A DNA stretch of 64,000 bases from NCBI GenBank assembly GCA_030427905.1, contig JAUICL010000003.1:496001-560000 (forward strand). Direction: 5' to 3'. The position numbers were made by a program, and so were the translations under genes. Shown in pieces: positions 1 to 64,000 of the stretch; the stretch's first letter is position 1, and every line of letters starts with the position of its first letter. The notes under the pieces were generated by a model. It searched no databases and had not been told where the DNA came from. It saw only the letters and a list, made by a program, of their open reading frames with translations. Origin of the DNA: Bacteroidia bacterium (GTDB taxonomy: Bacteria; Bacteroidota; Bacteroidia; Flavobacteriales_D; Cryomorphaceae).

Positions 1-1
1 G

Positions 2-112
2 TCATCTGTCATTGTAGATGGAGAAGCGTTTTCTTGGTATGGTTCGCGATTGTTGAAGACAATTCCGTTCATCCAAGACACGGTTCAAAATATCAAGGAA
101 ATAGCCCGTTAG
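2..112 (+). CDS. C-terminal fragment of an unidentified protein (gene enters from the left edge)
   Basis: An open frame runs from the window edge to a TAG stop at 110-112 and gives about 36 residues, beginning SSVIVDGEAFSWYG and ending VQNIKEIAR. The composition is protein-like (a hydrophobic strand, aromatic residues and an amphipathic last helix), and the frame is on the same strand as the patatin gene that follows after about 60 bases. I do not recognise the family from this tail. The call as a real gene end rests only on the open frame and its plausible composition. Confidence 0.5.
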   Translation, partial: SSVIVDGEAFSWYGSRLLKTIPFIQDTVQNIKEIAR

Positions 113-170
113 TACAAGGAGTATTTGGGTCATTCTTTAAAAATGTAGCTTTACAGCAGAATACTGGTTG

Positions 171-2477
171 ATGAAATTTTTCTCAAGTAGACTCTTACTT
201 ACTACGCTGATTCTGGCCCTACCTATTACAGGTTTTGGCCAAAAAGTAGGATTGGTATTGAGTGGGGGGGGCGCTTCAGGAATTTCTCATATTGGAGTGA
301 TCAAAGCTCTTGAAGAAAACGATGTGCCCATTGACTATATCACTGGTACATCGATGGGCGCTTTGATCGGCGCACTCTACGCATCGGGGTATACTGTTGA
401 TGAGATGATCGCTTTCGCAAAAAGTGAAGCATTTCAACTTGCCGTAACGGGCGATTTACCAGAGAGTGACATGTACTATTATTCACGTGATCTGGAAGAT
501 GCATCGTTGATCAAATTGGACATCTCACCCGATAAACCCATTCAAAAATGGCTTCCGACTAATGTGGTTACGCCAAACTTGATGGAATACTTGCTGATCG
601 AAAAATTTGCGCCGCCATGTGCTGCAGCGCACAATAACTTCGACGAATTGATGATCCCTTTCAGATGTGTTGCATCTGATATTGTAAACAAGGAGCAAGT
701 GATCTTTGAAGGGGGAAATCTCGCGCTTGCTTTGAGAGCTTCCAGCACATACCCCTTCTACTACAAACCTATTACCATCGATAGCACCATGCTTTTTGAC
801 GGCGGTTTGTACAATAACTTCCCTGCCGATATTATGGTAGATACCTTCCATCCTGATGTCATCATTGGAAGCAATGTAGCCGATGAGATGACCATTCCAG
901 AAGAAGATGACCTTCTATCGCAGGTTCGAAGCATGATCACGACACAAAGTGAATTCGAGATAAACGGAGCAACTGGGTTTATCATAAAGCCAGAGTCGGA
1001 AATTGGAACATTTGATTTTTCCAATATAGATGCGGAAGTGTACCGCGGATATCAGGAAACGATCGAGCAGATTTTGGATATAAGAGCTGCAGTAGATAAT
1101 AGAAGAGATTCGGTAGCTCTCAAAACCATGCGATCAAATTTTAGAGCTCAGTTTCCAGCTGATGAGATTGAAAAAGTAGACGTAACCGGGGATTTAACTG
1201 TAAAACAGAAGAACTATGTTCTTTCGACGTTCGGAAAATCGAAGAAAGATTCGATCTATAATTTTGAGTCGTTCAGGCCGCAGTTTTTGCGAATAGCACA
1301 AGATGGAAAAATCAAGTACGCGCAACCCATAGTTGATTACGACACATCGAGCTCCACTTATTCTGTCAATTTGAATACGCGTAGAGAAAAAGATATATCC
1401 CTTTATTTCGGTGGGAATTTCTCATCTCGCCCGGTAAATATTGGGTACGTTGGTGCAAAGTACAATCTGTTTGGCCGGAGCTCCACAACCCTTTTCGCCA
1501 ATAGCTATTTTGGTAAATTTTACGGGAGTGTTTTGGTCCAGGGTCAGATAGATTTCGGATCTAAAAAGCGCATTAGTATTACCCCGCAAATGGTCTTTAA
1601 CCGATGGGATTATTTCGAAAGTTTTGCCACCTTCTTTGAGTTATCCCGTCCTTCATACATCATCAAAAACGAACGCTACGGAGGGGTTAATATAAACTCA
1701 TCTTGGGGCAATAGCACCATCGTACATGCGGATTTTAGGTATGGTGAGACTGAAGATCGCTACTACCAAAACGACAATTTTACGGCCGAAGACACCGCTG
1801 ATGTCACCACCTTTGAACTCTTGACAGCAGCGATAGGTATAGACAGAAATAGTCTAAACCGAAAACAGTACGCATCACATGGAAGTCGATTTCAAGCTTC
1901 AATTCGTGGTGTAAACGGATACGAGAATACCGATTATGGCAGTACTTCGAGCACTGCTGATGAGTTTAATAAGCGCCATTATTGGGTCGAAGCTAGTTTG
2001 AAATACGAAAACTACTTTGGCCATTACGGTCCATTAAGCCTGGGCTTTCAATTAGAAGGTCTCTACTCGAACAAACCCTTTTTTGAGAACTACACAGCAT
2101 CCCTGATCTCATCGCCTGCTTACGAGCCAATTCCAGAGAGTAAGACCATCTTTATTGATGAATTTCGAACCACGGAATATGTAGCCGGTGGATTGCGTAG
2201 CGTTTTGGAGATCAGGAAGAATTTGGAAGTTCGACTGGAAGGATACATTTTCCAACCGAGCCAAGCCATTGTAAAAGAAGAAGGGACCAACAAAGCAATG
2301 TTTGCTGATCCCTTCGTAAAAAGGTATTATATCGGTTCCAGTGCACTTGTTTACCACAGTCCGCTAGGGCCCATTAGTCTCAATTTGAACTACTATGACC
2401 AAAGAGAAGATAGCCCTTGGAGCTTCTTCTTCAACTTTGGCTTCACTATTTTCAATAAGAGCGTCTACGAGAACTAA
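171..2477 (+). CDS. Patatin-like phospholipase with C-terminal outer-membrane beta-barrel (type Vd-like)
   Basis: The 768-residue protein has a signal peptide (about residues 1-23, ending GFGQ). A patatin domain follows, with the glycine-rich oxyanion motif GGGASG, the nucleophile motif GTSMG (Ser about 61) and the catalytic DGG (Asp about 210). After roughly residue 330 comes a POTRA-like segment. A long aromatic-rich beta-strand region then fills the rest of the protein, as in BamA/surface-antigen barrels. This order is that of patatin-type (type Vd) autotransporters such as PlpD, so the protein is probably an outer-membrane or surface lipid hydrolase. I chose the ATG at 171 over the TTG at 168 because it directly begins the signal peptide. 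The stop overlaps the stop of the convergent DUF3467 gene. Substrate and topology are inferred. Confidence 0.88.
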   Translation: MKFFSSRLLLTTLILALPITGFGQKVGLVLSGGGASGISHIGVIKALEENDVPIDYITGTSMGALIGALYASGYTVDEMIAFAKSEAFQLAVTGDLPESDMYYYSRDLEDASLIKLDISPDKPIQKWLPTNVVTPNLMEYLLIEKFAPPCAAAHNNFDELMIPFRCVASDIVNKEQVIFEGGNLALALRASSTYPFYYKPITIDSTMLFDGGLYNNFPADIMVDTFHPDVIIGSNVADEMTIPEEDDLLSQVRSMITTQSEFEINGATGFIIKPESEIGTFDFSNIDAEVYRGYQETIEQILDIRAAVDNRRDSVALKTMRSNFRAQFPADEIEKVDVTGDLTVKQKNYVLSTFGKSKKDSIYNFESFRPQFLRIAQDGKIKYAQPIVDYDTSSSTYSVNLNTRREKDISLYFGGNFSSRPVNIGYVGAKYNLFGRSSTTLFANSYFGKFYGSVLVQGQIDFGSKKRISITPQMVFNRWDYFESFATFFELSRPSYIIKNERYGGVNINSSWGNSTIVHADFRYGETEDRYYQNDNFTAEDTADVTTFELLTAAIGIDRNSLNRKQYASHGSRFQASIRGVNGYENTDYGSTSSTADEFNKRHYWVEASLKYENYFGHYGPLSLGFQLEGLYSNKPFFENYTASLISSPAYEPIPESKTIFIDEFRTTEYVAGGLRSVLEIRKNLEVRLEGYIFQPSQAIVKEEGTNKAMFADPFVKRYYIGSSALVYHSPLGPISLNLNYYDQREDSPWSFFFNFGFTIFNKSVYEN

Positions 2478-2803
2478 GCCTGAGCTACAGGTCCACTAAA
2501 TCCCATCGGCATACCACCATCAGGGCCTTGCCCTTCTTTAATGGCTCCGTGTTGTGCTTCGTACTTGCTGATGTTATCTTGCAAGGCTCGCATCAATCGT
2601 TTGGCATGTTGTGGTGTGAGCAATACGCGGGACTTCACTTTAGCCTTGGGCATACCCGGCATAATGCGCACAAAATCGAGCACAAACTCAGCATTTGAGT
2701 GGGTAATAATAGCGAGGTTGGAATAGATTCCATCTGCCACTTCTTCACTCAATTCAATGTTTAACTGCTTTTGGTTCTTATCGTTGGTTGGTTGATCTGC
2801 CAT
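2474..2803 (-). CDS. DUF3467 domain protein
   Basis: A 109-residue cytoplasmic protein of the DUF3467 family, beginning MADQPTNDKN, with the family core around LNIELSEEVADGIYSN and a basic stretch LTPQHAKRLM. It ends in a Gly/Pro/Met-rich tail. The frame extends upstream to a GTG, but that extension lies inside the rpoC terminator, so the ATG at 2803 is the sensible start. It follows rpoC after the terminator hairpin, an arrangement I recall as common in Bacteroidota, which suggests partial read-through from the RNA polymerase operon or a close promoter. Function is unknown. The family assignment is firm. Confidence 0.85.
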   Translation of the reverse strand: MADQPTNDKNQKQLNIELSEEVADGIYSNLAIITHSNAEFVLDFVRIMPGMPKAKVKSRVLLTPQHAKRLMRALQDNISKYEAQHGAIKEGQGPDGGMPMGFSGPVAQA

Positions 2804-2821
2804 TTCAAAATCTGATTTAAT

Positions 2822-2855
2822 AAAAAAAGCCTCCACAAATGTGGAGGCTTTTTTT
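2822..2855 (-). terminator. Intrinsic terminator after rpoC
   Basis: A perfect 8-bp stem (2829-2836 with 2841-2848, loop of 4) is flanked by runs of seven A and seven T, so it can work in both directions. It sits 10 bases past the rpoC stop and 18 bases before the DUF3467 start. It closes the long tuf-to-rpoC transcription unit. Confidence 0.9.
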
Positions 2856-2865
2856 CAATTCACAA

Positions 2866-5800
2866 TTACTTTACTTCTGCCTCTTGCTCAGCTTCCTGAA
2901 CTTCAGCGGCACCAGTAAGTCTTTCATATTCTTCTTTCGATCCTACCACGTTCTTTTCGAATCCGCGGAGTCCTGTACCAGCAGGGATCAAGTGTCCAAC
3001 GATTACGTTTTCTTTCAATCCATTTAGGCCATCTTGCTTTCCACTCACGGCTGCTTCGTTGAGTACCTTTGTCGTTTCCTGGAAGGAAGCGGCAGAGATA
3101 AACGACTTAGTTTGAAGCGATGCACGGGTGATACCTTGAAGCAATGGACGTGAAGTAGCTGCGATAGCATCTCGCGCTTCTACTAGCTTCTGATCCTTAC
3201 GACGCAATTGTGAGTTTTCATCTCTCAATTTACGCGCCGATACAATCTGACCAGCTTTCAAGTTTGGCGAGTCACCAGCTTCTACAACAACCTTCATTCC
3301 GTAGATGTTGTCATTCTCTTCCATGAAGTCAAGCTTCTCAACGCTTTGCTTCTCTAGGAATCTTGTATCTCCTGGATCTTCGATTTCTACTTTACGCATC
3401 ATTTGACGCACAATGATCTCGAAGTGCTTATCGTTGATCTTAACCCCTTGTAGTCGATATACTTCCTGTACTTCGTTTACAAGGTATTCTTGAACTTTGG
3501 TAGGTCCTTCGATCGCAAGTATGTCGCTCGGTGTAATCGCACCATCCGAAAGCGTTTGACCAGCTCTTACAAAGTCATTCTCTTGAACGAGGATGTGCTT
3601 AGAAAGAGAAACGAGGTATTTCTTCGTTTCACCAGTTTTGCTTTCCACGATGATTTCGCGGTTACCACGTTTGATCTTACCGTAAGAAACGATACCATCA
3701 ATTTCAGAAACAACAGCCGGGTTAGATGGGTTACGTGCTTCGAAAAGCTCTGTAACACGCGGAAGACCCCCTGTGATATCCCCAGACTTACCGGCAACAC
3801 GAGGAATCTTAGCCACAACTCTACCAGCCAATACTTCCTGACCTTCATCAACGCTAACGTGTGCACCTACAGGTAGGTTGTAAGTACGGATCGTTTCTTT
3901 TGTCTTCTTATCTACAACAAGAATAGTTGGGTTCTTCTTCTTATCACGACGCTCTGTAATTACCTTTTCACGGTAACCAGTTTGCTCATCTACTTCTTCG
4001 CGGTAAGTAATACCATCTTCAAAGTTTTCGTAAGCAATTGTACCGGCACCTTCTGTGATGATTACCGCGTTGTATGGATCCCAGCGACAAATCAAGTCGC
4101 CTTTTTTCAATTTCTTACCAGACTGAACATAGATTTCAGAACCGTAAGGAATGTTGTTCGTTGCGATAACAACCCCAGTCTTCACATCTGTCAATTTCAA
4201 TTCTCCAGATCGTCCTACTACGATTGTTTTCTTTTCTCCATCTTCACCTACTTGCTCTACTGTACGAAGTTCATCGATTTCGAGAAGACCATCTGCCTTC
4301 GCTCTAATCTCTGACTCATCAGCAATGTTAGATGCTGTACCCCCAACGTGGAACGTACGTAGCGTAAGCTGTGTACCTGGCTCTCCGATAGACTGTGCAG
4401 CGATAACACCAACAGCTTCTCCTTTTTCAACCATTCTTCCCGAAGCGAGGTTACGACCGTAGCACTTCGCACAAACTCCTTGTTTCTCTTCACAAGTAAG
4501 TACTGAACGGATTTCTACTTCTTCGATTCCAGCTTCTTCTATTTGCTTAGCGATCACTTCTGTAATCTCATCTCCAGAAGAAACAATCAAGTCATCGCTT
4601 TGTGGGTGATAGATATCGTGTACCGATGTACGACCCAAAATTCGCTCGTACAATGGCTCTACGATGTCTTCATTTTTCTTCAGCGCTGTTGCCACAAGAC
4701 CACGAAGTGTACCACAGTCTTCACCACGGATAACAACATCTTGTGCTACGTCAACCAGACGACGAGTCAAGTAACCTGCATCGGCAGTCTTAAGAGCCGT
4801 ATCGGCAAGACCTTTACGGGCACCGTGAGTAGAGATAAAGTACTCAAGAATCGAAAGTCCTTCTTTAAAGTTCGAAAGGATTGGGTTTTCGATAATATCT
4901 TGACCACCTGTTGCTCCCGATTTCTGCGGCTTGGCCATCAGACCACGCATTCCAGAAAGCTGACGGATCTGCTCTTTCGATCCACGAGCACCAGAGTCAA
5001 ACATCATGTAGATCGAGTTGAACCCTTGGTTATCGTTTTTGAGCTTATCCATAAGGATATTCGTCAACTTCGAGTTGGTGTGCGTCCAGATGTCAATAAT
5101 CTGGTTGTAACGCTCATTATTTGTGATCAGACCCATACCGTAGTTATCCATTACGGCATTTACTTCGCTAACGGCTTTTTCTACAAGTACGTCTTTCTCA
5201 GCTGGGATGATTACATCATTCAAGTTAAACGATAGACCACCTTTGAAGGCCATGTAGTAACCGAGTTCTTTGATATCGTCAAGGAACTTAGCAGCTCCTG
5301 CCATACCAACTACTTTGATTACATCACCAATGATTTCACGAAGGGCTTTCTTCGTCAATACTTCATTGATATATCCTACTTCTTTTGGCACGAGCTTGTT
5401 AAACAACACTCGACCAGCAGTGGTTTCGATCAGTTCAGTCGTACCATCTTGCTTTTGGAAACGGTACTTGATGTGTGCGTGAAGTGCAAGACCACCTTCA
5501 TTGTAGGCGATTTCTACTTCTTCAGCGCTATAAAACACTTTACCTTCACCTTTTACAACGTGATTCTCGTCGCTCTTACGGCCTTTAGTAATGTAGTAAA
5601 GACCCAATACCATATCCTGCGATGGTACAGCTATAGGCGCACCGTTTGCAGGGTTCAAGATATTGTGTGAAGCAAGCATAAGGAGTTGTGCTTCAAGAAT
5701 CGCAGCATTTCCGAGTGGAAGGTGAACAGCCATCTGGTCACCGTCGAAGTCAGCGTTGAATGCCGTACATACGAGTGGGTGAAGTTGGATCGCTTTACCT

Positions 5801-7179
5801 TCGATCAGTTTTGGCTGGAAAGCCTGAATACCGAGTCTGTGAAGCGTTGGGGCACGGTTTAGAAGAACAGGGTGTCCTTTCAAAACATTCTCCAAAATAT
5901 CCCAAACTACTGGCTCCTTGCGATCAACGATCTTCTTAGCAGACTTAACGGTCTTTACAATACCTCGCTCAATCATCTTGCGGATGATAAACGGCTTGTA
6001 AAGCTCAGCAGCCATATCTTTTGGAAGACCACATTCGTGCAGCTTCAAGCTAGGTCCAACAACGATAACCGAACGTGCAGAATAGTCAACACGCTTACCA
6101 AGTAGGTTTTGACGGAATCGTCCTTGCTTACCTTTCAAGCTATCTGAAAGCGACTTCAAAGGTCTGTTTGACTCTGTTTTAACCGCGCTCGATTTTCTCG
6201 AGTTGTCAAACAATGAGTCAACAGCTTCTTGAAGCATACGCTTCTCATTTCTCAAGATTACCTCTGGTGCTTTGATCTCGATCAATCGCTTCAAGCGATT
6301 GTTTCGGATAATCACACGACGGTAAAGGTCATTGAGATCAGAAGTTGCGAAACGACCTCCATCCAATGGAACAAGTGGACGCAATTCTGGTGGAATAACC
6401 GGTACTACCTTGATCACCATCCACTCCGGACGGTTTACAATACGAGAGTTTGCATCGCGCAGTGCTTCTACAACTTGAAGACGCTTAAGTGCTTCATTCT
6501 TACGTTGCTGTGAAGTCTCTGTATTGGCTTTGTGACGTAGGTCGTACGACAATTCATCCAAGTTAGTCGTTTTCAAAAGATCGTGAAGCGCATCGGCCCC
6601 CATCTTTGCTACGAACTTGTTCGGATCTGTGTCATCCAAGTATTGGTTATCCTTTGGAAGGGTCTCTAGAATGTCAATGTACTCCTCTTCAGTCAAGAAG
6701 TCCATGCGCTCGAGTTGCTCTCCTTCAGCATTTACAGCTCCACCTGGGTTGATAACCACGTAGCGCTCGTAATAAATGATCTGGTCGAGCTTCTTAGTCG
6801 GAAGACCTAAGAGGTAACCAATTTTATTTGGAAGCGACTTAAAGTACCAAATATGAGCAACTGGAACTACCAAAGAGATATGTCCCATACGCTCACGACG
6901 TACTTTCTTTTCAGTTACTTCTACCCCACAGCGGTCACAAACAATTCCTTTGTAACGAATACGCTTGTACTTACCACAGTGACACTCATAATCCTTCACA
7001 GGTCCGAAGATTCGCTCACAGAACAAACCATCGCGCTCTGGCTTATAAGTACGGTAGTTGATTGTTTCAGGCTTAAGTACTTCACCGAAGCTACGCTCCA
7101 GAATTTGCTCTGGAGAAGCGAGGCTAATCGTGATACTGCTGAAATTCGAGTTTACTTTATTGTCCTTTTTTAAGGCCAT
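2866..7179 (-). CDS. rpoC: DNA-directed RNA polymerase subunit beta'
   Basis: The largest RNA polymerase subunit, 1437 residues. It has the N-terminal zinc ribbon CHCGKYKR followed by CDRCGVEV, the double-psi barrel catalytic motif [12 protein letters not shown] near residue 475 (three Asp binding Mg2+), the bridge-helix/trigger-loop region, and a second zinc site [15 protein letters not shown]. Length is as expected for Bacteroidota. The ATG at 7179 gives [10 protein letters not shown]. It lies 44 bases after rpoB and ends just before a strong terminator, so it is the last gene of the ribosomal protein/RNA polymerase unit. Confidence 0.98.
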
Positions 7180-7223
7180 TCGTATAGTCCTTTAAAGTTG
7201 ATAATACGCCAATTTAGCGCTCA

Positions 7224-10200
7224 TTAATCGAGCGAAACATTTAGTCCAAGACCACCTAATTCGTGTAGGAGTACATTGAAAGACTCAGGGATACCTGGCT
7301 CAGGCATCGCTTCACCTTTAACAATTGCTTCGTACGCTTTGGCACGACCTACAACGTCATCAGATTTAACAGTCAGAACTTCTCTTAGAATGTTTGATGC
7401 ACCGAATGCTTCGAGTGCCCAAACTTCCATCTCTCCAAAACGCTGACCACCAAACTGGGCTTTACCGCCAAGCGGCTGTTGCGTAATAAGAGAGTATGGT
7501 CCGATAGATCTGGCGTGCATTTTGTCGTCAACCATGTGAGCGAGTTTCAGCATGTAGATTACACCTACAGTTGCTGGCTGGTCGAAGTGCTCTCCGGTAC
7601 CACCATCTCGCAAGGTTGTTACTCCATATCTAGGTACTCCTGCTTCGTCGGTGTATTTATTGATGTCATCAATTGACGCACCATCAAAAATAGGAGTGGC
7701 AAATTTCAATCCGAGCTTAAGACCTGCCCAACCAAGTACAGTTTCATAAATCTGTCCAAGGTTCATACGAGAAGGTACCCCAAGTGGGTTGAGTACAATA
7801 TCTACTGGTGTTCCATCATCAAGGTATGGCATATCTTCCTTACGAACAATACGCGCTACAATACCTTTGTTTCCGTGACGACCCGCCATCTTATCTCCTA
7901 CCTTCAGTTTACGCTTCTTAGCAATGTAAACTTTAGCAAGTTTCAAGATACCTGATGGTAGCTCATCACCAATTGTGATTTGGAACTTCTTACGCTTGTG
8001 CAGACCCGCGATGTCGTTGTACTTGATGTTGTAGTTGTGAATCAACTTCTTAATCAAGCTGTTGATGTGATCATCAGTAGTCCAACGACTTGGGTTTACG
8101 ATGCTGTAATCGATCGCTAGAAGAGCCTTCTGTGTAAACTTAACGCCTTTCTTAATCAACTCTTCTTTGAAGTTGTTGAATACTCCTTGCGACGTTTTAC
8201 CGCTTACCAGCTTCGCCAATTTCTCAATCAGCTTAGACTTCAATTCTGCTGCTTCTTTGTCAAACTCCTTATCCAATTCTTCAACTACCGCTTTCTCAGC
8301 AGAGCGCGATTTTGAAGTTTTAACCGCTTTAGCAAACAGCTTTTTGTCAATTACAACACCACGAAGTGAAGGAGACGCCTTAAGAGACGCATCTTTTACA
8401 TCACCCGCTTTATCACCAAAGATCGCTCTAAGAAGCTTCTCTTCTGGTGAAGGATCTGTTTCACCTTTTGGTGTGATTTTTCCGATGAGGATATCCCCTT
8501 CTTTAATCTCAGCACCAACTCTGATCATTCCGTTGTCGTCAAGATCCTTGGTGGCTTCTTCACTAACGTTAGGAATATCAGGAGTAAGCTCTTCCTGACC
8601 ACGCTTCGTATCACGTACTTCAAGAATGTACTCATCGATGTGGATCGAAGTAAAGATGTCTTCACTTACTACTTCTTCAGAGATTACTATCGCATCCTCG
8701 AAGTTATATCCTTTCCAAGGCATGAAGGCCACTTTCAAGTTACGTCCAATGGCCAATTCACCATTTTCAGTTGCGTATCCTTCACTAAGTACTTGTCCTT
8801 TAGTTACGCGATCGCCCTTGGCTACAATCGGGCGAAGGCTCATGGAAGTACCTTGGTTCGTTTTCTGGAATTTAATCAGGTTGTACTCTTTAGAGTCACC
8901 GTGGAAACTAACAAGCTTCTCCTCTTCCGTACGCTGGTAGTTGATCACGATTTTCTTCGCATCAACGTACTCAACGATACCATCACCTTCTGCAGTGATC
9001 AGTACACGTGAATCTCTCGCCACAAGTGGCTCAAGACCTGTACCTACGATAGGTGCTTGAGGGCGCAATAGTGGAACCGCCTGACGCATCATGTTAGATC
9101 CCATCAATGCACGGTTGGCATCATCGTGCTCCAAGAATGGAATAAGTGATGCTGCGATCGATGCAATCTGGTTTGGTGCTACGTCAATCAAGTCGATTTC
9201 ACCTGGCTCAACAACTGGGAAGTCTCCTTCTTTTCTCGCTTTCACGCGCTCCGTTTCGAAGTTTCCAGCCTTACCAACTTGTGCGTTGGCCTGAGCGATC
9301 ATCTTCTCATCTTCCTCTTCAGCACTTAAGAAAAGTGGCTGCTCTTTCAAGTTTACCTTTCCATCACTAACCGTACGGTAAGGAGTTTCGATGAATCCGA
9401 GTCGGTTGATTTTTGCGAATACACAAAGTGAAGAGATCAAACCAATGTTTGGTCCTTCAGGAGTCTCGATTGTACAAAGACGACCGTAGTGTGTGTAGTG
9501 AACGTCACGAACTTCAAATCCGGCACGCTCTCTAGAAAGACCACCTGGCCCAAGTGCAGACATACGACGTTTGTGCGTCACCTCTGCCAGTGGGTTGGTT
9601 TGGTCCATGAACTGTGATAGCTGGTTGGTACCAAAGAAAGAATTGATCACCGAAGAAAGTGTCTTCGCGTTAATCAAGTCAGTTGGTGTAAATACCTCGT
9701 TGTCACGAACGTTCATACGTTCGCGAATGGTACGTGCCATACGAGCAAGTCCCACACCAAATTGGTTGTGAAGCTGCTCTCCAACAGTTCTTACACGACG
9801 GTTACTCAAGTGATCGATATCATCAACATCCGTATTCGAGTTGATCAAATCGATCAAATACTTGATGATTTGAATGATATCTTCACGAGTCAGTGTACGC
9901 TCTTCATAGCTCGTGTCGAGTCCTAGTTTCTTGTTGATACGGAAACGTCCAACTTCACCAAGGTCATATCTCGTTTCAGAGAAGAAGAGTTTGTCAATTA
10001 CACCACGCGCCGTTTCCAAATCTGGTGGCTCTGCGTTTCGCAATTGACGGTAAATATGTTCAACAGCTTCTTTCTCAGAGTTTGATGTATCCTTCTGAAG
10101 CGTATTGTAAATAATTGAGAAGTCAGCATTGTTTGCATCTTCTTTGTGAAGAATCACCGTTTTAGCACCCGACTCAAGAATAAGTCCTAAGTGCTCTTCT

Positions 10201-11039
10201 TCGATAATTGTTTCACGATCGATGATAACTTCGTTACGCTCGATAGAAACTACTTCTCCAGTATCTTCATCTACGAAGTCTTCGATCCAGCTCTTAAGAA
10301 CTCTTGCCGCAAGCTTACGACCAAGAAACTTTTTAGCTCCTGATTTGGTCACCTTCACTTCATCAGCAAGGTCGAAGATTTCGAGAATATCTTTATCACT
10401 TTCGTAACCAATAGCTCTAAGAAGCGTGGTTACAGGAAGCTTTTTCTTTCGGTCGATGTATGCGTACATCACAGCGTTGATGTCTGTCGCAAATTCGATC
10501 CATGATCCTTTGAATGGGATAACTCTTGCCGAGTATAGCTTCGTACCGTTAGCGTGACGGCTCTGACCGAAGAATACCCCTGGTGAACGGTGAAGTTGCG
10601 ATACGATAACGCGCTCTGCTCCATTCACAACAAAAGACCCCTGTGGAGTCATATATGGAATTGTACCCAAATAAACATCCTGAACGATTGTTTCGAAATC
10701 TTCGTGCTCAGGGTCGGTACAGTAAAGTTTGAGTTTGGCTTTGAGTGGAACTGCGTATGTTAGTCCACGCTCAACGCATTCTTGCATACTGTATCGAGGG
10801 GGATCGATAAAGTAGTCGAGGAACTCAAGAACGAACTGATTACGTGTATCTGTAATCGGAAAGTTCTCGCTAAATACTTTGTAAAGACCTTCGTGTTCTC
10901 GGTCTTCTGGATTTGTTTCGAGTTGGAAAAATTCTCGAAACGATTTTAATTGAACTTCTAGAAAATCTGGATAGTCAATAAGGTGACGACTAGAAGCGAA
11001 ATTAATGCGTTCGCTTTTTGTATTCGTAAGTGTAGCCAA
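7224..11039 (-). CDS. rpoB: DNA-directed RNA polymerase subunit beta
   Basis: RNA polymerase beta subunit, 1271 residues, collinear with Bacteroidota RpoB. The rifampicin-pocket region reads [17 protein letters not shown] with [12 protein letters not shown], the catalytic-core segment is [13 protein letters not shown], and the C-terminal clamp contact is [20 protein letters not shown]. The frame has no ATG near its beginning: the start matching homologues ([13 protein letters not shown]) is a TTG at 11037-11039, an in-frame TAA lies 18 bases further upstream, and the first internal Met is far inside conserved sequence. A large hairpin occupies the 129-base gap from rplL. Confidence 0.97.
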
Positions 11040-11091
11040 AATTGTCGAATTTGGAGATTAAGGAAGAACGCTGAATTGCGAAGTAAAACGC

Positions 11092-11137
11092 AAAAAGGGT
11101 CTAGGTTGCCCCGAACTTCTTCGAGGCACCCTAAACC
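11092..11137 (-). promoter_or_regulatory. Long hairpin in the rplL-rpoB gap (attenuator or processing site)
   Basis: On the minus strand, GGTTTAGG (11130-11137) pairs with CCTAGACC (11098-11105). TGCC pairs with GGCA and CGAA with TTCG inside, around a four-base loop, followed by a short run of five U. The stem has one wobble pair in each arm region and one internal mismatch. It sits between rplL and rpoB, where E. coli has a partial terminator and an RNase III site, so a role in setting the ratio of L7/L12 to polymerase is plausible. That role is inferred from position. Confidence 0.6.
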
Positions 11138-11168
11138 TTAACAATAACTATATAAGAATGTTAGATTC

Positions 11169-11546
11169 TTACTTAAGTTCAACTTCAGCACCAGCTTCTT
11201 CAAGTTGTGTTTTAAGAGCTTCAGCTTCGTCTTTAGCAACTCCTTCCTTAACTGGGGCTGGAGCACTGTCAACTACTGCTTTCGCTTCTTTAAGACCAAG
11301 ACCTGTTAGCTCTTTTACAAGCTTAACAACTCCAAGCTTAGATCCACCTGCTGATTTCAAGATTACGTCGAATGAAGTTTTTTCTTCAGCACCACCTTCA
11401 GCACCACCACCGGCACCTGGAGCTACTGCAACAGCTGCTGCAGCTGGTTCAATACCATGCTCTTCTTTAAGGTATTCTGCTAATTCGTTTACTTCTTTAA
11501 CTGTAAGGCCTACTAGTTGATCGCCTAGCGCTTTAACGTCTGCCAT
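11169..11546 (-). CDS. rplL: 50S ribosomal protein L7/L12
   Basis: The 125-residue stalk protein of the large subunit, which recruits translation GTPases. It has an N-terminal dimerisation helix region ([19 protein letters not shown]), an Ala/Gly-rich hinge ([19 protein letters not shown]) and the conserved C-terminal domain with [20 protein letters not shown]. Length and order are typical. It follows rplJ by 46 bases, and the L10-L12 pair forms the stalk base together. Confidence 0.97.
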
Positions 11547-11592
11547 TTTTATTTGATTTTAAGTTCTAAATTCTAATTGATTGTAAAATATA

Positions 11593-12114
11593 TTATTCGC
11601 GTTCTGAAAGGGCTTTAACAAGACCTGAAACAGTGTGGCCACCCGATTGAAGGGCACCCAATACGTTTTTAACAGGCGATTGCAAGAGCATGATAACGTC
11701 TCCAATAAGCTCTTCGCGAGATTTAATGTCGCTAAGAGTTTGAAGTTGGTCATCACCAACAAAGCACATTTCTTCAACGTACGCCGCCTTCAAAATTGGA
11801 CGGTCGTGATCTTTTCTGAATTCTTTGATGAGTTTTGCTGGAGCATTACCTGTTGATGAAGTCATCAACGAAGTAGGTCCTGCAAGAACACCGTACAATT
11901 CTGAAAAGTCCTTACCTTCTACCTTCTCAAAGGCCTTTTTCAACAGGGTGTTTTTCACCACTGTCATCTTCACGTCACGCTTAAAGCATGTACGACGAAG
12001 ATCTGAGGTAGCCTCGGCCGAAAGTGTAGAAGTATCAGCAAGGTATATTACATCATTTGCTGCAATAGTCTCGGCTAACTCATCGATCATTTGATTTTTT
12101 TCTTCTTTCGTCAT
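11593..12114 (-). CDS. rplJ: 50S ribosomal protein L10
   Basis: The 173-residue stalk-base protein that anchors L7/L12 dimers to 23S rRNA. It begins MTKEEKNQMIDELAETIA and has the family core (DLRRTCFKRDVKMTVVKNTL) and a C-terminal helix for L12 binding. It lies 17 bases after rplA and 46 before rplL. In other bacteria L10 (or L10-L12) represses its own operon by binding the leader mRNA. I did not find a clear counterpart of that leader here. Confidence 0.96.
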   Translation of the reverse strand: MTKEEKNQMIDELAETIAANDVIYLADTSTLSAEATSDLRRTCFKRDVKMTVVKNTLLKKAFEKVEGKDFSELYGVLAGPTSLMTSSTGNAPAKLIKEFRKDHDRPILKAAYVEEMCFVGDDQLQTLSDIKSREELIGDVIMLLQSPVKNVLGALQSGGHTVSGLVKALSERE

Positions 12115-12131
12115 TTTTCGAAGTTTAACCG

Positions 12132-12824
12132 TTATGCTGAAACTGATTTTGGCTCAATGTTCACCGAAGGAGACATTGTAGCGCTCATGTAGATACTTTT
12201 AATGTAGGTACCCTTCGCTGCAGCTGGCTTAAGCTTGATGATCGTTTGCAACACTTCGTTTGCATTCTCTCTTAGCTTGGTCACATCAAATGATGCTTTC
12301 CCAACTGTGGCGTGGATGATTCCGTACTTATCTACTTTGAAATCAATCTTACCAGCTTTTACATCTTTTACAGCTTTCGCAACATCCATCGTAACAGTTC
12401 CAGTCTTAGGGTTTGGCATCAAACCACGTGGCCCAAGGATTCGTCCTAGTGCCCCTACTTTACCCATTACGTTTGGAGTTGTGATAATAACATCAACATC
12501 GGTCCAGCCGCCTTTGATCTTGTCGATGTACTCATCCAATCCTACAAAATCTGCTCCCGCTTCAGTAGCGTCTGCTTCTTTATCTGGATTACAAAGTACC
12601 AAGACCTTAACGTCTTTTCCTGTACCATGTGGAAGAGATACACTTCCTCTTACCATCTGGTTCGCTTTTCGTGGATCTACGCCGAGACGTACAGCCAAAT
12701 CTACCGATGCATCGAATTTAGTACTTGAAATTTCTTTCACAATACCAGATGCCTCTTCGAGCGAATAAGATTTGGTCTGATCATATTTACTCAGCGCTTC
12801 TTTTTGCTTTTTCGATACTCGCAT
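12132..12824 (-). CDS. rplA: 50S ribosomal protein L1
   Basis: Ribosomal protein L1, 230 residues. It binds 23S rRNA at the E-site stalk and, in other bacteria, represses its operon by binding the rplK leader. The family signature is visible around [16 protein letters not shown], with [12 protein letters not shown] near the N-terminus. The ATG at 12824 gives [11 protein letters not shown]. It lies 17 bases after rplK, so the two are almost certainly co-transcribed. Confidence 0.97.
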
Positions 12825-12841
12825 AACAAAAGTTTTAACCG

Positions 12842-13279
12842 TTAAAAGGGCTTTTTACCCTTCACATTTAGTCCCATACTGCGTGCTGTTCCAGCTACCA
12901 TCATCATAGCAGACTCTACAGTGAAACAGTTCAAGTCAGACATTTTGTCCTCTGCGATCTCGCGAACTTGATCCCAGGTTACATTTCCGACTTTAACCCT
13001 GTTTGACTCTGCAGAACCTGACTTGAGTTTAGCAGCTTCTTTTAACTGAACTGCAGCAGGTGGTGTTTTGATGATAAAGTCAAAAGACTTATCACTATAC
13101 ACCGTAATTACAACAGGTAAAACTTTTCCAGCTTGATCTTGTGTGCGGGCATTAAATTGCTTGCAAAAATCCATGATATTAACACCTTTAGCACCAAGTG
13201 CTGGTCCTACAGGTGGCGATGGATTAGCAGCTCCGCCTCGAATTTGAAGCTTTATAAGCCCACTTACTTCTCTAGCCAT
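12842..13279 (-). CDS. rplK: 50S ribosomal protein L11
   Basis: The 145-residue L11 of the GTPase-associated centre. It has the N-terminal proline-rich motif [20 protein letters not shown] and the C-terminal rRNA-binding domain ending [12 protein letters not shown]. It is the first ribosomal protein gene after nusG. The 99-base gap upstream contains a stable hairpin, which could be a target for autogenous control by L1. Confidence 0.97.
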
Positions 13280-13331
13280 ATCAAGTTTTAAAAATTAAAG
13301 TATATAGATTCAGTAGTCATTTTGGAAGCGC

Positions 13332-13350
13332 TCCGTGCTCACAACACGGA
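13332..13350 (-). promoter_or_regulatory. Hairpin in the rplK leader
   Basis: TCCGTG at 13332-13337 is complementary to CACGGA at 13345-13350 around a seven-base loop, in the nusG-rplK gap. No U-run follows, so it is not a normal terminator. It could be an mRNA structure for L1-mediated repression, as in other bacteria. That function is only inferred from position. Confidence 0.35.
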
Positions 13351-13378
13351 AGGTGACAACTGGTGAATCCGTTATTTA

Positions 13379-13933
13379 TTAGCTCTCTTTTTCTACTTGC
13401 ATGTAACCCAATTCCAATGGTGTCTTTCTTCCGAAAATCTTAACCATAACCTTGAGTTTCTTCTTCTCTTCGTTAATCTCTTCAATAATCCCATTGAAGT
13501 TGTTGAATGGACCGTCGATAACTTTGACGCTCTCTCCAACCACAAAAGGAATATTCAATTCTTCTTCACTGTCTGCAAGCTCATCCACTTTACCAAGGAT
13601 ACGCTTCACTTCTGAAGCTCTCAATGGCACGGGATCTCCTCCTTTTTCAGCACCCAAAAATCCGATCACGTTGTTGACGTTACGGATAAGGTGTGGTACT
13701 TCTCCAACTAATTCCGCCTCGATCATCACATATCCAGGGAAGAAGTTTCGCTCTTTGCTAATCTTCTTTCCATTTCTAATCTGGAATACCTTCTCTTTCG
13801 GAATAAGTACCTGGCTCACGAAATCTTCAAGGTTGTTGCGCTTTATCTCAAGTTCGATAAAGTCCTTCACCTTGCTTTCTTTCCCGCTTATCGCGCGAAC
13901 GACATACCACTTTTTCCCTTTGGTTTCAGCCAT
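13379..13933 (-). CDS. nusG: Transcription termination/antitermination protein NusG
   Basis: The 184-residue NusG binds RNA polymerase and links it to the ribosome or Rho. The N-terminal NGN domain starts KKWYVVRAISGKE and contains FFPGYVMIEAEL. The KOW domain is near the C-terminus (FVVGESVKVIDGPFNNFNGI). It lies 10 bases after secE, the usual secE-nusG pair upstream of rplK. Confidence 0.97.
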   Translation of the reverse strand: MAETKGKKWYVVRAISGKESKVKDFIELEIKRNNLEDFVSQVLIPKEKVFQIRNGKKISKERNFFPGYVMIEAELVGEVPHLIRNVNNVIGFLGAEKGGDPVPLRASEVKRILGKVDELADSEEELNIPFVVGESVKVIDGPFNNFNGIIEEINEEKKKLKVMVKIFGRKTPLELGYMQVEKES

Positions 13934-13943
13934 GAAAATAGAG

Positions 13944-14177
13944 TTATAGTCCGCTTAGCATTTCGTATACATAACCAAGAAAGCCTTTCCATCCTCCTTC
14001 AGCACCCGTCATTTGTACACCAAACACGTAGTCCATCAAAAAGATGATAAGGGCAATAATTACTGAAGCAACCAATACCAGGATACTGCTACTTTGTAGT
14101 TGCTTCCAAGACGGCCAGGTCACTTTGTGAACCAGTTCGTCATAAGACTCTTGAAATGTAGTTTTTAAGCTAGCCAC
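13944..14177 (-). CDS. secE: Preprotein translocase subunit SecE
   Basis: The 77-residue single-span SecE of the SecYEG channel. An amphipathic N-terminal helix contains the conserved VTWPSW, and one membrane segment spans about residues 30-50 (SSILVLVASVIIALIIFLM). The start is GTG at 14175-14177: the codon two positions upstream is a TAG stop and there is no ATG in the leader. A Gly-rich tail (VQMTGAEGGWKGF) follows the membrane segment. It sits between tRNA-Trp and nusG. Confidence 0.95.
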   Translation of the reverse strand: MASLKTTFQESYDELVHKVTWPSWKQLQSSSILVLVASVIIALIIFLMDYVFGVQMTGAEGGWKGFLGYVYEMLSGL

Positions 14178-14196
14178 TTTCTATTCTTTTTAGTTG

Positions 14197-14269
14197 CACG
14201 GGTGGTAAGATTCGAACTCACGACCTACGGTTTTGGAGACCGGCGCTCTACCAACTGAGCTACACCCGT
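14197..14269 (-). tRNA. tRNA-Trp (CCA)
   Basis: A 73-base cloverleaf on the minus strand. The acceptor ACGGGTG pairs with CACCCGT, the D-arm is of the GCTCAGTTGGTAGAGC type, the anticodon loop TCTCCAA carries CCA, and the T-loop is GTTCGAATC. The 3' CCA is not encoded. It lies between tuf and secE. Confidence 0.97.
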
Positions 14270-14282
14270 ATATTGACAGGTA

Positions 14283-14312
14283 AAGGTGAACGCCAATTAT
14301 GGCATTCACCTT
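14283..14312 (-). promoter_or_regulatory. 13-bp hairpin between tuf and tRNA-Trp
   Basis: AAGGTGAA-GCCA pairs with TGGC-TTCACCTT around a four-base loop. The single non-Watson-Crick position is G-U when transcribed leftward but C-A in the other direction, so the fully paired form exists only in the minus-strand RNA. No strong U-run follows. A processing signal or partial terminator separating the tuf message from tRNA-Trp/secE is the likely role. Confidence 0.55.
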
Positions 14313-14333
14313 CACTTGTAATTCTTATTATTC

Positions 14334-15524
14334 TTAGTCGATGATCTCAGTTACCTGACCTGCACCTACAGTACGTCCACCTTCACGGATTGCGAAGCGA
14401 AGACCTTTATCCATAGCTACTGGTACGATCAACTCAACTGTGATTGTAACGTTATCACCAGGCATTACCATCTCACGACCTTCTTCTAGGATGATTTCTC
14501 CTGTTACGTCAAGCGTACGAAGGTAGAACTGAGGACGGTACTTGTTGTGGAATGGAGTGTGACGTCCACCTTCTTCTTTCTTAAGTACGTAAATCTCAGC
14601 TTTGAATTTTGTGTGAGGAGTGATAGATCCTGGCTTAGCGATTACCATACCACGCTTAAGAGCAGCTTTATCGATACCACGTAGAAGTAGACCTACGTTA
14701 TCACCAGCTTCTCCGCGATCTAGGATCTTACGGAACATCTCAACTCCAGTAACTGTTGACTTCAACTTCTCATCAGAAGACATACCAACGATATCTACTT
14801 CATCTCCAGAGTTGATAACTCCAGTTTCGATACGTCCTGTAGCAACAGTACCACGACCTGTGATTGAGAATACGTCCTCGATTGGCATCAAGAAGTCTTT
14901 TTCTACATCACGTGGTGGAATTTCGATCCAAGTGTCAACTGCCTCCATCAATTCTTCAACAGTCTTAACCCACTTATCTTCTCCGTTAAGAGCTCCAAGT
15001 GCAGAACCTTGAATTACTGGCGTGTTGTCTCCATCGTACTCGTAGAATGAAAGCAATTCACGTACTTCCATGTCAACTAGCTCTAGAAGCTCCTCGTCGT
15101 CTACCATGTCAACTTTATTCAAGAAAACAACGATACGAGGTACACCTACCTGACGGCCAAGAAGGATGTGCTCACGAGTCTGTGGCATAGGACCATCAGT
15201 TGCAGCAACAACTAGGATAGCACCGTCCATCTGAGCGGCACCAGTTACCATGTTCTTAACGTAGTCGGCGTGACCTGGACAGTCAACGTGTGCGTAGTGA
15301 CGATTCTCAGTCTGGTACTCTACGTGTGAAGTGTTAATTGTGATACCACGCTCTTTTTCTTCAGGAGCATTATCAATAGAATCAAAAGACTTCAACTCTG
15401 AAAGCCCTTTGTTCGCAAGTACTGTAGTGATCGCGGCAGTCAACGTAGTTTTACCATGGTCAACGTGACCGATAGTACCTATGTTAAGGTGCGGTTTGGA
15501 GCGATCAAATGTTTCTTTAGCCAT
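14334..15524 (-). CDS. tuf: Elongation factor Tu
   Basis: EF-Tu, 396 residues, the GTPase that delivers aminoacyl-tRNA to the ribosome. The G-domain motifs are [10 protein letters not shown] (G1), DCPGHADY (G3) and NKVD (G4), with the effector region [12 protein letters not shown]. Domains 2 and 3 follow, ending [10 protein letters not shown]. It lies 62 bases after tRNA-Thr(GGT), and the tRNAs and tuf are probably cut from one transcript. The downstream hairpin may separate it from tRNA-Trp. Confidence 0.98.
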
Positions 15525-15586
15525 AGCTAAGTGATTTAAGTGATTATTTGATTCTTATTCAAAGTGCATTATCGCCAATTAAAAAG

Positions 15587-15658
<72 letters not shown>

Positions 15659-15674
15659 TTGAAAGGAGAAATAA

Positions 15675-15748
<74 letters not shown>

Positions 15749-15784
15749 TTATATTATTCTCTTTCGATGTGGTATAAATCAATG

Positions 15785-15867
15785 TGGGGAGAGCAGGATT
15801 CGAACCTGCGAAGGTAAAAACCAACAGATTTACAGTCTGTCCTCGTTGGCCGCTTGAGTATCTCCCC
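15785..15867 (-). tRNA. tRNA-Tyr (GTA)
   Basis: An 83-base class II tRNA with a long variable arm. The acceptor GGGGAGA pairs with TCTCCCC, the anticodon loop CTGTAAA carries GTA, and the T-loop is GTTCGAATC. The discriminator base is A. Confidence 0.97.
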
Positions 15868-15887
15868 AATCAATTTATTTCCCAGAG

Positions 15888-15961
15888 AGCCGATGGAGGG
15901 ACTCGAACCCACGACCTGCTGATTACAAATCAGCTGCTCTAGCCAGCTGAGCTACATCGGC
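15888..15961 (-). tRNA. tRNA-Thr (TGT)
   Basis: A 74-base cloverleaf. The acceptor GCCGATG pairs with CATCGGC, the anticodon loop TTTGTAA carries TGT, and the T-loop is GTTCGAGTC. It is the first tRNA of the transcript, about 57 bases downstream of the predicted promoter. Confidence 0.97.
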
Positions 15962-16017
15962 GCAAAATTTTAAGAACGTTTTGGGCTACCTGCCCAACCT
16001 TTCCTTAAAAAGGTCTG

Positions 16018-16048
16018 CAAATGTATAAAAGTTTTTTCGTGCTCAAAA
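16018..16048 (-). promoter_or_regulatory. Promoter of the tRNA-tuf-rpoBC unit
   Basis: On the minus strand, TTTTG at 16044-16048 is followed after 18 bases by TACATTTG (16018-16025). This fits the Bacteroidota primary-sigma consensus TTG/TAnnTTTG. It is the only good match upstream of the first tRNA. Confidence 0.7.
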
Positions 16049-16150
16049 CACTTTTTTGAAAATTATTTTCAAAGCCGCATTTACCTTTTTTCAATTGACA
16101 AATGCTCGTGTCTAGCCCTTCAAAATTTGCAGGTGCAAATAAAAGAAAAA

Positions 16151-16181
16151 GGAATAAAAAACGCCGCAAAAAATGCGGCGT
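16151..16181 (-). terminator. Intrinsic terminator after hpf
   Basis: An 8-bp GC-rich stem (16161-16168 with 16174-16181, loop of five A) is followed, in the leftward direction, by a run of five U. It lies about 25 bases past the hpf stop. Confidence 0.85.
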
Positions 16182-16205
16182 TTAATTCTGTTTATAGCAA
16201 ATGGG

Positions 16206-16508
16206 TTAATATGCGAGCGCACGTTTGCCTTTTGCTTTTTTAATTTGACGTCTCAATGCGTCAATTACCAGGTCAGTGGCCTCTTCAAAAGACACCGCTT
16301 GACGCTTTGCAAACATCTCTTTGCCCGGCACCAATAGTTTAATCTCTGCAATCTTATTTCCGATCTCGTCGTTTTTGTCCAGTCGAAGAAAAACTTCGGC
16401 TCCGATCATTTTGTGGTCAAACTGCTGAAGCTTTTCAATTTTAGATTCGATGAAACGAACCAAGCGTGAGTCAGCTTTGAATTGGATGGAATGAACATTT
16501 ACTTGCAT
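16206..16508 (-). CDS. hpf: Ribosome hibernation promoting factor (short form)
   Basis: A 100-residue HPF/RaiA-family protein (beta-alpha-beta-beta-beta-alpha fold) that binds the 30S decoding region in stationary phase. It has the family start MQVNVHSIQFKADSRLVRFI, the middle motif VFLRLDKNDE and the C-terminal helix EEATDLVIDALRRQIKK with a basic tail. It lacks the C-terminal dimerisation domain of long HPF, so 100S formation would need another factor. It lies 27 bases after xerC, probably in the same message. Confidence 0.92.
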   Translation of the reverse strand: MQVNVHSIQFKADSRLVRFIESKIEKLQQFDHKMIGAEVFLRLDKNDEIGNKIAEIKLLVPGKEMFAKRQAVSFEEATDLVIDALRRQIKKAKGKRALAY

Positions 16509-16535
16509 AGAATAAATGAGTTTAAAGGTTAATAA

Positions 16536-17429
16536 TTACCGCTCTTCTCTTCCTGAAGGATGAGCATTGCGATGTACGTCTTTTAATTGATCAATACTGT
16601 TGTGGGTATACACTTGCGTTGCAGCTAGCGAAGTATGCCCTAGAAGCTCTTTGATCGCATTTAAGTCAGCACCTCTGTTTAGCATGTGCGTAGCGAACGT
16701 GTGTCGCAATACGTGAGGACTCTTCTTTCGGAGTGTGCTGACCTCCCTAAGGTAGTTATTTACAATACTATAAACAAGCTTCGGATACATCTTGACACCT
16801 TTCTTGGTTAGAAATAAATATTTGGTGTCTTCAATGTGTTCGAGTTCGTCTTTTCGCATTTGATACTCCCTAATGAGATCAAAAATTTCATCTCCTACGG
16901 GGATAATTCGCTCTTTGTTGCGCTTACCCAAAACTTTGATCACATTTTGATGAAAATCGATCTTCTTTGTCTCTAACGAAATAAGCTCACTACATCGTAT
17001 GCCGGTTTGGTAAAACATTTCAACGATGAGTCTGTCGCGTATCCCTTCGAAATCAGATGGGAACTTGGCTGCATCGAGAATGTAATCCATCTGCTCCTCT
17101 TCCACATAAACGGGAAGTCTTTTGGCTACCTTAGGCAAGGTAAGTTTACGCGTTGGGTCTACCTCCACTCCTTCATATCGCTTAGCCCATTTAAAAAGAG
17201 ACTTGACGCTGCTTATTTTTCGGCTGATGGATCTGGATGAAATACCTGATTCGACCAAATACACCATCCAGGATCGGAGTTGGTCAAAACTGACGTCAAT
17301 AACATCACCACCATCATAATTCTCAGCTAAATAATCGCGGAGCTGAATCAAATCAGTTTGATACGATTTAATGGTATGGATGCTGTAGCGTCTCTCGTGA
17401 GCTAGGTATTCTAAAAACTTTTCGTGCAT
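16536..17429 (-). CDS. xerC: Tyrosine recombinase XerC/XerD family
   Basis: A 297-residue site-specific recombinase for chromosome dimer resolution. The N-terminal SAM-like core-binding domain (FLEYLAHERRYSIHTIKSY) is followed by the catalytic domain with Arg in TGIRCSELISL, the HxxR box in SPHVLRHTFATHML, His in LGHTSLAATQVYTH, and the nucleophile Tyr in the same stretch. Its place beside rpsU and hpf, with no neighbouring phage genes, argues for the housekeeping Xer enzyme rather than a mobile-element integrase. Whether it is XerC or XerD cannot be settled here. Confidence 0.85.
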   Translation of the reverse strand: MHEKFLEYLAHERRYSIHTIKSYQTDLIQLRDYLAENYDGGDVIDVSFDQLRSWMVYLVESGISSRSISRKISSVKSLFKWAKRYEGVEVDPTRKLTLPKVAKRLPVYVEEEQMDYILDAAKFPSDFEGIRDRLIVEMFYQTGIRCSELISLETKKIDFHQNVIKVLGKRNKERIIPVGDEIFDLIREYQMRKDELEHIEDTKYLFLTKKGVKMYPKLVYSIVNNYLREVSTLRKKSPHVLRHTFATHMLNRGADLNAIKELLGHTSLAATQVYTHNSIDQLKDVHRNAHPSGREER

Positions 17430-17434
17430 AAATG

Positions 17435-17465
17435 AAAAAAGGCATCCAACTGAGTCGGATGCCTT
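17435..17465 (-). terminator. Intrinsic terminator after rpsU
   Basis: GGCATCC (17441-17447) pairs with GGATGCC (17457-17463), followed in the leftward direction by six U. It lies in the rpsU-xerC gap, so xerC depends on read-through or its own start. Confidence 0.85.
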
Positions 17466-17489
17466 AAATATCGAAATTATAATCTTAGC

Positions 17490-17681
17490 CTATTCCTGTG
17501 CGGTCTTCATTTGATTCGCATAAATAGCCTTAAGCTTTTGCTGTCTGTTCTTAACAGATGGCTTTGTGAAGTGCTGACGACCTCTTAGCTCCTTGATCAC
17601 TCCAGTGCGATCAAACTTTTTCTTAAACTTCTTGAGGGCTCTTTCTATGTTTTCGCCTTCTTTAACAGGAATGATAAGCAT
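17490..17681 (-). CDS. rpsU: 30S ribosomal protein S21
   Basis: The 63-residue basic protein S21 of the small-subunit platform, near the anti-Shine-Dalgarno region. It begins MLIIPVKEGENIERALKKFK and has the family motif KFDRTGVIKELRGRQHF with a Lys/Gln-rich tail. It is monocistronic, with its own strong promoter upstream and a terminator 25 bases downstream. Confidence 0.95.
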   Translation of the reverse strand: MLIIPVKEGENIERALKKFKKKFDRTGVIKELRGRQHFTKPSVKNRQQKLKAIYANQMKTAQE

Positions 17682-17712
17682 AATTAGTATTCTCCTTTAA
17701 CTTTTGGGAGTG

Positions 17713-17742
17713 CAAATATACATTTTTTTAATATTCATTCAA
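17713..17742 (-). promoter_or_regulatory. Promoter of rpsU
   Basis: On the minus strand, TTG at 17740-17742, a 19-base spacer, then TATATTTG at 17713-17720. This is an exact fit to the Bacteroidota consensus, 31 bases before the rpsU ATG. Confidence 0.75.
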
Positions 17743-18882
17743 TTATTGAAGAATATTTCTTGAGATCACAAGCTTCTGAATTTCACTTGTTCCCTCTCCG
17801 ATGGTGCAAAGCTTACTATCGCGGTAGAATTTCTCAACCGGATATTCTTTCGTATACCCATATCCACCAAAGATTTGAACCGCTTCAGTCGAAACGCTCA
17901 CAGCCACTTCACTAGCGTAGTACTTAGCCATGGCAGATTTGGTTGTCACGTCTTGCCCCGTGTCTTTTAAATGAGCTGCCTGAAGCGTCAAAAGCTCCGC
18001 GGCTTCGATTTGTGTGGCCATATCAGCTAGCTTAAACGAAATAGCCTGGAAGCTAGAAATCGGCTTCCCGAACTGCTCCCGCTCTTTACTGTACTGGAGT
18101 GCAGCGTCGTATGCACCTTTGGCAATTCCAACAGAAAGTGCCGCAATAGAAATACGACCGCCATCTAAGACTTTCATTGCCTGGATAAATCCTTGCCCTA
18201 CTTCACCAAGCACATTCTCTTCCGGAATTCTGCAATCCTCAAAAATCATCTCGGCGGTTTCCGAAGCACGCATTCCCAACTTATTCTCTTTTTTACCAGC
18301 CTTAAAGCCCGGTGTACCTCGTTCAACTACGAAGGCTGTGATTCCTCGGGAATCTAATAGATCTCCACTTCGAGCCAACACAACGGCCACGTCTCCTGAA
18401 ATACCGTGAGTGATCCAGTTTTTTGCACCATTGAGCACCCACTCATTTCCTTCCTTCACAGCTGTGGTCTTCATGCGTAAAGCATCTGACCCTGTATTGC
18501 TCTCAGTCAATCCCCATGCTCCTATCCACTCACCAGTTGCGAGCTTAGGTAGCCACTTTTTCTTCTGTTCTTCATTTCCAAAGGCCAAAATATGACCCGT
18601 ACAGAGTGAGTTGTGCGCAGCAGTCGATAAGCCTATTGAACCACAAACACGACTAATCTCAGAAACGGCAGTATAGTATTCGGCGTAGCCAAAGCCTGAG
18701 CCGCCGTATTCTTCTGGCACCACCACTCCAAGCAAACCGAGTCCACCCAGTTTCTTGAAAAGCTCAATTGGAAATTTCTGAGACTCATCCCAGTCCATCA
18801 AGTGCGGTTTGATCTCCTTTTGACAGAAGTCTTTGACCATTTGTGAAATCATCTGCTGATTCTCGTTAAGTGCGCTTGCCAT
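17743..18882 (-). CDS. Acyl-CoA dehydrogenase
   Basis: A 379-residue FAD-dependent acyl-CoA dehydrogenase of the short/branched-chain type, introducing the alpha-beta double bond in fatty or amino acid breakdown. It has the substrate/FAD signature [17 protein letters not shown], the second signature [16 protein letters not shown], and the C-terminal [15 protein letters not shown] with the Glu region of the catalytic base. It lies 20 bases after apt, probably co-transcribed. Exact chain-length preference cannot be read from the sequence. Confidence 0.93.
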
Positions 18883-18902
18883 ATGTATTCAGATTTACAC
18901 CG

Positions 18903-19436
18903 TCAATCGTAAGATTGAAGGCTAACTATTGGTTGTTCGTATGTAGAAAGCCTGTCACGGCCCTTTAATTGTTTCAATTCTACCAGGAAGGAAAACCCTG
19001 CTACTTTTCCACCTTCCATTTTGATCAATTCAGCGGCAGCGGCAGCCGTGCCACCCGTTGCCAAAAGGTCATCATGCACCAGTACTTTCATTCCGGGTTT
19101 GATCGACCCTTTGTGGATCTCCATTTCAGTCGACCCATATTCGAGGTCATATTTATACGAAACCGTATCTGCCGGTAACTTCCCTTTCTTTCTTATCAGG
19201 AAAAAGGGGATGCCCAATTCCATCGCCAGGGGAAGACCAAAGAGAAACCCTCGGCTTTCGATGCCCACGATGGCGTGAATCTCCTCGTCATGAAATAGTC
19301 TAAAAAACTCTCCGACTATCTCCTTACTCAATTCAGGTGATTCAAAAATCGGAGTGATATCTTTAAACTGAATACCCGGCTTTGGAAAGTCGGGGACGTT
19401 TCTGATGGCCTTCTGAATTTCTGACCTTAAATCCAT
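18903..19436 (-). CDS. apt: Adenine phosphoribosyltransferase
   Basis: A 177-residue enzyme of purine salvage (adenine + PRPP to AMP). It has the N-terminal family segment NVPDFPKPGIQFKDITP, the substrate region GIESRGFLFGLPLA and the PRPP loop VLVHDDLLATGGTA. The start ATG overlaps the stop of the upstream ComEA-like gene (TAATG), implying translational coupling. Length and motifs are standard. Confidence 0.96.
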   Translation of the reverse strand: MDLRSEIQKAIRNVPDFPKPGIQFKDITPIFESPELSKEIVGEFFRLFHDEEIHAIVGIESRGFLFGLPLAMELGIPFFLIRKKGKLPADTVSYKYDLEYGSTEMEIHKGSIKPGMKVLVHDDLLATGGTAAAAAELIKMEGGKVAGFSFLVELKQLKGRDRLSTYEQPIVSLQSYD

Positions 19437-20341
19437 TAATCTGGTGATAAATAGGGTGCAAGTTTAAGGCATAATTGATCATTTAACAAACCATTCAAAC
19501 ACTTGTTCTGCTTGGTGTCAAAAGGACCATTAGCTTCTCTGTGAAGAACAATCTGACTTGCCAAATGGAATGAGATATACGGATGAGATGCCAATTCTTG
19601 CGCTGTAGCCGAGTTGATCTCGAGCTTTTCGATTGCTTGTGGGTCTATTGTTACTCGGTCAGCAATCCTATCAACCGTCTCTGTTTTCATATTCCAAAGT
19701 TCGAGCAGCTGCGCCAAATTGCTATACCCACCCAATGCGCTTCTATACTCTACTATTTTATTTGCGTAGAACGAACCAATGCCTGGGAGTTTTTTGAGTT
19801 CTGTGGTGTCGGCGTAATTCAAGTCACAAATGATAGGGTTGTACTTGTAGACATCAGTTCGCGCCGTGTCAGACCATTTCACTTTGTCGTCATACTGTCT
19901 GTAAGCCTTGGATTTGGTTGTGTCTTGATCTTTCACTAGGCTATCAGGAAGTAAAATATACGGCTCCAGAATACTGTAAATTGAGTCGCTTATAAAGTAA
20001 AGCCGATTAAAGTCTGACTTAACTTTGAACTTCCCCCCTGCTTTCTGGTACTTTCGCAGAGTGCTCACATTCTTCTGGGCAAAGCCCATTGCCATGTATC
20101 CACTATCGCTTAGCACATTTGGATCGAAGTCAAATGGCGCCAATTGAGATTTGCTACTCCCCTTTGATTGGTCTTCGGCGATGAAAAACGCTTGGATTTC
20201 ACCAGTCTCCATATCATCATCGGCATAGGTCTGAAGAATAGCTCGCGCTAAGAAAACGAGAATGAAAAGTGTTGCCAAAACAATTGTTCCATTGCGCTCA
20301 CCGCGGTGGTGCTCCAGGTATGATCTCAATCGTTTCAGCAT
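19436..20341 (-). CDS. ComEA-like helix-hairpin-helix membrane protein
   Basis: A 301-residue protein with a basic N-terminus, one membrane segment (about residues 19-38, TIVLATLFILVFLARAIL) and an outside portion carrying two helix-hairpin-helix units: LNYADTTELKKLPGIGSFYA and a second beginning EINSATAQELASHPYI. This resembles ComEA, the periplasmic DNA receptor of natural transformation, but the long linker (residues 40-160) and the overlap with apt are typical of the Bacteroidota version. DNA binding is likely. A role in DNA uptake is inferred, with no other competence gene nearby. Confidence 0.75.
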   Translation of the reverse strand: MLKRLRSYLEHHRGERNGTIVLATLFILVFLARAILQTYADDDMETGEIQAFFIAEDQSKGSSKSQLAPFDFDPNVLSDSGYMAMGFAQKNVSTLRKYQKAGGKFKVKSDFNRLYFISDSIYSILEPYILLPDSLVKDQDTTKSKAYRQYDDKVKWSDTARTDVYKYNPIICDLNYADTTELKKLPGIGSFYANKIVEYRSALGGYSNLAQLLELWNMKTETVDRIADRVTIDPQAIEKLEINSATAQELASHPYISFHLASQIVLHREANGPFDTKQNKCLNGLLNDQLCLKLAPYLSPD

Positions 20342-20363
20342 AGTCTCACTCTGGTTCTACATT

Positions 20364-22424
20364 CTATTTAAACCGTTTTATCGTTCCTGATTTAATCCCT
20401 TGCAAATACTTTTTCAGATCGAGTTTGACTTCGCTCGAAAGAATCACCAAACCGAGAATATTGGGGAAGGCCATTCCGAGAATCATCAAATCAGAAAAAT
20501 CGAGAACGGCTCCCAATCCAACTGATGATCCAACAATAATGAAAAGTAAGAAGATTGCTTTGTAGAGATACTCCCATTTCTTCTTGCTTCCAAAAAGATA
20601 CGTCCATGCCTTTAGCCCATAGTAAGACCAAGAAACCATAGTAGAAAAGGCAAACAAAATGATGGCCACGAGCAACACCCAATCAAACCATGAGAAAACG
20701 CTGCTAAAGGCGGCTGAAGTCAACTCAGACCCGTTCATCGTACCCGGGTTATCTGCAAATCCGGTGAATATCAAAACGAGTGCCGTCATGGTACATACCA
20801 AAACAGTATCGACGAAAGGCTCAAGCAGCGCAACAATTCCCTCAGATACTGGGTGCTTGGTGCGGGACGCGGAGTGAGCGATAGAAGCCGAGCCAACACC
20901 AGCTTCGTTTGAAAAGGCAGCTCGTTGGAACCCCACAACCAATACCCCAATCACACCACCTTTTAGAGCAGTGGCATTGAAGGCACCATCAATTATTGCA
21001 TTGAAAGCGCTTCCGAGATTTCCGAGATTGAGCAGGATAATGATGATGGCAAATCCCACATAGATTCCAACCATCACAGGAACAATCTTATCGGTCACTT
21101 TAGCGATACTCTTAATACCACCAACAATCACCAACCCAACAAGTATGGCCAGAATCACTCCGAACATCACCCCATTCCCTTCAAAGAATGCAATCTTATT
21201 GCTGACTTGAACAAAAGCTTGGTTGGCTTGAAACATGTTTCCACCACCGAGGGAACCACCGACACATAAAACCGCAAAAACGGCAGCCAACACTTTCCCA
21301 AGACCCTTCATGTTTCTCCGCTTAAGCCCTTCGCTCAGGTAGTACATCGGACCTCCAGAAACTTCGCCCTTCTCGTTGATCTTGCGGTATTTCACGCCAA
21401 GGGTACATTCCGTAAACTTGCTGGCCATACCTAAAAGTCCGGCTACTATCATCCAGAAAGTAGCGCCCGGTCCACCAACCACGATGGCAATTGCCACACC
21501 AGCTATATTTCCAAGACCTACAGTTGCAGAAAGAGCCGTGGTTAGCGCCTGGAAATGTGAGACCTCTCCTTTATCATTTGGGTCTTCATATTTTCCACGA
21601 ACGAGATCCAGCGCATGTCGCACACCGCGGAAATTGACAAAGCCCATCTTTATTGTGAAAAAGATTGCTCCGAGCACGAGCCAAACAACAATGAATGGGA
21701 TTCCTTTTTTCTGCACATCGCCATTTGGGTGAAGAAGTGCAACTGGCTCCGCATATTTAATTGCTCCTATTTGACCCAGATCGTAGTCTTCGACATCTGG
21801 ATTCTCTCGATCGTAAATTTTCTCACCTTCTGTGTGGATGTGCTTTAAGACTCCAGCTGTTTTAGCGAAAAGCGTGTCGAGTGTTTTAGTATTGACCCGA
21901 ACAACAGCGACAGCATCACCTTTCAAAACTGAAGATCCATCGGCCTTTAGCCATTTCATCAAAAAAGCATTGCGCGTACTACGAGACTTGAGCGCTTTAG
22001 GTATCAACAATTCTTGATCGGCATATATTACGGGGTCGTATAGGCCAAGGGCGTCGAGTGGATCCCAAAACAAAACACTTGATAAACCATTCACCATTGG
22101 CAAGAACAAGGAGTTGATTTTCTCCTCAGGAGACTCCGGCTTGATTTCACCCTTCAATACTTCCGATGTTCCTTCCGAATCAAAGACGGTAACTGTAAAC
22201 CCTACCCCCTCTGTAAGCCCTTTACTCACATTGGATGTGAGCGGAGTTTCTTCATTTGACCACTTGTAAGTGTAGGGCGGAATTCCACTTGTAACAGTCA
22301 CAGTTGCTCGACCATCGTCGATCAGTTCGCTGTCGTTGTCGAGTTCAAGGCTTGCTCCTAGTTGAGCTTGCGCTGAAAAACTGATAACTGAAAAAGCAAG
22401 AAATAAGGCGTATATGTGTTTCAT
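20364..22424 (-). CDS. Sodium:alanine symporter (AGCS family) with periplasmic Ig-like and lipoyl-like extension
   Basis: A 686-residue protein. Residues 1-21 are a signal peptide (ending AQA-Q). Residues 24-90 form a SprB/Ig-like strand repeat ([12 protein letters not shown]). Residues about 139-205 match the biotinyl/lipoyl barrel pattern ([20 protein letters not shown], then [14 protein letters not shown]), with Lys180 where the modified lysine would sit. From residue 243 the AGCS transporter begins ([20 protein letters not shown]) with its signature [20 protein letters not shown] and about ten membrane spans. The start is the ATG at 22424. The frame reaches a TTG at 22469, but that would put 15 residues in front of the signal peptide. 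It probably takes up alanine or glycine with Na+. The role of the extension is unknown. Confidence 0.85.
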
Positions 22425-22512
22425 AAAGATGTTTTCGGGTACTCCGTCGTGATAGATTTGATTGGTCAAACCTCTAAAAAACTAAAATTCTAAGTGTCCA
22501 CAAAATAAGAAA

Positions 22513-22537
22513 TGCAAAAGGACCTGCTACAGGTCCC
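22513..22537 (-). terminator. Terminator-like hairpin overlapping the end of the PspC gene
   Basis: GGACCTG (22520-22526) pairs perfectly with CAGGTCC (22530-22536). The three-base loop is the TAG stop codon of the PspC gene. Only four U follow in the leftward direction, so termination may be partial. Confidence 0.55.
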
Positions 22538-22760
22538 AAATAGTATTGCGCGAACGGAATTTGAAGTACTCCTTATGTTCGAGTAAAAAGGCCATGATCA
22601 AATACAAGAGAATGGGCGATCCGAGTGTCACGAACGACACATAAATAAAATAGACTCGAACCCTAGAAGAGTTTATTTTCAACTTATCTCCCCACCAGGC
22701 ACATACTCCAAACGCTTGGCGCTCGAAGAAATCTTGAATATGTTGGACAAGCTTAGACAT
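22527..22760 (-). CDS. PspC-domain small membrane protein
   Basis: A 77-residue protein with the PspC fold: a short N-terminal helix, the motif AFGVCAWWGDKLKINSSRVR, then a long hydrophobic stretch (VYFIYVSFVTLGSPILLYLI) for one or two membrane segments. PspC proteins belong to envelope-stress systems, but this short stand-alone form is common in Flavobacteriia and its role is not known. The ATG at 22760 overlaps the end of the DUF2851 gene by eight bases. A GTG two codons upstream is the alternative. Confidence 0.8.
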   Translation of the reverse strand: MSKLVQHIQDFFERQAFGVCAWWGDKLKINSSRVRVYFIYVSFVTLGSPILLYLIMAFLLEHKEYFKFRSRNTIWDL

Positions 22761-24036
22761 AATCACTCAATATATAATTGCCGATCTTACAAGTTAAACA
22801 TTTTCTCGCTTCGCAAAATAATGATTCTTGACCAATCATTCCTTGAGATTCGAAAGCCGAACGGTTCGAAAATCCCATACTCTTGAACTTTCGAGTCACC
22901 TTGTTTTCTTCCGGTGCCAAGTCTTCAAGGATCTCAATGGCCCGCGTTTTATAGGAAGCGTCTTTGTTGTAAGCCGCTAGGGCAATCAGAAAAGGGACAA
23001 CAGAATTGATTAAAATCCCGCGCTTTGAAGCATCTCCAAGTCGCTTTGGCTTGGTTTGAATTTCATCGCCTATCCGAAAGTGATCGAGCCAGTAGCCCGA
23101 ATCGATATCCGCGTGAAAAAGCACGAGCAGATCATCTATAGAATCGGTTTCGACTATTTTTTGAGCTAAGTGGTTTTCACGCGCATAGATCATTCTGAGC
23201 TGAACCAACCGAATAGTGGGAAATGCTTGCGGACGTAGCCGAAAGAATTTCCATGCCGAAGCTGGCATTGGAGTCAGGCCGTGTTTCTTTTTTAGAAATT
23301 CAAATTCACGAGCTAAATCATTGGGGTGCCCACCTTCCACTTTATCCGACAAAAAGCCGGCCTGTCCGAGCAAAAGTGCTTCTGATTGCAATGGTGAATG
23401 GATGTACTTGCGGAGCAGTGCTACGGGACAAGCCTTGGCAAAATGCTCAAAAGGTAGGCCGTTGACCTTCATACCTAATGCCCGACAAAGAAGCGTGTAG
23501 AACACCTGCTCGAGATCGCCCTTATGCATTTTAAACAAAGTGAAGGCTAAGTCTGATTTTGCCTCCGCCCTTCTGATTGCAGCCGATGCCAATTGATCGA
23601 GCCTGATAATCGATGGAACTTCAGCGAGTTGAGATTCGCACGGGAGTTTTGCTGGTGATTTGATCCATTTTTGAAACTGCCGATACGAGTTGTAGTCGAA
23701 GGTATCTCTTATGCACAATACGGGTAGCGGTGGACTCCCATCTTTCACCAACACATCCTTATCGTGCTGGTACACGACATGCAAAATGACATTTTGGTAG
23801 GCCGGGTCTTTATGATGATCATGCCTGTACCAATCGGAGCTACGAATGTGGATTTCTACATTGCCTACCCAGAGCGTATCCCCAATCTTAATCTTAGCAT
23901 TGAGAAAATCCGGGCCTGCATCAAAATTTTGAACACCGCTCTTTAAAACGCGAATTTCTTCGTTCTCAGTTGTTCGCAGGCTAGGGTCAGTCCACTTCTG
24001 AAATCGCCATAAATACTGTAAAAAATCTTCTTTCAC
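22753..24036 (-). CDS. DUF2851 family protein
   Basis: A 427-residue soluble protein of the DUF2851 family, known mainly from Bacteroidota. It begins KEDFLQYLWRFQKW, with conserved features such as QNFDAGPDFLNAKIKI and VGNVEIHIRSSDWYRH. It ends in a Cys-bearing tail (CEARKCLTCKIGNYIL) that could hold a metal. The HxxxxDWxxHxH pattern looks enzyme-like, but no activity is established. The start is a GTG at 24034-24036, 15 bases after pyrF, so it belongs to the purM-prfA-pyrF message. Confidence 0.8.
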   Translation of the reverse strand: MKEDFLQYLWRFQKWTDPSLRTTENEEIRVLKSGVQNFDAGPDFLNAKIKIGDTLWVGNVEIHIRSSDWYRHDHHKDPAYQNVILHVVYQHDKDVLVKDGSPPLPVLCIRDTFDYNSYRQFQKWIKSPAKLPCESQLAEVPSIIRLDQLASAAIRRAEAKSDLAFTLFKMHKGDLEQVFYTLLCRALGMKVNGLPFEHFAKACPVALLRKYIHSPLQSEALLLGQAGFLSDKVEGGHPNDLAREFEFLKKKHGLTPMPASAWKFFRLRPQAFPTIRLVQLRMIYARENHLAQKIVETDSIDDLLVLFHADIDSGYWLDHFRIGDEIQTKPKRLGDASKRGILINSVVPFLIALAAYNKDASYKTRAIEILEDLAPEENKVTRKFKSMGFSNRSAFESQGMIGQESLFCEARKCLTCKIGNYILSDYV

Positions 24037-24051
24037 CTAAGCGCATTTCTC

Positions 24052-24870
24052 TCAAAATACGCCTTTTTCTTGAAGTATGGATTTCATTTCCAATGAAATG
24101 CGCTTGGCTTCATTGCGAGCTGCTTCGGCAAAATCGGTGTCATCACTCGCGTAGAGTATGCCTCGGCTCGAATTCACCAACAAACCACAATCCTTATTCA
24201 AACCAGCTTCAGCGACGGCTTCGAGGCTTCCACCCTGCGCACCTACACCTGGCACCAAAAAGAAATGGTCCTTGGCCAAGGCTCTTATCCCGCGGATATA
24301 TTCTGGCCTTGTAGCACCGACTACAAACATCAAATTTTCTGGAGTTCCCCATTTCACGGTTTGCTTCACCACGCGCTCATAGAGCTTTTCACCACCAATT
24401 TCAGAAAACTGAAAATCATCGGCACCCCGATTTGAAGTCAAGGCAAGCACTATACCCCATTTCCCATCAAACTCCAAAAAAGGCTTCACACTGTCTTCTC
24501 CCATATATGGTGCAATGGTTACAGAGTCGCAGGGCATCTTTCTGAAAAAGGCCTCCGCATATTTGGTGGCCGTGTTGCCAATATCCCCGCGTTTGGCATC
24601 AGCGATAATAAAATGTGAGTCGCCGATGTATTGTACCGTTTGTTCAAAGGCCTTCCATCCTTCAATACCATGACATTCGAAAAATGCCAGGTTAGGCTTG
24701 TATGCCACACAGTAATCTCGTGTTGCATCAATGATAGCCTTGTTAAATTCAAACAATGGGTTCTCTCCTTCTAAAATATGCTTTGGGATACGATTTACAT
24801 CTGGGTCTAGCCCAACGCACAAGAAGGATTGTCGCTCCTTGATGATCGAAATAAGTTCTGCTCTCTTCAT
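24052..24870 (-). CDS. pyrF: Orotidine 5'-phosphate decarboxylase
   Basis: A 272-residue type-2 OMP decarboxylase converting OMP to UMP, the last step of pyrimidine synthesis. The N-terminus has FLCVGLDPDVNRIP, and the catalytic Asp/Lys array is IIADAKRGDIGNTA. The phosphate-binding end is VPGVGAQGG and NSSRGILYA. The ATG at 24870 directly abuts the prfA stop, so the two are coupled. Confidence 0.95.
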   Translation of the reverse strand: MKRAELISIIKERQSFLCVGLDPDVNRIPKHILEGENPLFEFNKAIIDATRDYCVAYKPNLAFFECHGIEGWKAFEQTVQYIGDSHFIIADAKRGDIGNTATKYAEAFFRKMPCDSVTIAPYMGEDSVKPFLEFDGKWGIVLALTSNRGADDFQFSEIGGEKLYERVVKQTVKWGTPENLMFVVGATRPEYIRGIRALAKDHFFLVPGVGAQGGSLEAVAEAGLNKDCGLLVNSSRGILYASDDTDFAEAARNEAKRISLEMKSILQEKGVF

Positions 24871-25959
24871 TTATGCCGTATCACTCTCCTTGAGTCGCTC
24901 TGCATTCTCAGCGACTTTCAAAGCGTCAATAATTTCATTTAAATCTCCATCGATCACCCCAGACAAATTGTAAAGCGTCAGATTAATTCGGTGATCAGTT
25001 ACACGCCCTTGCGGGTAGTTGTATGTGCGGATCTTGGCCGACCGATCTCCCGAAGAAACCATCGACTTTCGCTTTTGAGCATCGGCTTCCAGCTTCTTCT
25101 GGAGCTCTATCTCATAGATTCGTGTACGGAGTACACTCAGTGCTTTGTCGTAGTTCTTGAGTTTCGACTTCTGGTCCTGGCATTGAGCTACAATTCCTGT
25201 AGGGATGTGAGTAAGTCGGATGGCCGAATAGGTCGTGTTTACCGACTGTCCACCCGGGCCTGATGAACAATAACTGTCCACTCTGATATCTGACTCTTTG
25301 ATTTCAACATCAAACTCTTCAGCTTCTGGCAAAACGATAACCGTAGCGGCAGATGTGTGAACACGGCCTTGGGTTTCAGTTTGGGGAACACGCTGCACGC
25401 GGTGCACACCACCTTCGTACTTTAAGGTACCATACACATCATCACCAGTCACTTCAAAAATGATTTCCTTGTATCCACCAGCAGAGCCATGGTTCACATC
25501 AACAAGTTCTGTTTTCCAGCCCCTGCTCTCGATGTACTTGGTGTACATTCTGAAAAGGTCACCAGCAAAAATACTCGCTTCATCACCACCTGTTCCAGCT
25601 CTGATCTCCATCACAGCATTTTTAGAGTCTTCTGGATCCTTTGGAATGAGGAGTAGCTTTATCTCTTCTTCCAATGTCTCGCGCTGATCCTCGAGCTCTG
25701 AAACTTCCATTTTGGCCATATCGCGAAACTCCTCGTCCTTCTCGTTTTTGACGATATCCTTCGCGTTCTCCAGGTTCTCACAAAGCAGTTTGTAATCATT
25801 GTAGGCCTTAGCCACTGGCTCGAGATCCTTGTATTCTTTTGTGAGCTTCACGTAGCGCTTCATGTCTGAGATGACATCTGGGTCTACAATGAGCTTTCCT
25901 ACTTCAAGGTAATGGTCATTGATCGCCCCAAGACGCGCTAAAATCTCCTTTTGGTCCAT
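24871..25959 (-). CDS. prfA: Peptide chain release factor 1
   Basis: A 362-residue RF1 that recognises UAA/UAG and triggers peptide release. It has the GGQ motif in [17 protein letters not shown] (catalytic Gln of the peptidyl transferase centre) and an N-terminal coiled domain. The codon-recognition loop lies in the middle ([18 protein letters not shown]). It lies three bases after purM and abuts pyrF. Confidence 0.95.
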
Positions 25960-25962
25960 ATC

Positions 25963-27135
25963 TTATGTATACTGGAACTCGCCAGCTTCCGATTTGATGG
26001 TTACTTTCTTTTGAGCCGAAGCCTCTACCCTACCGATCACTTGGGCATCAACACCAAACGATTTCGAGATTTTTATAATTTCTTCGGCCGTTGCTGAATC
26101 TGTATAAATTTCCATTCGGTGGCCCATGTTAAACACCTTGTACATCTCTTCCCACGATGTTCCCGACACTTCTTGGATCATCTCGAACAGGGGTGGTGTT
26201 GGGAAGAGATTGTCTTTCACCACGTGGTTTTCATTAATAAAGTGAAGCACCTTCGTTTGTGCACCACCGCTGCAGTGCACCATTCCGTCTATTTTATCAC
26301 GGTGTGCTTCCAGCACTTTTTGAACGATGGGAGCATAAGTTCGAGTTGGAGACAAAACTGCTTTCCCGACATTAATTGGTAGTCCTTCGCGTTGATCCGT
26401 TAGGGAATACTTTCCGCTGTACGCCAAATCTTCGGGAACCGACTGATCGAAAGTCTCAGGGTAGGTCTTACCTACAATTTTTCCAAATACATCGTGGCGG
26501 GCCGAAGTAAGTCCATTACTTCCCATTCCACCATTGTATTCTGATTCGTAGTTGGCCTTTCCGAATGAAGCTAGACCCACTACTACATTGCCAGCTTTAA
26601 TATTGGCATTGTCGATGATGTCAGATCGCTTTGCTCGAGCAGTTACAGTGCTGTCTACGATAATGGTCCGAACGAGATCTCCCACATCGGCCGTCTCGCC
26701 ACCCGTTGAGTAAATCCCAATTCCCCATTCGCGCATCTCGGCGAGGATCTCTTCAGTTCCTTGGATGATTTGTTTGATCACTTCACCAGGAATTAGGTGT
26801 TTGTTTCGTCCTATCGTGGAACTGACTAGAATATTGTCGGTGACACCTACACAAAGGAGATCGTCGATATTCATGATAAGGGCATCTTGGGCGATCCCCT
26901 TCCAAACAGAAAGGTCGCCAGTCTCCTTCCAATAAGCATAGGCTAACGACGATTTGGTCCCAGCCCCATCAGCGTGCATGACAACACAGTGGTCTTCACT
27001 ACCCGTAAGCGTATCTGGCACTACTTTGCAGAACGCCTTTGGGAAAAGGCCTTTATCAATGTCCGCAATAGCTGCATGCACATCTTCTTTCCCCGCACTT
27101 ACTCCACGGGCTTGATATCTTTTCTCTTCACTCAT
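25963..27135 (-). CDS. purM: Phosphoribosylformylglycinamidine cyclo-ligase (AIR synthase), Bacteroidota type
   Basis: A 390-residue PurM-family enzyme forming aminoimidazole ribotide in purine synthesis. It has the AIRS N-terminal motifs YQARGVSAGKEDVH, VVMHADGAGTKSSLAY and YSTGGETADVGDLV. The C-terminal domain carries VVGLASFGKANYES and MVHCSGGAQTKVLHF. It is longer than E. coli PurM and diverged, like other Bacteroidota members. The frame extends to 27183, but that stretch is the terminator of the upstream OmpA gene, so the ATG at 27135 (MSEEKRYQARG) is the start. It is the first gene of the purM-prfA-pyrF-DUF2851-PspC operon. Confidence 0.88.
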   Translation of the reverse strand: MSEEKRYQARGVSAGKEDVHAAIADIDKGLFPKAFCKVVPDTLTGSEDHCVVMHADGAGTKSSLAYAYWKETGDLSVWKGIAQDALIMNIDDLLCVGVTDNILVSSTIGRNKHLIPGEVIKQIIQGTEEILAEMREWGIGIYSTGGETADVGDLVRTIIVDSTVTARAKRSDIIDNANIKAGNVVVGLASFGKANYESEYNGGMGSNGLTSARHDVFGKIVGKTYPETFDQSVPEDLAYSGKYSLTDQREGLPINVGKAVLSPTRTYAPIVQKVLEAHRDKIDGMVHCSGGAQTKVLHFINENHVVKDNLFPTPPLFEMIQEVSGTSWEEMYKVFNMGHRMEIYTDSATAEEIIKISKSFGVDAQVIGRVEASAQKKVTIKSEAGEFQYT

Positions 27136-27144
27136 GATCGTAAA

Positions 27145-27180
27145 CAAAAAAGCATCCTGACAAGACTGCCAGGACGCTTT
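27145..27180 (-). terminator. Intrinsic terminator after the OmpA/PD40 gene
   Basis: AGCATCCTG (27151-27159) pairs with CAGGACGCT (27170-27178) with one G-U, followed in the leftward direction by a run of U. It marks the boundary between the OmpA-family gene and the purM operon and rules out the longer purM start. Confidence 0.85.
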
Positions 27181-27198
27181 CAATTCTATATATTTTCA

Positions 27199-29199
27199 CT
27201 AGTTGTCTTCGGGCTCTTGCGGCACGTAGTCGAAGCTTAATACGGCAAACTCAGTACGTCTGTTTTTGGCGTGGGCCGCTTCTTTTTCTTCTTCCGTCTT
27301 CATAGCCGAAATCTGAGCGTCGGTAATTCGAAGCTTCGATTTTCCATATCCCTTGGCCACCATACGCTCGGCAGGAATTCCTTTCGAAACGAGGTAATCT
27401 ACACAACTCTGCGCACGTCGCTGCGACAGGTCTTGGTTGTAGGCAGCCTTACCGCGTGAATCAGTATGAGCTTGAAGCTCGATAATAATCGTTGGGTTAT
27501 CGACTAGGGTATTATAAAGGAAGTCAAGGGAATCCTTCGAGTTTACTTCTTCGTTCACTTCTAGCGCAGCTTCGTTATATGCATAACGTACTTCCGGGAA
27601 TTCAATTCCTTTCTCAGGGTGGGTAAACGTGATGAAGTACTCTTTTAAGAAGGTAGTGGACTCTGAGAGACCTACCGTGCTAATCTGATCCTTAGCAACC
27701 AAATAGTCTACTTTCGACACTTTCAAGCTGTAGTTTGTTTCTGGGTTGATGAAACGCTCTTCACCTTTATCAGCAAATGTAAACGCTCCACCCGCATCAG
27801 TTAGGATTTCAAATGATGATCCGTCGCTACCAACTACTTCTACCTTGGCTTCTGGAACGGGGATTTGAGAATCCTTATCGTAAACAACTCCTTCTAGTGC
27901 AAACTGTAGATCAGGAAGTGTAAACGAGTAAATATCATCTTTTCCTTTTCCACCTTCTCTGTCAGAGCTGAAATATCCGCGCTTGGCATCACCTTGCCAG
28001 ATCATTCCAAAGTCATTACCTACTGAGTTAATTGGAACTCTCAGGTTTTCTACATTACCCCAAGTATTTTCTCCTGTGCTTTCTGCTTGGAAAATATCTA
28101 AACCACCCATTCCAAGGTGTCCATCAGAAGCGAAGAACAGCATTCCGTCCTTGCGTACGTAAGGGAACATTTCGTTTTTGTCTGTGTTGATGTCTGGACC
28201 AAGGTTCACAGCTTCACCGGCTGTTTGGGTTTCACTATTAAATGGTGCGATCCAAAGATCTTTTCCACCTTGTCCACCTGGCATATCACTTGCAAAAACG
28301 ATGTAACCGTCGCCTGGGGTAAGAGCAGGATGACCAACAGTAGTCACATCTTCGCTTTGCGCATTCTTTAGCTCGATCATCTCGGCACTTGTCCATGAAC
28401 CATCGGTCTTCTGCGCCTTGAAAATGTCACAACCTTTGTTTTCTTTTTTATTGCTTTCACAACGCGTAAAGAGTAGTGTTTGGAAATCGGCTGTTAAGAA
28501 TGGAGCCGCTTCACTAGCTTCTGTATTGATCTTGTAAGTCAATCGCTCAGGCTCGCTCCACTTTCCGTTTGCATCGCGCGTAGCGAAAAATACATCTTGG
28601 AAGCTTTCTCCTGTTCGCTCATCAATCTCAAGTCCTTGAGCTCCTTGACGAGAAGATCCGAAGAAAATCGTGTTTCCAGTTTCATCTGCCCAAGCTGGAC
28701 CGAAGTCGTATTCTGGGCTATTGAGAAGAATCTCGTTCTGTACGCGGTAGCGAGAAGGATTTTTTCTCAGCTCCTGAGCGTACTCGCACTCTGTGATTCC
28801 CCATTCTGTGCGTGGATCACCAGGACTTTTCTCTTCGTACTTGCTATAGTACTCGATAGCCTGAGTAAAGTCACCTTGAGTTTTGTAGGCTTCTGCCAGA
28901 TAGAAGAACGCTAAAGGCTCATCATACTGCGCCTTTAAAGATTTATTATACCAGATTACTTGTTGGTCAACGTCCAAAATCATGCGATAACACTCGGCGA
29001 TTTGGTACACCATTCGAGCTTTGCTATCAACATCAGACTCCTTGGCATAAGCTCTCTTGTAGAGGTCAATGGCTCCAAAGTAAGCTTCGTTTTTAAATGC
29101 GTTATCGGCTTCTTTTACGAGTTGCTGCGCTTGTCCAAAAGCTACTAGTGAACTTGAAAAGAAGAACAGGATAACGAAAAGTCGTTTACAAATTTGCAT
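27199..29199 (-). CDS. PorE-like outer-membrane protein: TPR, PD40 propeller, CarboxypepD_reg-like, OmpA domains
   Basis: A 666-residue exported protein. It has a signal peptide (ending VAFGQ, with no lipobox cysteine) and tetratricopeptide repeats at about residues 22-135. A WD40-like PD40 beta-propeller follows (motifs such as IFFGSSRQG, IVFASDMPGG and LFFASDGHLGMGGLD), then a carboxypeptidase-regulatory-like sandwich. The C-terminus is an OmpA peptidoglycan-binding domain (LQAHTDSRGKAAYNQDLSQR, VAKGYGKS). This is the architecture of PorE, a T9SS component of Porphyromonas. Many paralogues share it, so the T9SS role is only possible. The ATG at 29199 starts the signal peptide. A TTG at 29226 is the alternative. 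Confidence 0.85.
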   Translation of the reverse strand: MQICKRLFVILFFFSSSLVAFGQAQQLVKEADNAFKNEAYFGAIDLYKRAYAKESDVDSKARMVYQIAECYRMILDVDQQVIWYNKSLKAQYDEPLAFFYLAEAYKTQGDFTQAIEYYSKYEEKSPGDPRTEWGITECEYAQELRKNPSRYRVQNEILLNSPEYDFGPAWADETGNTIFFGSSRQGAQGLEIDERTGESFQDVFFATRDANGKWSEPERLTYKINTEASEAAPFLTADFQTLLFTRCESNKKENKGCDIFKAQKTDGSWTSAEMIELKNAQSEDVTTVGHPALTPGDGYIVFASDMPGGQGGKDLWIAPFNSETQTAGEAVNLGPDINTDKNEMFPYVRKDGMLFFASDGHLGMGGLDIFQAESTGENTWGNVENLRVPINSVGNDFGMIWQGDAKRGYFSSDREGGKGKDDIYSFTLPDLQFALEGVVYDKDSQIPVPEAKVEVVGSDGSSFEILTDAGGAFTFADKGEERFINPETNYSLKVSKVDYLVAKDQISTVGLSESTTFLKEYFITFTHPEKGIEFPEVRYAYNEAALEVNEEVNSKDSLDFLYNTLVDNPTIIIELQAHTDSRGKAAYNQDLSQRRAQSCVDYLVSKGIPAERMVAKGYGKSKLRITDAQISAMKTEEEKEAAHAKNRRTEFAVLSFDYVPQEPEDN

Positions 29200-29295
29200 G
29201 CGATCTAATTTATTTTTCAGCTTCAATTATTCTACCGAAAGTAATCAATATGTTCGTATTAGTGCAAAGGTCACTCCTTGCGGGTCGCAAAATAT

Positions 29296-29325
29296 AAAAA
29301 AAAAGCGTCCGTGAAGGACGCTTTT
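29296..29325 (-). terminator. Intrinsic terminator after glutamine synthetase
   Basis: AGCGTCC (29304-29310) pairs with GGACGCT (29316-29322), followed in the leftward direction by a run of eight or more U. It lies about 17 bases past the GSIII stop. Confidence 0.88.
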
Positions 29326-29341
29326 GAATCTCAATTGCGAA

Positions 29342-31528
29342 TTATCTTGTAAACAATAATTCTCTCAGTTTTGGCAATGGCCAAAGTTCGTCATCTACCA
29401 ACAGCTCTAGCTTGTCTGCGTGGTACCTGATTTGATCCATCAAAGGCTTCACCTTGTTGCAATACGCTTCTGCCGACTCGAAGGCATCTTCGATCTTGTT
29501 TGCTTTCTTGCGCTCATTGATCATATCATCAACCATCGTCTTAACAGCGTTGATGTGGCCCGAAATATCGGTAATCATATCAATCTGTACTTTGCCCATT
29601 TTGGCTGCTTCTGCTTTCGAAAGGACTTCTTGAAGCCCCTTGACATTATTCACCAAAATACTTTGGTAACGGATAGCCGTAGGAATGATGTGGTTTAAGG
29701 CCAAGTCACCACAAAGTCGAGACTCGATCTGAATCTGCATTCTATACTTTTCCAGCTCAATCTCTATCCGCGCTTCGAGCTCTCGCTCGGTAAGTACGCC
29801 GTGTCTTTCGTAGAGCTCTTTTACTTTTTTCTCCTTCAAGGCCATCAAAGCACTTGGAGTGTCTTTCAAGTTAGAAAGTCCGCGCTTAGCAGCTTCTTCC
29901 ACCCACTCCTGACCGTAACCGTTTCCTTCAAAACGAATCTTCTTCGAAGCTTTTATCAGTTTCTGAAGCTCTTTGATGATGGCTTCATCTTTCTTGGTTC
30001 CCTTTTCAATCTCTGCATCTACATCGTTAGCAAAGTTAATCAACTGATCTGCAACGATTGTGTTCAAAGCAGCCATTGGAGCACCACAGTTTGCCGCAGA
30101 TCCAACCGCTCTAAACTCAAACTTGTTCCCCGTAAATGCGAAAGGCGACGTTCGGTTTCGATCGGTATTGTCAAACAAAAGCTCAGGGATCTTACCAATG
30201 TTCAGTTTGATTTGCGTTTTATCGGCTGGAGTCATTTTTCCAGCTTTCACGCTTTTCTCCAGATCATCGAGAGCTTTCGAAAGTTGCGAACCGATAAACA
30301 CAGACATGATAGCTGGAGGTGCTTCATTGGCACCCAAACGGTGGTCGTTTCCAGCGCTAGCAATGTGGGCACGCAATACATCGGCGTAATCGTGAATCGC
30401 TTTGATTGTATTCACGAAGAAGGTCAAGAATTGCAGGTTCGACTTTGGGTTTTTACCTGGAGAAAGTAAGTTCACACCAGTATCTGTCGCCAACGACCAG
30501 TTGTTGTGTTTTCCAGATCCGTTCAACCCTGCGAAAGGCTTTTCGTGAAGCAACACACGGAAATTGTGCTTTCGGGCCACTTTCTCCATCACATCCATAA
30601 TGAGCAGGTTGTGATCGTTTGAAAGGTTGGTCTCTTCGAAAATAGGCGCAGCTTCAAACTGGTTTGGGGCTACTTCATTGTGACGCGTTGTAACAGGAAT
30701 TCCCAATCGGTGAGACTCCGTTTCGAAATCGCGCATGAAAGCGTGGATACGCTCTGGGATAGATCCAAAGTAGTGATCATCCAACTGCTGTCCTTTAGCA
30801 GGGTTGTGCCCAAATAGAGCTCTTCCCGTTAGCTGAATATCAGGACGCGCATTATAAAGTGCGCTATCAATCAAGAAGTACTCTTGCTCCCAACCTAATG
30901 TAGTGTGTACTTTCTTAACGTTTTTATCGAAGTATTTACAAACGCGTACGGCAGCACCTTCCACAGCGTGAAGAGCTTTCAAGAGCGGCATTTTATTATC
31001 AAGAGCTTCTCCAGTGTAGGAGATAAAGATCGTTGGAATACATAGAGTCTTACCGATGATAAAAGCAGGCGAAGACGGATCCCAAGCAGTGTAACCACGG
31101 GCTTCGAATGTATTTCTAATCCCACCGTGTGGGAAAGATGATGCATCTGGTTCTTGCTGAGCCAAATTGGCACCAGCAAATTTCTCCATAGGCTTCCCTT
31201 CTAGGGGAGTGAAAAAAGAATCGTGTTTCTCGGCTGTAGATCCCGTTAAAGGCTGAAACCAGTGCGTGTAATGCGTAGCTCCAAGCGTGATGGCCCAATC
31301 TTTCATAGACGAAGCCACTTGGTCAGCAATATTTCTCGGGATGCGTGTACCGTGCTCCATAGCACTTGATACACTCTTCATCGCTTCATCAGACAAATGC
31401 TCTCGCATTTTGTCCATATCGAATACGTGTTCGGAAAAATAGTCTGAAATCTTTCCTGAAGGTGTTTCTACCACAAGTGGTTTGCGGTCTAGCACATCTT
31501 CTAAAGCCTTGAATCGGAAACTTGCCAT
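29342..31528 (-). CDS. glnN: Glutamine synthetase type III
   Basis: A 728-residue GSIII, the large glutamine synthetase of Bacteroidota and cyanobacteria, making glutamine from glutamate, ammonia and ATP. Landmarks are TTLGWEQEYFLID (Mg2+-binding Glu residues), TTRHNEVAPNQFE, the glutamate/ATP site GLNGSGKHNNWSLAT, and NRTSPFAFTGNKFEFRAVGS near the end of the catalytic barrel. I chose the ATG at 31528 (MASFRFKALEDVL), which matches the usual N-terminus. The more distant ATG at 31573 lies upstream of the predicted promoter -7 box. Confidence 0.95.
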   Translation of the reverse strand: MASFRFKALEDVLDRKPLVVETPSGKISDYFSEHVFDMDKMREHLSDEAMKSVSSAMEHGTRIPRNIADQVASSMKDWAITLGATHYTHWFQPLTGSTAEKHDSFFTPLEGKPMEKFAGANLAQQEPDASSFPHGGIRNTFEARGYTAWDPSSPAFIIGKTLCIPTIFISYTGEALDNKMPLLKALHAVEGAAVRVCKYFDKNVKKVHTTLGWEQEYFLIDSALYNARPDIQLTGRALFGHNPAKGQQLDDHYFGSIPERIHAFMRDFETESHRLGIPVTTRHNEVAPNQFEAAPIFEETNLSNDHNLLIMDVMEKVARKHNFRVLLHEKPFAGLNGSGKHNNWSLATDTGVNLLSPGKNPKSNLQFLTFFVNTIKAIHDYADVLRAHIASAGNDHRLGANEAPPAIMSVFIGSQLSKALDDLEKSVKAGKMTPADKTQIKLNIGKIPELLFDNTDRNRTSPFAFTGNKFEFRAVGSAANCGAPMAALNTIVADQLINFANDVDAEIEKGTKKDEAIIKELQKLIKASKKIRFEGNGYGQEWVEEAAKRGLSNLKDTPSALMALKEKKVKELYERHGVLTERELEARIEIELEKYRMQIQIESRLCGDLALNHIIPTAIRYQSILVNNVKGLQEVLSKAEAAKMGKVQIDMITDISGHINAVKTMVDDMINERKKANKIEDAFESAEAYCNKVKPLMDQIRYHADKLELLVDDELWPLPKLRELLFTR

Positions 31529-31551
31529 TGTCGAGTAAATTAAATCCGGTG

Positions 31552-31584
31552 CAAAGATATCTTCAATTTGCATTCAAGAATCAA
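31552..31584 (-). promoter_or_regulatory. Promoter of glnN
   Basis: The -7 box TATCTTTG lies at 31552-31559 on the minus strand, with a TTG at 31582-31584, 22 bases upstream. The -7 box is a perfect match, but the spacing is slightly long. The expected RNA start would be only 15-20 bases before the ATG at 31528. Confidence 0.5.
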
Positions 31585-31671
31585 TTTTTTGACAAAAACT
31601 TATTAACCACCCCAATTTTTCAGGGGGTCAACATGGGGAAATGATAAAAAAGTGAACTTACCCCCCCTACT

Positions 31672-32601
31672 TTAGAGCGATGAAATCAAAAAATACATGA
31701 ATCCGACATACCCCAAGACCATGACAAGCCCATCGAAGCGGCTATACTTGAATCCCAACAGCCCCATAGGAAGTAATATTGCCGAAAATCCCAGCATCCA
31801 GTACACATCATTGTTCATGACTTCATCTGCAATTTGAATGGGGTGAATAATCGAAGTGACTCCAAGAACAGTGAGGATATTGAAGATATTAGACCCCAGG
31901 ATATTTCCGAGTGATATCTCCTGTTGCTTTTTGAAAGCAGCAATCACAGAAGCTGCCAACTCTGGCACACTCGTCCCGAAAGCAATTAAGGAAATAGCGA
32001 TAACCCGATCGGGCACCCCTAGGTCCTTAGCAATGGTTTCTGCTCCGTCAAGAAACCAGCGAGCACCGAGTACCAAGCCTAGCGAACCAAATACCACAAA
32101 AGCTAATAAAGCCCACCAAGACCAACGGTCATCTGGGTTAATTGGAAGATCGTCTCTGTCTTTTCGAGCCATATAAATCCCACCGATGATAAAGGCGATG
32201 AGACCAATGACGAGAAGAACCCCATCGAGCTGACTTAGCTCGCGGTCGTACCCTAAAAAGATGAACACCAAACTCGCGAGAATCATAACTACCCAATCGA
32301 ACCGAAGTGTCTTGGGCTGGATCACCATTGGAAAAATGAGAACAGTAGCTCCCAAAATCAATCCGATATTGGCAATATTAGACCCTACGACATTCCCAAT
32401 GCTGATATCGGGCTTACCCTGCAGTGCCGCCTGAACGCTCACCACGAGCTCCGGAGCCGAAGTCCCTAAGGCTACGACAGTCATCCCGATCAACATCGGA
32501 CTAATATTTAGCTTCGAAGCTATTCCAACTGCACCCTTTACCAGATAGTCTCCTCCGAAAATCAGAAGGGCTAGACCACCAATCAACAGTAAAATATGCA
32601 T
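31672..32601 (-). CDS. Calcium/sodium antiporter (CaCA family, YrbG-like)
   Basis: A 309-residue inner-membrane exchanger with about ten spans in two inverted halves. Each half bears the alpha-repeat: ALGTSAPELVVSVQAAL plus GSNIANIGLILG, and FGTSVPELAASVIAA plus GSNIFNILTVLG. The acidic residues in GTSxPE bind Ca2+. Family members exchange Ca2+ for Na+ or H+. The ATG overlaps the tatA stop (TAATG), so translation is coupled to tatA. Confidence 0.93.
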   Translation of the reverse strand: MHILLLIGGLALLIFGGDYLVKGAVGIASKLNISPMLIGMTVVALGTSAPELVVSVQAALQGKPDISIGNVVGSNIANIGLILGATVLIFPMVIQPKTLRFDWVVMILASLVFIFLGYDRELSQLDGVLLVIGLIAFIIGGIYMARKDRDDLPINPDDRWSWWALLAFVVFGSLGLVLGARWFLDGAETIAKDLGVPDRVIAISLIAFGTSVPELAASVIAAFKKQQEISLGNILGSNIFNILTVLGVTSIIHPIQIADEVMNNDVYWMLGFSAILLPMGLLGFKYSRFDGLVMVLGYVGFMYFLISSL

Positions 32602-32831
32602 TAGGCTCTATCGTCGTTTTGTTGATCAAGGGTATCCTTCACCTGATCTTTCACTTGATTTGCTGACTTTTGGATATCGCGTTGAATATCATTGGTCGCA
32701 TCCTTCACTTGACGAATAGTTCGCCCCATGGTACGCGCAATGCCAGGGATCTTGTCGGCGCCAAAAAAGACTAAGACAAAAAGTAAAACGAGAAAAATTT
32801 CTCCACCGCTAATTCCAAATAATAGAACCAT
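32601..32831 (-). CDS. tatA: Twin-arginine translocase subunit TatA
   Basis: A 76-residue TatA/MttA protein: a short N-terminal membrane helix (GGEIFLVLLFVLVFFGADKI), the conserved FGxxKIPG hinge, an amphipathic helix (ARTMGRTIRQVKDATNDIQ) and a charged tail rich in Gln/Lys/Asp. It forms the pore of the Tat pathway for folded proteins. tatC is not in this window. A TAnnTTTG box at the end of the secDF terminator may drive it. Confidence 0.92.
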   Translation of the reverse strand: MVLLFGISGGEIFLVLLFVLVFFGADKIPGIARTMGRTIRQVKDATNDIQRDIQKSANQVKDQVKDTLDQQNDDRA

Positions 32832-32847
32832 CTTGAAAATTATGGTA

Positions 32848-32855
32848 CAAATGTA
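32848..32855 (-). promoter_or_regulatory. Candidate -7 box of tatA
   Basis: TACATTTG on the minus strand, 17 bases before the tatA ATG and directly abutting the U-run of the secDF terminator. There is no TTG at the right distance, because that space is the terminator stem, so this is only a candidate. Confidence 0.35.
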
Positions 32856-32885
32856 AAAAGCCTCTCTGAATCAGAGAGGCTTTTT
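32855..32885 (-). terminator. Intrinsic terminator after secDF
   Basis: GCCTCTCT (32860-32867) pairs with AGAGAGGC (32873-32880) around a five-base loop, flanked by five A and five T, so it can work in both directions. Confidence 0.88.
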
Positions 32886-32905
32886 GTATTGCTTTAATTT
32901 ATGTC

Positions 32906-35900
32906 TTAGGCTTCTTCTGTGTTTTCTTCCAGAGAAGTTCCTGTCTTGTCAGTCAAATCAACCACAATAGGTGATGCGATGTAGAGTGATGAATACGTAC
33001 CTACAAGTACACCAAGCATCAAGGCGAATACAAATCCGCGGATAGACTCTCCACCAAACAAGAAGATAATCAAAAGTACCACGAAGGTTGTCATCGATGT
33101 ATTGATCGTTCTCGAAAGCGTGCTATTCAATGCTTTGTTCACGACAGAAGACATTCCTTCTTTTCGGTGATCTCTCAAGTACTCTCTAATTCTATCGAAT
33201 ACAATTACTGTATCGTTGATCGAGTAACCGACTACGGTCAAGATTGCCGCAATAAAGGCTTGATCGATTTCCAAGCTAAACGGAAGAATACCGTAAAAGA
33301 TCGAGTACATACCAAGTACCACAATAACATCGTGGAACATAGCTACAATTGCACCGACACCATATTGCCATCTTCTAAATCGGAATACGATATAAGCGAA
33401 AATGATAATCAACGAGAATACAACTGCCGAAGTAGATGACGTTTGGAAATCATCTGAAATAGATGGATCAACTTTTCTCGATTCTTCAATGTTGTAGGTA
33501 TCATTCAGCTTATCGAGCCCGCTAGTCAATGCCGCTTCAACTCTTGAGTCGGCATCTTGGCTATCATCATCAACCAAGTACTTGGTTGTGATTTTCACCT
33601 GATTTGCAGCACCAAAGGTTTTCACCTCAGGAGTCATTTCGTTTCCAGACTCATCAATAAATACAGTGGCGAGTGTAGATCTCACTTCATCAATCGACGC
33701 AGGCTGATCAAACTTAACTGTGTAACTTCTACCTCCGGTAAAATCTACACCAAAGTTTAACCCTTTGGTCATCATGGAAGCCACACCACCGACGATAAGA
33801 ATGGTAGAGATGATGTAAGCCGTTTTTCGCTTTGGAATGAAACTCATGTTGGCATTCACCAAGATGCGCTCTGACCATCCCATCCAGAAACTTAGCTTCT
33901 TTCCTTTGTTCAAGCGAGAGTCAAAGATCAAACGAGTGATGAAAATCGCCGAGAACAATGAAGTAAAGATACCGATGATCAAGGTAGTTGCGAATCCTTT
34001 GATAGGCCCAGTACCGAGTGATACAAGTACAATCGCAGTCAACAACGTCGTCAAGTTAGCATCGATGATAGCTGAGTATGCTCGGTTATAACCTTCTTTC
34101 AAAGCTGCCTTGATCGAACGACCGTTACGAAGCTCTTCACGAACACGCTCATAGATAAGTACATTGGCATCAACCGCCATACCGATAGTCAGTACAATAC
34201 CAGCAATACCAGGCAATGTAAGCGCTGCTTGAATAGAAGCAAGAGCTCCAATCAAGAAGAACAAGTTTGCAATCAACGCGATGTCAGACACAATTCCTGC
34301 TCCTCTGTAGTAGAAGAACATGTAGAATAGAACCACTACAAGAGCGATGATAAACGACATCAAACCGTCGTTAATGTTCTGTTGTCCAAGTGAAGGACCA
34401 ACAACTGACTCATCTACGATATTGGCTGGTGCAGGAAGCGCTCCCGCCTTCAACAGGTTCGATAAATCAAGTGCTTCTTGAATTTGCTCAGTACGCGAAC
34501 CAGTACCAATGCTAATCGAAGATTGTCCATTTGGAATTTCTCCAATTACAGTTGGCGCAGAGTAAACATAGTTATCAAGAACAATGGCCACTGCACGCTT
34601 TGGTGTTTGCGCTGCTGCTTCACGAGTAATCTCTTTCCACTGGCGAGCACCCTCGCTGTTCATACGCATTGACACTTCAACTTGACCGGTCACATCGTAT
34701 TGCTGAGATGCATCTACGATAACTGACCCATCAAGTGGAGCTTTACCATCTCTCGTGTCTACTTTGATCGCAAACATGGTGATAACTGCTCCATCCGGCT
34801 CAGCAGACCAAAGCAAGCGAAGTTCATTCGGAAGAATATCTTGCACGACCTTTTCAGCCAACATTTTGTTTACCTCGGCTGTATCAGTCACTAGGGCAAA
34901 CCCTACAATTGGTCCAGACCCTGGACGTCCTTGCGGATCGATAGATGGATTTAGTTTAGAGAAAAGTGGAATTCTTTTCAATTGCTCTGCATCAGACTCT
35001 TCTTCGCCTAGAAGCGCATCAGAACTATCAGCTTCAGACTCGTCAGTATTCAGACCTAGAATATCTTCTTCTGAATCAGTACTATCATCGGTAGTGAGCG
35101 TATCTGCTTCTGCAGGCTCAACATCGGTTGCCAATGTATCAGCTGGCTCTTCATCTCCTTCGTCAAGCTCTGGGAAGTAATACGTACTTAAAGCAGTGTT
35201 CGCCTGGTCGAGGTAGCCGAGAACTTCAGCATTCTCATATGTATTCCAGAACTCAAGGTTCGCTGTACTTTTAAGCTGCTTACGAACACGTTCTTTATCC
35301 TTTACTCCTGGAAGCTCTACCAAGATTCTTCCAGAAAACTGCTGCTTCTGGATCGTTGGTTGTGTTACCCCGAATTTATCGATACGCGTACGAAGAATTT
35401 TCTCCGTATTGTTAATTGCAACCTGAGCTTCGTTCGTCAAGATATCTAGAATCTCTTCGTTCGTTGCATCTCTCGGAAACTTGTCTTTGTTATCACGACT
35501 GTGAAAGGCGTTGGCCATTTTAGAGTCGCCGTTCACTTCGCTCCAGGCTTCACCAAAGAGTGTAACGAAGTCATCGCCCGATTCTCGTTGCAATTGTTTT
35601 GCACGAGAAATCGCATTCTGCAACTCTTCGTTGTTCACGTTATTACTTAAGTTGACTACAAGATCTGGGATAGAAACTTCGAGCGTAACGCTCATTCCTC
35701 CGGCAAGATCGAGTCCGAGATTGATTTGCTTCGATTTACATTCTTGGTACGTATAACCAAAAACAGGATAGATTTCTTCGTCCTGATTTCTGGTTAGGTA
35801 CTCCGCCTTGTACTTTTCAATTAGGTTAGCTTCATCCACCAAGCTCAAATCTCCATCGGCAGAACGCACAGAATCAACCTGGTAGATTGCTTCTTGTTCG

Positions 35901-36004
35901 GCTTTCTTTTCGAAAGAAGTAGTGAAGAATGAAAACGAAATTTGAAATAGGCAGGCTAGAGCCAAGAGAATAGTAAATAGCCAAATTGCGCCTTTATTTT
36001 GCAT
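32906..36004 (-). CDS. secDF: Protein translocase subunit SecDF (fused)
   Basis: A 1032-residue SecD-SecF fusion that uses proton flow to pull proteins through SecYEG. SecD begins KGAIWLFTILLALACLFQI with motif LGLDLAGGMSVTLEVS. It has the periplasmic P1 domain, then spans with GMAVDANVLIYERVREEL. SecF follows with GLNFGVDFTGGRSYTVKF and TVVGYSINDTVIVFDRIREY. An acidic Ser/Asp/Glu-rich insert (about residues 275-340) interrupts P1. It is well separated from tatA by a terminator, and its promoter at 36036-36066 is clear. Confidence 0.96.
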   Translation of the reverse strand: MQNKGAIWLFTILLALACLFQISFSFFTTSFEKKAEQEAIYQVDSVRSADGDLSLVDEANLIEKYKAEYLTRNQDEEIYPVFGYTYQECKSKQINLGLDLAGGMSVTLEVSIPDLVVNLSNNVNNEELQNAISRAKQLQRESGDDFVTLFGEAWSEVNGDSKMANAFHSRDNKDKFPRDATNEEILDILTNEAQVAINNTEKILRTRIDKFGVTQPTIQKQQFSGRILVELPGVKDKERVRKQLKSTANLEFWNTYENAEVLGYLDQANTALSTYYFPELDEGDEEPADTLATDVEPAEADTLTTDDSTDSEEDILGLNTDESEADSSDALLGEEESDAEQLKRIPLFSKLNPSIDPQGRPGSGPIVGFALVTDTAEVNKMLAEKVVQDILPNELRLLWSAEPDGAVITMFAIKVDTRDGKAPLDGSVIVDASQQYDVTGQVEVSMRMNSEGARQWKEITREAAAQTPKRAVAIVLDNYVYSAPTVIGEIPNGQSSISIGTGSRTEQIQEALDLSNLLKAGALPAPANIVDESVVGPSLGQQNINDGLMSFIIALVVVLFYMFFYYRGAGIVSDIALIANLFFLIGALASIQAALTLPGIAGIVLTIGMAVDANVLIYERVREELRNGRSIKAALKEGYNRAYSAIIDANLTTLLTAIVLVSLGTGPIKGFATTLIIGIFTSLFSAIFITRLIFDSRLNKGKKLSFWMGWSERILVNANMSFIPKRKTAYIISTILIVGGVASMMTKGLNFGVDFTGGRSYTVKFDQPASIDEVRSTLATVFIDESGNEMTPEVKTFGAANQVKITTKYLVDDDSQDADSRVEAALTSGLDKLNDTYNIEESRKVDPSISDDFQTSSTSAVVFSLIIIFAYIVFRFRRWQYGVGAIVAMFHDVIVVLGMYSIFYGILPFSLEIDQAFIAAILTVVGYSINDTVIVFDRIREYLRDHRKEGMSSVVNKALNSTLSRTINTSMTTFVVLLIIFLFGGESIRGFVFALMLGVLVGTYSSLYIASPIVVDLTDKTGTSLEENTEEA

Positions 36005-36035
36005 GCGTCGTGATTTACGATTTTTTATCGAGCCG

Positions 36036-36066
36036 CAAATATAGATTTTAATGCCTAAAATCCCAA
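36036..36066 (-). promoter_or_regulatory. Promoter of secDF
   Basis: On the minus strand, TTG at 36064-36066, a 20-base spacer, then TATATTTG at 36036-36043, 32 bases before the ATG. A strong fit to the Bacteroidota consensus. Confidence 0.7.
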
Positions 36067-36199
36067 TCTGGTTTTTTGCTCCTTTACTTTTATGTAGGGG
36101 CTTGGCTCTGAGTTGTGTATTTAATTTGTCGTACTTTAGATTTTTGATGAAATGAACTCAGTGGCATTTGAAAATCCGCTTACTTTAATCTCCATTCCC

Positions 36200-38434
36200 A
36201 TGAGAAAAATCCTGGCCTTTCTACTCCTATTTCCTATCTATGGTTACGCTCAATTTGAAGTTGTACCTACGGTGGTAATTCCCGCCCATTACGCGGATGG
36301 CTCAGCAATTAAAAACCCCTGGACTGGAGGACTTAATGCCGCACAGATATCCATGTTTGACGCAGACATGGATGGAAATGAAGACGACATCTTTGTTTTT
36401 GACAAGGCTGGAAACCGCGTACTGGTGTACATAGGAACCACATCTGGCGGGCAGCGCACATACAAATACCACCCCAAACTGAGCAAGCAGTTTCCACCCA
36501 TTACCGACTGGGCGCTACTGCGGGATTTTGATTGTGATGGCAAGCGAGATATTTTCACCTACAGCCCAGCAGGCGGAGCTTTTGCGGTGTACCGAAACAC
36601 CACATCCAGCCCAGATCAACTTTCTTTTGAGTTGGACACCGAAGTGATTGAAAGTTTTTACGAGTTTAATAGTACCCAGTTTACTACAAACATCTATGTC
36701 TCTTCCCAAGACGTTCCCGCCATTTTCGACTTCGATGATGATGGAGATCTCGACATATTAACATTTGCCGTAGGAGGTGGTTTTGTTGAGCTACACCTAA
36801 ACTACAGCATAGAAAATGAAGGGGTTTGTGGATTGGACTTTGCGCTAAAGAACAAATGCTACGGTCGATTTATGGAAGGGTCTGAAAACAATGGGATTAT
36901 TCAAGACCCGGATATTATTGCAAGCACGTGTAACTTCAACGTAGTAGACCCTAAAAGAAACGGCGGCGGAGGCGCACGCCACGTCGGATCAACGATTCTC
37001 GCTTTTGATGCCAACCAAGACGATCTGGCAGAGATCATTCTAGGTGATGTGACTTACTTCAACATGACCTATCTCGAAAACAATGATCGAGGCGACCAAG
37101 TGGACAGTGTTGGGTATGTATCCACCACATTTCCTTCCGACTTCGGCACCATCCAAGTCGATATTGACAATTTTCCAGCTGGGTTCTACGAAGACATTAA
37201 CGGCGACGGTGTAAATGATCTCATCGTTGGGGTCAACAACCACAATGTAGCAGAGAACAAGAATTCGATTTGGCTATACCACAATGAAGGGTTGAACAAT
37301 CTACCCGAATTCGAGTTTCAAAAAGACAACTTTTTACAAGACGAAACAATTGATGCAGGAAGTGGATCAGCTCCTGCATTGTTCGATTACAATCAAGATG
37401 GTTTAATCGATATCGTCTTCGGATCAAGAGGTGAATTTCTCGGACAGGGAAGCTACCTACCTACCCTGACAGTTCTAATGAACGAAGGTAGTGCCGAAGA
37501 ACCTAGCTTCAAGTTAATTGACGACAATTGGCTTGATATTGGTAATCTAGGGGTAGAACAGTACGTTCACCCGCACTTTGCAGACCTCGACAACGACGGA
37601 GACGAAGACATGATTCTTGGTGATGCGTCTGGTGTGGTGCACTATTTTCGAAATGACGCGGCTCCAGGTGAAAATGCAAACATGACATTGATCGGTCTTC
37701 TTCAAACTGATGGCGAAGGGATCGATGTAGGGCAGAACAGCGCCCCTACCTTATACGATCTGAATGGCGATGGCTTGCTTGATTTGACAGTAGGCGAGCG
37801 CAATGGAAACCTAAACTACTTCGAAAACGTTGGGACTGCGGAAGAATACGCCTTCAATCTTGTAACTGACACCTTGGGTGGTCTCTCTGGCGTTGCTCAA
37901 AACTACTTTGTAGGAAATTCGGGGCCACAGTTTTTCGAACACGAGGGGGAAACCTTCTTAGCAACCGGAAATGAAAACGGAAAAATCTTTACCTATACCA
38001 ATATTTCAGCGAGCCCTGACGCTGAGTTTGAACTATACAGCAACTATGCCTTTGATATTAATGGTGGGAAACGAGTTAAAGCGGTAATCACCGATATCGA
38101 TGGAGACAACCTACCCGATGTTATTGTTGGACATGTAGGTGGTGGCTTAGAAATGTATGTGGGCGACTTGGCCTCATCGACACTTGATAGAGTCGAAAAA
38201 TCCAAAACACTAGAATTATACCCAAACCCAGGAGCGACAGAGATTCGGATAGCTAATATATTGCAGATCGAATCGAACTCACCGTATCGAATTTTCAGCA
38301 TCTCGGGTAATGTGGTTCAAAGCGGATTAACGACTAGTGGAGTGATTGATGTAACCCAACTTTCTAGTGGGATCTACATTGTGGAGGTCGTATCGGGCAG
38401 GGAAGTATACCGTGGGAAATGGGTCAAAAAATAA
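36200..38434 (+). CDS. FG-GAP/VCBS repeat protein with type A T9SS sorting domain
   Basis: A 744-residue secreted protein. The signal peptide is MRKILAFLLLFPIYGYAQ. A seven-bladed-propeller-like body with at least eight calcium-binding loops follows (DADMDGNEDD, DFDCDGKRD, DFDDDGDLD, DINGDGVND, DYNQDGLID, DLDNDGDED, DLNGDGLLD, DIDGDNLPD). The last ~75 residues are a type A T9SS tail (LELYPNPGATEIRI ... SSGIYIVEVVSG). The ATG at 36200 begins the signal peptide. An in-frame ATG at 36152 would add 16 residues. It is probably surface-attached or released. The ligand is unknown. Confidence 0.9.
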   Translation: MRKILAFLLLFPIYGYAQFEVVPTVVIPAHYADGSAIKNPWTGGLNAAQISMFDADMDGNEDDIFVFDKAGNRVLVYIGTTSGGQRTYKYHPKLSKQFPPITDWALLRDFDCDGKRDIFTYSPAGGAFAVYRNTTSSPDQLSFELDTEVIESFYEFNSTQFTTNIYVSSQDVPAIFDFDDDGDLDILTFAVGGGFVELHLNYSIENEGVCGLDFALKNKCYGRFMEGSENNGIIQDPDIIASTCNFNVVDPKRNGGGGARHVGSTILAFDANQDDLAEIILGDVTYFNMTYLENNDRGDQVDSVGYVSTTFPSDFGTIQVDIDNFPAGFYEDINGDGVNDLIVGVNNHNVAENKNSIWLYHNEGLNNLPEFEFQKDNFLQDETIDAGSGSAPALFDYNQDGLIDIVFGSRGEFLGQGSYLPTLTVLMNEGSAEEPSFKLIDDNWLDIGNLGVEQYVHPHFADLDNDGDEDMILGDASGVVHYFRNDAAPGENANMTLIGLLQTDGEGIDVGQNSAPTLYDLNGDGLLDLTVGERNGNLNYFENVGTAEEYAFNLVTDTLGGLSGVAQNYFVGNSGPQFFEHEGETFLATGNENGKIFTYTNISASPDAEFELYSNYAFDINGGKRVKAVITDIDGDNLPDVIVGHVGGGLEMYVGDLASSTLDRVEKSKTLELYPNPGATEIRIANILQIESNSPYRIFSISGNVVQSGLTTSGVIDVTQLSSGIYIVEVVSGREVYRGKWVKK

Positions 38435-38468
38435 GCCCTTTACCGAGAAGGCAAAGGGCTTAATTTTT
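38431..38468. terminator. Bidirectional terminator between the FG-GAP gene and mdh
   Basis: TAAGCCCTTT (38432-38441) pairs with AAAGGGCTTA (38453-38462), with A-rich sequence on the left and T-rich on the right, so it serves both convergent genes. The FG-GAP stop codon (38432-38434) lies in the stem. Confidence 0.85.
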
Positions 38469-38484
38469 GATTGAGTTGAAGGGC

Positions 38485-39426
38485 TTAAGCCGTCATCACT
38501 CCCATATTGTCTAGAACTTCCATGACCTCTTTTACAGCATTTGCTGAAGTGTAGAGAAGCTCTTTCTCTTCGTCGTTCAATTTTAGTTCGATGATTTCTT
38601 CCAAACCATCTTTACCTAGTTTAGCAGGAACACCTAGATAGATGTTGTTCAGTCCGTACTCACCATTTAGTAAGGCACAAACTGGGAATATGCGCTTTTG
38701 GTCGCGCACTACCGCTTCTACCATCTGCGCAGCTGCAGCACCTGGTGCGTACCATGCTGATGTACCAAGAAGATTTACAATCTCTCCCCCACCTTTTTTG
38801 GTGCGTTCGATAATAGCATTCAACTTATCTTCTTCGATCAACTCCGTAACTGGAATTCCAGAAACCGTAGTATAACGCGGTAGTGGAACCATTGTATCGC
38901 CGTGACCTCCCATCAATACCGCTTGGATATCTTTCGGAGAAACATTCAGCTCCATAGCTAGGAAAGAACGGTAGCGAGCCGTGTCGAGTACTCCAGCCAT
39001 ACCAAATACGCGCTTCGAATCAATCTTAGCAGTCAGGTATGCCGCGTAAGTCATTACATCGAGTGGGTTACTCACGATGATGATCTTCGCATCAGGCGAG
39101 TATTTGATCACTTGCTCAGTAACGCTTTTTACAATACCAGCATTCGTGGCGATCAAGTCATCTCGTGTCATGCCCGGTTTACGTGGCAGACCAGAAGTAA
39201 TCACGACAACTTCCGAATCGGCAGTTTTTGAATAGTCATTAGTCGATCCAGTGATGCGGCTATCGTAAAGGTTGATTGGAGAAGTCTCCCAAATATCCAA
39301 TGCTTTTCCTTCGGCAAATCCGTCTTTGATATCCAAAAGAACGATTTCATTGGCAATTTCATTATGAGCGAGTACATTGGCACAGGTAGCTCCAACATTC
39401 CCTGCTCCTACTACAGTAACTTTCAT
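38485..39426 (-). CDS. mdh: Malate dehydrogenase
   Basis: A 313-residue NAD-dependent malate dehydrogenase of the LDH-like type (malate to oxaloacetate, TCA cycle). It has the dinucleotide motif VVGAGNVGATCANVL, the substrate-loop Arg segment GLPRKPGMTRDDL, VSNPLDVMTYAAY, and the catalytic His in MGGHGDTMVPLPRYT. It is monocistronic, between a bidirectional terminator and a promoter-like box at 39462. Confidence 0.97.
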   Translation of the reverse strand: MKVTVVGAGNVGATCANVLAHNEIANEIVLLDIKDGFAEGKALDIWETSPINLYDSRITGSTNDYSKTADSEVVVITSGLPRKPGMTRDDLIATNAGIVKSVTEQVIKYSPDAKIIIVSNPLDVMTYAAYLTAKIDSKRVFGMAGVLDTARYRSFLAMELNVSPKDIQAVLMGGHGDTMVPLPRYTTVSGIPVTELIEEDKLNAIIERTKKGGGEIVNLLGTSAWYAPGAAAAQMVEAVVRDQKRIFPVCALLNGEYGLNNIYLGVPAKLGKDGLEEIIELKLNDEEKELLYTSANAVKEVMEVLDNMGVMTA

Positions 39427-39461
39427 GGCGAAAATTTGAATCAGTGGTTAAAAAACGATCA

Positions 39462-39469
39462 CAAATATA
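39462..39469 (-). promoter_or_regulatory. Candidate -7 box of mdh
   Basis: TATATTTG on the minus strand, 36 bases before the mdh ATG. A perfect -7 match, but no TTG at the usual distance. Confidence 0.45.
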
Positions 39470-39620
39470 GTTGAAGTCAGATATTTTAGAGCCATTAGTC
39501 TCGATGAAGTTCTAAATCTCGAAGCGAGGAGCCTTCACACCGACTAGAAATCGCAGAATTCGAGCTCTAACTAGAAATGATCAATTTAACCCTGTGGTGG
39601 TCAAGCAGTTTTAGAACAAC

Positions 39621-39652
39621 TTGCGCACCTCATTCGAATTCCTGTATATTTA
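39621..39652 (+). promoter_or_regulatory. Candidate promoter of the ECF sigma operon
   Basis: TTG at 39621-39623, a 21-base spacer, then TATATTTA at 39645-39652 (one mismatch to TAnnTTTG), about 90 bases before the sigma-factor start. Confidence 0.4.
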
Positions 39653-39744
39653 GCTCCGACAAAAGGAGTTTTAACCCAAAAAGAAAGTAGAGATGTTCCT
39701 ATCTATTTGAAATAGAATGGCAACCTCTACCCAGCAATGCCGTC

Positions 39745-40356
39745 TTGACAGTGTTAAGTGCAAAGGACATTGGAGATAATCAGCTTAACAAGCTGATTGA
39801 AGGGTGTTTACAAAACCATCGAAAAAGCCAAGAAGCAATCTACAAGATGTTTTACGGAAAAATGATGGCTGTCTGTAGACGCTATACCCGGAATGATGAC
39901 CAGGCAAAAGACATTTTGCAGGACGCATTTATCAAGGTTTTCAATAATATCGATCGATTCAATTTCGATGGATCTTTTGAAGGCTGGGTGCGTCGGATTG
40001 TCGTGAATACGGGAATCGACTTTACCAGGAAGGCTAAAAACGATTACCTTCTAATGAACGAAAACCAATCGGTCGAAGATTTTGAAAACGATCTATTGGA
40101 TGTAGAAGAAGAAGATTTTAACATCCCACTGAATGTTGGGGATGTCATTAAAGGAATGGACCAACTTTCAAACGCGTACAAGGCTGTATTTAACCTTTAC
40201 GTATTTGAAAATTATTCTCATCAGGAAATAGCCGACGCCTTGGGCATTAGTGTAGGTACAAGTAAATCGAACCTAGCCAAGGCAAGAGCAAACCTGAAGA
40301 AAATATTAAAGAAAGTAATAGAACAAAAAGATGGCGAAGGATCTAGACAAGTTTGA
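39745..40356 (+). CDS. RNA polymerase sigma factor, ECF subfamily
   Basis: A 203-residue ECF sigma factor. Region 2 covers about residues 25-95 (AIYKMFYGKMMAVCRRYTR, DQAKDILQDAFIKVFNN, GSFEGWVRRIVVNTGIDF). An acidic linker (ENDLLDVEEEDF) follows, then region 4 with its helix-turn-helix (YSHQEIADALGISVGTSKSN). No ATG is available upstream in frame: the start is TTG at 39745 or GTG at 39751. The gene overlaps the next by 26 bases. That partner is a membrane protein with an outside PKD domain, the normal position for an anti-sigma factor. The target promoters are unknown. Confidence 0.9.
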   Translation: MTVLSAKDIGDNQLNKLIEGCLQNHRKSQEAIYKMFYGKMMAVCRRYTRNDDQAKDILQDAFIKVFNNIDRFNFDGSFEGWVRRIVVNTGIDFTRKAKNDYLLMNENQSVEDFENDLLDVEEEDFNIPLNVGDVIKGMDQLSNAYKAVFNLYVFENYSHQEIADALGISVGTSKSNLAKARANLKKILKKVIEQKDGEGSRQV

Positions 40357-41626
40357 TGAGTTGTTGAAAGGTGCACTCGATGGGCACGAAGCCCCATTTA
40401 ATGAGATGCATTGGGAAGAACTTGAAGAAGAATTGAATGTTGTGGCACCTGGAATGTCGAGTTATTTCAGTGCCGTAACTACAGGACTTGTCGCTACAAG
40501 CTTGGTCTTTATGTCCATGCTTTTCCTCCTTTCTGATGGAAATGGAGTTCACACCAATGATGATGTTGATGAAGTAGTAGTTGCTGAAAATGCAGGCGGT
40601 ACACCTAAGCATTTATCTAATGAGCAAACTGCTGCATTTGATTCCATTTATTCAGAATCTATTGACAACGAAACGAGTACGACTGAAGACGAAAGTGGTT
40701 TGAACTCGACTATCGAAAACCAAGAAGCGTCTACCTCAACTGAATCAACGTCGGAAACTACAAACACTAGCTCAGCTAGTACCAACGCTTCAATTACAGA
40801 CAAATCGAACAATTCTGACACAAATTCGGAATTGAACTCGAATAATGATGAGAATGAGTCTGTTGTGGTGGCGAGCAGTGTGAAAGCTGAAACGAAAAAC
40901 ATTCGCACGGGCTGCACTGGACTGACCATCGATTTTACAGCTAAGGAAGAGTATGGAAACAATGCCAAATTCCTTTGGAATTTTGGTGATGGTTACTTCA
41001 GTACAGAGTCAAATCCGTCTCACACTTTTAACAAGGAAGGAACATTTGATGTATCGCTTTCTGTAACATCTCCTGGTTCTGGACAGATCACTTCGAATGT
41101 GGTACAAGCCATGATCGAAATCGTGGAAGCTCCGATTGCGAACGTCGATGTTGAAATCAACGGCCCACACACCGTTTCCATTTTCAACAAGAGCTACAAC
41201 GCCAATGATGTAGAGTGGAGAATAGACGGAGCTACAGAAGGAAATGGATCATCGGTAAGCGTGAGTGTTGCTGACAACACCAGCTACGAAGTACACCTCT
41301 CAGCTCTCAATGAAGGTGGATGTGTTGACACCTTAGAGTCAACAATTCGAAGCATCCAAGCTGGGTCTGAATTCCCTAGAGCGTATGACACATCTTACGG
41401 AAATGCTTTTGCTCCTGGAGCGATCATTGACGAAGGCGAAGTGCAAAGCATCAAAATATACAGCAACAAAACTGGTGACCTCGTATTTGAAGGATCTGGT
41501 AACAAAGGCTGGAGTGGCGAAACCCCACAAGGCGAAAAAGCAAGTAAAGGAGCTTATAAGTGGGTAATGGCTGTCGTTAAGAATGACGTGATAGATGTTT
41601 ACCACGGCGACTTGGAAGTCAGGTAA
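40331..41626 (+). CDS. Single-pass membrane protein with PKD domain and T9SS type B-like C-terminus; putative anti-sigma factor
   Basis: 431 residues. The N-terminal 44 are cytoplasmic, acidic and helical (DLDKFDELLKGALDGHEAPF, MHWEELEEELN), the kind of segment that binds a sigma factor. There is one membrane span at about residues 45-67, then a Ser/Thr/Asn-rich linker (about 105-180). A PKD domain lies at about 192-275 (FLWNFGDGYFSTESNPSHTF). Residues about 355-431 align with the gliding-motility/type B sorting module (SIKIYSNKTGDLVFEG, NKGWSGE, KASKGAYKWVMAVV, GDLEVR). It has no signal peptide. The 26-base overlap with the sigma gene supports a regulatory pair. The anti-sigma role is inferred, not shown by a known family. 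Confidence 0.7.
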   Translation: MAKDLDKFDELLKGALDGHEAPFNEMHWEELEEELNVVAPGMSSYFSAVTTGLVATSLVFMSMLFLLSDGNGVHTNDDVDEVVVAENAGGTPKHLSNEQTAAFDSIYSESIDNETSTTEDESGLNSTIENQEASTSTESTSETTNTSSASTNASITDKSNNSDTNSELNSNNDENESVVVASSVKAETKNIRTGCTGLTIDFTAKEEYGNNAKFLWNFGDGYFSTESNPSHTFNKEGTFDVSLSVTSPGSGQITSNVVQAMIEIVEAPIANVDVEINGPHTVSIFNKSYNANDVEWRIDGATEGNGSSVSVSVADNTSYEVHLSALNEGGCVDTLESTIRSIQAGSEFPRAYDTSYGNAFAPGAIIDEGEVQSIKIYSNKTGDLVFEGSGNKGWSGETPQGEKASKGAYKWVMAVVKNDVIDVYHGDLEVR

Positions 41627-41646
41627 ATACTCAAACCATATAATCT

Positions 41647-41676
41647 TAAAAAGCATCCTGTATCGGATGCTTTTTT
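41647..41676 (+). terminator. Intrinsic terminator after the sigma/PKD operon
   Basis: AGCATCC (41652-41658) pairs with GGATGCT (41665-41671) and is followed by six T. It ends the two-gene sigma operon and separates it from the giant gene. Confidence 0.88.
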
Positions 41677-41941
41677 GTTGCGTAAATATTGGATTCCCAA
41701 ATCAGAATAACTACATCCCTACCTTCGACAAACACCTCAAATCCGTTGATAAAAACACCTAAGTTTTCAACGACCAATCCATTCTACAACACTCAATTTC
41801 AGAGAGTATCACTTTATTGTTAAGTGTCGTTTAAATTTTTTGTGGGTTTATTGGTTTCATATGAGCAACTTTGGGAACGTTAAGGCGTCAAACTTTTGAA
41901 TTGCTTAAGCCATGTATGGCAGCTAGGCAAAATACGCTTTG

Positions 41942-41949
41942 TATTTTTG
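41942..41949 (+). promoter_or_regulatory. Candidate -7 box of the giant adhesin gene
   Basis: TATTTTTG matches TAnnTTTG and lies 34 bases before the ATG at 41984. No TTG is found at the usual distance upstream, so an alternative (for example ECF) sigma could be used. That is speculation. Confidence 0.35.
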
Positions 41950-41983
41950 TAAGTCTGCCCTACCAAATTAAACCGATCAGATA

Positions 41984-44900
41984 ATGAACCGACAGCTGTT
42001 TAAGGTATCTTTTTATTTTGCCGTATTCGCTTTTTTGACCTTCATTCCTCACAATGTACTTTCTCAAGTGCCTGATGACGCAGATTTGTGCGGAGATTCG
42101 AACACTGCTACCGTTGAACTAGTATCTATATCTCCGGCTCCAGCTGCGGATGGCTCCTTTCCCGATGGAACCGTAATTGAAGTATGCTATAATTTCATCT
42201 ACGACAACCCCGGGAATGCGCAGTTCGTTCATGGTATTGTTCTAGACTTGCCTGACGCAATCGACCCTTCATCTATCTCTGAAATGAGTCCCCTTCTCAA
42301 TTGCACTGGAGCAAATGGTTCGTGGGATTGGTATGATTCAGTAACAAGTACCGGGTCGGGGGATACTTACGGTCCAGGTTGGTTTTTTGACGGAGCCCAA
42401 AGTCAGGATGGAAACCCTGGAAATAACTGGGGTGAAGCCTGTAGCGGCGTCACTTTTGGCCCCCTCTGCTTTGAGATGGAATTGAGCTGTGGTACTGGAT
42501 TAGTGGATGGTTCAGTTATTATGCCAGCAGTCTACTTCTTAGGTGATGGTGACTCTGGGAGTTGGGGGATCCCATCTCCGTGTATCCCTTATGCTGAGGC
42601 TACGGAAGCAGGAACAGAGGTTGCCTACACTGTAAATTGTTGTGATGCAGAGCCCGGAATTCCACCGAGTGATCCTGTTCAAATTTGTGAAAATGGAGAT
42701 ATCTGTCTTTTTGACCTTTTGACACCCATTGATGCTATGACTCCAGTTCAAGATGATGGTTTTTGGCTTGGGCCTTCTGGATGGACTTGGGATGGTGATC
42801 CAACTTGTGCTAATTTTGACCCGACAACTGACCCAGCTGGTGATTACTCATACAGTGTTACGGGAAGTGATGGGTGTTTAGAATCCGTTATCATTACCTT
42901 GGAATACACTGTAGATCCAATTGTTGGTTCTGTCGCATATTGTGGTGGCGGAATATTCAACCTATTTTCAGAAATCTGTGTTCCAGAAGGACTACCGGTC
43001 ACTGGAACGTGGTACTATCCTGGCCCAGGAGGATATCCAGATATGGGAGCGGAAGTGATATTGGGTAATGTAGATTCCGATTCAGATGTTGGCGGGGAAT
43101 ATGTTTATCAATATTATGACTCGAACAACTGCTTTACCACAACAGGTGTAAACCTAATTTTCTCGACTGGGGGTGTTGCTGGATGTGAAACTTTTGTCGA
43201 TGTCTGCTATACAGATGGAGATTTTTGCCCTTTCGATGTACTGGGTTGTAACCCAGAACCGGGTGGACAGTGGATTGTATGGGATGCTTCTGGTGGATTT
43301 GTTGATTATTATCCAACTACTGCCGGCTGTGCCACGCAAGCTGAATTACAAGACTGGTTTGATAATGGCGATGGACCGATGAGATTCGAGTATACCCTCG
43401 GGGCATTTCCTTGTAGTCCAGCCTTTACTGATGTACACGTCACCATTCACGAACCAGTAAATACTGGAGTCTTTACTTCTCAAAACATCTGTGTAACTGA
43501 TCCACCAGTACTACTTGAGACTTTGCTTGATGACGGTGGCTCCCCTCTTACCCCAGGTCTAAACTGGGATGATTTTACAACCCCTAGCTCTGGAATTCCA
43601 CTTACCAATCCACTTGACCCTAGTGTATATCCCCCAAATACAACCCTTCAGCTGCAATATAGTGGCGGGCTCGCGGGAACGTCTTGTGAAAGTGCTACGC
43701 TTTTATCTTTAACTATTCTCCCTGCTAATGCGGATGCAGGAGCAGATGCGACAGTAGATGTTTGTTCAAATGGTGCTTCTATAGATATGTTTCCCCTTTT
43801 AGGGCCTAATGCTCAAACTGGTGGTGTGTGGACAGGACCTGCTCCTTTTACTGGAGGTAGCTTTTTCAATCCAGCTCTTCACGGTTCAGGAGTTTATACC
43901 TACACCATTACCACAACTTGCGATACTGATTTTGCAACGGTTACAGTTAATGAACTTACCCCTCCTGATGCTGGTTTCAATAATTTCGGAACGGCATGCG
44001 ACGCGGATGGGGTGATCTCGCATACGGATCTGACTGCCATGCTTGGTGGTACACCGATGGCGGGAGGAACTTGGACCGATCAGGCCACGGGTACGCCTAT
44101 CCCCGACCCGCTCGATATTTCTGGGGCTTGTGGAACCATGACAAACTACGAGTACACTGTCGATGATGGAAACTGTACAAACTCTTCAGTTCTTATTCTC
44201 ACCGTAGACTGTGGAGGAAACGCTGGACCAGACGTAACAATCGATCTTTGCGAAGACCCTGCTCTAAACGTCAATTTAGTGCCAGACCCTACAGCTAATG
44301 CTGGTGGTAGCTTTAGCAACAACAACTTCCAACAGATACCTGCTAACTCGGGGGTCTACACGTACACCGTTAATGGTACTGGTGTTTGTCCCGACGATGT
44401 AGCTGACTACACCGTTAATATTGACCCGGAGATAACTTATACAGTCAATGCGACTTGTGAGCCGAATCAAACAGAGTTCATCGTTGACATAGATGTGCTT
44501 ACAGGTGGGTATATTGAGATCATTGACAATACGAACGGTCTGGCAACGCAGCCAGCACAGCCAGGAGTCCACAGTTTTGGACCGATATCCGCCGGCTCGA
44601 ACTACTCGTTTACCATCGTAAGTGATGGGTCTTGCCCAGATGTTGTTGTCTCAGGAGCATCGCCTGCTTGTTTCTGCCCTGTTACAGCTGATATCACATC
44701 AACAAATACAACGATCTGTGAAGGCGCTTGTACCAACATCAGCATTGCCTTAGCAGGAGGCACCCCCCCTTATAGCATTACATACGATGACGGATCAGGC
44801 CCACAAACAGTAAACAATATTTTCACATCGCCTTACCTACTCAATGTATGCCCAACAGCAAACACAACATATACATTGACAGATGTATCGGATGCAAACT

Positions 44901-47900
44901 GTGTGGGTGTTGCAAATGGAGCTGTTACTATTTCCGTTGAAACGGCACCTAATGCAGGACCTGATGGTACCTTAGACTATTGCGCTGATGGAACAATTGT
45001 TAACCTACCTGCCCCACCCCCACCTGCGGAAGCGGGGAACTGGTCGCCATCTGGGAATATCACTGCCGATGTCGCAAATAGTGGAACCTACCAATATATT
45101 GTAACGGGAGTTGCTTGTCCAAACGATGTTTCTGATTGGGTTGTGACTTTCGAACCAGAAATCACATACACTGCTAATGCGGCATGTGAGCCCAACCAAA
45201 CAGAGTTTATGGTTGACATAGATGTACTTACAGGTGGGTATATTGAGATCATTGACAATACGAACGGTCTGGCGTCGCAGCCCGCACAGCCAGGAGTTCA
45301 CAGTTTTGGACCGATACCGGCTGGTACGAACTATTCGTTTACGATTGTAAGTGATGGGTCTTGTCCCGATGTCGTTGTCACTGGAGCTTCTCCTGTATGT
45401 TCATGTCCTGCCACAGCAGACTTCAACTCGCCAAACGCAACGATTTGTGAAGGTGACTGCTACGATATCGAAGTGGTACTAGGTGGTGGACTTCCGCCAT
45501 ACTCGTTTACTTATGATGACGGATCAGGGCCGCAAACGGTTAACGGTATTTTCGCTGCCACATACACACTACAAGTTTGCCCAATAGCAAATACGACATA
45601 TACACTTACGGATATGTCTGATGCCAACTGTATTGGTACAGCAAACGGTTCAGTAACCGTTCAGATCGAAACAGCTCCTAATGCTGGGCCAGACGGAACC
45701 CTTGACTATTGTGCCGACGGTGCCCTTGTAAACCTTCCTGCTCCCCCTCCACCTGCTGATGGAGGTGGTACTTGGTCACCATCTGGAACTGTCACCGCAG
45801 ATGTTGCTAATAGTGGTACATACCAATATACGGTTGCTGGTACAGCGTGTCCAGATGCAATTTCTGACTGGGTTGTGACTTTCGAACCAGAAATCACATA
45901 CACAGCAAATGCCACATGTGAGCCCAACCAAACAGAGTTTATAGTTGACATAGATGTCCTTACAGGTGGGTATATTGAGATCATTGACAATACGAACGGT
46001 CTGGCATCGCAGCCCGCACAGCCAGGAGTTCACAGTTTTGGACCGATACCGGCTGGTACGAATTATTCGTTTACGATTGTAAGTGATGGGTCTTGTCCGG
46101 ATGTCGTTGTTACTGGAGTTTCTCCTGTTTGTTCATGTCCTGCCACAGCAGACTTCAACTCGCCAAACGCAACGATTTGTGAAGGTGATTGCTACGATAT
46201 TGAAGTATTACTAGGTGGTGGACTTCCACCATACTCGTTTACATACGATGATGGAACAGGTCCACAAACAGTTAACGGTATTTTTGCTGCGACATACACA
46301 CTTCAAGTGTGCCCAACAGCAAATACGGCATATACACTTACGGATATGTCTGATGCCAACTGTATTGGTACAGCAAATGGTTCGGTAACCGTGCAAATAG
46401 AACTAGCTCCCGATGCTGGACCGGATGTTACAGTGCCAGCTATCTGTGGTGATGGAACAGTGCATAACCCTGATGATTATCTTTTCACTGGAGTTCCAAC
46501 TGACGGAACATGGAGTACTGATCCGATAAATGCTACTCCTGCCAACTCGGCTGTTTACACCTATACACGTACTGGAACAGAATGTCCTGCAGATGTAGCA
46601 AATTACACCTTCACTTTTGACCCTCAGATCACATACAACGTGTTAAGCGTGGCCTGTGAGCCGAGCCAAACGGAATATTTAGTCCAGATCGAGGTTCTTT
46701 CTGGAGTAGGGCCATATACCGTTACAACTCCACAAGTAGGAGCAAGCGTAACTGATTTAGGTGGAAACATTTTTGAAGTCGGACCAATACCGGCAGGAAC
46801 TGGTTATAACATCGATATTTCAGATGATGGTGGAACCTGTCCGGCGGTCAATGCTTCAGGTGCTTCACCAAACTGTAACTGTTCTACAGAAGCGACTTTT
46901 ACAACTACAAACACTACGATATGTGAAGGTGATTGTATCAACTTGGAAGGTGATCTAGTGGGTATGCCGCCTTTTACGGTTGTGATCAACGATGGGACTT
47001 CTAATATTACTATCAACTCAGCTACAAACACGTTCTCATACAATGTTTGCCCAACAGCCAATACAACTTATACGATGGTATCGGCAGAAGACGCAAACTG
47101 TGTCGGATCGGCCTTTGGTTCGGTGACGATATCTGTTGACCCAATTGTGAATGCCGGGCCTGCCAACGTGATCGTACCAGATATCTGTGGTGATGGAACA
47201 ACAGTGATACTCAATACACTTCTCGACCCAACTGCAGAGACTAACGGATCTTGGACTGATCCACTTGGCACCCCACTCTCTTCTGTTCAGGCTTTGTCTG
47301 CTAACTCGGGTATCTATACGTACACTATCAATGGTGGAGCTTGTCCGGATGCTGTTGCAACGTACAACATCACGTTTACGGATGATTTGACAGTTACTGC
47401 AACATCAGCCACATGTGAACCCAACCAGACTGAATACAATGTGACTTTTGTAGTCAATGGTGGTTCAGGAAACTATACGATTACAGACAATATGAATGGA
47501 GCTGCTCCAGTAGTTGGGACAGGCTCAGGTTTTACATTTCAAACCGCTGTACCGATTGATATAGCCAATGCCTACAACTTTACGGTTTCCGATGGACTTT
47601 GTGCAGATGTCACAGTAAGTGGAATTGCTCCGAACTGTAACTGTCCAGCAACGGCTAGTTTTGTTACGACGAATACGACGATCTGTGAAACAGATTGTAT
47701 CGACCTTGAGCTTTCATTCCAAGGTGATACGCCGTATACTTTTGAGTATACCGATGGAACATCAACTTTCCCTCCTATCGTAAGTCCTGCAGCGACATAC
47801 CTATTGAATGTATGCCCTTCTACAACGACTACGTACTCTCTGGTATCAGTTGAAGACAATAACTGTGTAGGTTCTGCATTTGGATCAGTAACTGTTACTG

Positions 47901-50900
47901 TCGATGGTGTGAATGAAGCGGGGAACCCAGTCTCAATCACCGAATGTGGAGACGGGTCAAACCTTGCTCTCAACGGTATCCTTGATGCATCAGCGGATGT
48001 TGGTGGAACATGGACCGATCCAGATGGAGCGACGGTAACTTCAGTTCAAGCTTTGCCAGCTAACTCTGGAATTTATACCTACACCGTTTCAGGTGGAGCC
48101 TGCCCAGATGATCAAGCGTTCTACACAATTACATTTGATCCAGAAATTGAAATAGGAACCATCACGGCGGTGTGTGAGCCAAACCAAGAAGAATACACGG
48201 TGGAATTCGAAATTATTGATGGAGTGCCAGGGTACTCGGTAACGGGCAACACGATGACACCTCCGATTGGAAACACCAACGTTTCTTTTCCTCCATATAC
48301 ATTCAACTCAGGTGTAATCGACTTTGATACGAACCCTACCTATTCATTTGAAATAGCAGACAATGGTGCTTGTGGAAACCTACAAGTTGGACCCACCGTC
48401 GCACCTGATTGCAACTGTATTGCCCAAGGATCGATCACTGGCTCTACTACGATCTGTGAAAGTGAGTGTACAGAGATTCAGTTCAACTTGATCGGTGAAT
48501 CACCATTTAATGTAGTCTATGAAGACAGCAATGGGAACCAGTTCCCATTGAATGGAATATTAAACGGTCACCAGTTATCTGTTTGTCCAGCTGCTGATGA
48601 AACTTATACTTTGGTTTCAGTTGAAGACAACTACTGTGAAGGAACTGTAACAGGAACACCGGTAACTATCGGAGTTGATGACCAGCTCTCGGTTTCTTTG
48701 GTTAACTACACGCCAAGTTTCGACAACGAGTCTTACCAGGTTGTGCTTTCAATCACTGGTGGGGACCCAAGTACATACAACTTCTCACCAGCAGGTGGAA
48801 TTTTCAATTCGGCAACTCAAACTTATACAAGCTTCAATATTCCATGTGGTCAGACTTCGTCTATCACAATTGGTGATGCAGGAGTTTGTGACGATGTGGT
48901 ATTTGATGCCAACTACGTTTGTCAATGCGTTTCTGACGCCGGGTCGATTGGCAACGCGCCTCAAACACTCTGCTCTACAGAAACACTCACCGTTACACAC
49001 TTCGGTGATGAAGTGATGGATGGAAATGACGTATTAGAATTCATTCTTCACACAGGTACCGACGGAAGTTTGGGTGCGATAATCGATCGCTCTTCTACAG
49101 GAGTGTTTGACTTGTCATCTTACTCCCTGACACCAGGTACAACGTACTGTGTGATGGCTGCCGTAGGGGACAACGACTTTACTGGTAGCGTGAATCTTGA
49201 TGATGAATGTACCAGTTTGTCTAGCTGCTTGCTTCTGACTGTAGTGGCTCCGCCAACCGCTTCTATTTCTGGAGGCGCGGCTGTATGTCCGGGTGAAACG
49301 GTTGACATTACTATTGTGTTTACAGGAACCCCACCTTATAACTTCACTTATTCTGATGGGACTAATCCAATAAACGCTACAGCTAATGCCAATAGCTACA
49401 CCATTACTACAAGTACACCTGGAACGTATTCTTTGGTATCTGTTGATGATACCTACTGCTCAGGAACAGTAAGTGGGTCGGCGGTAGTGACCAATTACGC
49501 AGTTCCATCGGCTACAATGAGTGGTAACCCCAACGTATGTGAAAACAGTGGTGACGGACCTATTGTCAGCTTTACAGGAGATGGACCATGGACCTTCTCT
49601 TACACCATAGATGGTGGAGAGCCAGATACCATTACGAGCAATTCTCCCTCTGTTGTGATACCAGCAGAAGTGGGTGGCCTATACGCGCTACTGGCATTGG
49701 AAGGAGCATATTGTACAGGTGAAGTGAGTGGTAGTCTATTAGTAGACCTACATCCACAACCAACAGCGTCCATTACTGGTGGAGGTGAAGTTTGTGATGG
49801 CGACGAAGCTGTTTTTGTCGTTCAATCAACAGGTACAGGACCATGGCAAGTACTCTACACAGTAGATGGTGTGGTTCAATCTCCACAGATTATCACGGAT
49901 CCTTACCACACATTCAACTCTGGAGAAAGTGGAGAGTACATTATTACATCGGTTACTGATGCTAATTGTTCTGGAATTGTGGTGGCAGGCGATGCTTCGC
50001 TGATTGTAAATCCAATTCCAAATGCGAGCATTATGTCAGACGTCTCTGCATTCTGTATCGGTCAAGAAGTGCAAGTGGATGTAGAACTTGAAGGTAACGC
50101 ACCATTTACACTGACCTATGTGTTAGATGGTGATACGATCACTCAAGAAGGAGTATCAGGAGGGTTGAGCAGAACATTGGCTCCAGAAGGGCCGGTGAAT
50201 GCTGAATTACTTTACATTGAAGATAGTTCTAACCCGACGTGTAGTGCTGATTTGAATGAAACACTATTCGTAGACGCTCAGACTCTACCTAATGCTCCTG
50301 TTTTGCTAGACGATTCACTTTGTCTCGCCAACGGCCCAATCCAAATTGGTGTGACAGCAGCTCCTGGCTTATCTTATGAGTGGATGCCAGAGGATCGTCT
50401 TTCGGATCCGAAAGTTCCAAATCCAATCTTCACCCCTGGTGCAATTGGACCTGTAACCAAAGAATTCACTTATGTGATAACAGCCACCGATGGAGAGTGT
50501 TCAGCTTCAGATACGATGACTGTCACAGTAGATCCAGGACCTACAGCCAGATTCTCATGGACACCTGACCCTGTACTTTCGGAAGATACGGAAGTGTTCT
50601 TCCAGAACAATACAATCGGTTATGACAACATGATTTACTTCTGGGAGTTTGACACTCTTGGAACATCGGAAGCCGAGAATCCAAGCTTCAAGTTTCCTGA
50701 TGGCGTGAATGATGACTATCTCATTAGCCTGACGGCCATAGACCTGAACACGGGATGTATGGATGATGCAACGGAACTTCTAACCGTAGAACCAGATCTA
50801 TTAATGTACGTTCCAAATGCGTTTACGCCAGATGAAGATGGCCTGAATGACCTTTGGGGACCAGTGATGAAGAATATCGATCCCGATGACTATCGACTTA

Positions 50901-51085
50901 CAGTAATGGATCGATTTGGGCAGATCATTTTCGAAACTAGAGACCCAGACCAGAAGTGGAATGGTAGCATTAATGGTGGTGATCACTACGCAAGTCCAGA
51001 CCTTTATATCTGGCTGATAGAAACCAAGAATATCCTAACATTAGATGAAGTTGAATTCAATGGAAAAGTTCAATTGATCAGATAA
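41984..51085 (+). CDS. Giant repeat adhesin with T9SS type B (gliding-motility-associated) C-terminus
   Basis: 3033 residues: signal peptide (about 1-27, ending VLSQ) and an N-terminal Cys-bearing domain (30-235) I do not recognise. A long array of Ig/SprB-like beta modules follows. Six tandem units of about 243-252 residues (from about 817) are built on CEPNQTEFIVDIDVLTGGY and PPYSFTYDDGSGPQTVN. A PKD-like domain lies near 2845-2935 (MIYFWEFDTLGTSEAENPSF). The last ~95 residues are the type B sorting module (LMYVPNAFTPDEDGLNDLWG ... FNGKVQLIR). It is a likely surface adhesin of the SprB kind, exported by T9SS and anchored or polymerised outside. The ligand is unknown. It is followed by a strong terminator. 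Confidence 0.88.
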   Translation: MNRQLFKVSFYFAVFAFLTFIPHNVLSQVPDDADLCGDSNTATVELVSISPAPAADGSFPDGTVIEVCYNFIYDNPGNAQFVHGIVLDLPDAIDPSSISEMSPLLNCTGANGSWDWYDSVTSTGSGDTYGPGWFFDGAQSQDGNPGNNWGEACSGVTFGPLCFEMELSCGTGLVDGSVIMPAVYFLGDGDSGSWGIPSPCIPYAEATEAGTEVAYTVNCCDAEPGIPPSDPVQICENGDICLFDLLTPIDAMTPVQDDGFWLGPSGWTWDGDPTCANFDPTTDPAGDYSYSVTGSDGCLESVIITLEYTVDPIVGSVAYCGGGIFNLFSEICVPEGLPVTGTWYYPGPGGYPDMGAEVILGNVDSDSDVGGEYVYQYYDSNNCFTTTGVNLIFSTGGVAGCETFVDVCYTDGDFCPFDVLGCNPEPGGQWIVWDASGGFVDYYPTTAGCATQAELQDWFDNGDGPMRFEYTLGAFPCSPAFTDVHVTIHEPVNTGVFTSQNICVTDPPVLLETLLDDGGSPLTPGLNWDDFTTPSSGIPLTNPLDPSVYPPNTTLQLQYSGGLAGTSCESATLLSLTILPANADAGADATVDVCSNGASIDMFPLLGPNAQTGGVWTGPAPFTGGSFFNPALHGSGVYTYTITTTCDTDFATVTVNELTPPDAGFNNFGTACDADGVISHTDLTAMLGGTPMAGGTWTDQATGTPIPDPLDISGACGTMTNYEYTVDDGNCTNSSVLILTVDCGGNAGPDVTIDLCEDPALNVNLVPDPTANAGGSFSNNNFQQIPANSGVYTYTVNGTGVCPDDVADYTVNIDPEITYTVNATCEPNQTEFIVDIDVLTGGYIEIIDNTNGLATQPAQPGVHSFGPISAGSNYSFTIVSDGSCPDVVVSGASPACFCPVTADITSTNTTICEGACTNISIALAGGTPPYSITYDDGSGPQTVNNIFTSPYLLNVCPTANTTYTLTDVSDANCVGVANGAVTISVETAPNAGPDGTLDYCADGTIVNLPAPPPPAEAGNWSPSGNITADVANSGTYQYIVTGVACPNDVSDWVVTFEPEITYTANAACEPNQTEFMVDIDVLTGGYIEIIDNTNGLASQPAQPGVHSFGPIPAGTNYSFTIVSDGSCPDVVVTGASPVCSCPATADFNSPNATICEGDCYDIEVVLGGGLPPYSFTYDDGSGPQTVNGIFAATYTLQVCPIANTTYTLTDMSDANCIGTANGSVTVQIETAPNAGPDGTLDYCADGALVNLPAPPPPADGGGTWSPSGTVTADVANSGTYQYTVAGTACPDAISDWVVTFEPEITYTANATCEPNQTEFIVDIDVLTGGYIEIIDNTNGLASQPAQPGVHSFGPIPAGTNYSFTIVSDGSCPDVVVTGVSPVCSCPATADFNSPNATICEGDCYDIEVLLGGGLPPYSFTYDDGTGPQTVNGIFAATYTLQVCPTANTAYTLTDMSDANCIGTANGSVTVQIELAPDAGPDVTVPAICGDGTVHNPDDYLFTGVPTDGTWSTDPINATPANSAVYTYTRTGTECPADVANYTFTFDPQITYNVLSVACEPSQTEYLVQIEVLSGVGPYTVTTPQVGASVTDLGGNIFEVGPIPAGTGYNIDISDDGGTCPAVNASGASPNCNCSTEATFTTTNTTICEGDCINLEGDLVGMPPFTVVINDGTSNITINSATNTFSYNVCPTANTTYTMVSAEDANCVGSAFGSVTISVDPIVNAGPANVIVPDICGDGTTVILNTLLDPTAETNGSWTDPLGTPLSSVQALSANSGIYTYTINGGACPDAVATYNITFTDDLTVTATSATCEPNQTEYNVTFVVNGGSGNYTITDNMNGAAPVVGTGSGFTFQTAVPIDIANAYNFTVSDGLCADVTVSGIAPNCNCPATASFVTTNTTICETDCIDLELSFQGDTPYTFEYTDGTSTFPPIVSPAATYLLNVCPSTTTTYSLVSVEDNNCVGSAFGSVTVTVDGVNEAGNPVSITECGDGSNLALNGILDASADVGGTWTDPDGATVTSVQALPANSGIYTYTVSGGACPDDQAFYTITFDPEIEIGTITAVCEPNQEEYTVEFEIIDGVPGYSVTGNTMTPPIGNTNVSFPPYTFNSGVIDFDTNPTYSFEIADNGACGNLQVGPTVAPDCNCIAQGSITGSTTICESECTEIQFNLIGESPFNVVYEDSNGNQFPLNGILNGHQLSVCPAADETYTLVSVEDNYCEGTVTGTPVTIGVDDQLSVSLVNYTPSFDNESYQVVLSITGGDPSTYNFSPAGGIFNSATQTYTSFNIPCGQTSSITIGDAGVCDDVVFDANYVCQCVSDAGSIGNAPQTLCSTETLTVTHFGDEVMDGNDVLEFILHTGTDGSLGAIIDRSSTGVFDLSSYSLTPGTTYCVMAAVGDNDFTGSVNLDDECTSLSSCLLLTVVAPPTASISGGAAVCPGETVDITIVFTGTPPYNFTYSDGTNPINATANANSYTITTSTPGTYSLVSVDDTYCSGTVSGSAVVTNYAVPSATMSGNPNVCENSGDGPIVSFTGDGPWTFSYTIDGGEPDTITSNSPSVVIPAEVGGLYALLALEGAYCTGEVSGSLLVDLHPQPTASITGGGEVCDGDEAVFVVQSTGTGPWQVLYTVDGVVQSPQIITDPYHTFNSGESGEYIITSVTDANCSGIVVAGDASLIVNPIPNASIMSDVSAFCIGQEVQVDVELEGNAPFTLTYVLDGDTITQEGVSGGLSRTLAPEGPVNAELLYIEDSSNPTCSADLNETLFVDAQTLPNAPVLLDDSLCLANGPIQIGVTAAPGLSYEWMPEDRLSDPKVPNPIFTPGAIGPVTKEFTYVITATDGECSASDTMTVTVDPGPTARFSWTPDPVLSEDTEVFFQNNTIGYDNMIYFWEFDTLGTSEAENPSFKFPDGVNDDYLISLTAIDLNTGCMDDATELLTVEPDLLMYVPNAFTPDEDGLNDLWGPVMKNIDPDDYRLTVMDRFGQIIFETRDPDQKWNGSINGGDHYASPDLYIWLIETKNILTLDEVEFNGKVQLIR
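44432..45160 (+). repeat. Adhesin repeat unit A (729 bp)
   Basis: The first of six tandem in-frame units, 243 codons. It opens with ITYTVNATCEPNQTEF. It differs from units B and C at many silent and several amino acid sites, mostly in its second half. Confidence 0.85.
45161..45892 (+). repeat. Adhesin repeat unit B (732 bp)
   Basis: 244 codons opening ITYTANAACEPNQTEF. It is nearly identical in DNA to unit C over long stretches, including silent positions, which points to recent duplication or homogenisation. Confidence 0.88.
45893..46627 (+). repeat. Adhesin repeat unit C (735 bp)
   Basis: 245 codons opening ITYTANATCEPNQTEF. The first two thirds nearly duplicate unit B. From about 46410 it diverges (ELAPDAGPDVTVPAICGDGT), marking one edge of the homogenised block. 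Confidence 0.88.
46628..48850 (+). repeat. Adhesin repeat units D-F (degenerate)
   Basis: Three further units of about 750 bases begin near 46628 (ITYNVLSVACEPSQTEY), 47386 (LTVTATSATCEPNQTEY) and 48145 (IEIGTITAVCEPNQEEY). They keep the CEPxQxEY and TNTTICExDC landmarks but differ strongly in DNA, so they are older copies. The end of F is approximate. Confidence 0.7.
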
Positions 51086-51109
51086 TCACATTATTTTTGT
51101 ATTGTAAAC

Positions 51110-51145
51110 AACTAGGACGATAGTTTTATCGTCCTAGTTTTATTT
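51110..51145 (+). terminator. Intrinsic terminator after the giant gene
   Basis: A 13-bp perfect stem (51110-51122 with 51127-51139), a four-base loop and a T-rich tail. It ends only 15-20 bases before the next ATG, so the CUB protein gene must rely on read-through or a promoter within this short space. Confidence 0.88.
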
Positions 51146-51159
51146 GAAACCAGATTTTT

Positions 51160-54100
51160 ATGAAACAGCTACTCGCACTAGTCCTCGCACTAGTGAGCTT
51201 ATCAGCGTTTGCACAACAAACAGACATCTCCTTTAACCCAGGCAACAACGGCCAGACATTCAATACCTGCAACGGGTTTGTTATTGATTCTGGAGGACAA
51301 GGTGGAACTGGGTATGGCGACAACGAGTTTTTTACCATCACTATTTGCCCTGATACCATCACGACAGGTGATAACAGTCTGTACATCACCACCACGTTTA
51401 ACCTATTTGATCTGGATGGGACAAATCTTGGTACTCAGCAAAATCCAGACATGGATTACATGGCAGTTTACGATGGAACCAGCACCGCTGCATCTACCTT
51501 AGGAACATACAATACCGACGAACTCCAAAATGTTTCGATCGCGGCCACTACAAATAACGGTTCTGGATGTTTGACTTTTGTATTCTACTCAAATGCGCAA
51601 GGTAGTGGACAGTTTACAGCAAGTGCTACTTGTACCCAACCTTGTGTACCACCAACAGCCAGTGCATTTATAGTTGATGCCCCTGCACCCGATTCAATTG
51701 CCGTTTGTGTTGGTGAACTGGTTACGTTCGATGGGTCTGCATCAGTAGCTGGTGATGGATTTGCTATCACGGAGTATTCATGGAACTTCATCGATGGAAC
51801 AATTGATAATACCAGCGGCGCAATAGTTTCGCACGCATTCGAAAATACAGGATACTACGATGTTCAGCTCACCTTGACGGACAATAACACCGATAATGTG
51901 TGCAACAACCTTAACGTTGTGCCTCTAAAAGTTTTTGTTTCCAACTACCCCACCTATTACCAGTTTCCAGATGATATGACCATTTGTACTGGTGAAGAAG
52001 TTGATCTGATTGGTATCATGCCTGGCCCAGATGGGTTTGGGCAATACGATAGTACTTGGACCGGATTTCCAGGCAGTAACTCCGTAGATGATGGATGTCT
52101 CCCTGATACACTTCTTGGAATTTCGCAGTCTATTCCGATTACTTACACAGAATTTGATCCTTCAGCAACCCTACAAGATGTAGACGACCTTGTAGACATT
52201 TGCCTGAACATGGAGCACTCTTTCATGGGTGACCTCGTTATCCAATTAAGTTGTCCTGATGGAACCACAATAAATCTTCAAACCCAAGGTGGTGGTGGAA
52301 CTCAAATTGGAGTTCCAGATCAAGCTGACAATGTAGACTGTGAAAACCAAACTGGAATTGGGGAAGGGTGGACCTACTGCTGGGACAATGACGCAACAGA
52401 AACATGGACAGAATGGGTCAATGGTGCCGGTGGCTTCGGAAATACATTACCTGAAGGAACATATGCCTCAGCAGATCCACTTTCTGATTTAATTGGGTGC
52501 CCCTTACAAGGTACTTGGCAGATTACGGTAATTGATAACTGGGCAGCAGATGACGGAACTATCTTCGAATTCGGTGTTACGTTCGATCCTTCATTCTACC
52601 CAGACATCATCGAGTTTACCAATACCATTGGCGAAGATGCCGACTCTTCTTATTGGGATTTGAGCGACCCTTGGATCACAGATAATACCGACGACTTAAA
52701 CCAGATTACGATTCAGACTGATCAAGTCGGTACGTATGAATACAACTACTACGTTATAAACAATTTTGGATGTGATTTTGATAGTACCGTAACTGTCAAT
52801 GTAATTGAAGGGCCTGAAATTACGGCAGGCCCCGATATGACGGTTTGTGAAGACCCCGTTATTCTTCAAGGAGCCATTGTCGGTGGGCCTGTTCCTACTT
52901 GCGGTGGAGATGCGGGTACCTACAATTATTGCTACGACAATAATGATCAGCTCATTGTGACATACTGTCCAGACAACCCGGGTGATGGAATAACCCTTAT
53001 GCAAATCGAATTTGTAGCTGGTCAAATGGACATGTGGGGTGACTGGATAACCATCTACGATGGAGATAGTCAGTTTTCTCCTTGGTTAGCTGGACCAAAC
53101 ACGGACAATATGGCCGGAATGGTATTCACCGCTACTGAGAACAATGCAACTGGCTGCTTGACATTTGTATTGAATAGTGACGGTGTAAATAGTTGTGGTG
53201 ATGGAACATTTGAAGAGTGGATAGTCAACGCTACATGTGTTGCTGCTGATGATGGAATGGTATGGGAATGGTCTCCAGCTACTGGATTATCCGACCCTAA
53301 TGTGCAGACTCCGAGCTCACTGGTTGACCAAGCCACACAATACACTCTGACGGCTTACCCAGTTGGTTTTCCTGGCTGTGCCCAAACAGATCAAGTGCTA
53401 ATCGCTCCTGATGCTGAAGCCGATCCTGGTCTGGACACCGACTCTATTTTATGCTACAATTCACCTATCAGTTTTCTGATCGACTATTTAGATGGAAACC
53501 CAGCTCCTGGCGGAGTGTGGACGGATGAAAATGGTGATGTAGTACCTAATCAGTTCAACCCAACCGCCTTTCCAAATGGTACATCATTCACTTATACCTA
53601 TACCGTAGGAAACGGAACTTGTGAAGGGCAATCGGAACTGAATATGACTGTTTTGGATGCCTTGAACGCTAATTGCTGTCAAACCAACGCAGTGGCGGGC
53701 GATGATGCCTATCCTTGTGCCCTGAGCTATCAACTGCAAGCTGAGCCTGCAATCGGACTCGGAACTTGGACAGGACCAGAAGGCGTTTTCTTTAGTGATA
53801 CGCACGATCCGAATGCCATAGTCTCTATGGAATCTCCCGGTGGCGTTGTGGTGTTAACATGGACGGACGACAATGGATTCCTTTGTTCGGAATCTGACCA
53901 GATTGAAGTAACATTTTCTGACCCTGTATCGCTTCTCGTAGTTCCGGAAGATGCGCTTTGCTACAATCAAGCAAGCGGAACCGCTATCGGTGTTGCCAGT
54001 GGTGGAACGGTCACAAACGGACAGTACAACTACGATTGGGAAGAGAATGGTGTACCTGGAATCATTCCACAAACCAGAGACTCCATACCTGCAGGTACCT

Positions 54101-54951
54101 ACCAAGTAAAAGTTTGGGATAATGCCGGATGTATTGATTCGACTATCTATACGATTGGTGAACCTAATCCACAGGAAATGTTCATTACCCAATCGCCTCC
54201 ACGCTGTTTTGAAGAGTGCTCTGGGCGAATCGGAATCAGATCAGCTGGTGCAGTTGACTACAGCTTTGATGGTGGTAATACCTGGGTTGCTGATAGTGTT
54301 TACTTCACATGTGCTGGTGACTTTGACGTAATTGCGAGAAACGCCAATGGCTGTGAGATTACTCAACCCGTTAGCCTCGTAGACCCTCCTGAATTCGAAG
54401 CTGACTTCAACATCAACCCCATGCCAACGACGATTAAAAACACGCGAATAACGTTCCAAGATATTTCAAGTCCAGGACCAATTCACAGCTCTTACTTCGT
54501 CTTCGGTGATTACCCAGCTATTGGAGAAGCGCACGATCGAATTTCAGTATTCGAGTTTCCAAAAGACACAGCCGGAATCTATCCAGTTACACTCTTCTCG
54601 ACGAGTGTGAACGGATGTACAGACACAACCACCAAGGAAGTAATTATCCACGATGATTTGATCTGGTACATTCCAAATAGCTTCACACCTAACGAAGATG
54701 GAATCAATGATATCTGGAGACCTGTAGGAAATACCCTCGACATCCGAGACTATGAAGTGACCATTATGGATCGGTGGGGTAAAGAAGTTTTCCACACCAA
54801 AGATTATAACCAAGGTTGGAATGGTAGCTCCAATAAAAGCGAAGGAGAATACTACTTGCCAACTGGTGTTTACACCTATCTCATAAAGGTGTCATCAGCT
54901 ACCACCGAAGACAAACGAGAGATTACTGGCTTCATCACCTTAGTCAGATAA
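51160..54951 (+). CDS. CUB/PKD/P-domain protein with T9SS type B C-terminus (copy 1)
   Basis: 1263 residues: signal peptide (1-18, ending AFAQ) and CUB-like domain 1 (about 20-155, with YMAVYDGTSTAA and GSGCLTFVFYSN). A PKD domain is near 165-275 (EYSWNFIDGT). A proprotein-convertase P-domain-like sandwich spans about 327-477 (ICLNMEHSFMGDLVIQLSCP, GTWQITVIDNWAADDG). CUB-like domain 2 spans 583-692 (WITIYDGDSQFSPWL). Ig/SprB modules follow, then the type B tail from about 1166 (IWYIPNSFTPNEDGINDIW ... ITGFITLVR). No protease domain is present, so the P-like fold is probably a binding module. Its close paralogue lies 760 bases downstream. Confidence 0.85.
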   Translation: MKQLLALVLALVSLSAFAQQTDISFNPGNNGQTFNTCNGFVIDSGGQGGTGYGDNEFFTITICPDTITTGDNSLYITTTFNLFDLDGTNLGTQQNPDMDYMAVYDGTSTAASTLGTYNTDELQNVSIAATTNNGSGCLTFVFYSNAQGSGQFTASATCTQPCVPPTASAFIVDAPAPDSIAVCVGELVTFDGSASVAGDGFAITEYSWNFIDGTIDNTSGAIVSHAFENTGYYDVQLTLTDNNTDNVCNNLNVVPLKVFVSNYPTYYQFPDDMTICTGEEVDLIGIMPGPDGFGQYDSTWTGFPGSNSVDDGCLPDTLLGISQSIPITYTEFDPSATLQDVDDLVDICLNMEHSFMGDLVIQLSCPDGTTINLQTQGGGGTQIGVPDQADNVDCENQTGIGEGWTYCWDNDATETWTEWVNGAGGFGNTLPEGTYASADPLSDLIGCPLQGTWQITVIDNWAADDGTIFEFGVTFDPSFYPDIIEFTNTIGEDADSSYWDLSDPWITDNTDDLNQITIQTDQVGTYEYNYYVINNFGCDFDSTVTVNVIEGPEITAGPDMTVCEDPVILQGAIVGGPVPTCGGDAGTYNYCYDNNDQLIVTYCPDNPGDGITLMQIEFVAGQMDMWGDWITIYDGDSQFSPWLAGPNTDNMAGMVFTATENNATGCLTFVLNSDGVNSCGDGTFEEWIVNATCVAADDGMVWEWSPATGLSDPNVQTPSSLVDQATQYTLTAYPVGFPGCAQTDQVLIAPDAEADPGLDTDSILCYNSPISFLIDYLDGNPAPGGVWTDENGDVVPNQFNPTAFPNGTSFTYTYTVGNGTCEGQSELNMTVLDALNANCCQTNAVAGDDAYPCALSYQLQAEPAIGLGTWTGPEGVFFSDTHDPNAIVSMESPGGVVVLTWTDDNGFLCSESDQIEVTFSDPVSLLVVPEDALCYNQASGTAIGVASGGTVTNGQYNYDWEENGVPGIIPQTRDSIPAGTYQVKVWDNAGCIDSTIYTIGEPNPQEMFITQSPPRCFEECSGRIGIRSAGAVDYSFDGGNTWVADSVYFTCAGDFDVIARNANGCEITQPVSLVDPPEFEADFNINPMPTTIKNTRITFQDISSPGPIHSSYFVFGDYPAIGEAHDRISVFEFPKDTAGIYPVTLFSTSVNGCTDTTTKEVIIHDDLIWYIPNSFTPNEDGINDIWRPVGNTLDIRDYEVTIMDRWGKEVFHTKDYNQGWNGSSNKSEGEYYLPTGVYTYLIKVSSATTEDKREITGFITLVR

Positions 54952-55275
54952 TCGTAAGAACAGACTATGAAAGCCCCGATTTATGTCGGGGCTTTTTTAT
55001 TATCCAAACTTTCTATCCTGTGAATATCATTGCACTAGCTATTCACACATCTTTTTAATCTGGCCCTGAATACTTATATTCAGAGAGAATATGATACTGG
55101 AAAAGGCGTCGCCCAATGTGGTCTTGGCATCGCTTGATGTTGCTATGCTCTTATCAGTTTATTGTCGGGCCCGACATAGCCGCACGTTGGTGTAGTCGGT
55201 CTTATTAAAACTTGGACTCCTAGGGTACAACTTTTTAATCGGAAAAGCGTCAGTATCACAAAGAATTCAAAGTAG
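54952..55275. other. Intergenic region with inverted repeats (no gene seen)
   Basis: 324 bases. It contains the terminator of the preceding gene, the inverted repeats GTGAATA/TATTCAC (55020-55046) and CTGAATA/TATTCAG (55066-55083), and a 14-bp perfect palindrome TGTCGGGCCCGACA (55163-55176). I found no coding frame and no good TAnnTTTG box. Confidence 0.55.
54971..54999 (+). terminator. Intrinsic terminator after CUB protein copy 1
   Basis: AAGCCCCGA (54971-54979) pairs with TCGGGGCTT (54986-54994), followed by a T-run. Confidence 0.9.
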
Positions 55276-55704
55276 ATGAAACTATACAAGCTATCCTTTG
55301 TACTCGGAGCTCTAGCGCTTTCGCTCTCTGGATTTAGTCAAACAGATGAAGACTACGCTGCACTAGCTAGTTTTATTCCCGAGGAAACCATTTCCGATCT
55401 TTCCCAAAACGATGAGTTGAGGTACAAACGTCTGGCCGTCACGAATCGACATGCCTACTACGTCAGTGAAATGGGTGAAAAAGATTGGCAATCCTTGCCT
55501 AATGCTCTAGAAGTAGAGAAGATTTACGAAGATCTTCCCGACTTGAGTCTTGAACTGATTCAAAATCAAGAATTGAATCTACTCGGCTATGAATTCCAGT
55601 TTCTCTATGAAAAATACACCTATTACAAGCTCAACGATACGGGCCAGGTTCTTGTCATAATGCCCCTTAAGTTGCTTTATAAACGTGAAAATCTAGAAGA
55701 GTAA
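55276..55704 (+). CDS. Small secreted protein of unknown function
   Basis: 142 residues with a clear signal peptide (MKLYKLSFVLGALALSLSGFSQ). The mature part is acidic and probably mostly helical (EDYAALASFIPEETISDLSQ, ALEVEKIYEDLPDLSLELIQ), ending in a strand-rich region (QVLVIMPLKLLYKREN). It has no T9SS tail, no lipobox and no cysteine in the mature part, so it is probably periplasmic. It ends four bases before the start of CUB protein copy 2, so the two are co-transcribed. It may assist or partner that protein. I do not recognise a family. Confidence 0.75.
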   Translation: MKLYKLSFVLGALALSLSGFSQTDEDYAALASFIPEETISDLSQNDELRYKRLAVTNRHAYYVSEMGEKDWQSLPNALEVEKIYEDLPDLSLELIQNQELNLLGYEFQFLYEKYTYYKLNDTGQVLVIMPLKLLYKRENLEE

Positions 55705-55708
55705 TATT

Positions 55709-58700
55709 ATGCTTATCAAAAGAAAAACAAACGGAATGAAGTCTCTTTTGGCATTTGCATTTTGCCTTCTTGCCCTTAGCGGCTTCTCTCAGATATTTGT
55801 AATCCAAAATGGAACAGTTAACGGATGTAGTGGTGTTTTTGTTGATGATGGAAACGACCCAGTTTCTGGAGAAGGTGCTCCATACACCCCAGGAAATAAC
55901 TACACCTTTACCATTTGTCCAGATGTTCCGGGAGATGTAATCTCAATCAATTTTGTCGCCTTCGCGCTTTTCACATCGCCAAACCCAAATAATAGCGACT
56001 ACCTATACATATACGATGGAGATAGTGATGCTGCACCTTCAATGGGAAGCTATACGGGAAATGACCTTCAGGGACTGCCCGTAACTGGTACGGTGAATAA
56101 CGACACAGGATGTTTGACCTTCGTATTTGTTTCTAACCCAAACGGAAGTGGAACACTACCGGGGTGGGAAGGATTGATAGAATGTACTACTCCCTGTGCC
56201 ACGCCTACATCAGCATCTGAAATTCTCGACCCGGAACCGCAAGGTCCGGAACAGTCTGTAGGAGTTTGCCTTGGAGCAGAGCTGACATTTGGTGATGCTG
56301 GATCATTTGCTGAACCAGGATTTAATCTAGAGTACTACATCTGGGATTTTGACGACGGTACCATTGATACCCTCGAATCTCCAGCCGATGTAACACATAC
56401 GTACAGCGAACCTGGTGAATATCTGGTGAGTCTTTCAGTTGTGGATAATAACGGGTGTCGAAGTTTAAATCTCGAACCCCTGCAGGTACTGGTAAGTACC
56501 ATTCCAATCTTTAATACCAATTTTGATTCACCCGTTTGCCTGGATGAAATTAATACAATTGATGCGAGCCCCATCCAAAGTGTGACTTGGACCGCGCTGC
56601 CCCCGCAGGTAGCAGCCGGTGAAACTTACCTAGCAGACGGTGCTGGATTCTCTTACTCTTCTACACTCACATTCGACTTCTTTGAAGCCGGTGCTACTCT
56701 TGATGATTGCTCGGATTTGCTAGATGTCTTCATCAACATGGAACACTCTTACCTGGGCGATTTGCAAATGTCGATCACCTGCCCCGATGGTACCAACGTG
56801 ATTCTCCTGGAGTATCCTAATGGTGGTGGTGGAACTTATCTCGGTGAAGCGATCGACGATGGATCAACAGACCCGGGAGTAGGTTACGACTACGCCTGGG
56901 CACCCGATGCTACAAATGGAAACTTGCCAGATGCTACATCGATACCCGTGGGTGGACCGACACCAGGTAACTCCGTACCTTCAGGTACCTACCAAAGCGA
57001 CTATGATATGTGCGACTTGGTGGGATGTCCGCTGAATGGGGACTGGACCTTTAACGTCGTTGACAACCTAGCAATTGATAATGGATTTATTTTCGCTTGG
57101 GGTATCAATTTCAACCCAACACTTTTCCCTGATATTACAACCTTCACCCCCGTTATAGGGCTTGAAGCAGACTCATCGTGGTGGGAAGGGCCGAATATTG
57201 TTAGCACATCGGCAGATGGAAATGTCTTGGAAGTAACCTACGATACGCCTGGTTTCTACGAATACACTTATTACGCGACCAATAACTTTGGCTGTACCTT
57301 CGATACGACTATCGTAGTAGAAGCGATGGAAGGACCAGAAATTACAGCAGGACCTGACCTTACCTATTGCGAAGATCCGGTTCAGCTGCAAGCTAGTTTG
57401 GTGGGGGAACCAATTCCAGAATGCTCCAACGATGCTGGATCTTACTCTTACTGCTGGGGTAATAACGAAACGCTCGAACTCACTTTCTGCCCTGACAATC
57501 CAGGCGACGGGGTAACGATGATGCAAATCGAATTCATTACTGGTCAACAAGACTTCTGGGATTTTGTCACTTTTTACAACGGAGATAGTCAGGCCGCTCC
57601 TTGGCTCGGTTCTCCGTGGACAAGCGACTTGGCAGGGGAGATATGGGTGGCGGACAATACCACTGGCTGTATCACCTTCGTGTTAGATTCTGATGGAACG
57701 GGAAGTTGTGCTGATGGAACCTATCCCGAATTGGAAATTGTAGTAAGCTGTGTCCCAGCCGATGATGGCATGGTATGGTCTTGGGAACCGCCAACGGGTC
57801 TTTCTGCGACCAACGTTCCAAATCCTTTTGCTGAAGTTGATCAGGCTACGGTATACACCGTAACAGCATACCCTCAAGGATTTCCGGGCTGTTTGATTAC
57901 CGATCAAGTGATCGTAGCTCCCGACCCAGCGGCTGACCCTGGGCTTAGCACAGATTCAACCCTCTGTTATAACTCGCCTATAAGCTTCCTGATTGATTAC
58001 CTCGATGGGAATCCAGCACCAGGTGGTGTTTGGACGGATGCCCTGGGAGATGTTGTTCCGGATGTGTTTAATCCGTCAGAGCACCCAAATGGCTTTAATG
58101 AGACTTACACTTACACCGTGGGCAATGGAACTTGTGAAGGGCAGTCTGAGCTCACTTTAAATGTATTGGAAGCAATTAACCCGATTTGTTGTCAAACCAA
58201 CGCGGTAGCTGGTGATGATGCATTCCCTTGTGAACTCTCATATCAACTACAAGCAGAGCCCGCTCTTGGTTTAGGTACATGGACCGGCCCAGAAGGCGTT
58301 TCGTTTAGCGATATCCACGATCCGAATGCGATAGCATCTATGGCTTCACCTGGTGGTGTAGCGACACTCACTTGGACAGACGACAATGGCTTTCTTTGCA
58401 ATGAGTTTGATGAAGTCACCGTTACCTTCTCTGATCCGGTTTCGTTGATCGTAGTGCCAGAAGACGCTTTGTGCTACAACCAGAATAGCGGAACCGCTGT
58501 AGGTGTGCCTAGTGGTGGTACGCCGACCAACGGACAATATATTTTTGATTGGGAAGAAAATGGATATCCCGGAATCATCCCGCAAACCAGAGACTCCCTT
58601 CCTGCTGGAACTTATCAAGTAAAGGTGTCCGACAGCGTGGGGTGTACGGACTCTACGCTCTACACCATTGGCGAGCCCAACCCACAAGAAATGTTTCTTA

Positions 58701-59464
58701 CTCAGGCTCCCCCGCTTTGTGCAGGCGAGTGCTCTGGCCGAATCGGTGTTCGATCACTCGGAGCCGTGGAATACAGTTTTGACGGTGGTATGACGTGGGT
58801 GCAAGACAGTGTTTCTTATGTATGTGCCGGCGAAGTTGATGTCATAGCTCGAAATGCAAATGGGTGTGAAATAACGCAGCCCGTAAGCTTGGTTGATCCA
58901 CCTGAGTACAAGGCCGACTTCAATATCAACCCACTACCTACTACCATTAAAAATACGCGAATTACGTTTCAGGATGTATCTAGTCCTGGGCCGATTCATA
59001 GCTCCTACTTCGTATTTGGCGAATACCCTTCGTTGGGAGAAGCTCATGACCGCATCTCGGTATTCGAATTTCCTAAAGATACGGCTGGCGTTTATCCGGT
59101 TACGCTTTTTACAACGAGCGTAAATGGATGTACTGATACGACTACCAAAGAAGTCATTATTCACGATGATTTGATCTGGTATATACCGAATAGCTTTAGC
59201 CCTAACGAAGACGGTATTAACGATATCTGGAAACCTGTTGGAAACACACTAGATATTAGAGACTACGAAGTCACTATTATGGACAGATGGGGACGACAAG
59301 TGTTCAAATCGAACGATTATAACGAAGGGTGGAACGGAAGCTCAAATAAAGGTGATGGTGAGCACTACCTCGACACTGGAATCTACACGTATTTGATCAA
59401 GGTTTCGTCAGCTACCACGGAAGAGAAAAGAGAGATTACTGGGTTTATCACCTTGGTAAGGTAA
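55709..59464 (+). CDS. CUB/PKD/P-domain protein with T9SS type B C-terminus (copy 2)
   Basis: 1251 residues with the same domain order as copy 1: signal peptide (ending GFSQ) and CUB-like domain (YLYIYDGDSDAAPSMGSY). PKD (YYIWDFDDGTIDT) follows, then a P-domain-like sandwich (VFINMEHSYLGDLQMSITCP, DWTFNVVDNLAIDNG) and the second CUB-like domain (VTFYNGDSQAAPWLGSPW). Ig/SprB modules and the type B tail end the protein (IWYIPNSFSPNEDGINDIW). The C-terminal half is very close to copy 1 in protein but carries many silent changes. The N-terminal domains are more diverged. The start could be ATG 55709 or ATG 55736. Both leave a functional signal peptide. Confidence 0.85.
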   Translation: MLIKRKTNGMKSLLAFAFCLLALSGFSQIFVIQNGTVNGCSGVFVDDGNDPVSGEGAPYTPGNNYTFTICPDVPGDVISINFVAFALFTSPNPNNSDYLYIYDGDSDAAPSMGSYTGNDLQGLPVTGTVNNDTGCLTFVFVSNPNGSGTLPGWEGLIECTTPCATPTSASEILDPEPQGPEQSVGVCLGAELTFGDAGSFAEPGFNLEYYIWDFDDGTIDTLESPADVTHTYSEPGEYLVSLSVVDNNGCRSLNLEPLQVLVSTIPIFNTNFDSPVCLDEINTIDASPIQSVTWTALPPQVAAGETYLADGAGFSYSSTLTFDFFEAGATLDDCSDLLDVFINMEHSYLGDLQMSITCPDGTNVILLEYPNGGGGTYLGEAIDDGSTDPGVGYDYAWAPDATNGNLPDATSIPVGGPTPGNSVPSGTYQSDYDMCDLVGCPLNGDWTFNVVDNLAIDNGFIFAWGINFNPTLFPDITTFTPVIGLEADSSWWEGPNIVSTSADGNVLEVTYDTPGFYEYTYYATNNFGCTFDTTIVVEAMEGPEITAGPDLTYCEDPVQLQASLVGEPIPECSNDAGSYSYCWGNNETLELTFCPDNPGDGVTMMQIEFITGQQDFWDFVTFYNGDSQAAPWLGSPWTSDLAGEIWVADNTTGCITFVLDSDGTGSCADGTYPELEIVVSCVPADDGMVWSWEPPTGLSATNVPNPFAEVDQATVYTVTAYPQGFPGCLITDQVIVAPDPAADPGLSTDSTLCYNSPISFLIDYLDGNPAPGGVWTDALGDVVPDVFNPSEHPNGFNETYTYTVGNGTCEGQSELTLNVLEAINPICCQTNAVAGDDAFPCELSYQLQAEPALGLGTWTGPEGVSFSDIHDPNAIASMASPGGVATLTWTDDNGFLCNEFDEVTVTFSDPVSLIVVPEDALCYNQNSGTAVGVPSGGTPTNGQYIFDWEENGYPGIIPQTRDSLPAGTYQVKVSDSVGCTDSTLYTIGEPNPQEMFLTQAPPLCAGECSGRIGVRSLGAVEYSFDGGMTWVQDSVSYVCAGEVDVIARNANGCEITQPVSLVDPPEYKADFNINPLPTTIKNTRITFQDVSSPGPIHSSYFVFGEYPSLGEAHDRISVFEFPKDTAGVYPVTLFTTSVNGCTDTTTKEVIIHDDLIWYIPNSFSPNEDGINDIWKPVGNTLDIRDYEVTIMDRWGRQVFKSNDYNEGWNGSSNKGDGEHYLDTGIYTYLIKVSSATTEEKREITGFITLVR

Positions 59465-59481
59465 ACTCACAATGTGCTATG

Positions 59482-59520
59482 AAGCCCCTTTGACAATAAT
59501 TGTCAGAGGGGCTTTTTTTT
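59482..59520 (+). terminator. Intrinsic terminator after CUB protein copy 2
   Basis: A long stem (59483-59497 with 59501-59515) is followed by eight T. It ends the surface-protein cluster just before lgt. Confidence 0.88.
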
Positions 59521-59563
59521 AAGCCCTAGCAAATGACTATTTTCGCTCAAAACCTATCGGGAT

Positions 59564-60385
59564 TTGAACACACTCCTTTCAATCTACTGGGACGTCGACC
59601 CAGAAGCATTTACCATCCCCTTCATCGATTGGCCCGTGCGCTGGTACGGTATTCTCTTCGTTCTAGGGCTTCTGATTAGTCAATACATCTTAATTCACAT
59701 TTTCGAAAAGGATGGAAAGACCAAGAAGCATGTCGAAGACTTAACCATTTACGTTGTGGTTGGAACCATTTTGGGAGCCAGACTTGGCCATGTTTTCTTT
59801 TACGATGCAGCGTACTACCTAGCCAATCCCATTGAAATAATTCAAATTCAAAAAGGTGGGCTGGCCAGTCACGGTGGGGCAATCGGTATTCTAACAGCCG
59901 TATACCTTTTTGGGAGAAAGTACAAGATAAGCTTTCTCTGGATCATGGACCGAATCGTAATCGTGACATGCATTACCGGAGCCTGTATACGCGTGGGGAA
60001 CCTAATCAACTCTGAGATTCTGGGAAAAGTAACGACCCTACCTTGGGGTTTTGAATTCGTGAATGCCTACCCCCCTGCCCTAGCCATGGATCCACGACAT
60101 CCCGCTCAGCTTTATGAAGCGATATACTGTGTGATTCTCTTTTTTATTCTCTACTACTTCTGGAAGAACAAAGCGATAAGCAAGAAGAACGGATTCTTGT
60201 TTGGACTGTTTATGGTAGTACTCTTTACTCTGCGCTTCCTAGATGAGTTTTTAAAGATCAATCAGGAAGCCTTCGAAAATGACCTACTCCTCAATATGGG
60301 GCAGATTCTAAGTATTCCTTTCGTCATTTTCGGCTCTATTTTACTCTGGAGAGCCTATAGTGGAAAAGCTACCGCAGGCGCATGA
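59564..60385 (+). CDS. lgt: Prolipoprotein diacylglyceryl transferase
   Basis: A 273-residue inner-membrane enzyme with seven or so spans that adds diacylglycerol to the lipobox cysteine of prelipoproteins. It has the conserved GGLASHGGAIG (catalytic His region), the Lgt signature CIRVGNLINSEILG, and HPAQLYEA. The start is TTG at 59564: an in-frame TGA lies 30 bases upstream with no ATG between, and the N-terminus fits homologues. It overlaps the next gene by four bases (ATGA). Confidence 0.94.
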   Translation: MNTLLSIYWDVDPEAFTIPFIDWPVRWYGILFVLGLLISQYILIHIFEKDGKTKKHVEDLTIYVVVGTILGARLGHVFFYDAAYYLANPIEIIQIQKGGLASHGGAIGILTAVYLFGRKYKISFLWIMDRIVIVTCITGACIRVGNLINSEILGKVTTLPWGFEFVNAYPPALAMDPRHPAQLYEAIYCVILFFILYYFWKNKAISKKNGFLFGLFMVVLFTLRFLDEFLKINQEAFENDLLLNMGQILSIPFVIFGSILLWRAYSGKATAGA

Positions 60386-61455
60386 TAAGATTGTGGAGCA
60401 TATGGATTGTCATTGCTCTGCCATTATTTTCCGTTGCACAATTGCCCGATTTTCAGCGATACCAAGATATCGTAGAAAGTCCGCGCCTTGATTCAGACTT
60501 TCGGATTGGGTTTTATAATCTCGAGAATCTATTTGACCTAGAAGACGACAGCCTGACTCGCGATGAAGCGTTCACTCCCGAAGGCGAAAACCGATATACC
60601 TTTGATCGGTACAAAAAGAAATCAAACGGCATAGCTCGAACCATCCTGGCCATGGGAGGCTGGGAGCCTATCGAGCTTATTGGGCTATGTGAAGTAGAAT
60701 CAGAATGGGTACTTAATGGACTCACTATCTTCTCGCCGCTCAAAAACGCGGGATATAAAATCATTCACAAAGACTCACCCGACAGAAGGGGAATCGATAT
60801 TGCCTGCTTGTACCGTCCAGATCGGTTCAATGTAATTCTCTACAAATACTACCGCGTTGAGTTTCCACACGACCCTGGCCGCACCACCCGCGACATACTT
60901 TATGTGAAGGGTATCTTGCCAAATCAAGACACTCTGCACTACTTTGTAAACCATTGGCCATCGCGCTATGGTGGCCAATTTGTTTCGGAAGAAAACCGAA
61001 AATACGTAGCGAGTATGCTCCGCCAAAAGGTGGACAGTCTAGAAGCAAAGTTCACATCACCACACATCGTGATTTGCGGAGATCTGAACGACGAACCTTC
61101 TGATATCAGTGTATTGCAAGTCTTAAACGCCCAGGATCCATACAAGGAAAACGTGGCGGGTTTGGTGAATCTCATGCTGCCCATTCAGTACCACTTTGGC
61201 ACGCATTCGTTTGCTGGTGAATGGGGCGTATTGGATCAATTTATAGTCTCCAGCAATTTTCTCGATTCACATACCACATCTACCCTACCTGGCTTAGTTG
61301 GCATATTTGATGCGCCTTGGTTGCTTACCAAAAATGCCGCTGGAGAAGATGTCCCTTTTCGAACCTTTCAAGGCCCGGCATACAAAGGTGGCTATAGTGA
61401 TCACTTGCCTATAATCCTGGACCTACATCTCGAAACAAAAAACGCCCCTGAATAA
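60382..61455 (+). CDS. Secreted endonuclease/exonuclease/phosphatase-fold protein
   Basis: 357 residues: signal peptide (1-20, ending SVAQ) and an EEP-fold domain with all metal and catalytic landmarks in order: GFYNLENLFD, GLCEVESEWV, RRGIDIACLYRP, FVNHWPSRYGG, VICGDLNDEPSD and SDHLPIILD. Family members cleave DNA, phospholipids or other phosphoesters. The exact substrate cannot be read. It is coupled to lgt by an ATGA overlap. The stop codon lies in the loop of the shared terminator. Confidence 0.88.
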   Translation: MIRLWSIWIVIALPLFSVAQLPDFQRYQDIVESPRLDSDFRIGFYNLENLFDLEDDSLTRDEAFTPEGENRYTFDRYKKKSNGIARTILAMGGWEPIELIGLCEVESEWVLNGLTIFSPLKNAGYKIIHKDSPDRRGIDIACLYRPDRFNVILYKYYRVEFPHDPGRTTRDILYVKGILPNQDTLHYFVNHWPSRYGGQFVSEENRKYVASMLRQKVDSLEAKFTSPHIVICGDLNDEPSDISVLQVLNAQDPYKENVAGLVNLMLPIQYHFGTHSFAGEWGVLDQFIVSSNFLDSHTTSTLPGLVGIFDAPWLLTKNAAGEDVPFRTFQGPAYKGGYSDHLPIILDLHLETKNAPE

Positions 61456-61472
61456 TCAGAGGCGTTTCCAAT
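61436..61472. terminator. Terminator shared by the EEP gene and gyrB
   Basis: AACGCC (61441-61446) plus CTGA (61448-61451) pair with TCAG (61456-61459) plus GGCGTT (61461-61466). The A-run on the left gives a U-run for leftward gyrB transcripts. The right side is less U-rich, so it works best for gyrB. Confidence 0.78.
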
Positions 61473-61488
61473 TTGAACTTAAAATATC

Positions 61489-63456
<1,968 letters not shown>

Positions 63457-63479
63457 TTAATTCAGAAAATTGATTCAAA

Positions 63480-63487
63480 CAAAAATA
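63480..63487 (-). promoter_or_regulatory. Candidate -7 box of gyrB
   Basis: TATTTTTG on the minus strand, 33 bases before the gyrB ATG. It matches TAnnTTTG, but no TTG is found at the usual distance. Confidence 0.4.
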
Positions 63488-63648
63488 CGAATAATAAAAG
63501 GTTATATCGCGGCTAAAACACGCGTAAACACTGGACATTTTCAACAATTACACCCGGTTATTAACAGGATGTTGAACCCTGATGAGAAGGGCGAGGTCAC
63601 AAGTAGCGTTAACGAACTTTCATTACGGTAAAATCTTGTTTTTCCACT

Positions 63649-63672
63649 TCCTTTTGTCTTGATACAAAAGGA
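63649..63672. repeat. Perfect 9-bp hairpin, probable interspersed intergenic repeat
   Basis: TCCTTTTGT and ACAAAAGGA are separated by CTTGAT. This motif and its flank (ACAAAAGATCAGGGCTG) resemble a repeat I recall from intergenic regions of Bacteroidota genomes. No T-run follows, and the nearest gene end is far away, so it is not an ordinary terminator. Confidence 0.5.
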
Positions 63673-63747
63673 ACAAAAGATCAGGGCTGTAATTTTATTT
63701 CTTGAAACTCTCGAAAACGCTACAGCACCTTACCCAAACTCGCAAAC

Positions 63748-63777
63748 GGTATTAGCGGAAGCATAGCTTCCGATACC
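63748..63777. repeat. Bulged inverted repeat
   Basis: GGTAT, a three-base bulge, CGGAAGC, loop ATA, GCTTCCG, ATACC. A 12-bp stem with one bulge in non-coding DNA, near the hairpin at 63649. Confidence 0.5.
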
Positions 63778-64000
63778 TGAGCTCAAACATGGGTGCGGTG
63801 GACTTCCGCTTATTTCTGAGTTTCTAAGAGAATAAAATTAAGGCCGAAAGTTGGCTCACGACATCCTTTGCGAATTGTCTGATTTCAAATCTGCAAGCTG
63901 TGAGCCAATATGTGTTAGAGTGAGGGTTGAAATGACTAAAATTTCTGATTGGCATTTAGGTCTACCAAATCTGGGGCATCTCCACAAGATGAAAGTAACA

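Follow-up and report, generated by a model that had tools for sequence, protein, structure and literature searches.

A gene pair in the window, meaning the whole stretch of 64,000 nucleotides of DNA analyzed here from a host genome of 3.8 Mb, almost certainly encodes an ECF sigma factor and its transmembrane anti-sigma factor, as judged from sequence comparison. By its predicted architecture, the partner protein is built like a Dma protein in which a PKD domain, an Ig-like domain, and a type-B-like module replace the outer-membrane beta-barrel. Dma proteins are dual membrane-spanning anti-sigma factors that end in such a barrel, and Dma2 pairs with an ECF21 sigma factor, according to the available text of PMC13088901. 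The original prediction had regarded the pair as the best candidate for an undescribed system, which is too strong. The kind, Dma with ECF21, is published and known already; new are the type-B-like module variant and its probable small-RNA output, and no description of an anti-sigma factor with a T9SS module or of the small RNA of the window lineage was found in the open-access literature, most subscription papers aside. It is slightly on the probable side that the pair is a Dma-like switch with a type-B-like pseudo-cargo, which would read T9SS or outer-membrane delivery and answer with a small RNA.

The sigma factor gene and its partner

Both open reading frames were present where the original prediction had placed them, with an overlap of 26 bases (40331 to 40356). 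The features of the locus are the following:

39719 to 39744, + strand: predicted autoregulatory ECF promoter, with GGCAACC at 39719 to 39725, 15 nt, and CGTC at 39741 to 39744
39751 to 40356, + strand: ECF sigma factor gene, likely starting at GTG 39751 (open reading frame listed from TTG 39745)
40331 to 41626, + strand: predicted Dma-like transmembrane anti-sigma factor with a T9SS type-B-like C-terminal module, 431 amino acids
40331 to 40465, + strand: predicted sigma-binding N-terminal part, residues 1 to 45 (AlphaFold helices 4 to 17 and 25 to 38)
40466 to 40528, + strand: single membrane span, residues 46 to 66 (AlphaFold helix, hydropathy peak)
40538 to 40894, + strand: disordered tether rich in S, T, N, and E, residues 70 to 188 (pLDDT below 50, composition)
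40895 to 41125, + strand: PKD domain, residues 189 to 265 (PKD_4, 7e-12, above the cut-off)
41126 to 41359, + strand: second Ig/PKD-like domain, residues 266 to 343 (strands of high pLDDT)
41393 to 41623, + strand: T9SS type-B-like C-terminal module, residues 355 to 431, degenerate in the window's family (hhalign, CHU_C, model)
41648 to 41675, + strand: predicted intrinsic terminator after both genes, a hairpin and then a T run

TTG 39745 abuts the −10 element of the predicted sigma promoter. GTG 39751, which lines up by eye with an ATG in the genome of Cryomorpha ignava, is the likelier start. C. ignava has the nearest named locus found, with a sigma identity of 76%. Pfam assigned Sigma70_r2 (6e-14) and Sigma70_r4_2 (2e-13) to the window sigma, both above the cut-off, and listed no match to region 3; regions 2 and 4 without region 3 are the composition of an ECF sigma factor.

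The partner was modeled with AlphaFold on an alignment of 33 family members. A charged helical N-terminus, with a net charge of −9 in residues 1 to 45, precedes the span at residues 46 to 66 (AlphaFold, hydropathy), and a hydropathy peak near residue 45 is present in most of the partner relatives shown. C-terminal to the tether of 119 residues, the model contains three beta domains, mostly with a pLDDT above 90: the PKD domain, which collagenase PKD domains matched at a Z of about 9 in a structure search, an unannotated Ig-like domain at residues 268 to 343 that was revealed by the model, and a last domain that spans about 360 to 431. Charge, AlphaFold, and Pfam agree with the acidic helical N-terminus, the single span, the S/T-rich linker, and the PKD domain as they had been claimed.

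Occurrence of the pair and phylogeny of the sigma factors

Residues 1 to 80 of the partner were detected in all 8 genomes of the window's family. The whole protein matched 37 of 60 relatives at E ≤ 1e-15, some of the matches being other PKD proteins. The search for the same pair in other genomes, which had been proposed as a check, found a homologous sigma gene directly upstream in all 23 of the 37 distinct partner-homologue loci that contain an ORF of 400 to 500 amino acids; the remaining 14 loci encode longer PKD proteins without an upstream sigma. This association exceeds chance. When paralogues are counted, the sigma alignment had matches in 138 of 150 genomes from the order at E ≤ 1e-35, a threshold that also admits a paralogue group near 190 to 200 bits.

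At 189 sigma loci, which were sorted by script with duplicates kept, 132 partners end in a type-B-like module (7 of these being of type 2), 44 are “other,” 11 are cut off, and 2 loci have none; at least one “other” (L141) was mis-sorted, the module being plain there. Outside the order, the sigma factors that match best, at up to 208 bits, adjoin barrel-ended or short partners. Among the barrel candidates, 16 of the 20 scanned matched Pfam outer-membrane barrel families at E ≤ 0.01, and 8 of the 20 were above the cut-off.

In a sigma tree of 89 rows, module-ended partners fall in two separate parts, with barrel-ended and short ones elsewhere. The type 1 part, to which the window sigma belongs, needs two changes and holds four short partners without a module (L153, L164, L183, and L193), and type 2 forms one clade (91/88). 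Two separate lineages of sigma factors appear to have acquired the module, on a tree that does not distinguish gains of the module from losses. Three further pairs are encoded in the window's genome: L286 has a barrel-ended partner, L285 one with a type 2 module, and L287 a short one.

The C-terminal module

The C-terminal module is with near certainty homologous to type B sorting domains, given the profile matches. The originally noticed alignment of the C-terminus with type B sorting modules was borne out at the family level when 31 family modules were compared to 12 cargo modules (hhalign profile-profile, probability 99.7%, E 2.6e-27). TIGR04131 was matched by 25 and CHU_C by 27 of the 33 aligned family members at E ≤ 0.01. 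The window protein alone gave 19.1 bits with CHU_C (E 0.0014), which is below the curated cut-off of 27, and no match to TIGR04131 at E ≤ 1. In three genomes of one other genus in the window's family, the module is nearly unrecognizable.

Of the motifs that had been read from the window protein, VFx6GWxG, GxYxW, and the final VR were all found, but the “SFTPN-like” element is not intact there; many relatives have it, with F[ST]P[ND] in 58 of 121 modules. WxG is retained in 120 of 121 type 1 and in 6 of 7 type 2 anti-sigma modules. RWG or RFG sits in the strand of all 12 cargo modules and in the strand of none of the 121 type 1 or the 7 type 2 anti-sigma modules, two regex matches lying elsewhere. 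Secretion of a SprB-module fusion needed all five type B motifs, as stated in the available part of PMC12618676; we infer that RWG is one of these five, the source text omitting the motif letters. The missing RWG in the strand of all 121 type 1 modules compared suggests a tethered pseudo-cargo, and the loss in both module lineages fits a docking domain without release but fits a domain without a T9SS role equally.

Since PKD domains filled the structure search with the whole model, the module was modeled by itself, with a mean pLDDT of 81. The lone model resembles the modules of RemZ, PorZ, RemA, NucA, PorU, and mirolase at a Z of 5.7 to 7.1 (6.0 to 7.1 for the first five), and unrelated Ig-like folds tie with them. 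In this structural comparison with type B modules, which had also been proposed beforehand, the predicted structure agrees with a type B identity of the module, short of proof.

Likeness to Dma proteins and locus L188

In an hhalign comparison, residues 1 to 75 of the partner matched the N-terminal parts of 17 barrel-type partners with a probability of 98% and an E value of 1.6e-13; 20 column-shuffled controls gave E values of 4.4e-4 to 0.76. Dma likeness here refers to the N-terminus in comparison with the barrel-type partners found in this analysis, and to Dma1 and Dma2 of Bacteroides by description only. The window partner possesses an N-terminus of the Dma kind (hhalign), a single span, and a tether, but no terminal barrel. 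In the tree, its sigma lies among sigmas that adjoin barrel-type partners. Shared with Dma2, as far as described in the available text of PMC13088901, are the adjacent ECF and anti-sigma genes, the N-terminal sigma-binding part, one span, a long disordered tether, and an outer-membrane-type module in the last position; the difference from that description is the PKD domain, Ig-like domain, and type-B-like module instead of a C-terminal barrel. The window lineage adds to the Dma design a conserved GGCAACC-N15-CGT promoter and, probably, a small-RNA output.

A single locus, L188, located on a contig of a MAG whose species label is doubtful, encodes a sigma that is 55% identical to type 1 sigmas, has the strict promoter, and was placed, weakly, with the barrel group in the tree. 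Its partner of 614 amino acids has four W..L repeats at the N-terminus in addition to a span and a tether and ends in a PorP/SprF barrel (PF11751, 77.6 bits against a cut-off of 22.3). Relatives of this partner were found at E ≤ 1e-20 in 0 of 399 genomes of the order, a set that includes no genome known to match. PorP/SprF proteins are shuttles of type B cargo, according to the available part of PMC12618676, and the barrel of L188, a locus related to the window pair, ties the lineage of these pairs to the type B pathway. A cargo module in one lineage and a shuttle barrel at the same position in L188 are the strongest indication from the computational analysis that the switch reads the type B pathway. 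This makes the T9SS reading slightly more likely and its rivals less so.

Promoter sites

Of 129 type 1 sigma loci, 101 have GGCAACC-N15-CGT in its strict form ahead of the sigma gene and 125 have it in the relaxed form; the reversed control gave 0 and 1. In the first 23 loci, the −35 part was exact in 21 and AGCAACC in 2. With other partner types, the strict promoter occurred in 3 of 23 barrel, 0 of 7 type 2, and 4 of 17 short loci.

A strict scan that included CGTC yielded 5 sites in the window's genome, compared to 4 in the reversed control. One belongs to the sigma gene, one to the gene for a DUF5684 membrane protein, and two to small-RNA-like units, while the fifth is located inside an ORF of the opposite strand. 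Over 8 genomes, 41 strict sites were obtained, 31 of which were inspected. Recurring behind strict sites were the sigma gene (8 of 8), the DUF5684 membrane protein (Pfam; 7 of 8 genomes), and a YceI-type lipoprotein as neighbor (3), and sites without an ORF led into a near-identical RNA-like sequence (10 copies in 7 genomes). In most of the 8 genomes, strict sites were not commoner than in the reversed control, and it is conservation alone that supports them. The same promoter sites may also serve another sigma factor of equal promoter preference.

The small-RNA family

The small RNA is quite probably transcribed under a sigma factor of the window type. The GGCAACC-N15-CGT promoter precedes this small-RNA family in four families of the order. 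A covariance model built without the promoter matched 79 of 150 genomes at E ≤ 0.01, with 8 of 8 in family f1, 2 of 2 in f2, 3 of 4 in f7, 41 of 41 in f9, and weak matches elsewhere. All of the top 30 loci, 23 of which come from genomes outside model building, have the promoter at the right distance when up to two substitutions are tolerated, and 28 have the exact GGCAACC. In f9, 35 of the 36 genomes with a fetched match show the core and the promoter or a one-letter variant. Among 40 weaker model matches that were fetched, 18 were without core and 22 had a core-like string; in the latter, the promoter was strict in 14, differed by one letter in 4, and was missing in 4. No small RNA with core and promoter was found in f3 and f8, which carry the pair, and the matches fetched there were taken as spurious.

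The 51 copies gathered by core and promoter, 45 of them with exact GGCAACC, are 56 to 98 nt long and share a core near UGGUUUCAA..UUUUC.UUGCAGGUU. Most copies possess a 5′ hairpin, and all possess a terminator-like hairpin. A 5′ stem of at least 5 pairs was found in 46 of 48 copies, compared to a mean of 40.2 (largest, 47) for re-paired halves and of 31.6 (largest, 40) for shuffled letters; because these controls come close, the count alone is weak, and the mean stem length was 7.9 versus 6.3 in the re-paired halves. The terminator was present in 51 of 51 copies versus a re-paired mean of 46.6 (largest, 51), with a mean length of 11.7 versus 7.9. When 29 small RNAs were aligned with MAFFT and folded to a consensus, the resulting structure was poor, its 5′ hairpin being misaligned, and was discarded. 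Rfam at gathering thresholds gave no match in the 10 small-RNA loci scanned.

Within about 120 nt upstream of 19 of the 30 small-RNA loci is one gene family, by eye an OmpR-type response regulator. A target search with the 13-mer complement of the core, allowing one mismatch, in 8 genomes gave no recurrent start-site target in the 30 loci viewed among the matches listed, and a duplex scan of the small RNA against 32 gene starts of the window yielded no target (best z, −1.5). A second RNA-like unit is located behind the same promoter at 4 sites, with a hairpin, AUGCUUAC or AUGCUAAC, and a terminator.

Proposed mechanism and alternatives

In the proposed switch, residues 1 to 45 would hold the sigma factor at the inner membrane, and the tether would give the C-terminal module access to the outer membrane; there, the module would be engaged as an unreleased pseudo-cargo, either by a PorP/SprF-like shuttle or by the translocon. 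Faulty T9SS engagement or outer-membrane delivery would free the sigma factor, which would then transcribe its own operon and the gene for the DUF5684 membrane protein and, in the window's and three other families, would also make small RNAs that adjust envelope gene expression. The originally inferred anti-sigma action and cargo mimic that reads the T9SS would fit the data, and L188 and the RWG motif missing from the strand point in this direction. That the module serves to sense T9SS or outer-membrane delivery is about as likely as not. Still more tentative is the broader possibility of a widespread Bacteroidota class of anti-sigma factors that would use an export-defective T9SS pseudo-cargo, or in L188 a shuttle barrel, to read the type B shuttle or translocon, coupled to an autoregulated sigma factor and a conserved small-RNA reply.

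Co-occurrence with the T9SS does not discriminate: 17 genomes in which the sigma alignment had no strong match were tested, and every one of them also has SprA and type B modules. Several of these 17 are not complete, and in G013, which contains the small RNA together with an anti-sigma-like match, the pair was perhaps merely missed. That T9SS presence does not predict the pair would be expected if the module were a periplasmic Ig-like ligand-binding domain, derived from the common cargo fold, that responds to another envelope signal and has no role in the T9SS. This is rather unlikely, although it would also agree with the degenerate module in the window's family, the RWG motif missing from the strand, the structure matches tied with unrelated Ig folds, and the requirement of all five motifs for secretion of the SprB-module fusion (PMC12618676, available part). 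Such a domain would, however, have kept its position at the very C-terminus, with WxG retained in 120 of 121 cases, would occur in two separate sigma lineages, and would have been exchanged in L188 for the matching shuttle barrel.

It is improbable that the T9SS exports the module, with the PKD domain and the module on the surface and the N-terminus in the inner membrane, which would be a true dual-spanning arrangement. Its four-part layout would be the same as that of Dma2 in the available description (PMC13088901), and the tether of 119 residues, if extended, could bridge the periplasm. Against export, each of the 12 cargo modules has RWG, which no anti-sigma module in the comparison carries in the strand, and the predicted structure shows an internal span instead of the Sec signal peptide of cargo (PMC12618676, available part). 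The original parallel to SigP and PorX, in which a SigP-like sensor would act on the genes for T9SS components, is very improbable, and such control by the window sigma highly unlikely. Of the 5 strict sites in the window's genome, not one leads into a recognized T9SS gene, and the SigP motif in the available text of PMC4800418 is unlike GGCAACC/CGT. In favor of the parallel, SigP of P. gingivalis binds the promoters of some T9SS genes (same source), and ECF-type promoters cover PorU and GldN in F. psychrophilum (PMC9723704, available part).

Relation to other systems

A sensor candidate, a sigma factor, a promoter, and two small-RNA gene families can now be named, which opens the sensing of T9SS or outer-membrane faults in Bacteroidota to ordinary deletion, reporter, and crosslinking work. 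A generic barrel, a cargo module, and a cargo-shuttle barrel swapped at the same place of related proteins suggest a general design, in which an anti-sigma factor bears the substrate, or a part, of the pathway that it watches. If the broader class of anti-sigma factors with a pseudo-cargo or shuttle barrel is real, it would provide a sigmaE-like envelope response that centers on the secretion system of the Bacteroidota itself. In enterobacteria, sigmaE with its envelope anti-sigma factor RseA acts likewise by making the small RNAs RybB and MicA. The likeness of the window pair and its small RNA to this system is an analogy only, and no description of a sigmaE-like small-RNA response in Bacteroidota was found in the open-access literature.

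With the T9SS type B sorting domains (TIGR04131, CHU_C), the window family shares profile homology, the C-terminal place, and WxG; unlike type B cargo, the anti-sigma modules are without RWG in the strand, and the protein is anchored by an internal span. In Porphyromonas gingivalis, the T9SS CTD protein PorA influences an ECF sigma factor in the PorXY-SigP system, and the available part of PMC7712824 describes no anti-sigma factor for SigP. As described there, the regulator is a two-component system and the CTD protein a separate one on the surface, whereas in the window the sensor module and the presumed anti-sigma factor are in one protein. The nearest printed hint to the window system is the SM6 class of F. 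psychrophilum, as far as the available text of PMC9723704 describes it, in which a sigma/anti-sigma pair and the sRNA Rfp11 stand under an ECF-type promoter that has CGT in its −10 region, a likeness by description. Unlike the strict sites of the window's genome, SM6 also covers the T9SS genes PorU and GldN in that text.

T9SS cargo genes flanking the pair

The ECF sigma factor gene and that of its predicted anti-sigma partner are flanked in the window by genes for T9SS cargo proteins.

T9SS cargo genes around the pair (window positions)
36152-38434, cargo protein of type A (TIGR04183), upstream of the pair
41984-51085, very large type B cargo protein, downstream of the pair
51160-54951, very large type B cargo protein, downstream of the pair
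55709-59464, very large type B cargo protein, downstream of the pair

The type B modules of the products of 51160-54951 and 55709-59464 were 85% identical, and a scan of three small ORFs near the type B cargo genes for PorP/SprF identified it in none of them. An opposite-strand gene, malate dehydrogenase-like as judged by eye, is located between the type A cargo gene and the pair. An lgt-like ORF at 59537-60385 requires a non-ATG start for its full length.

Other partner proteins and promoter-associated units

A second family of anti-sigma-like partners ending in a type-B-like module was represented by L285, L289, L293, L294, and L302 to L304, with L285 residing in the genome of the window; CHU_C scored above the cut-off in all seven. 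An anti-sigma-like protein (L188, 4554-6395) has four repeats in its N-terminal part and ends in a PorP/SprF barrel; a related sigma factor gene adjoins it.

Outside the window, on contig C5 of the genome, a candidate small RNA with an ECF promoter and a terminator is located at L050 1531-1599; homologues occur in four families of the order Flavobacteriales_D, and several genomes contain two copies close together. The same predicted promoter (GGCAACC-N15-CGT) precedes a second small-RNA-like unit at L047, L053, L061, and L075, which adjoins either an HlyD-like (by eye) or a YceI-type gene. It was also present at the gene for a DUF5684 membrane protein (L049, 1586-2020, and homologues) in 7 of 8 genomes of the family Cryomorphaceae, five of these seven with the leader AGGTTACAA.
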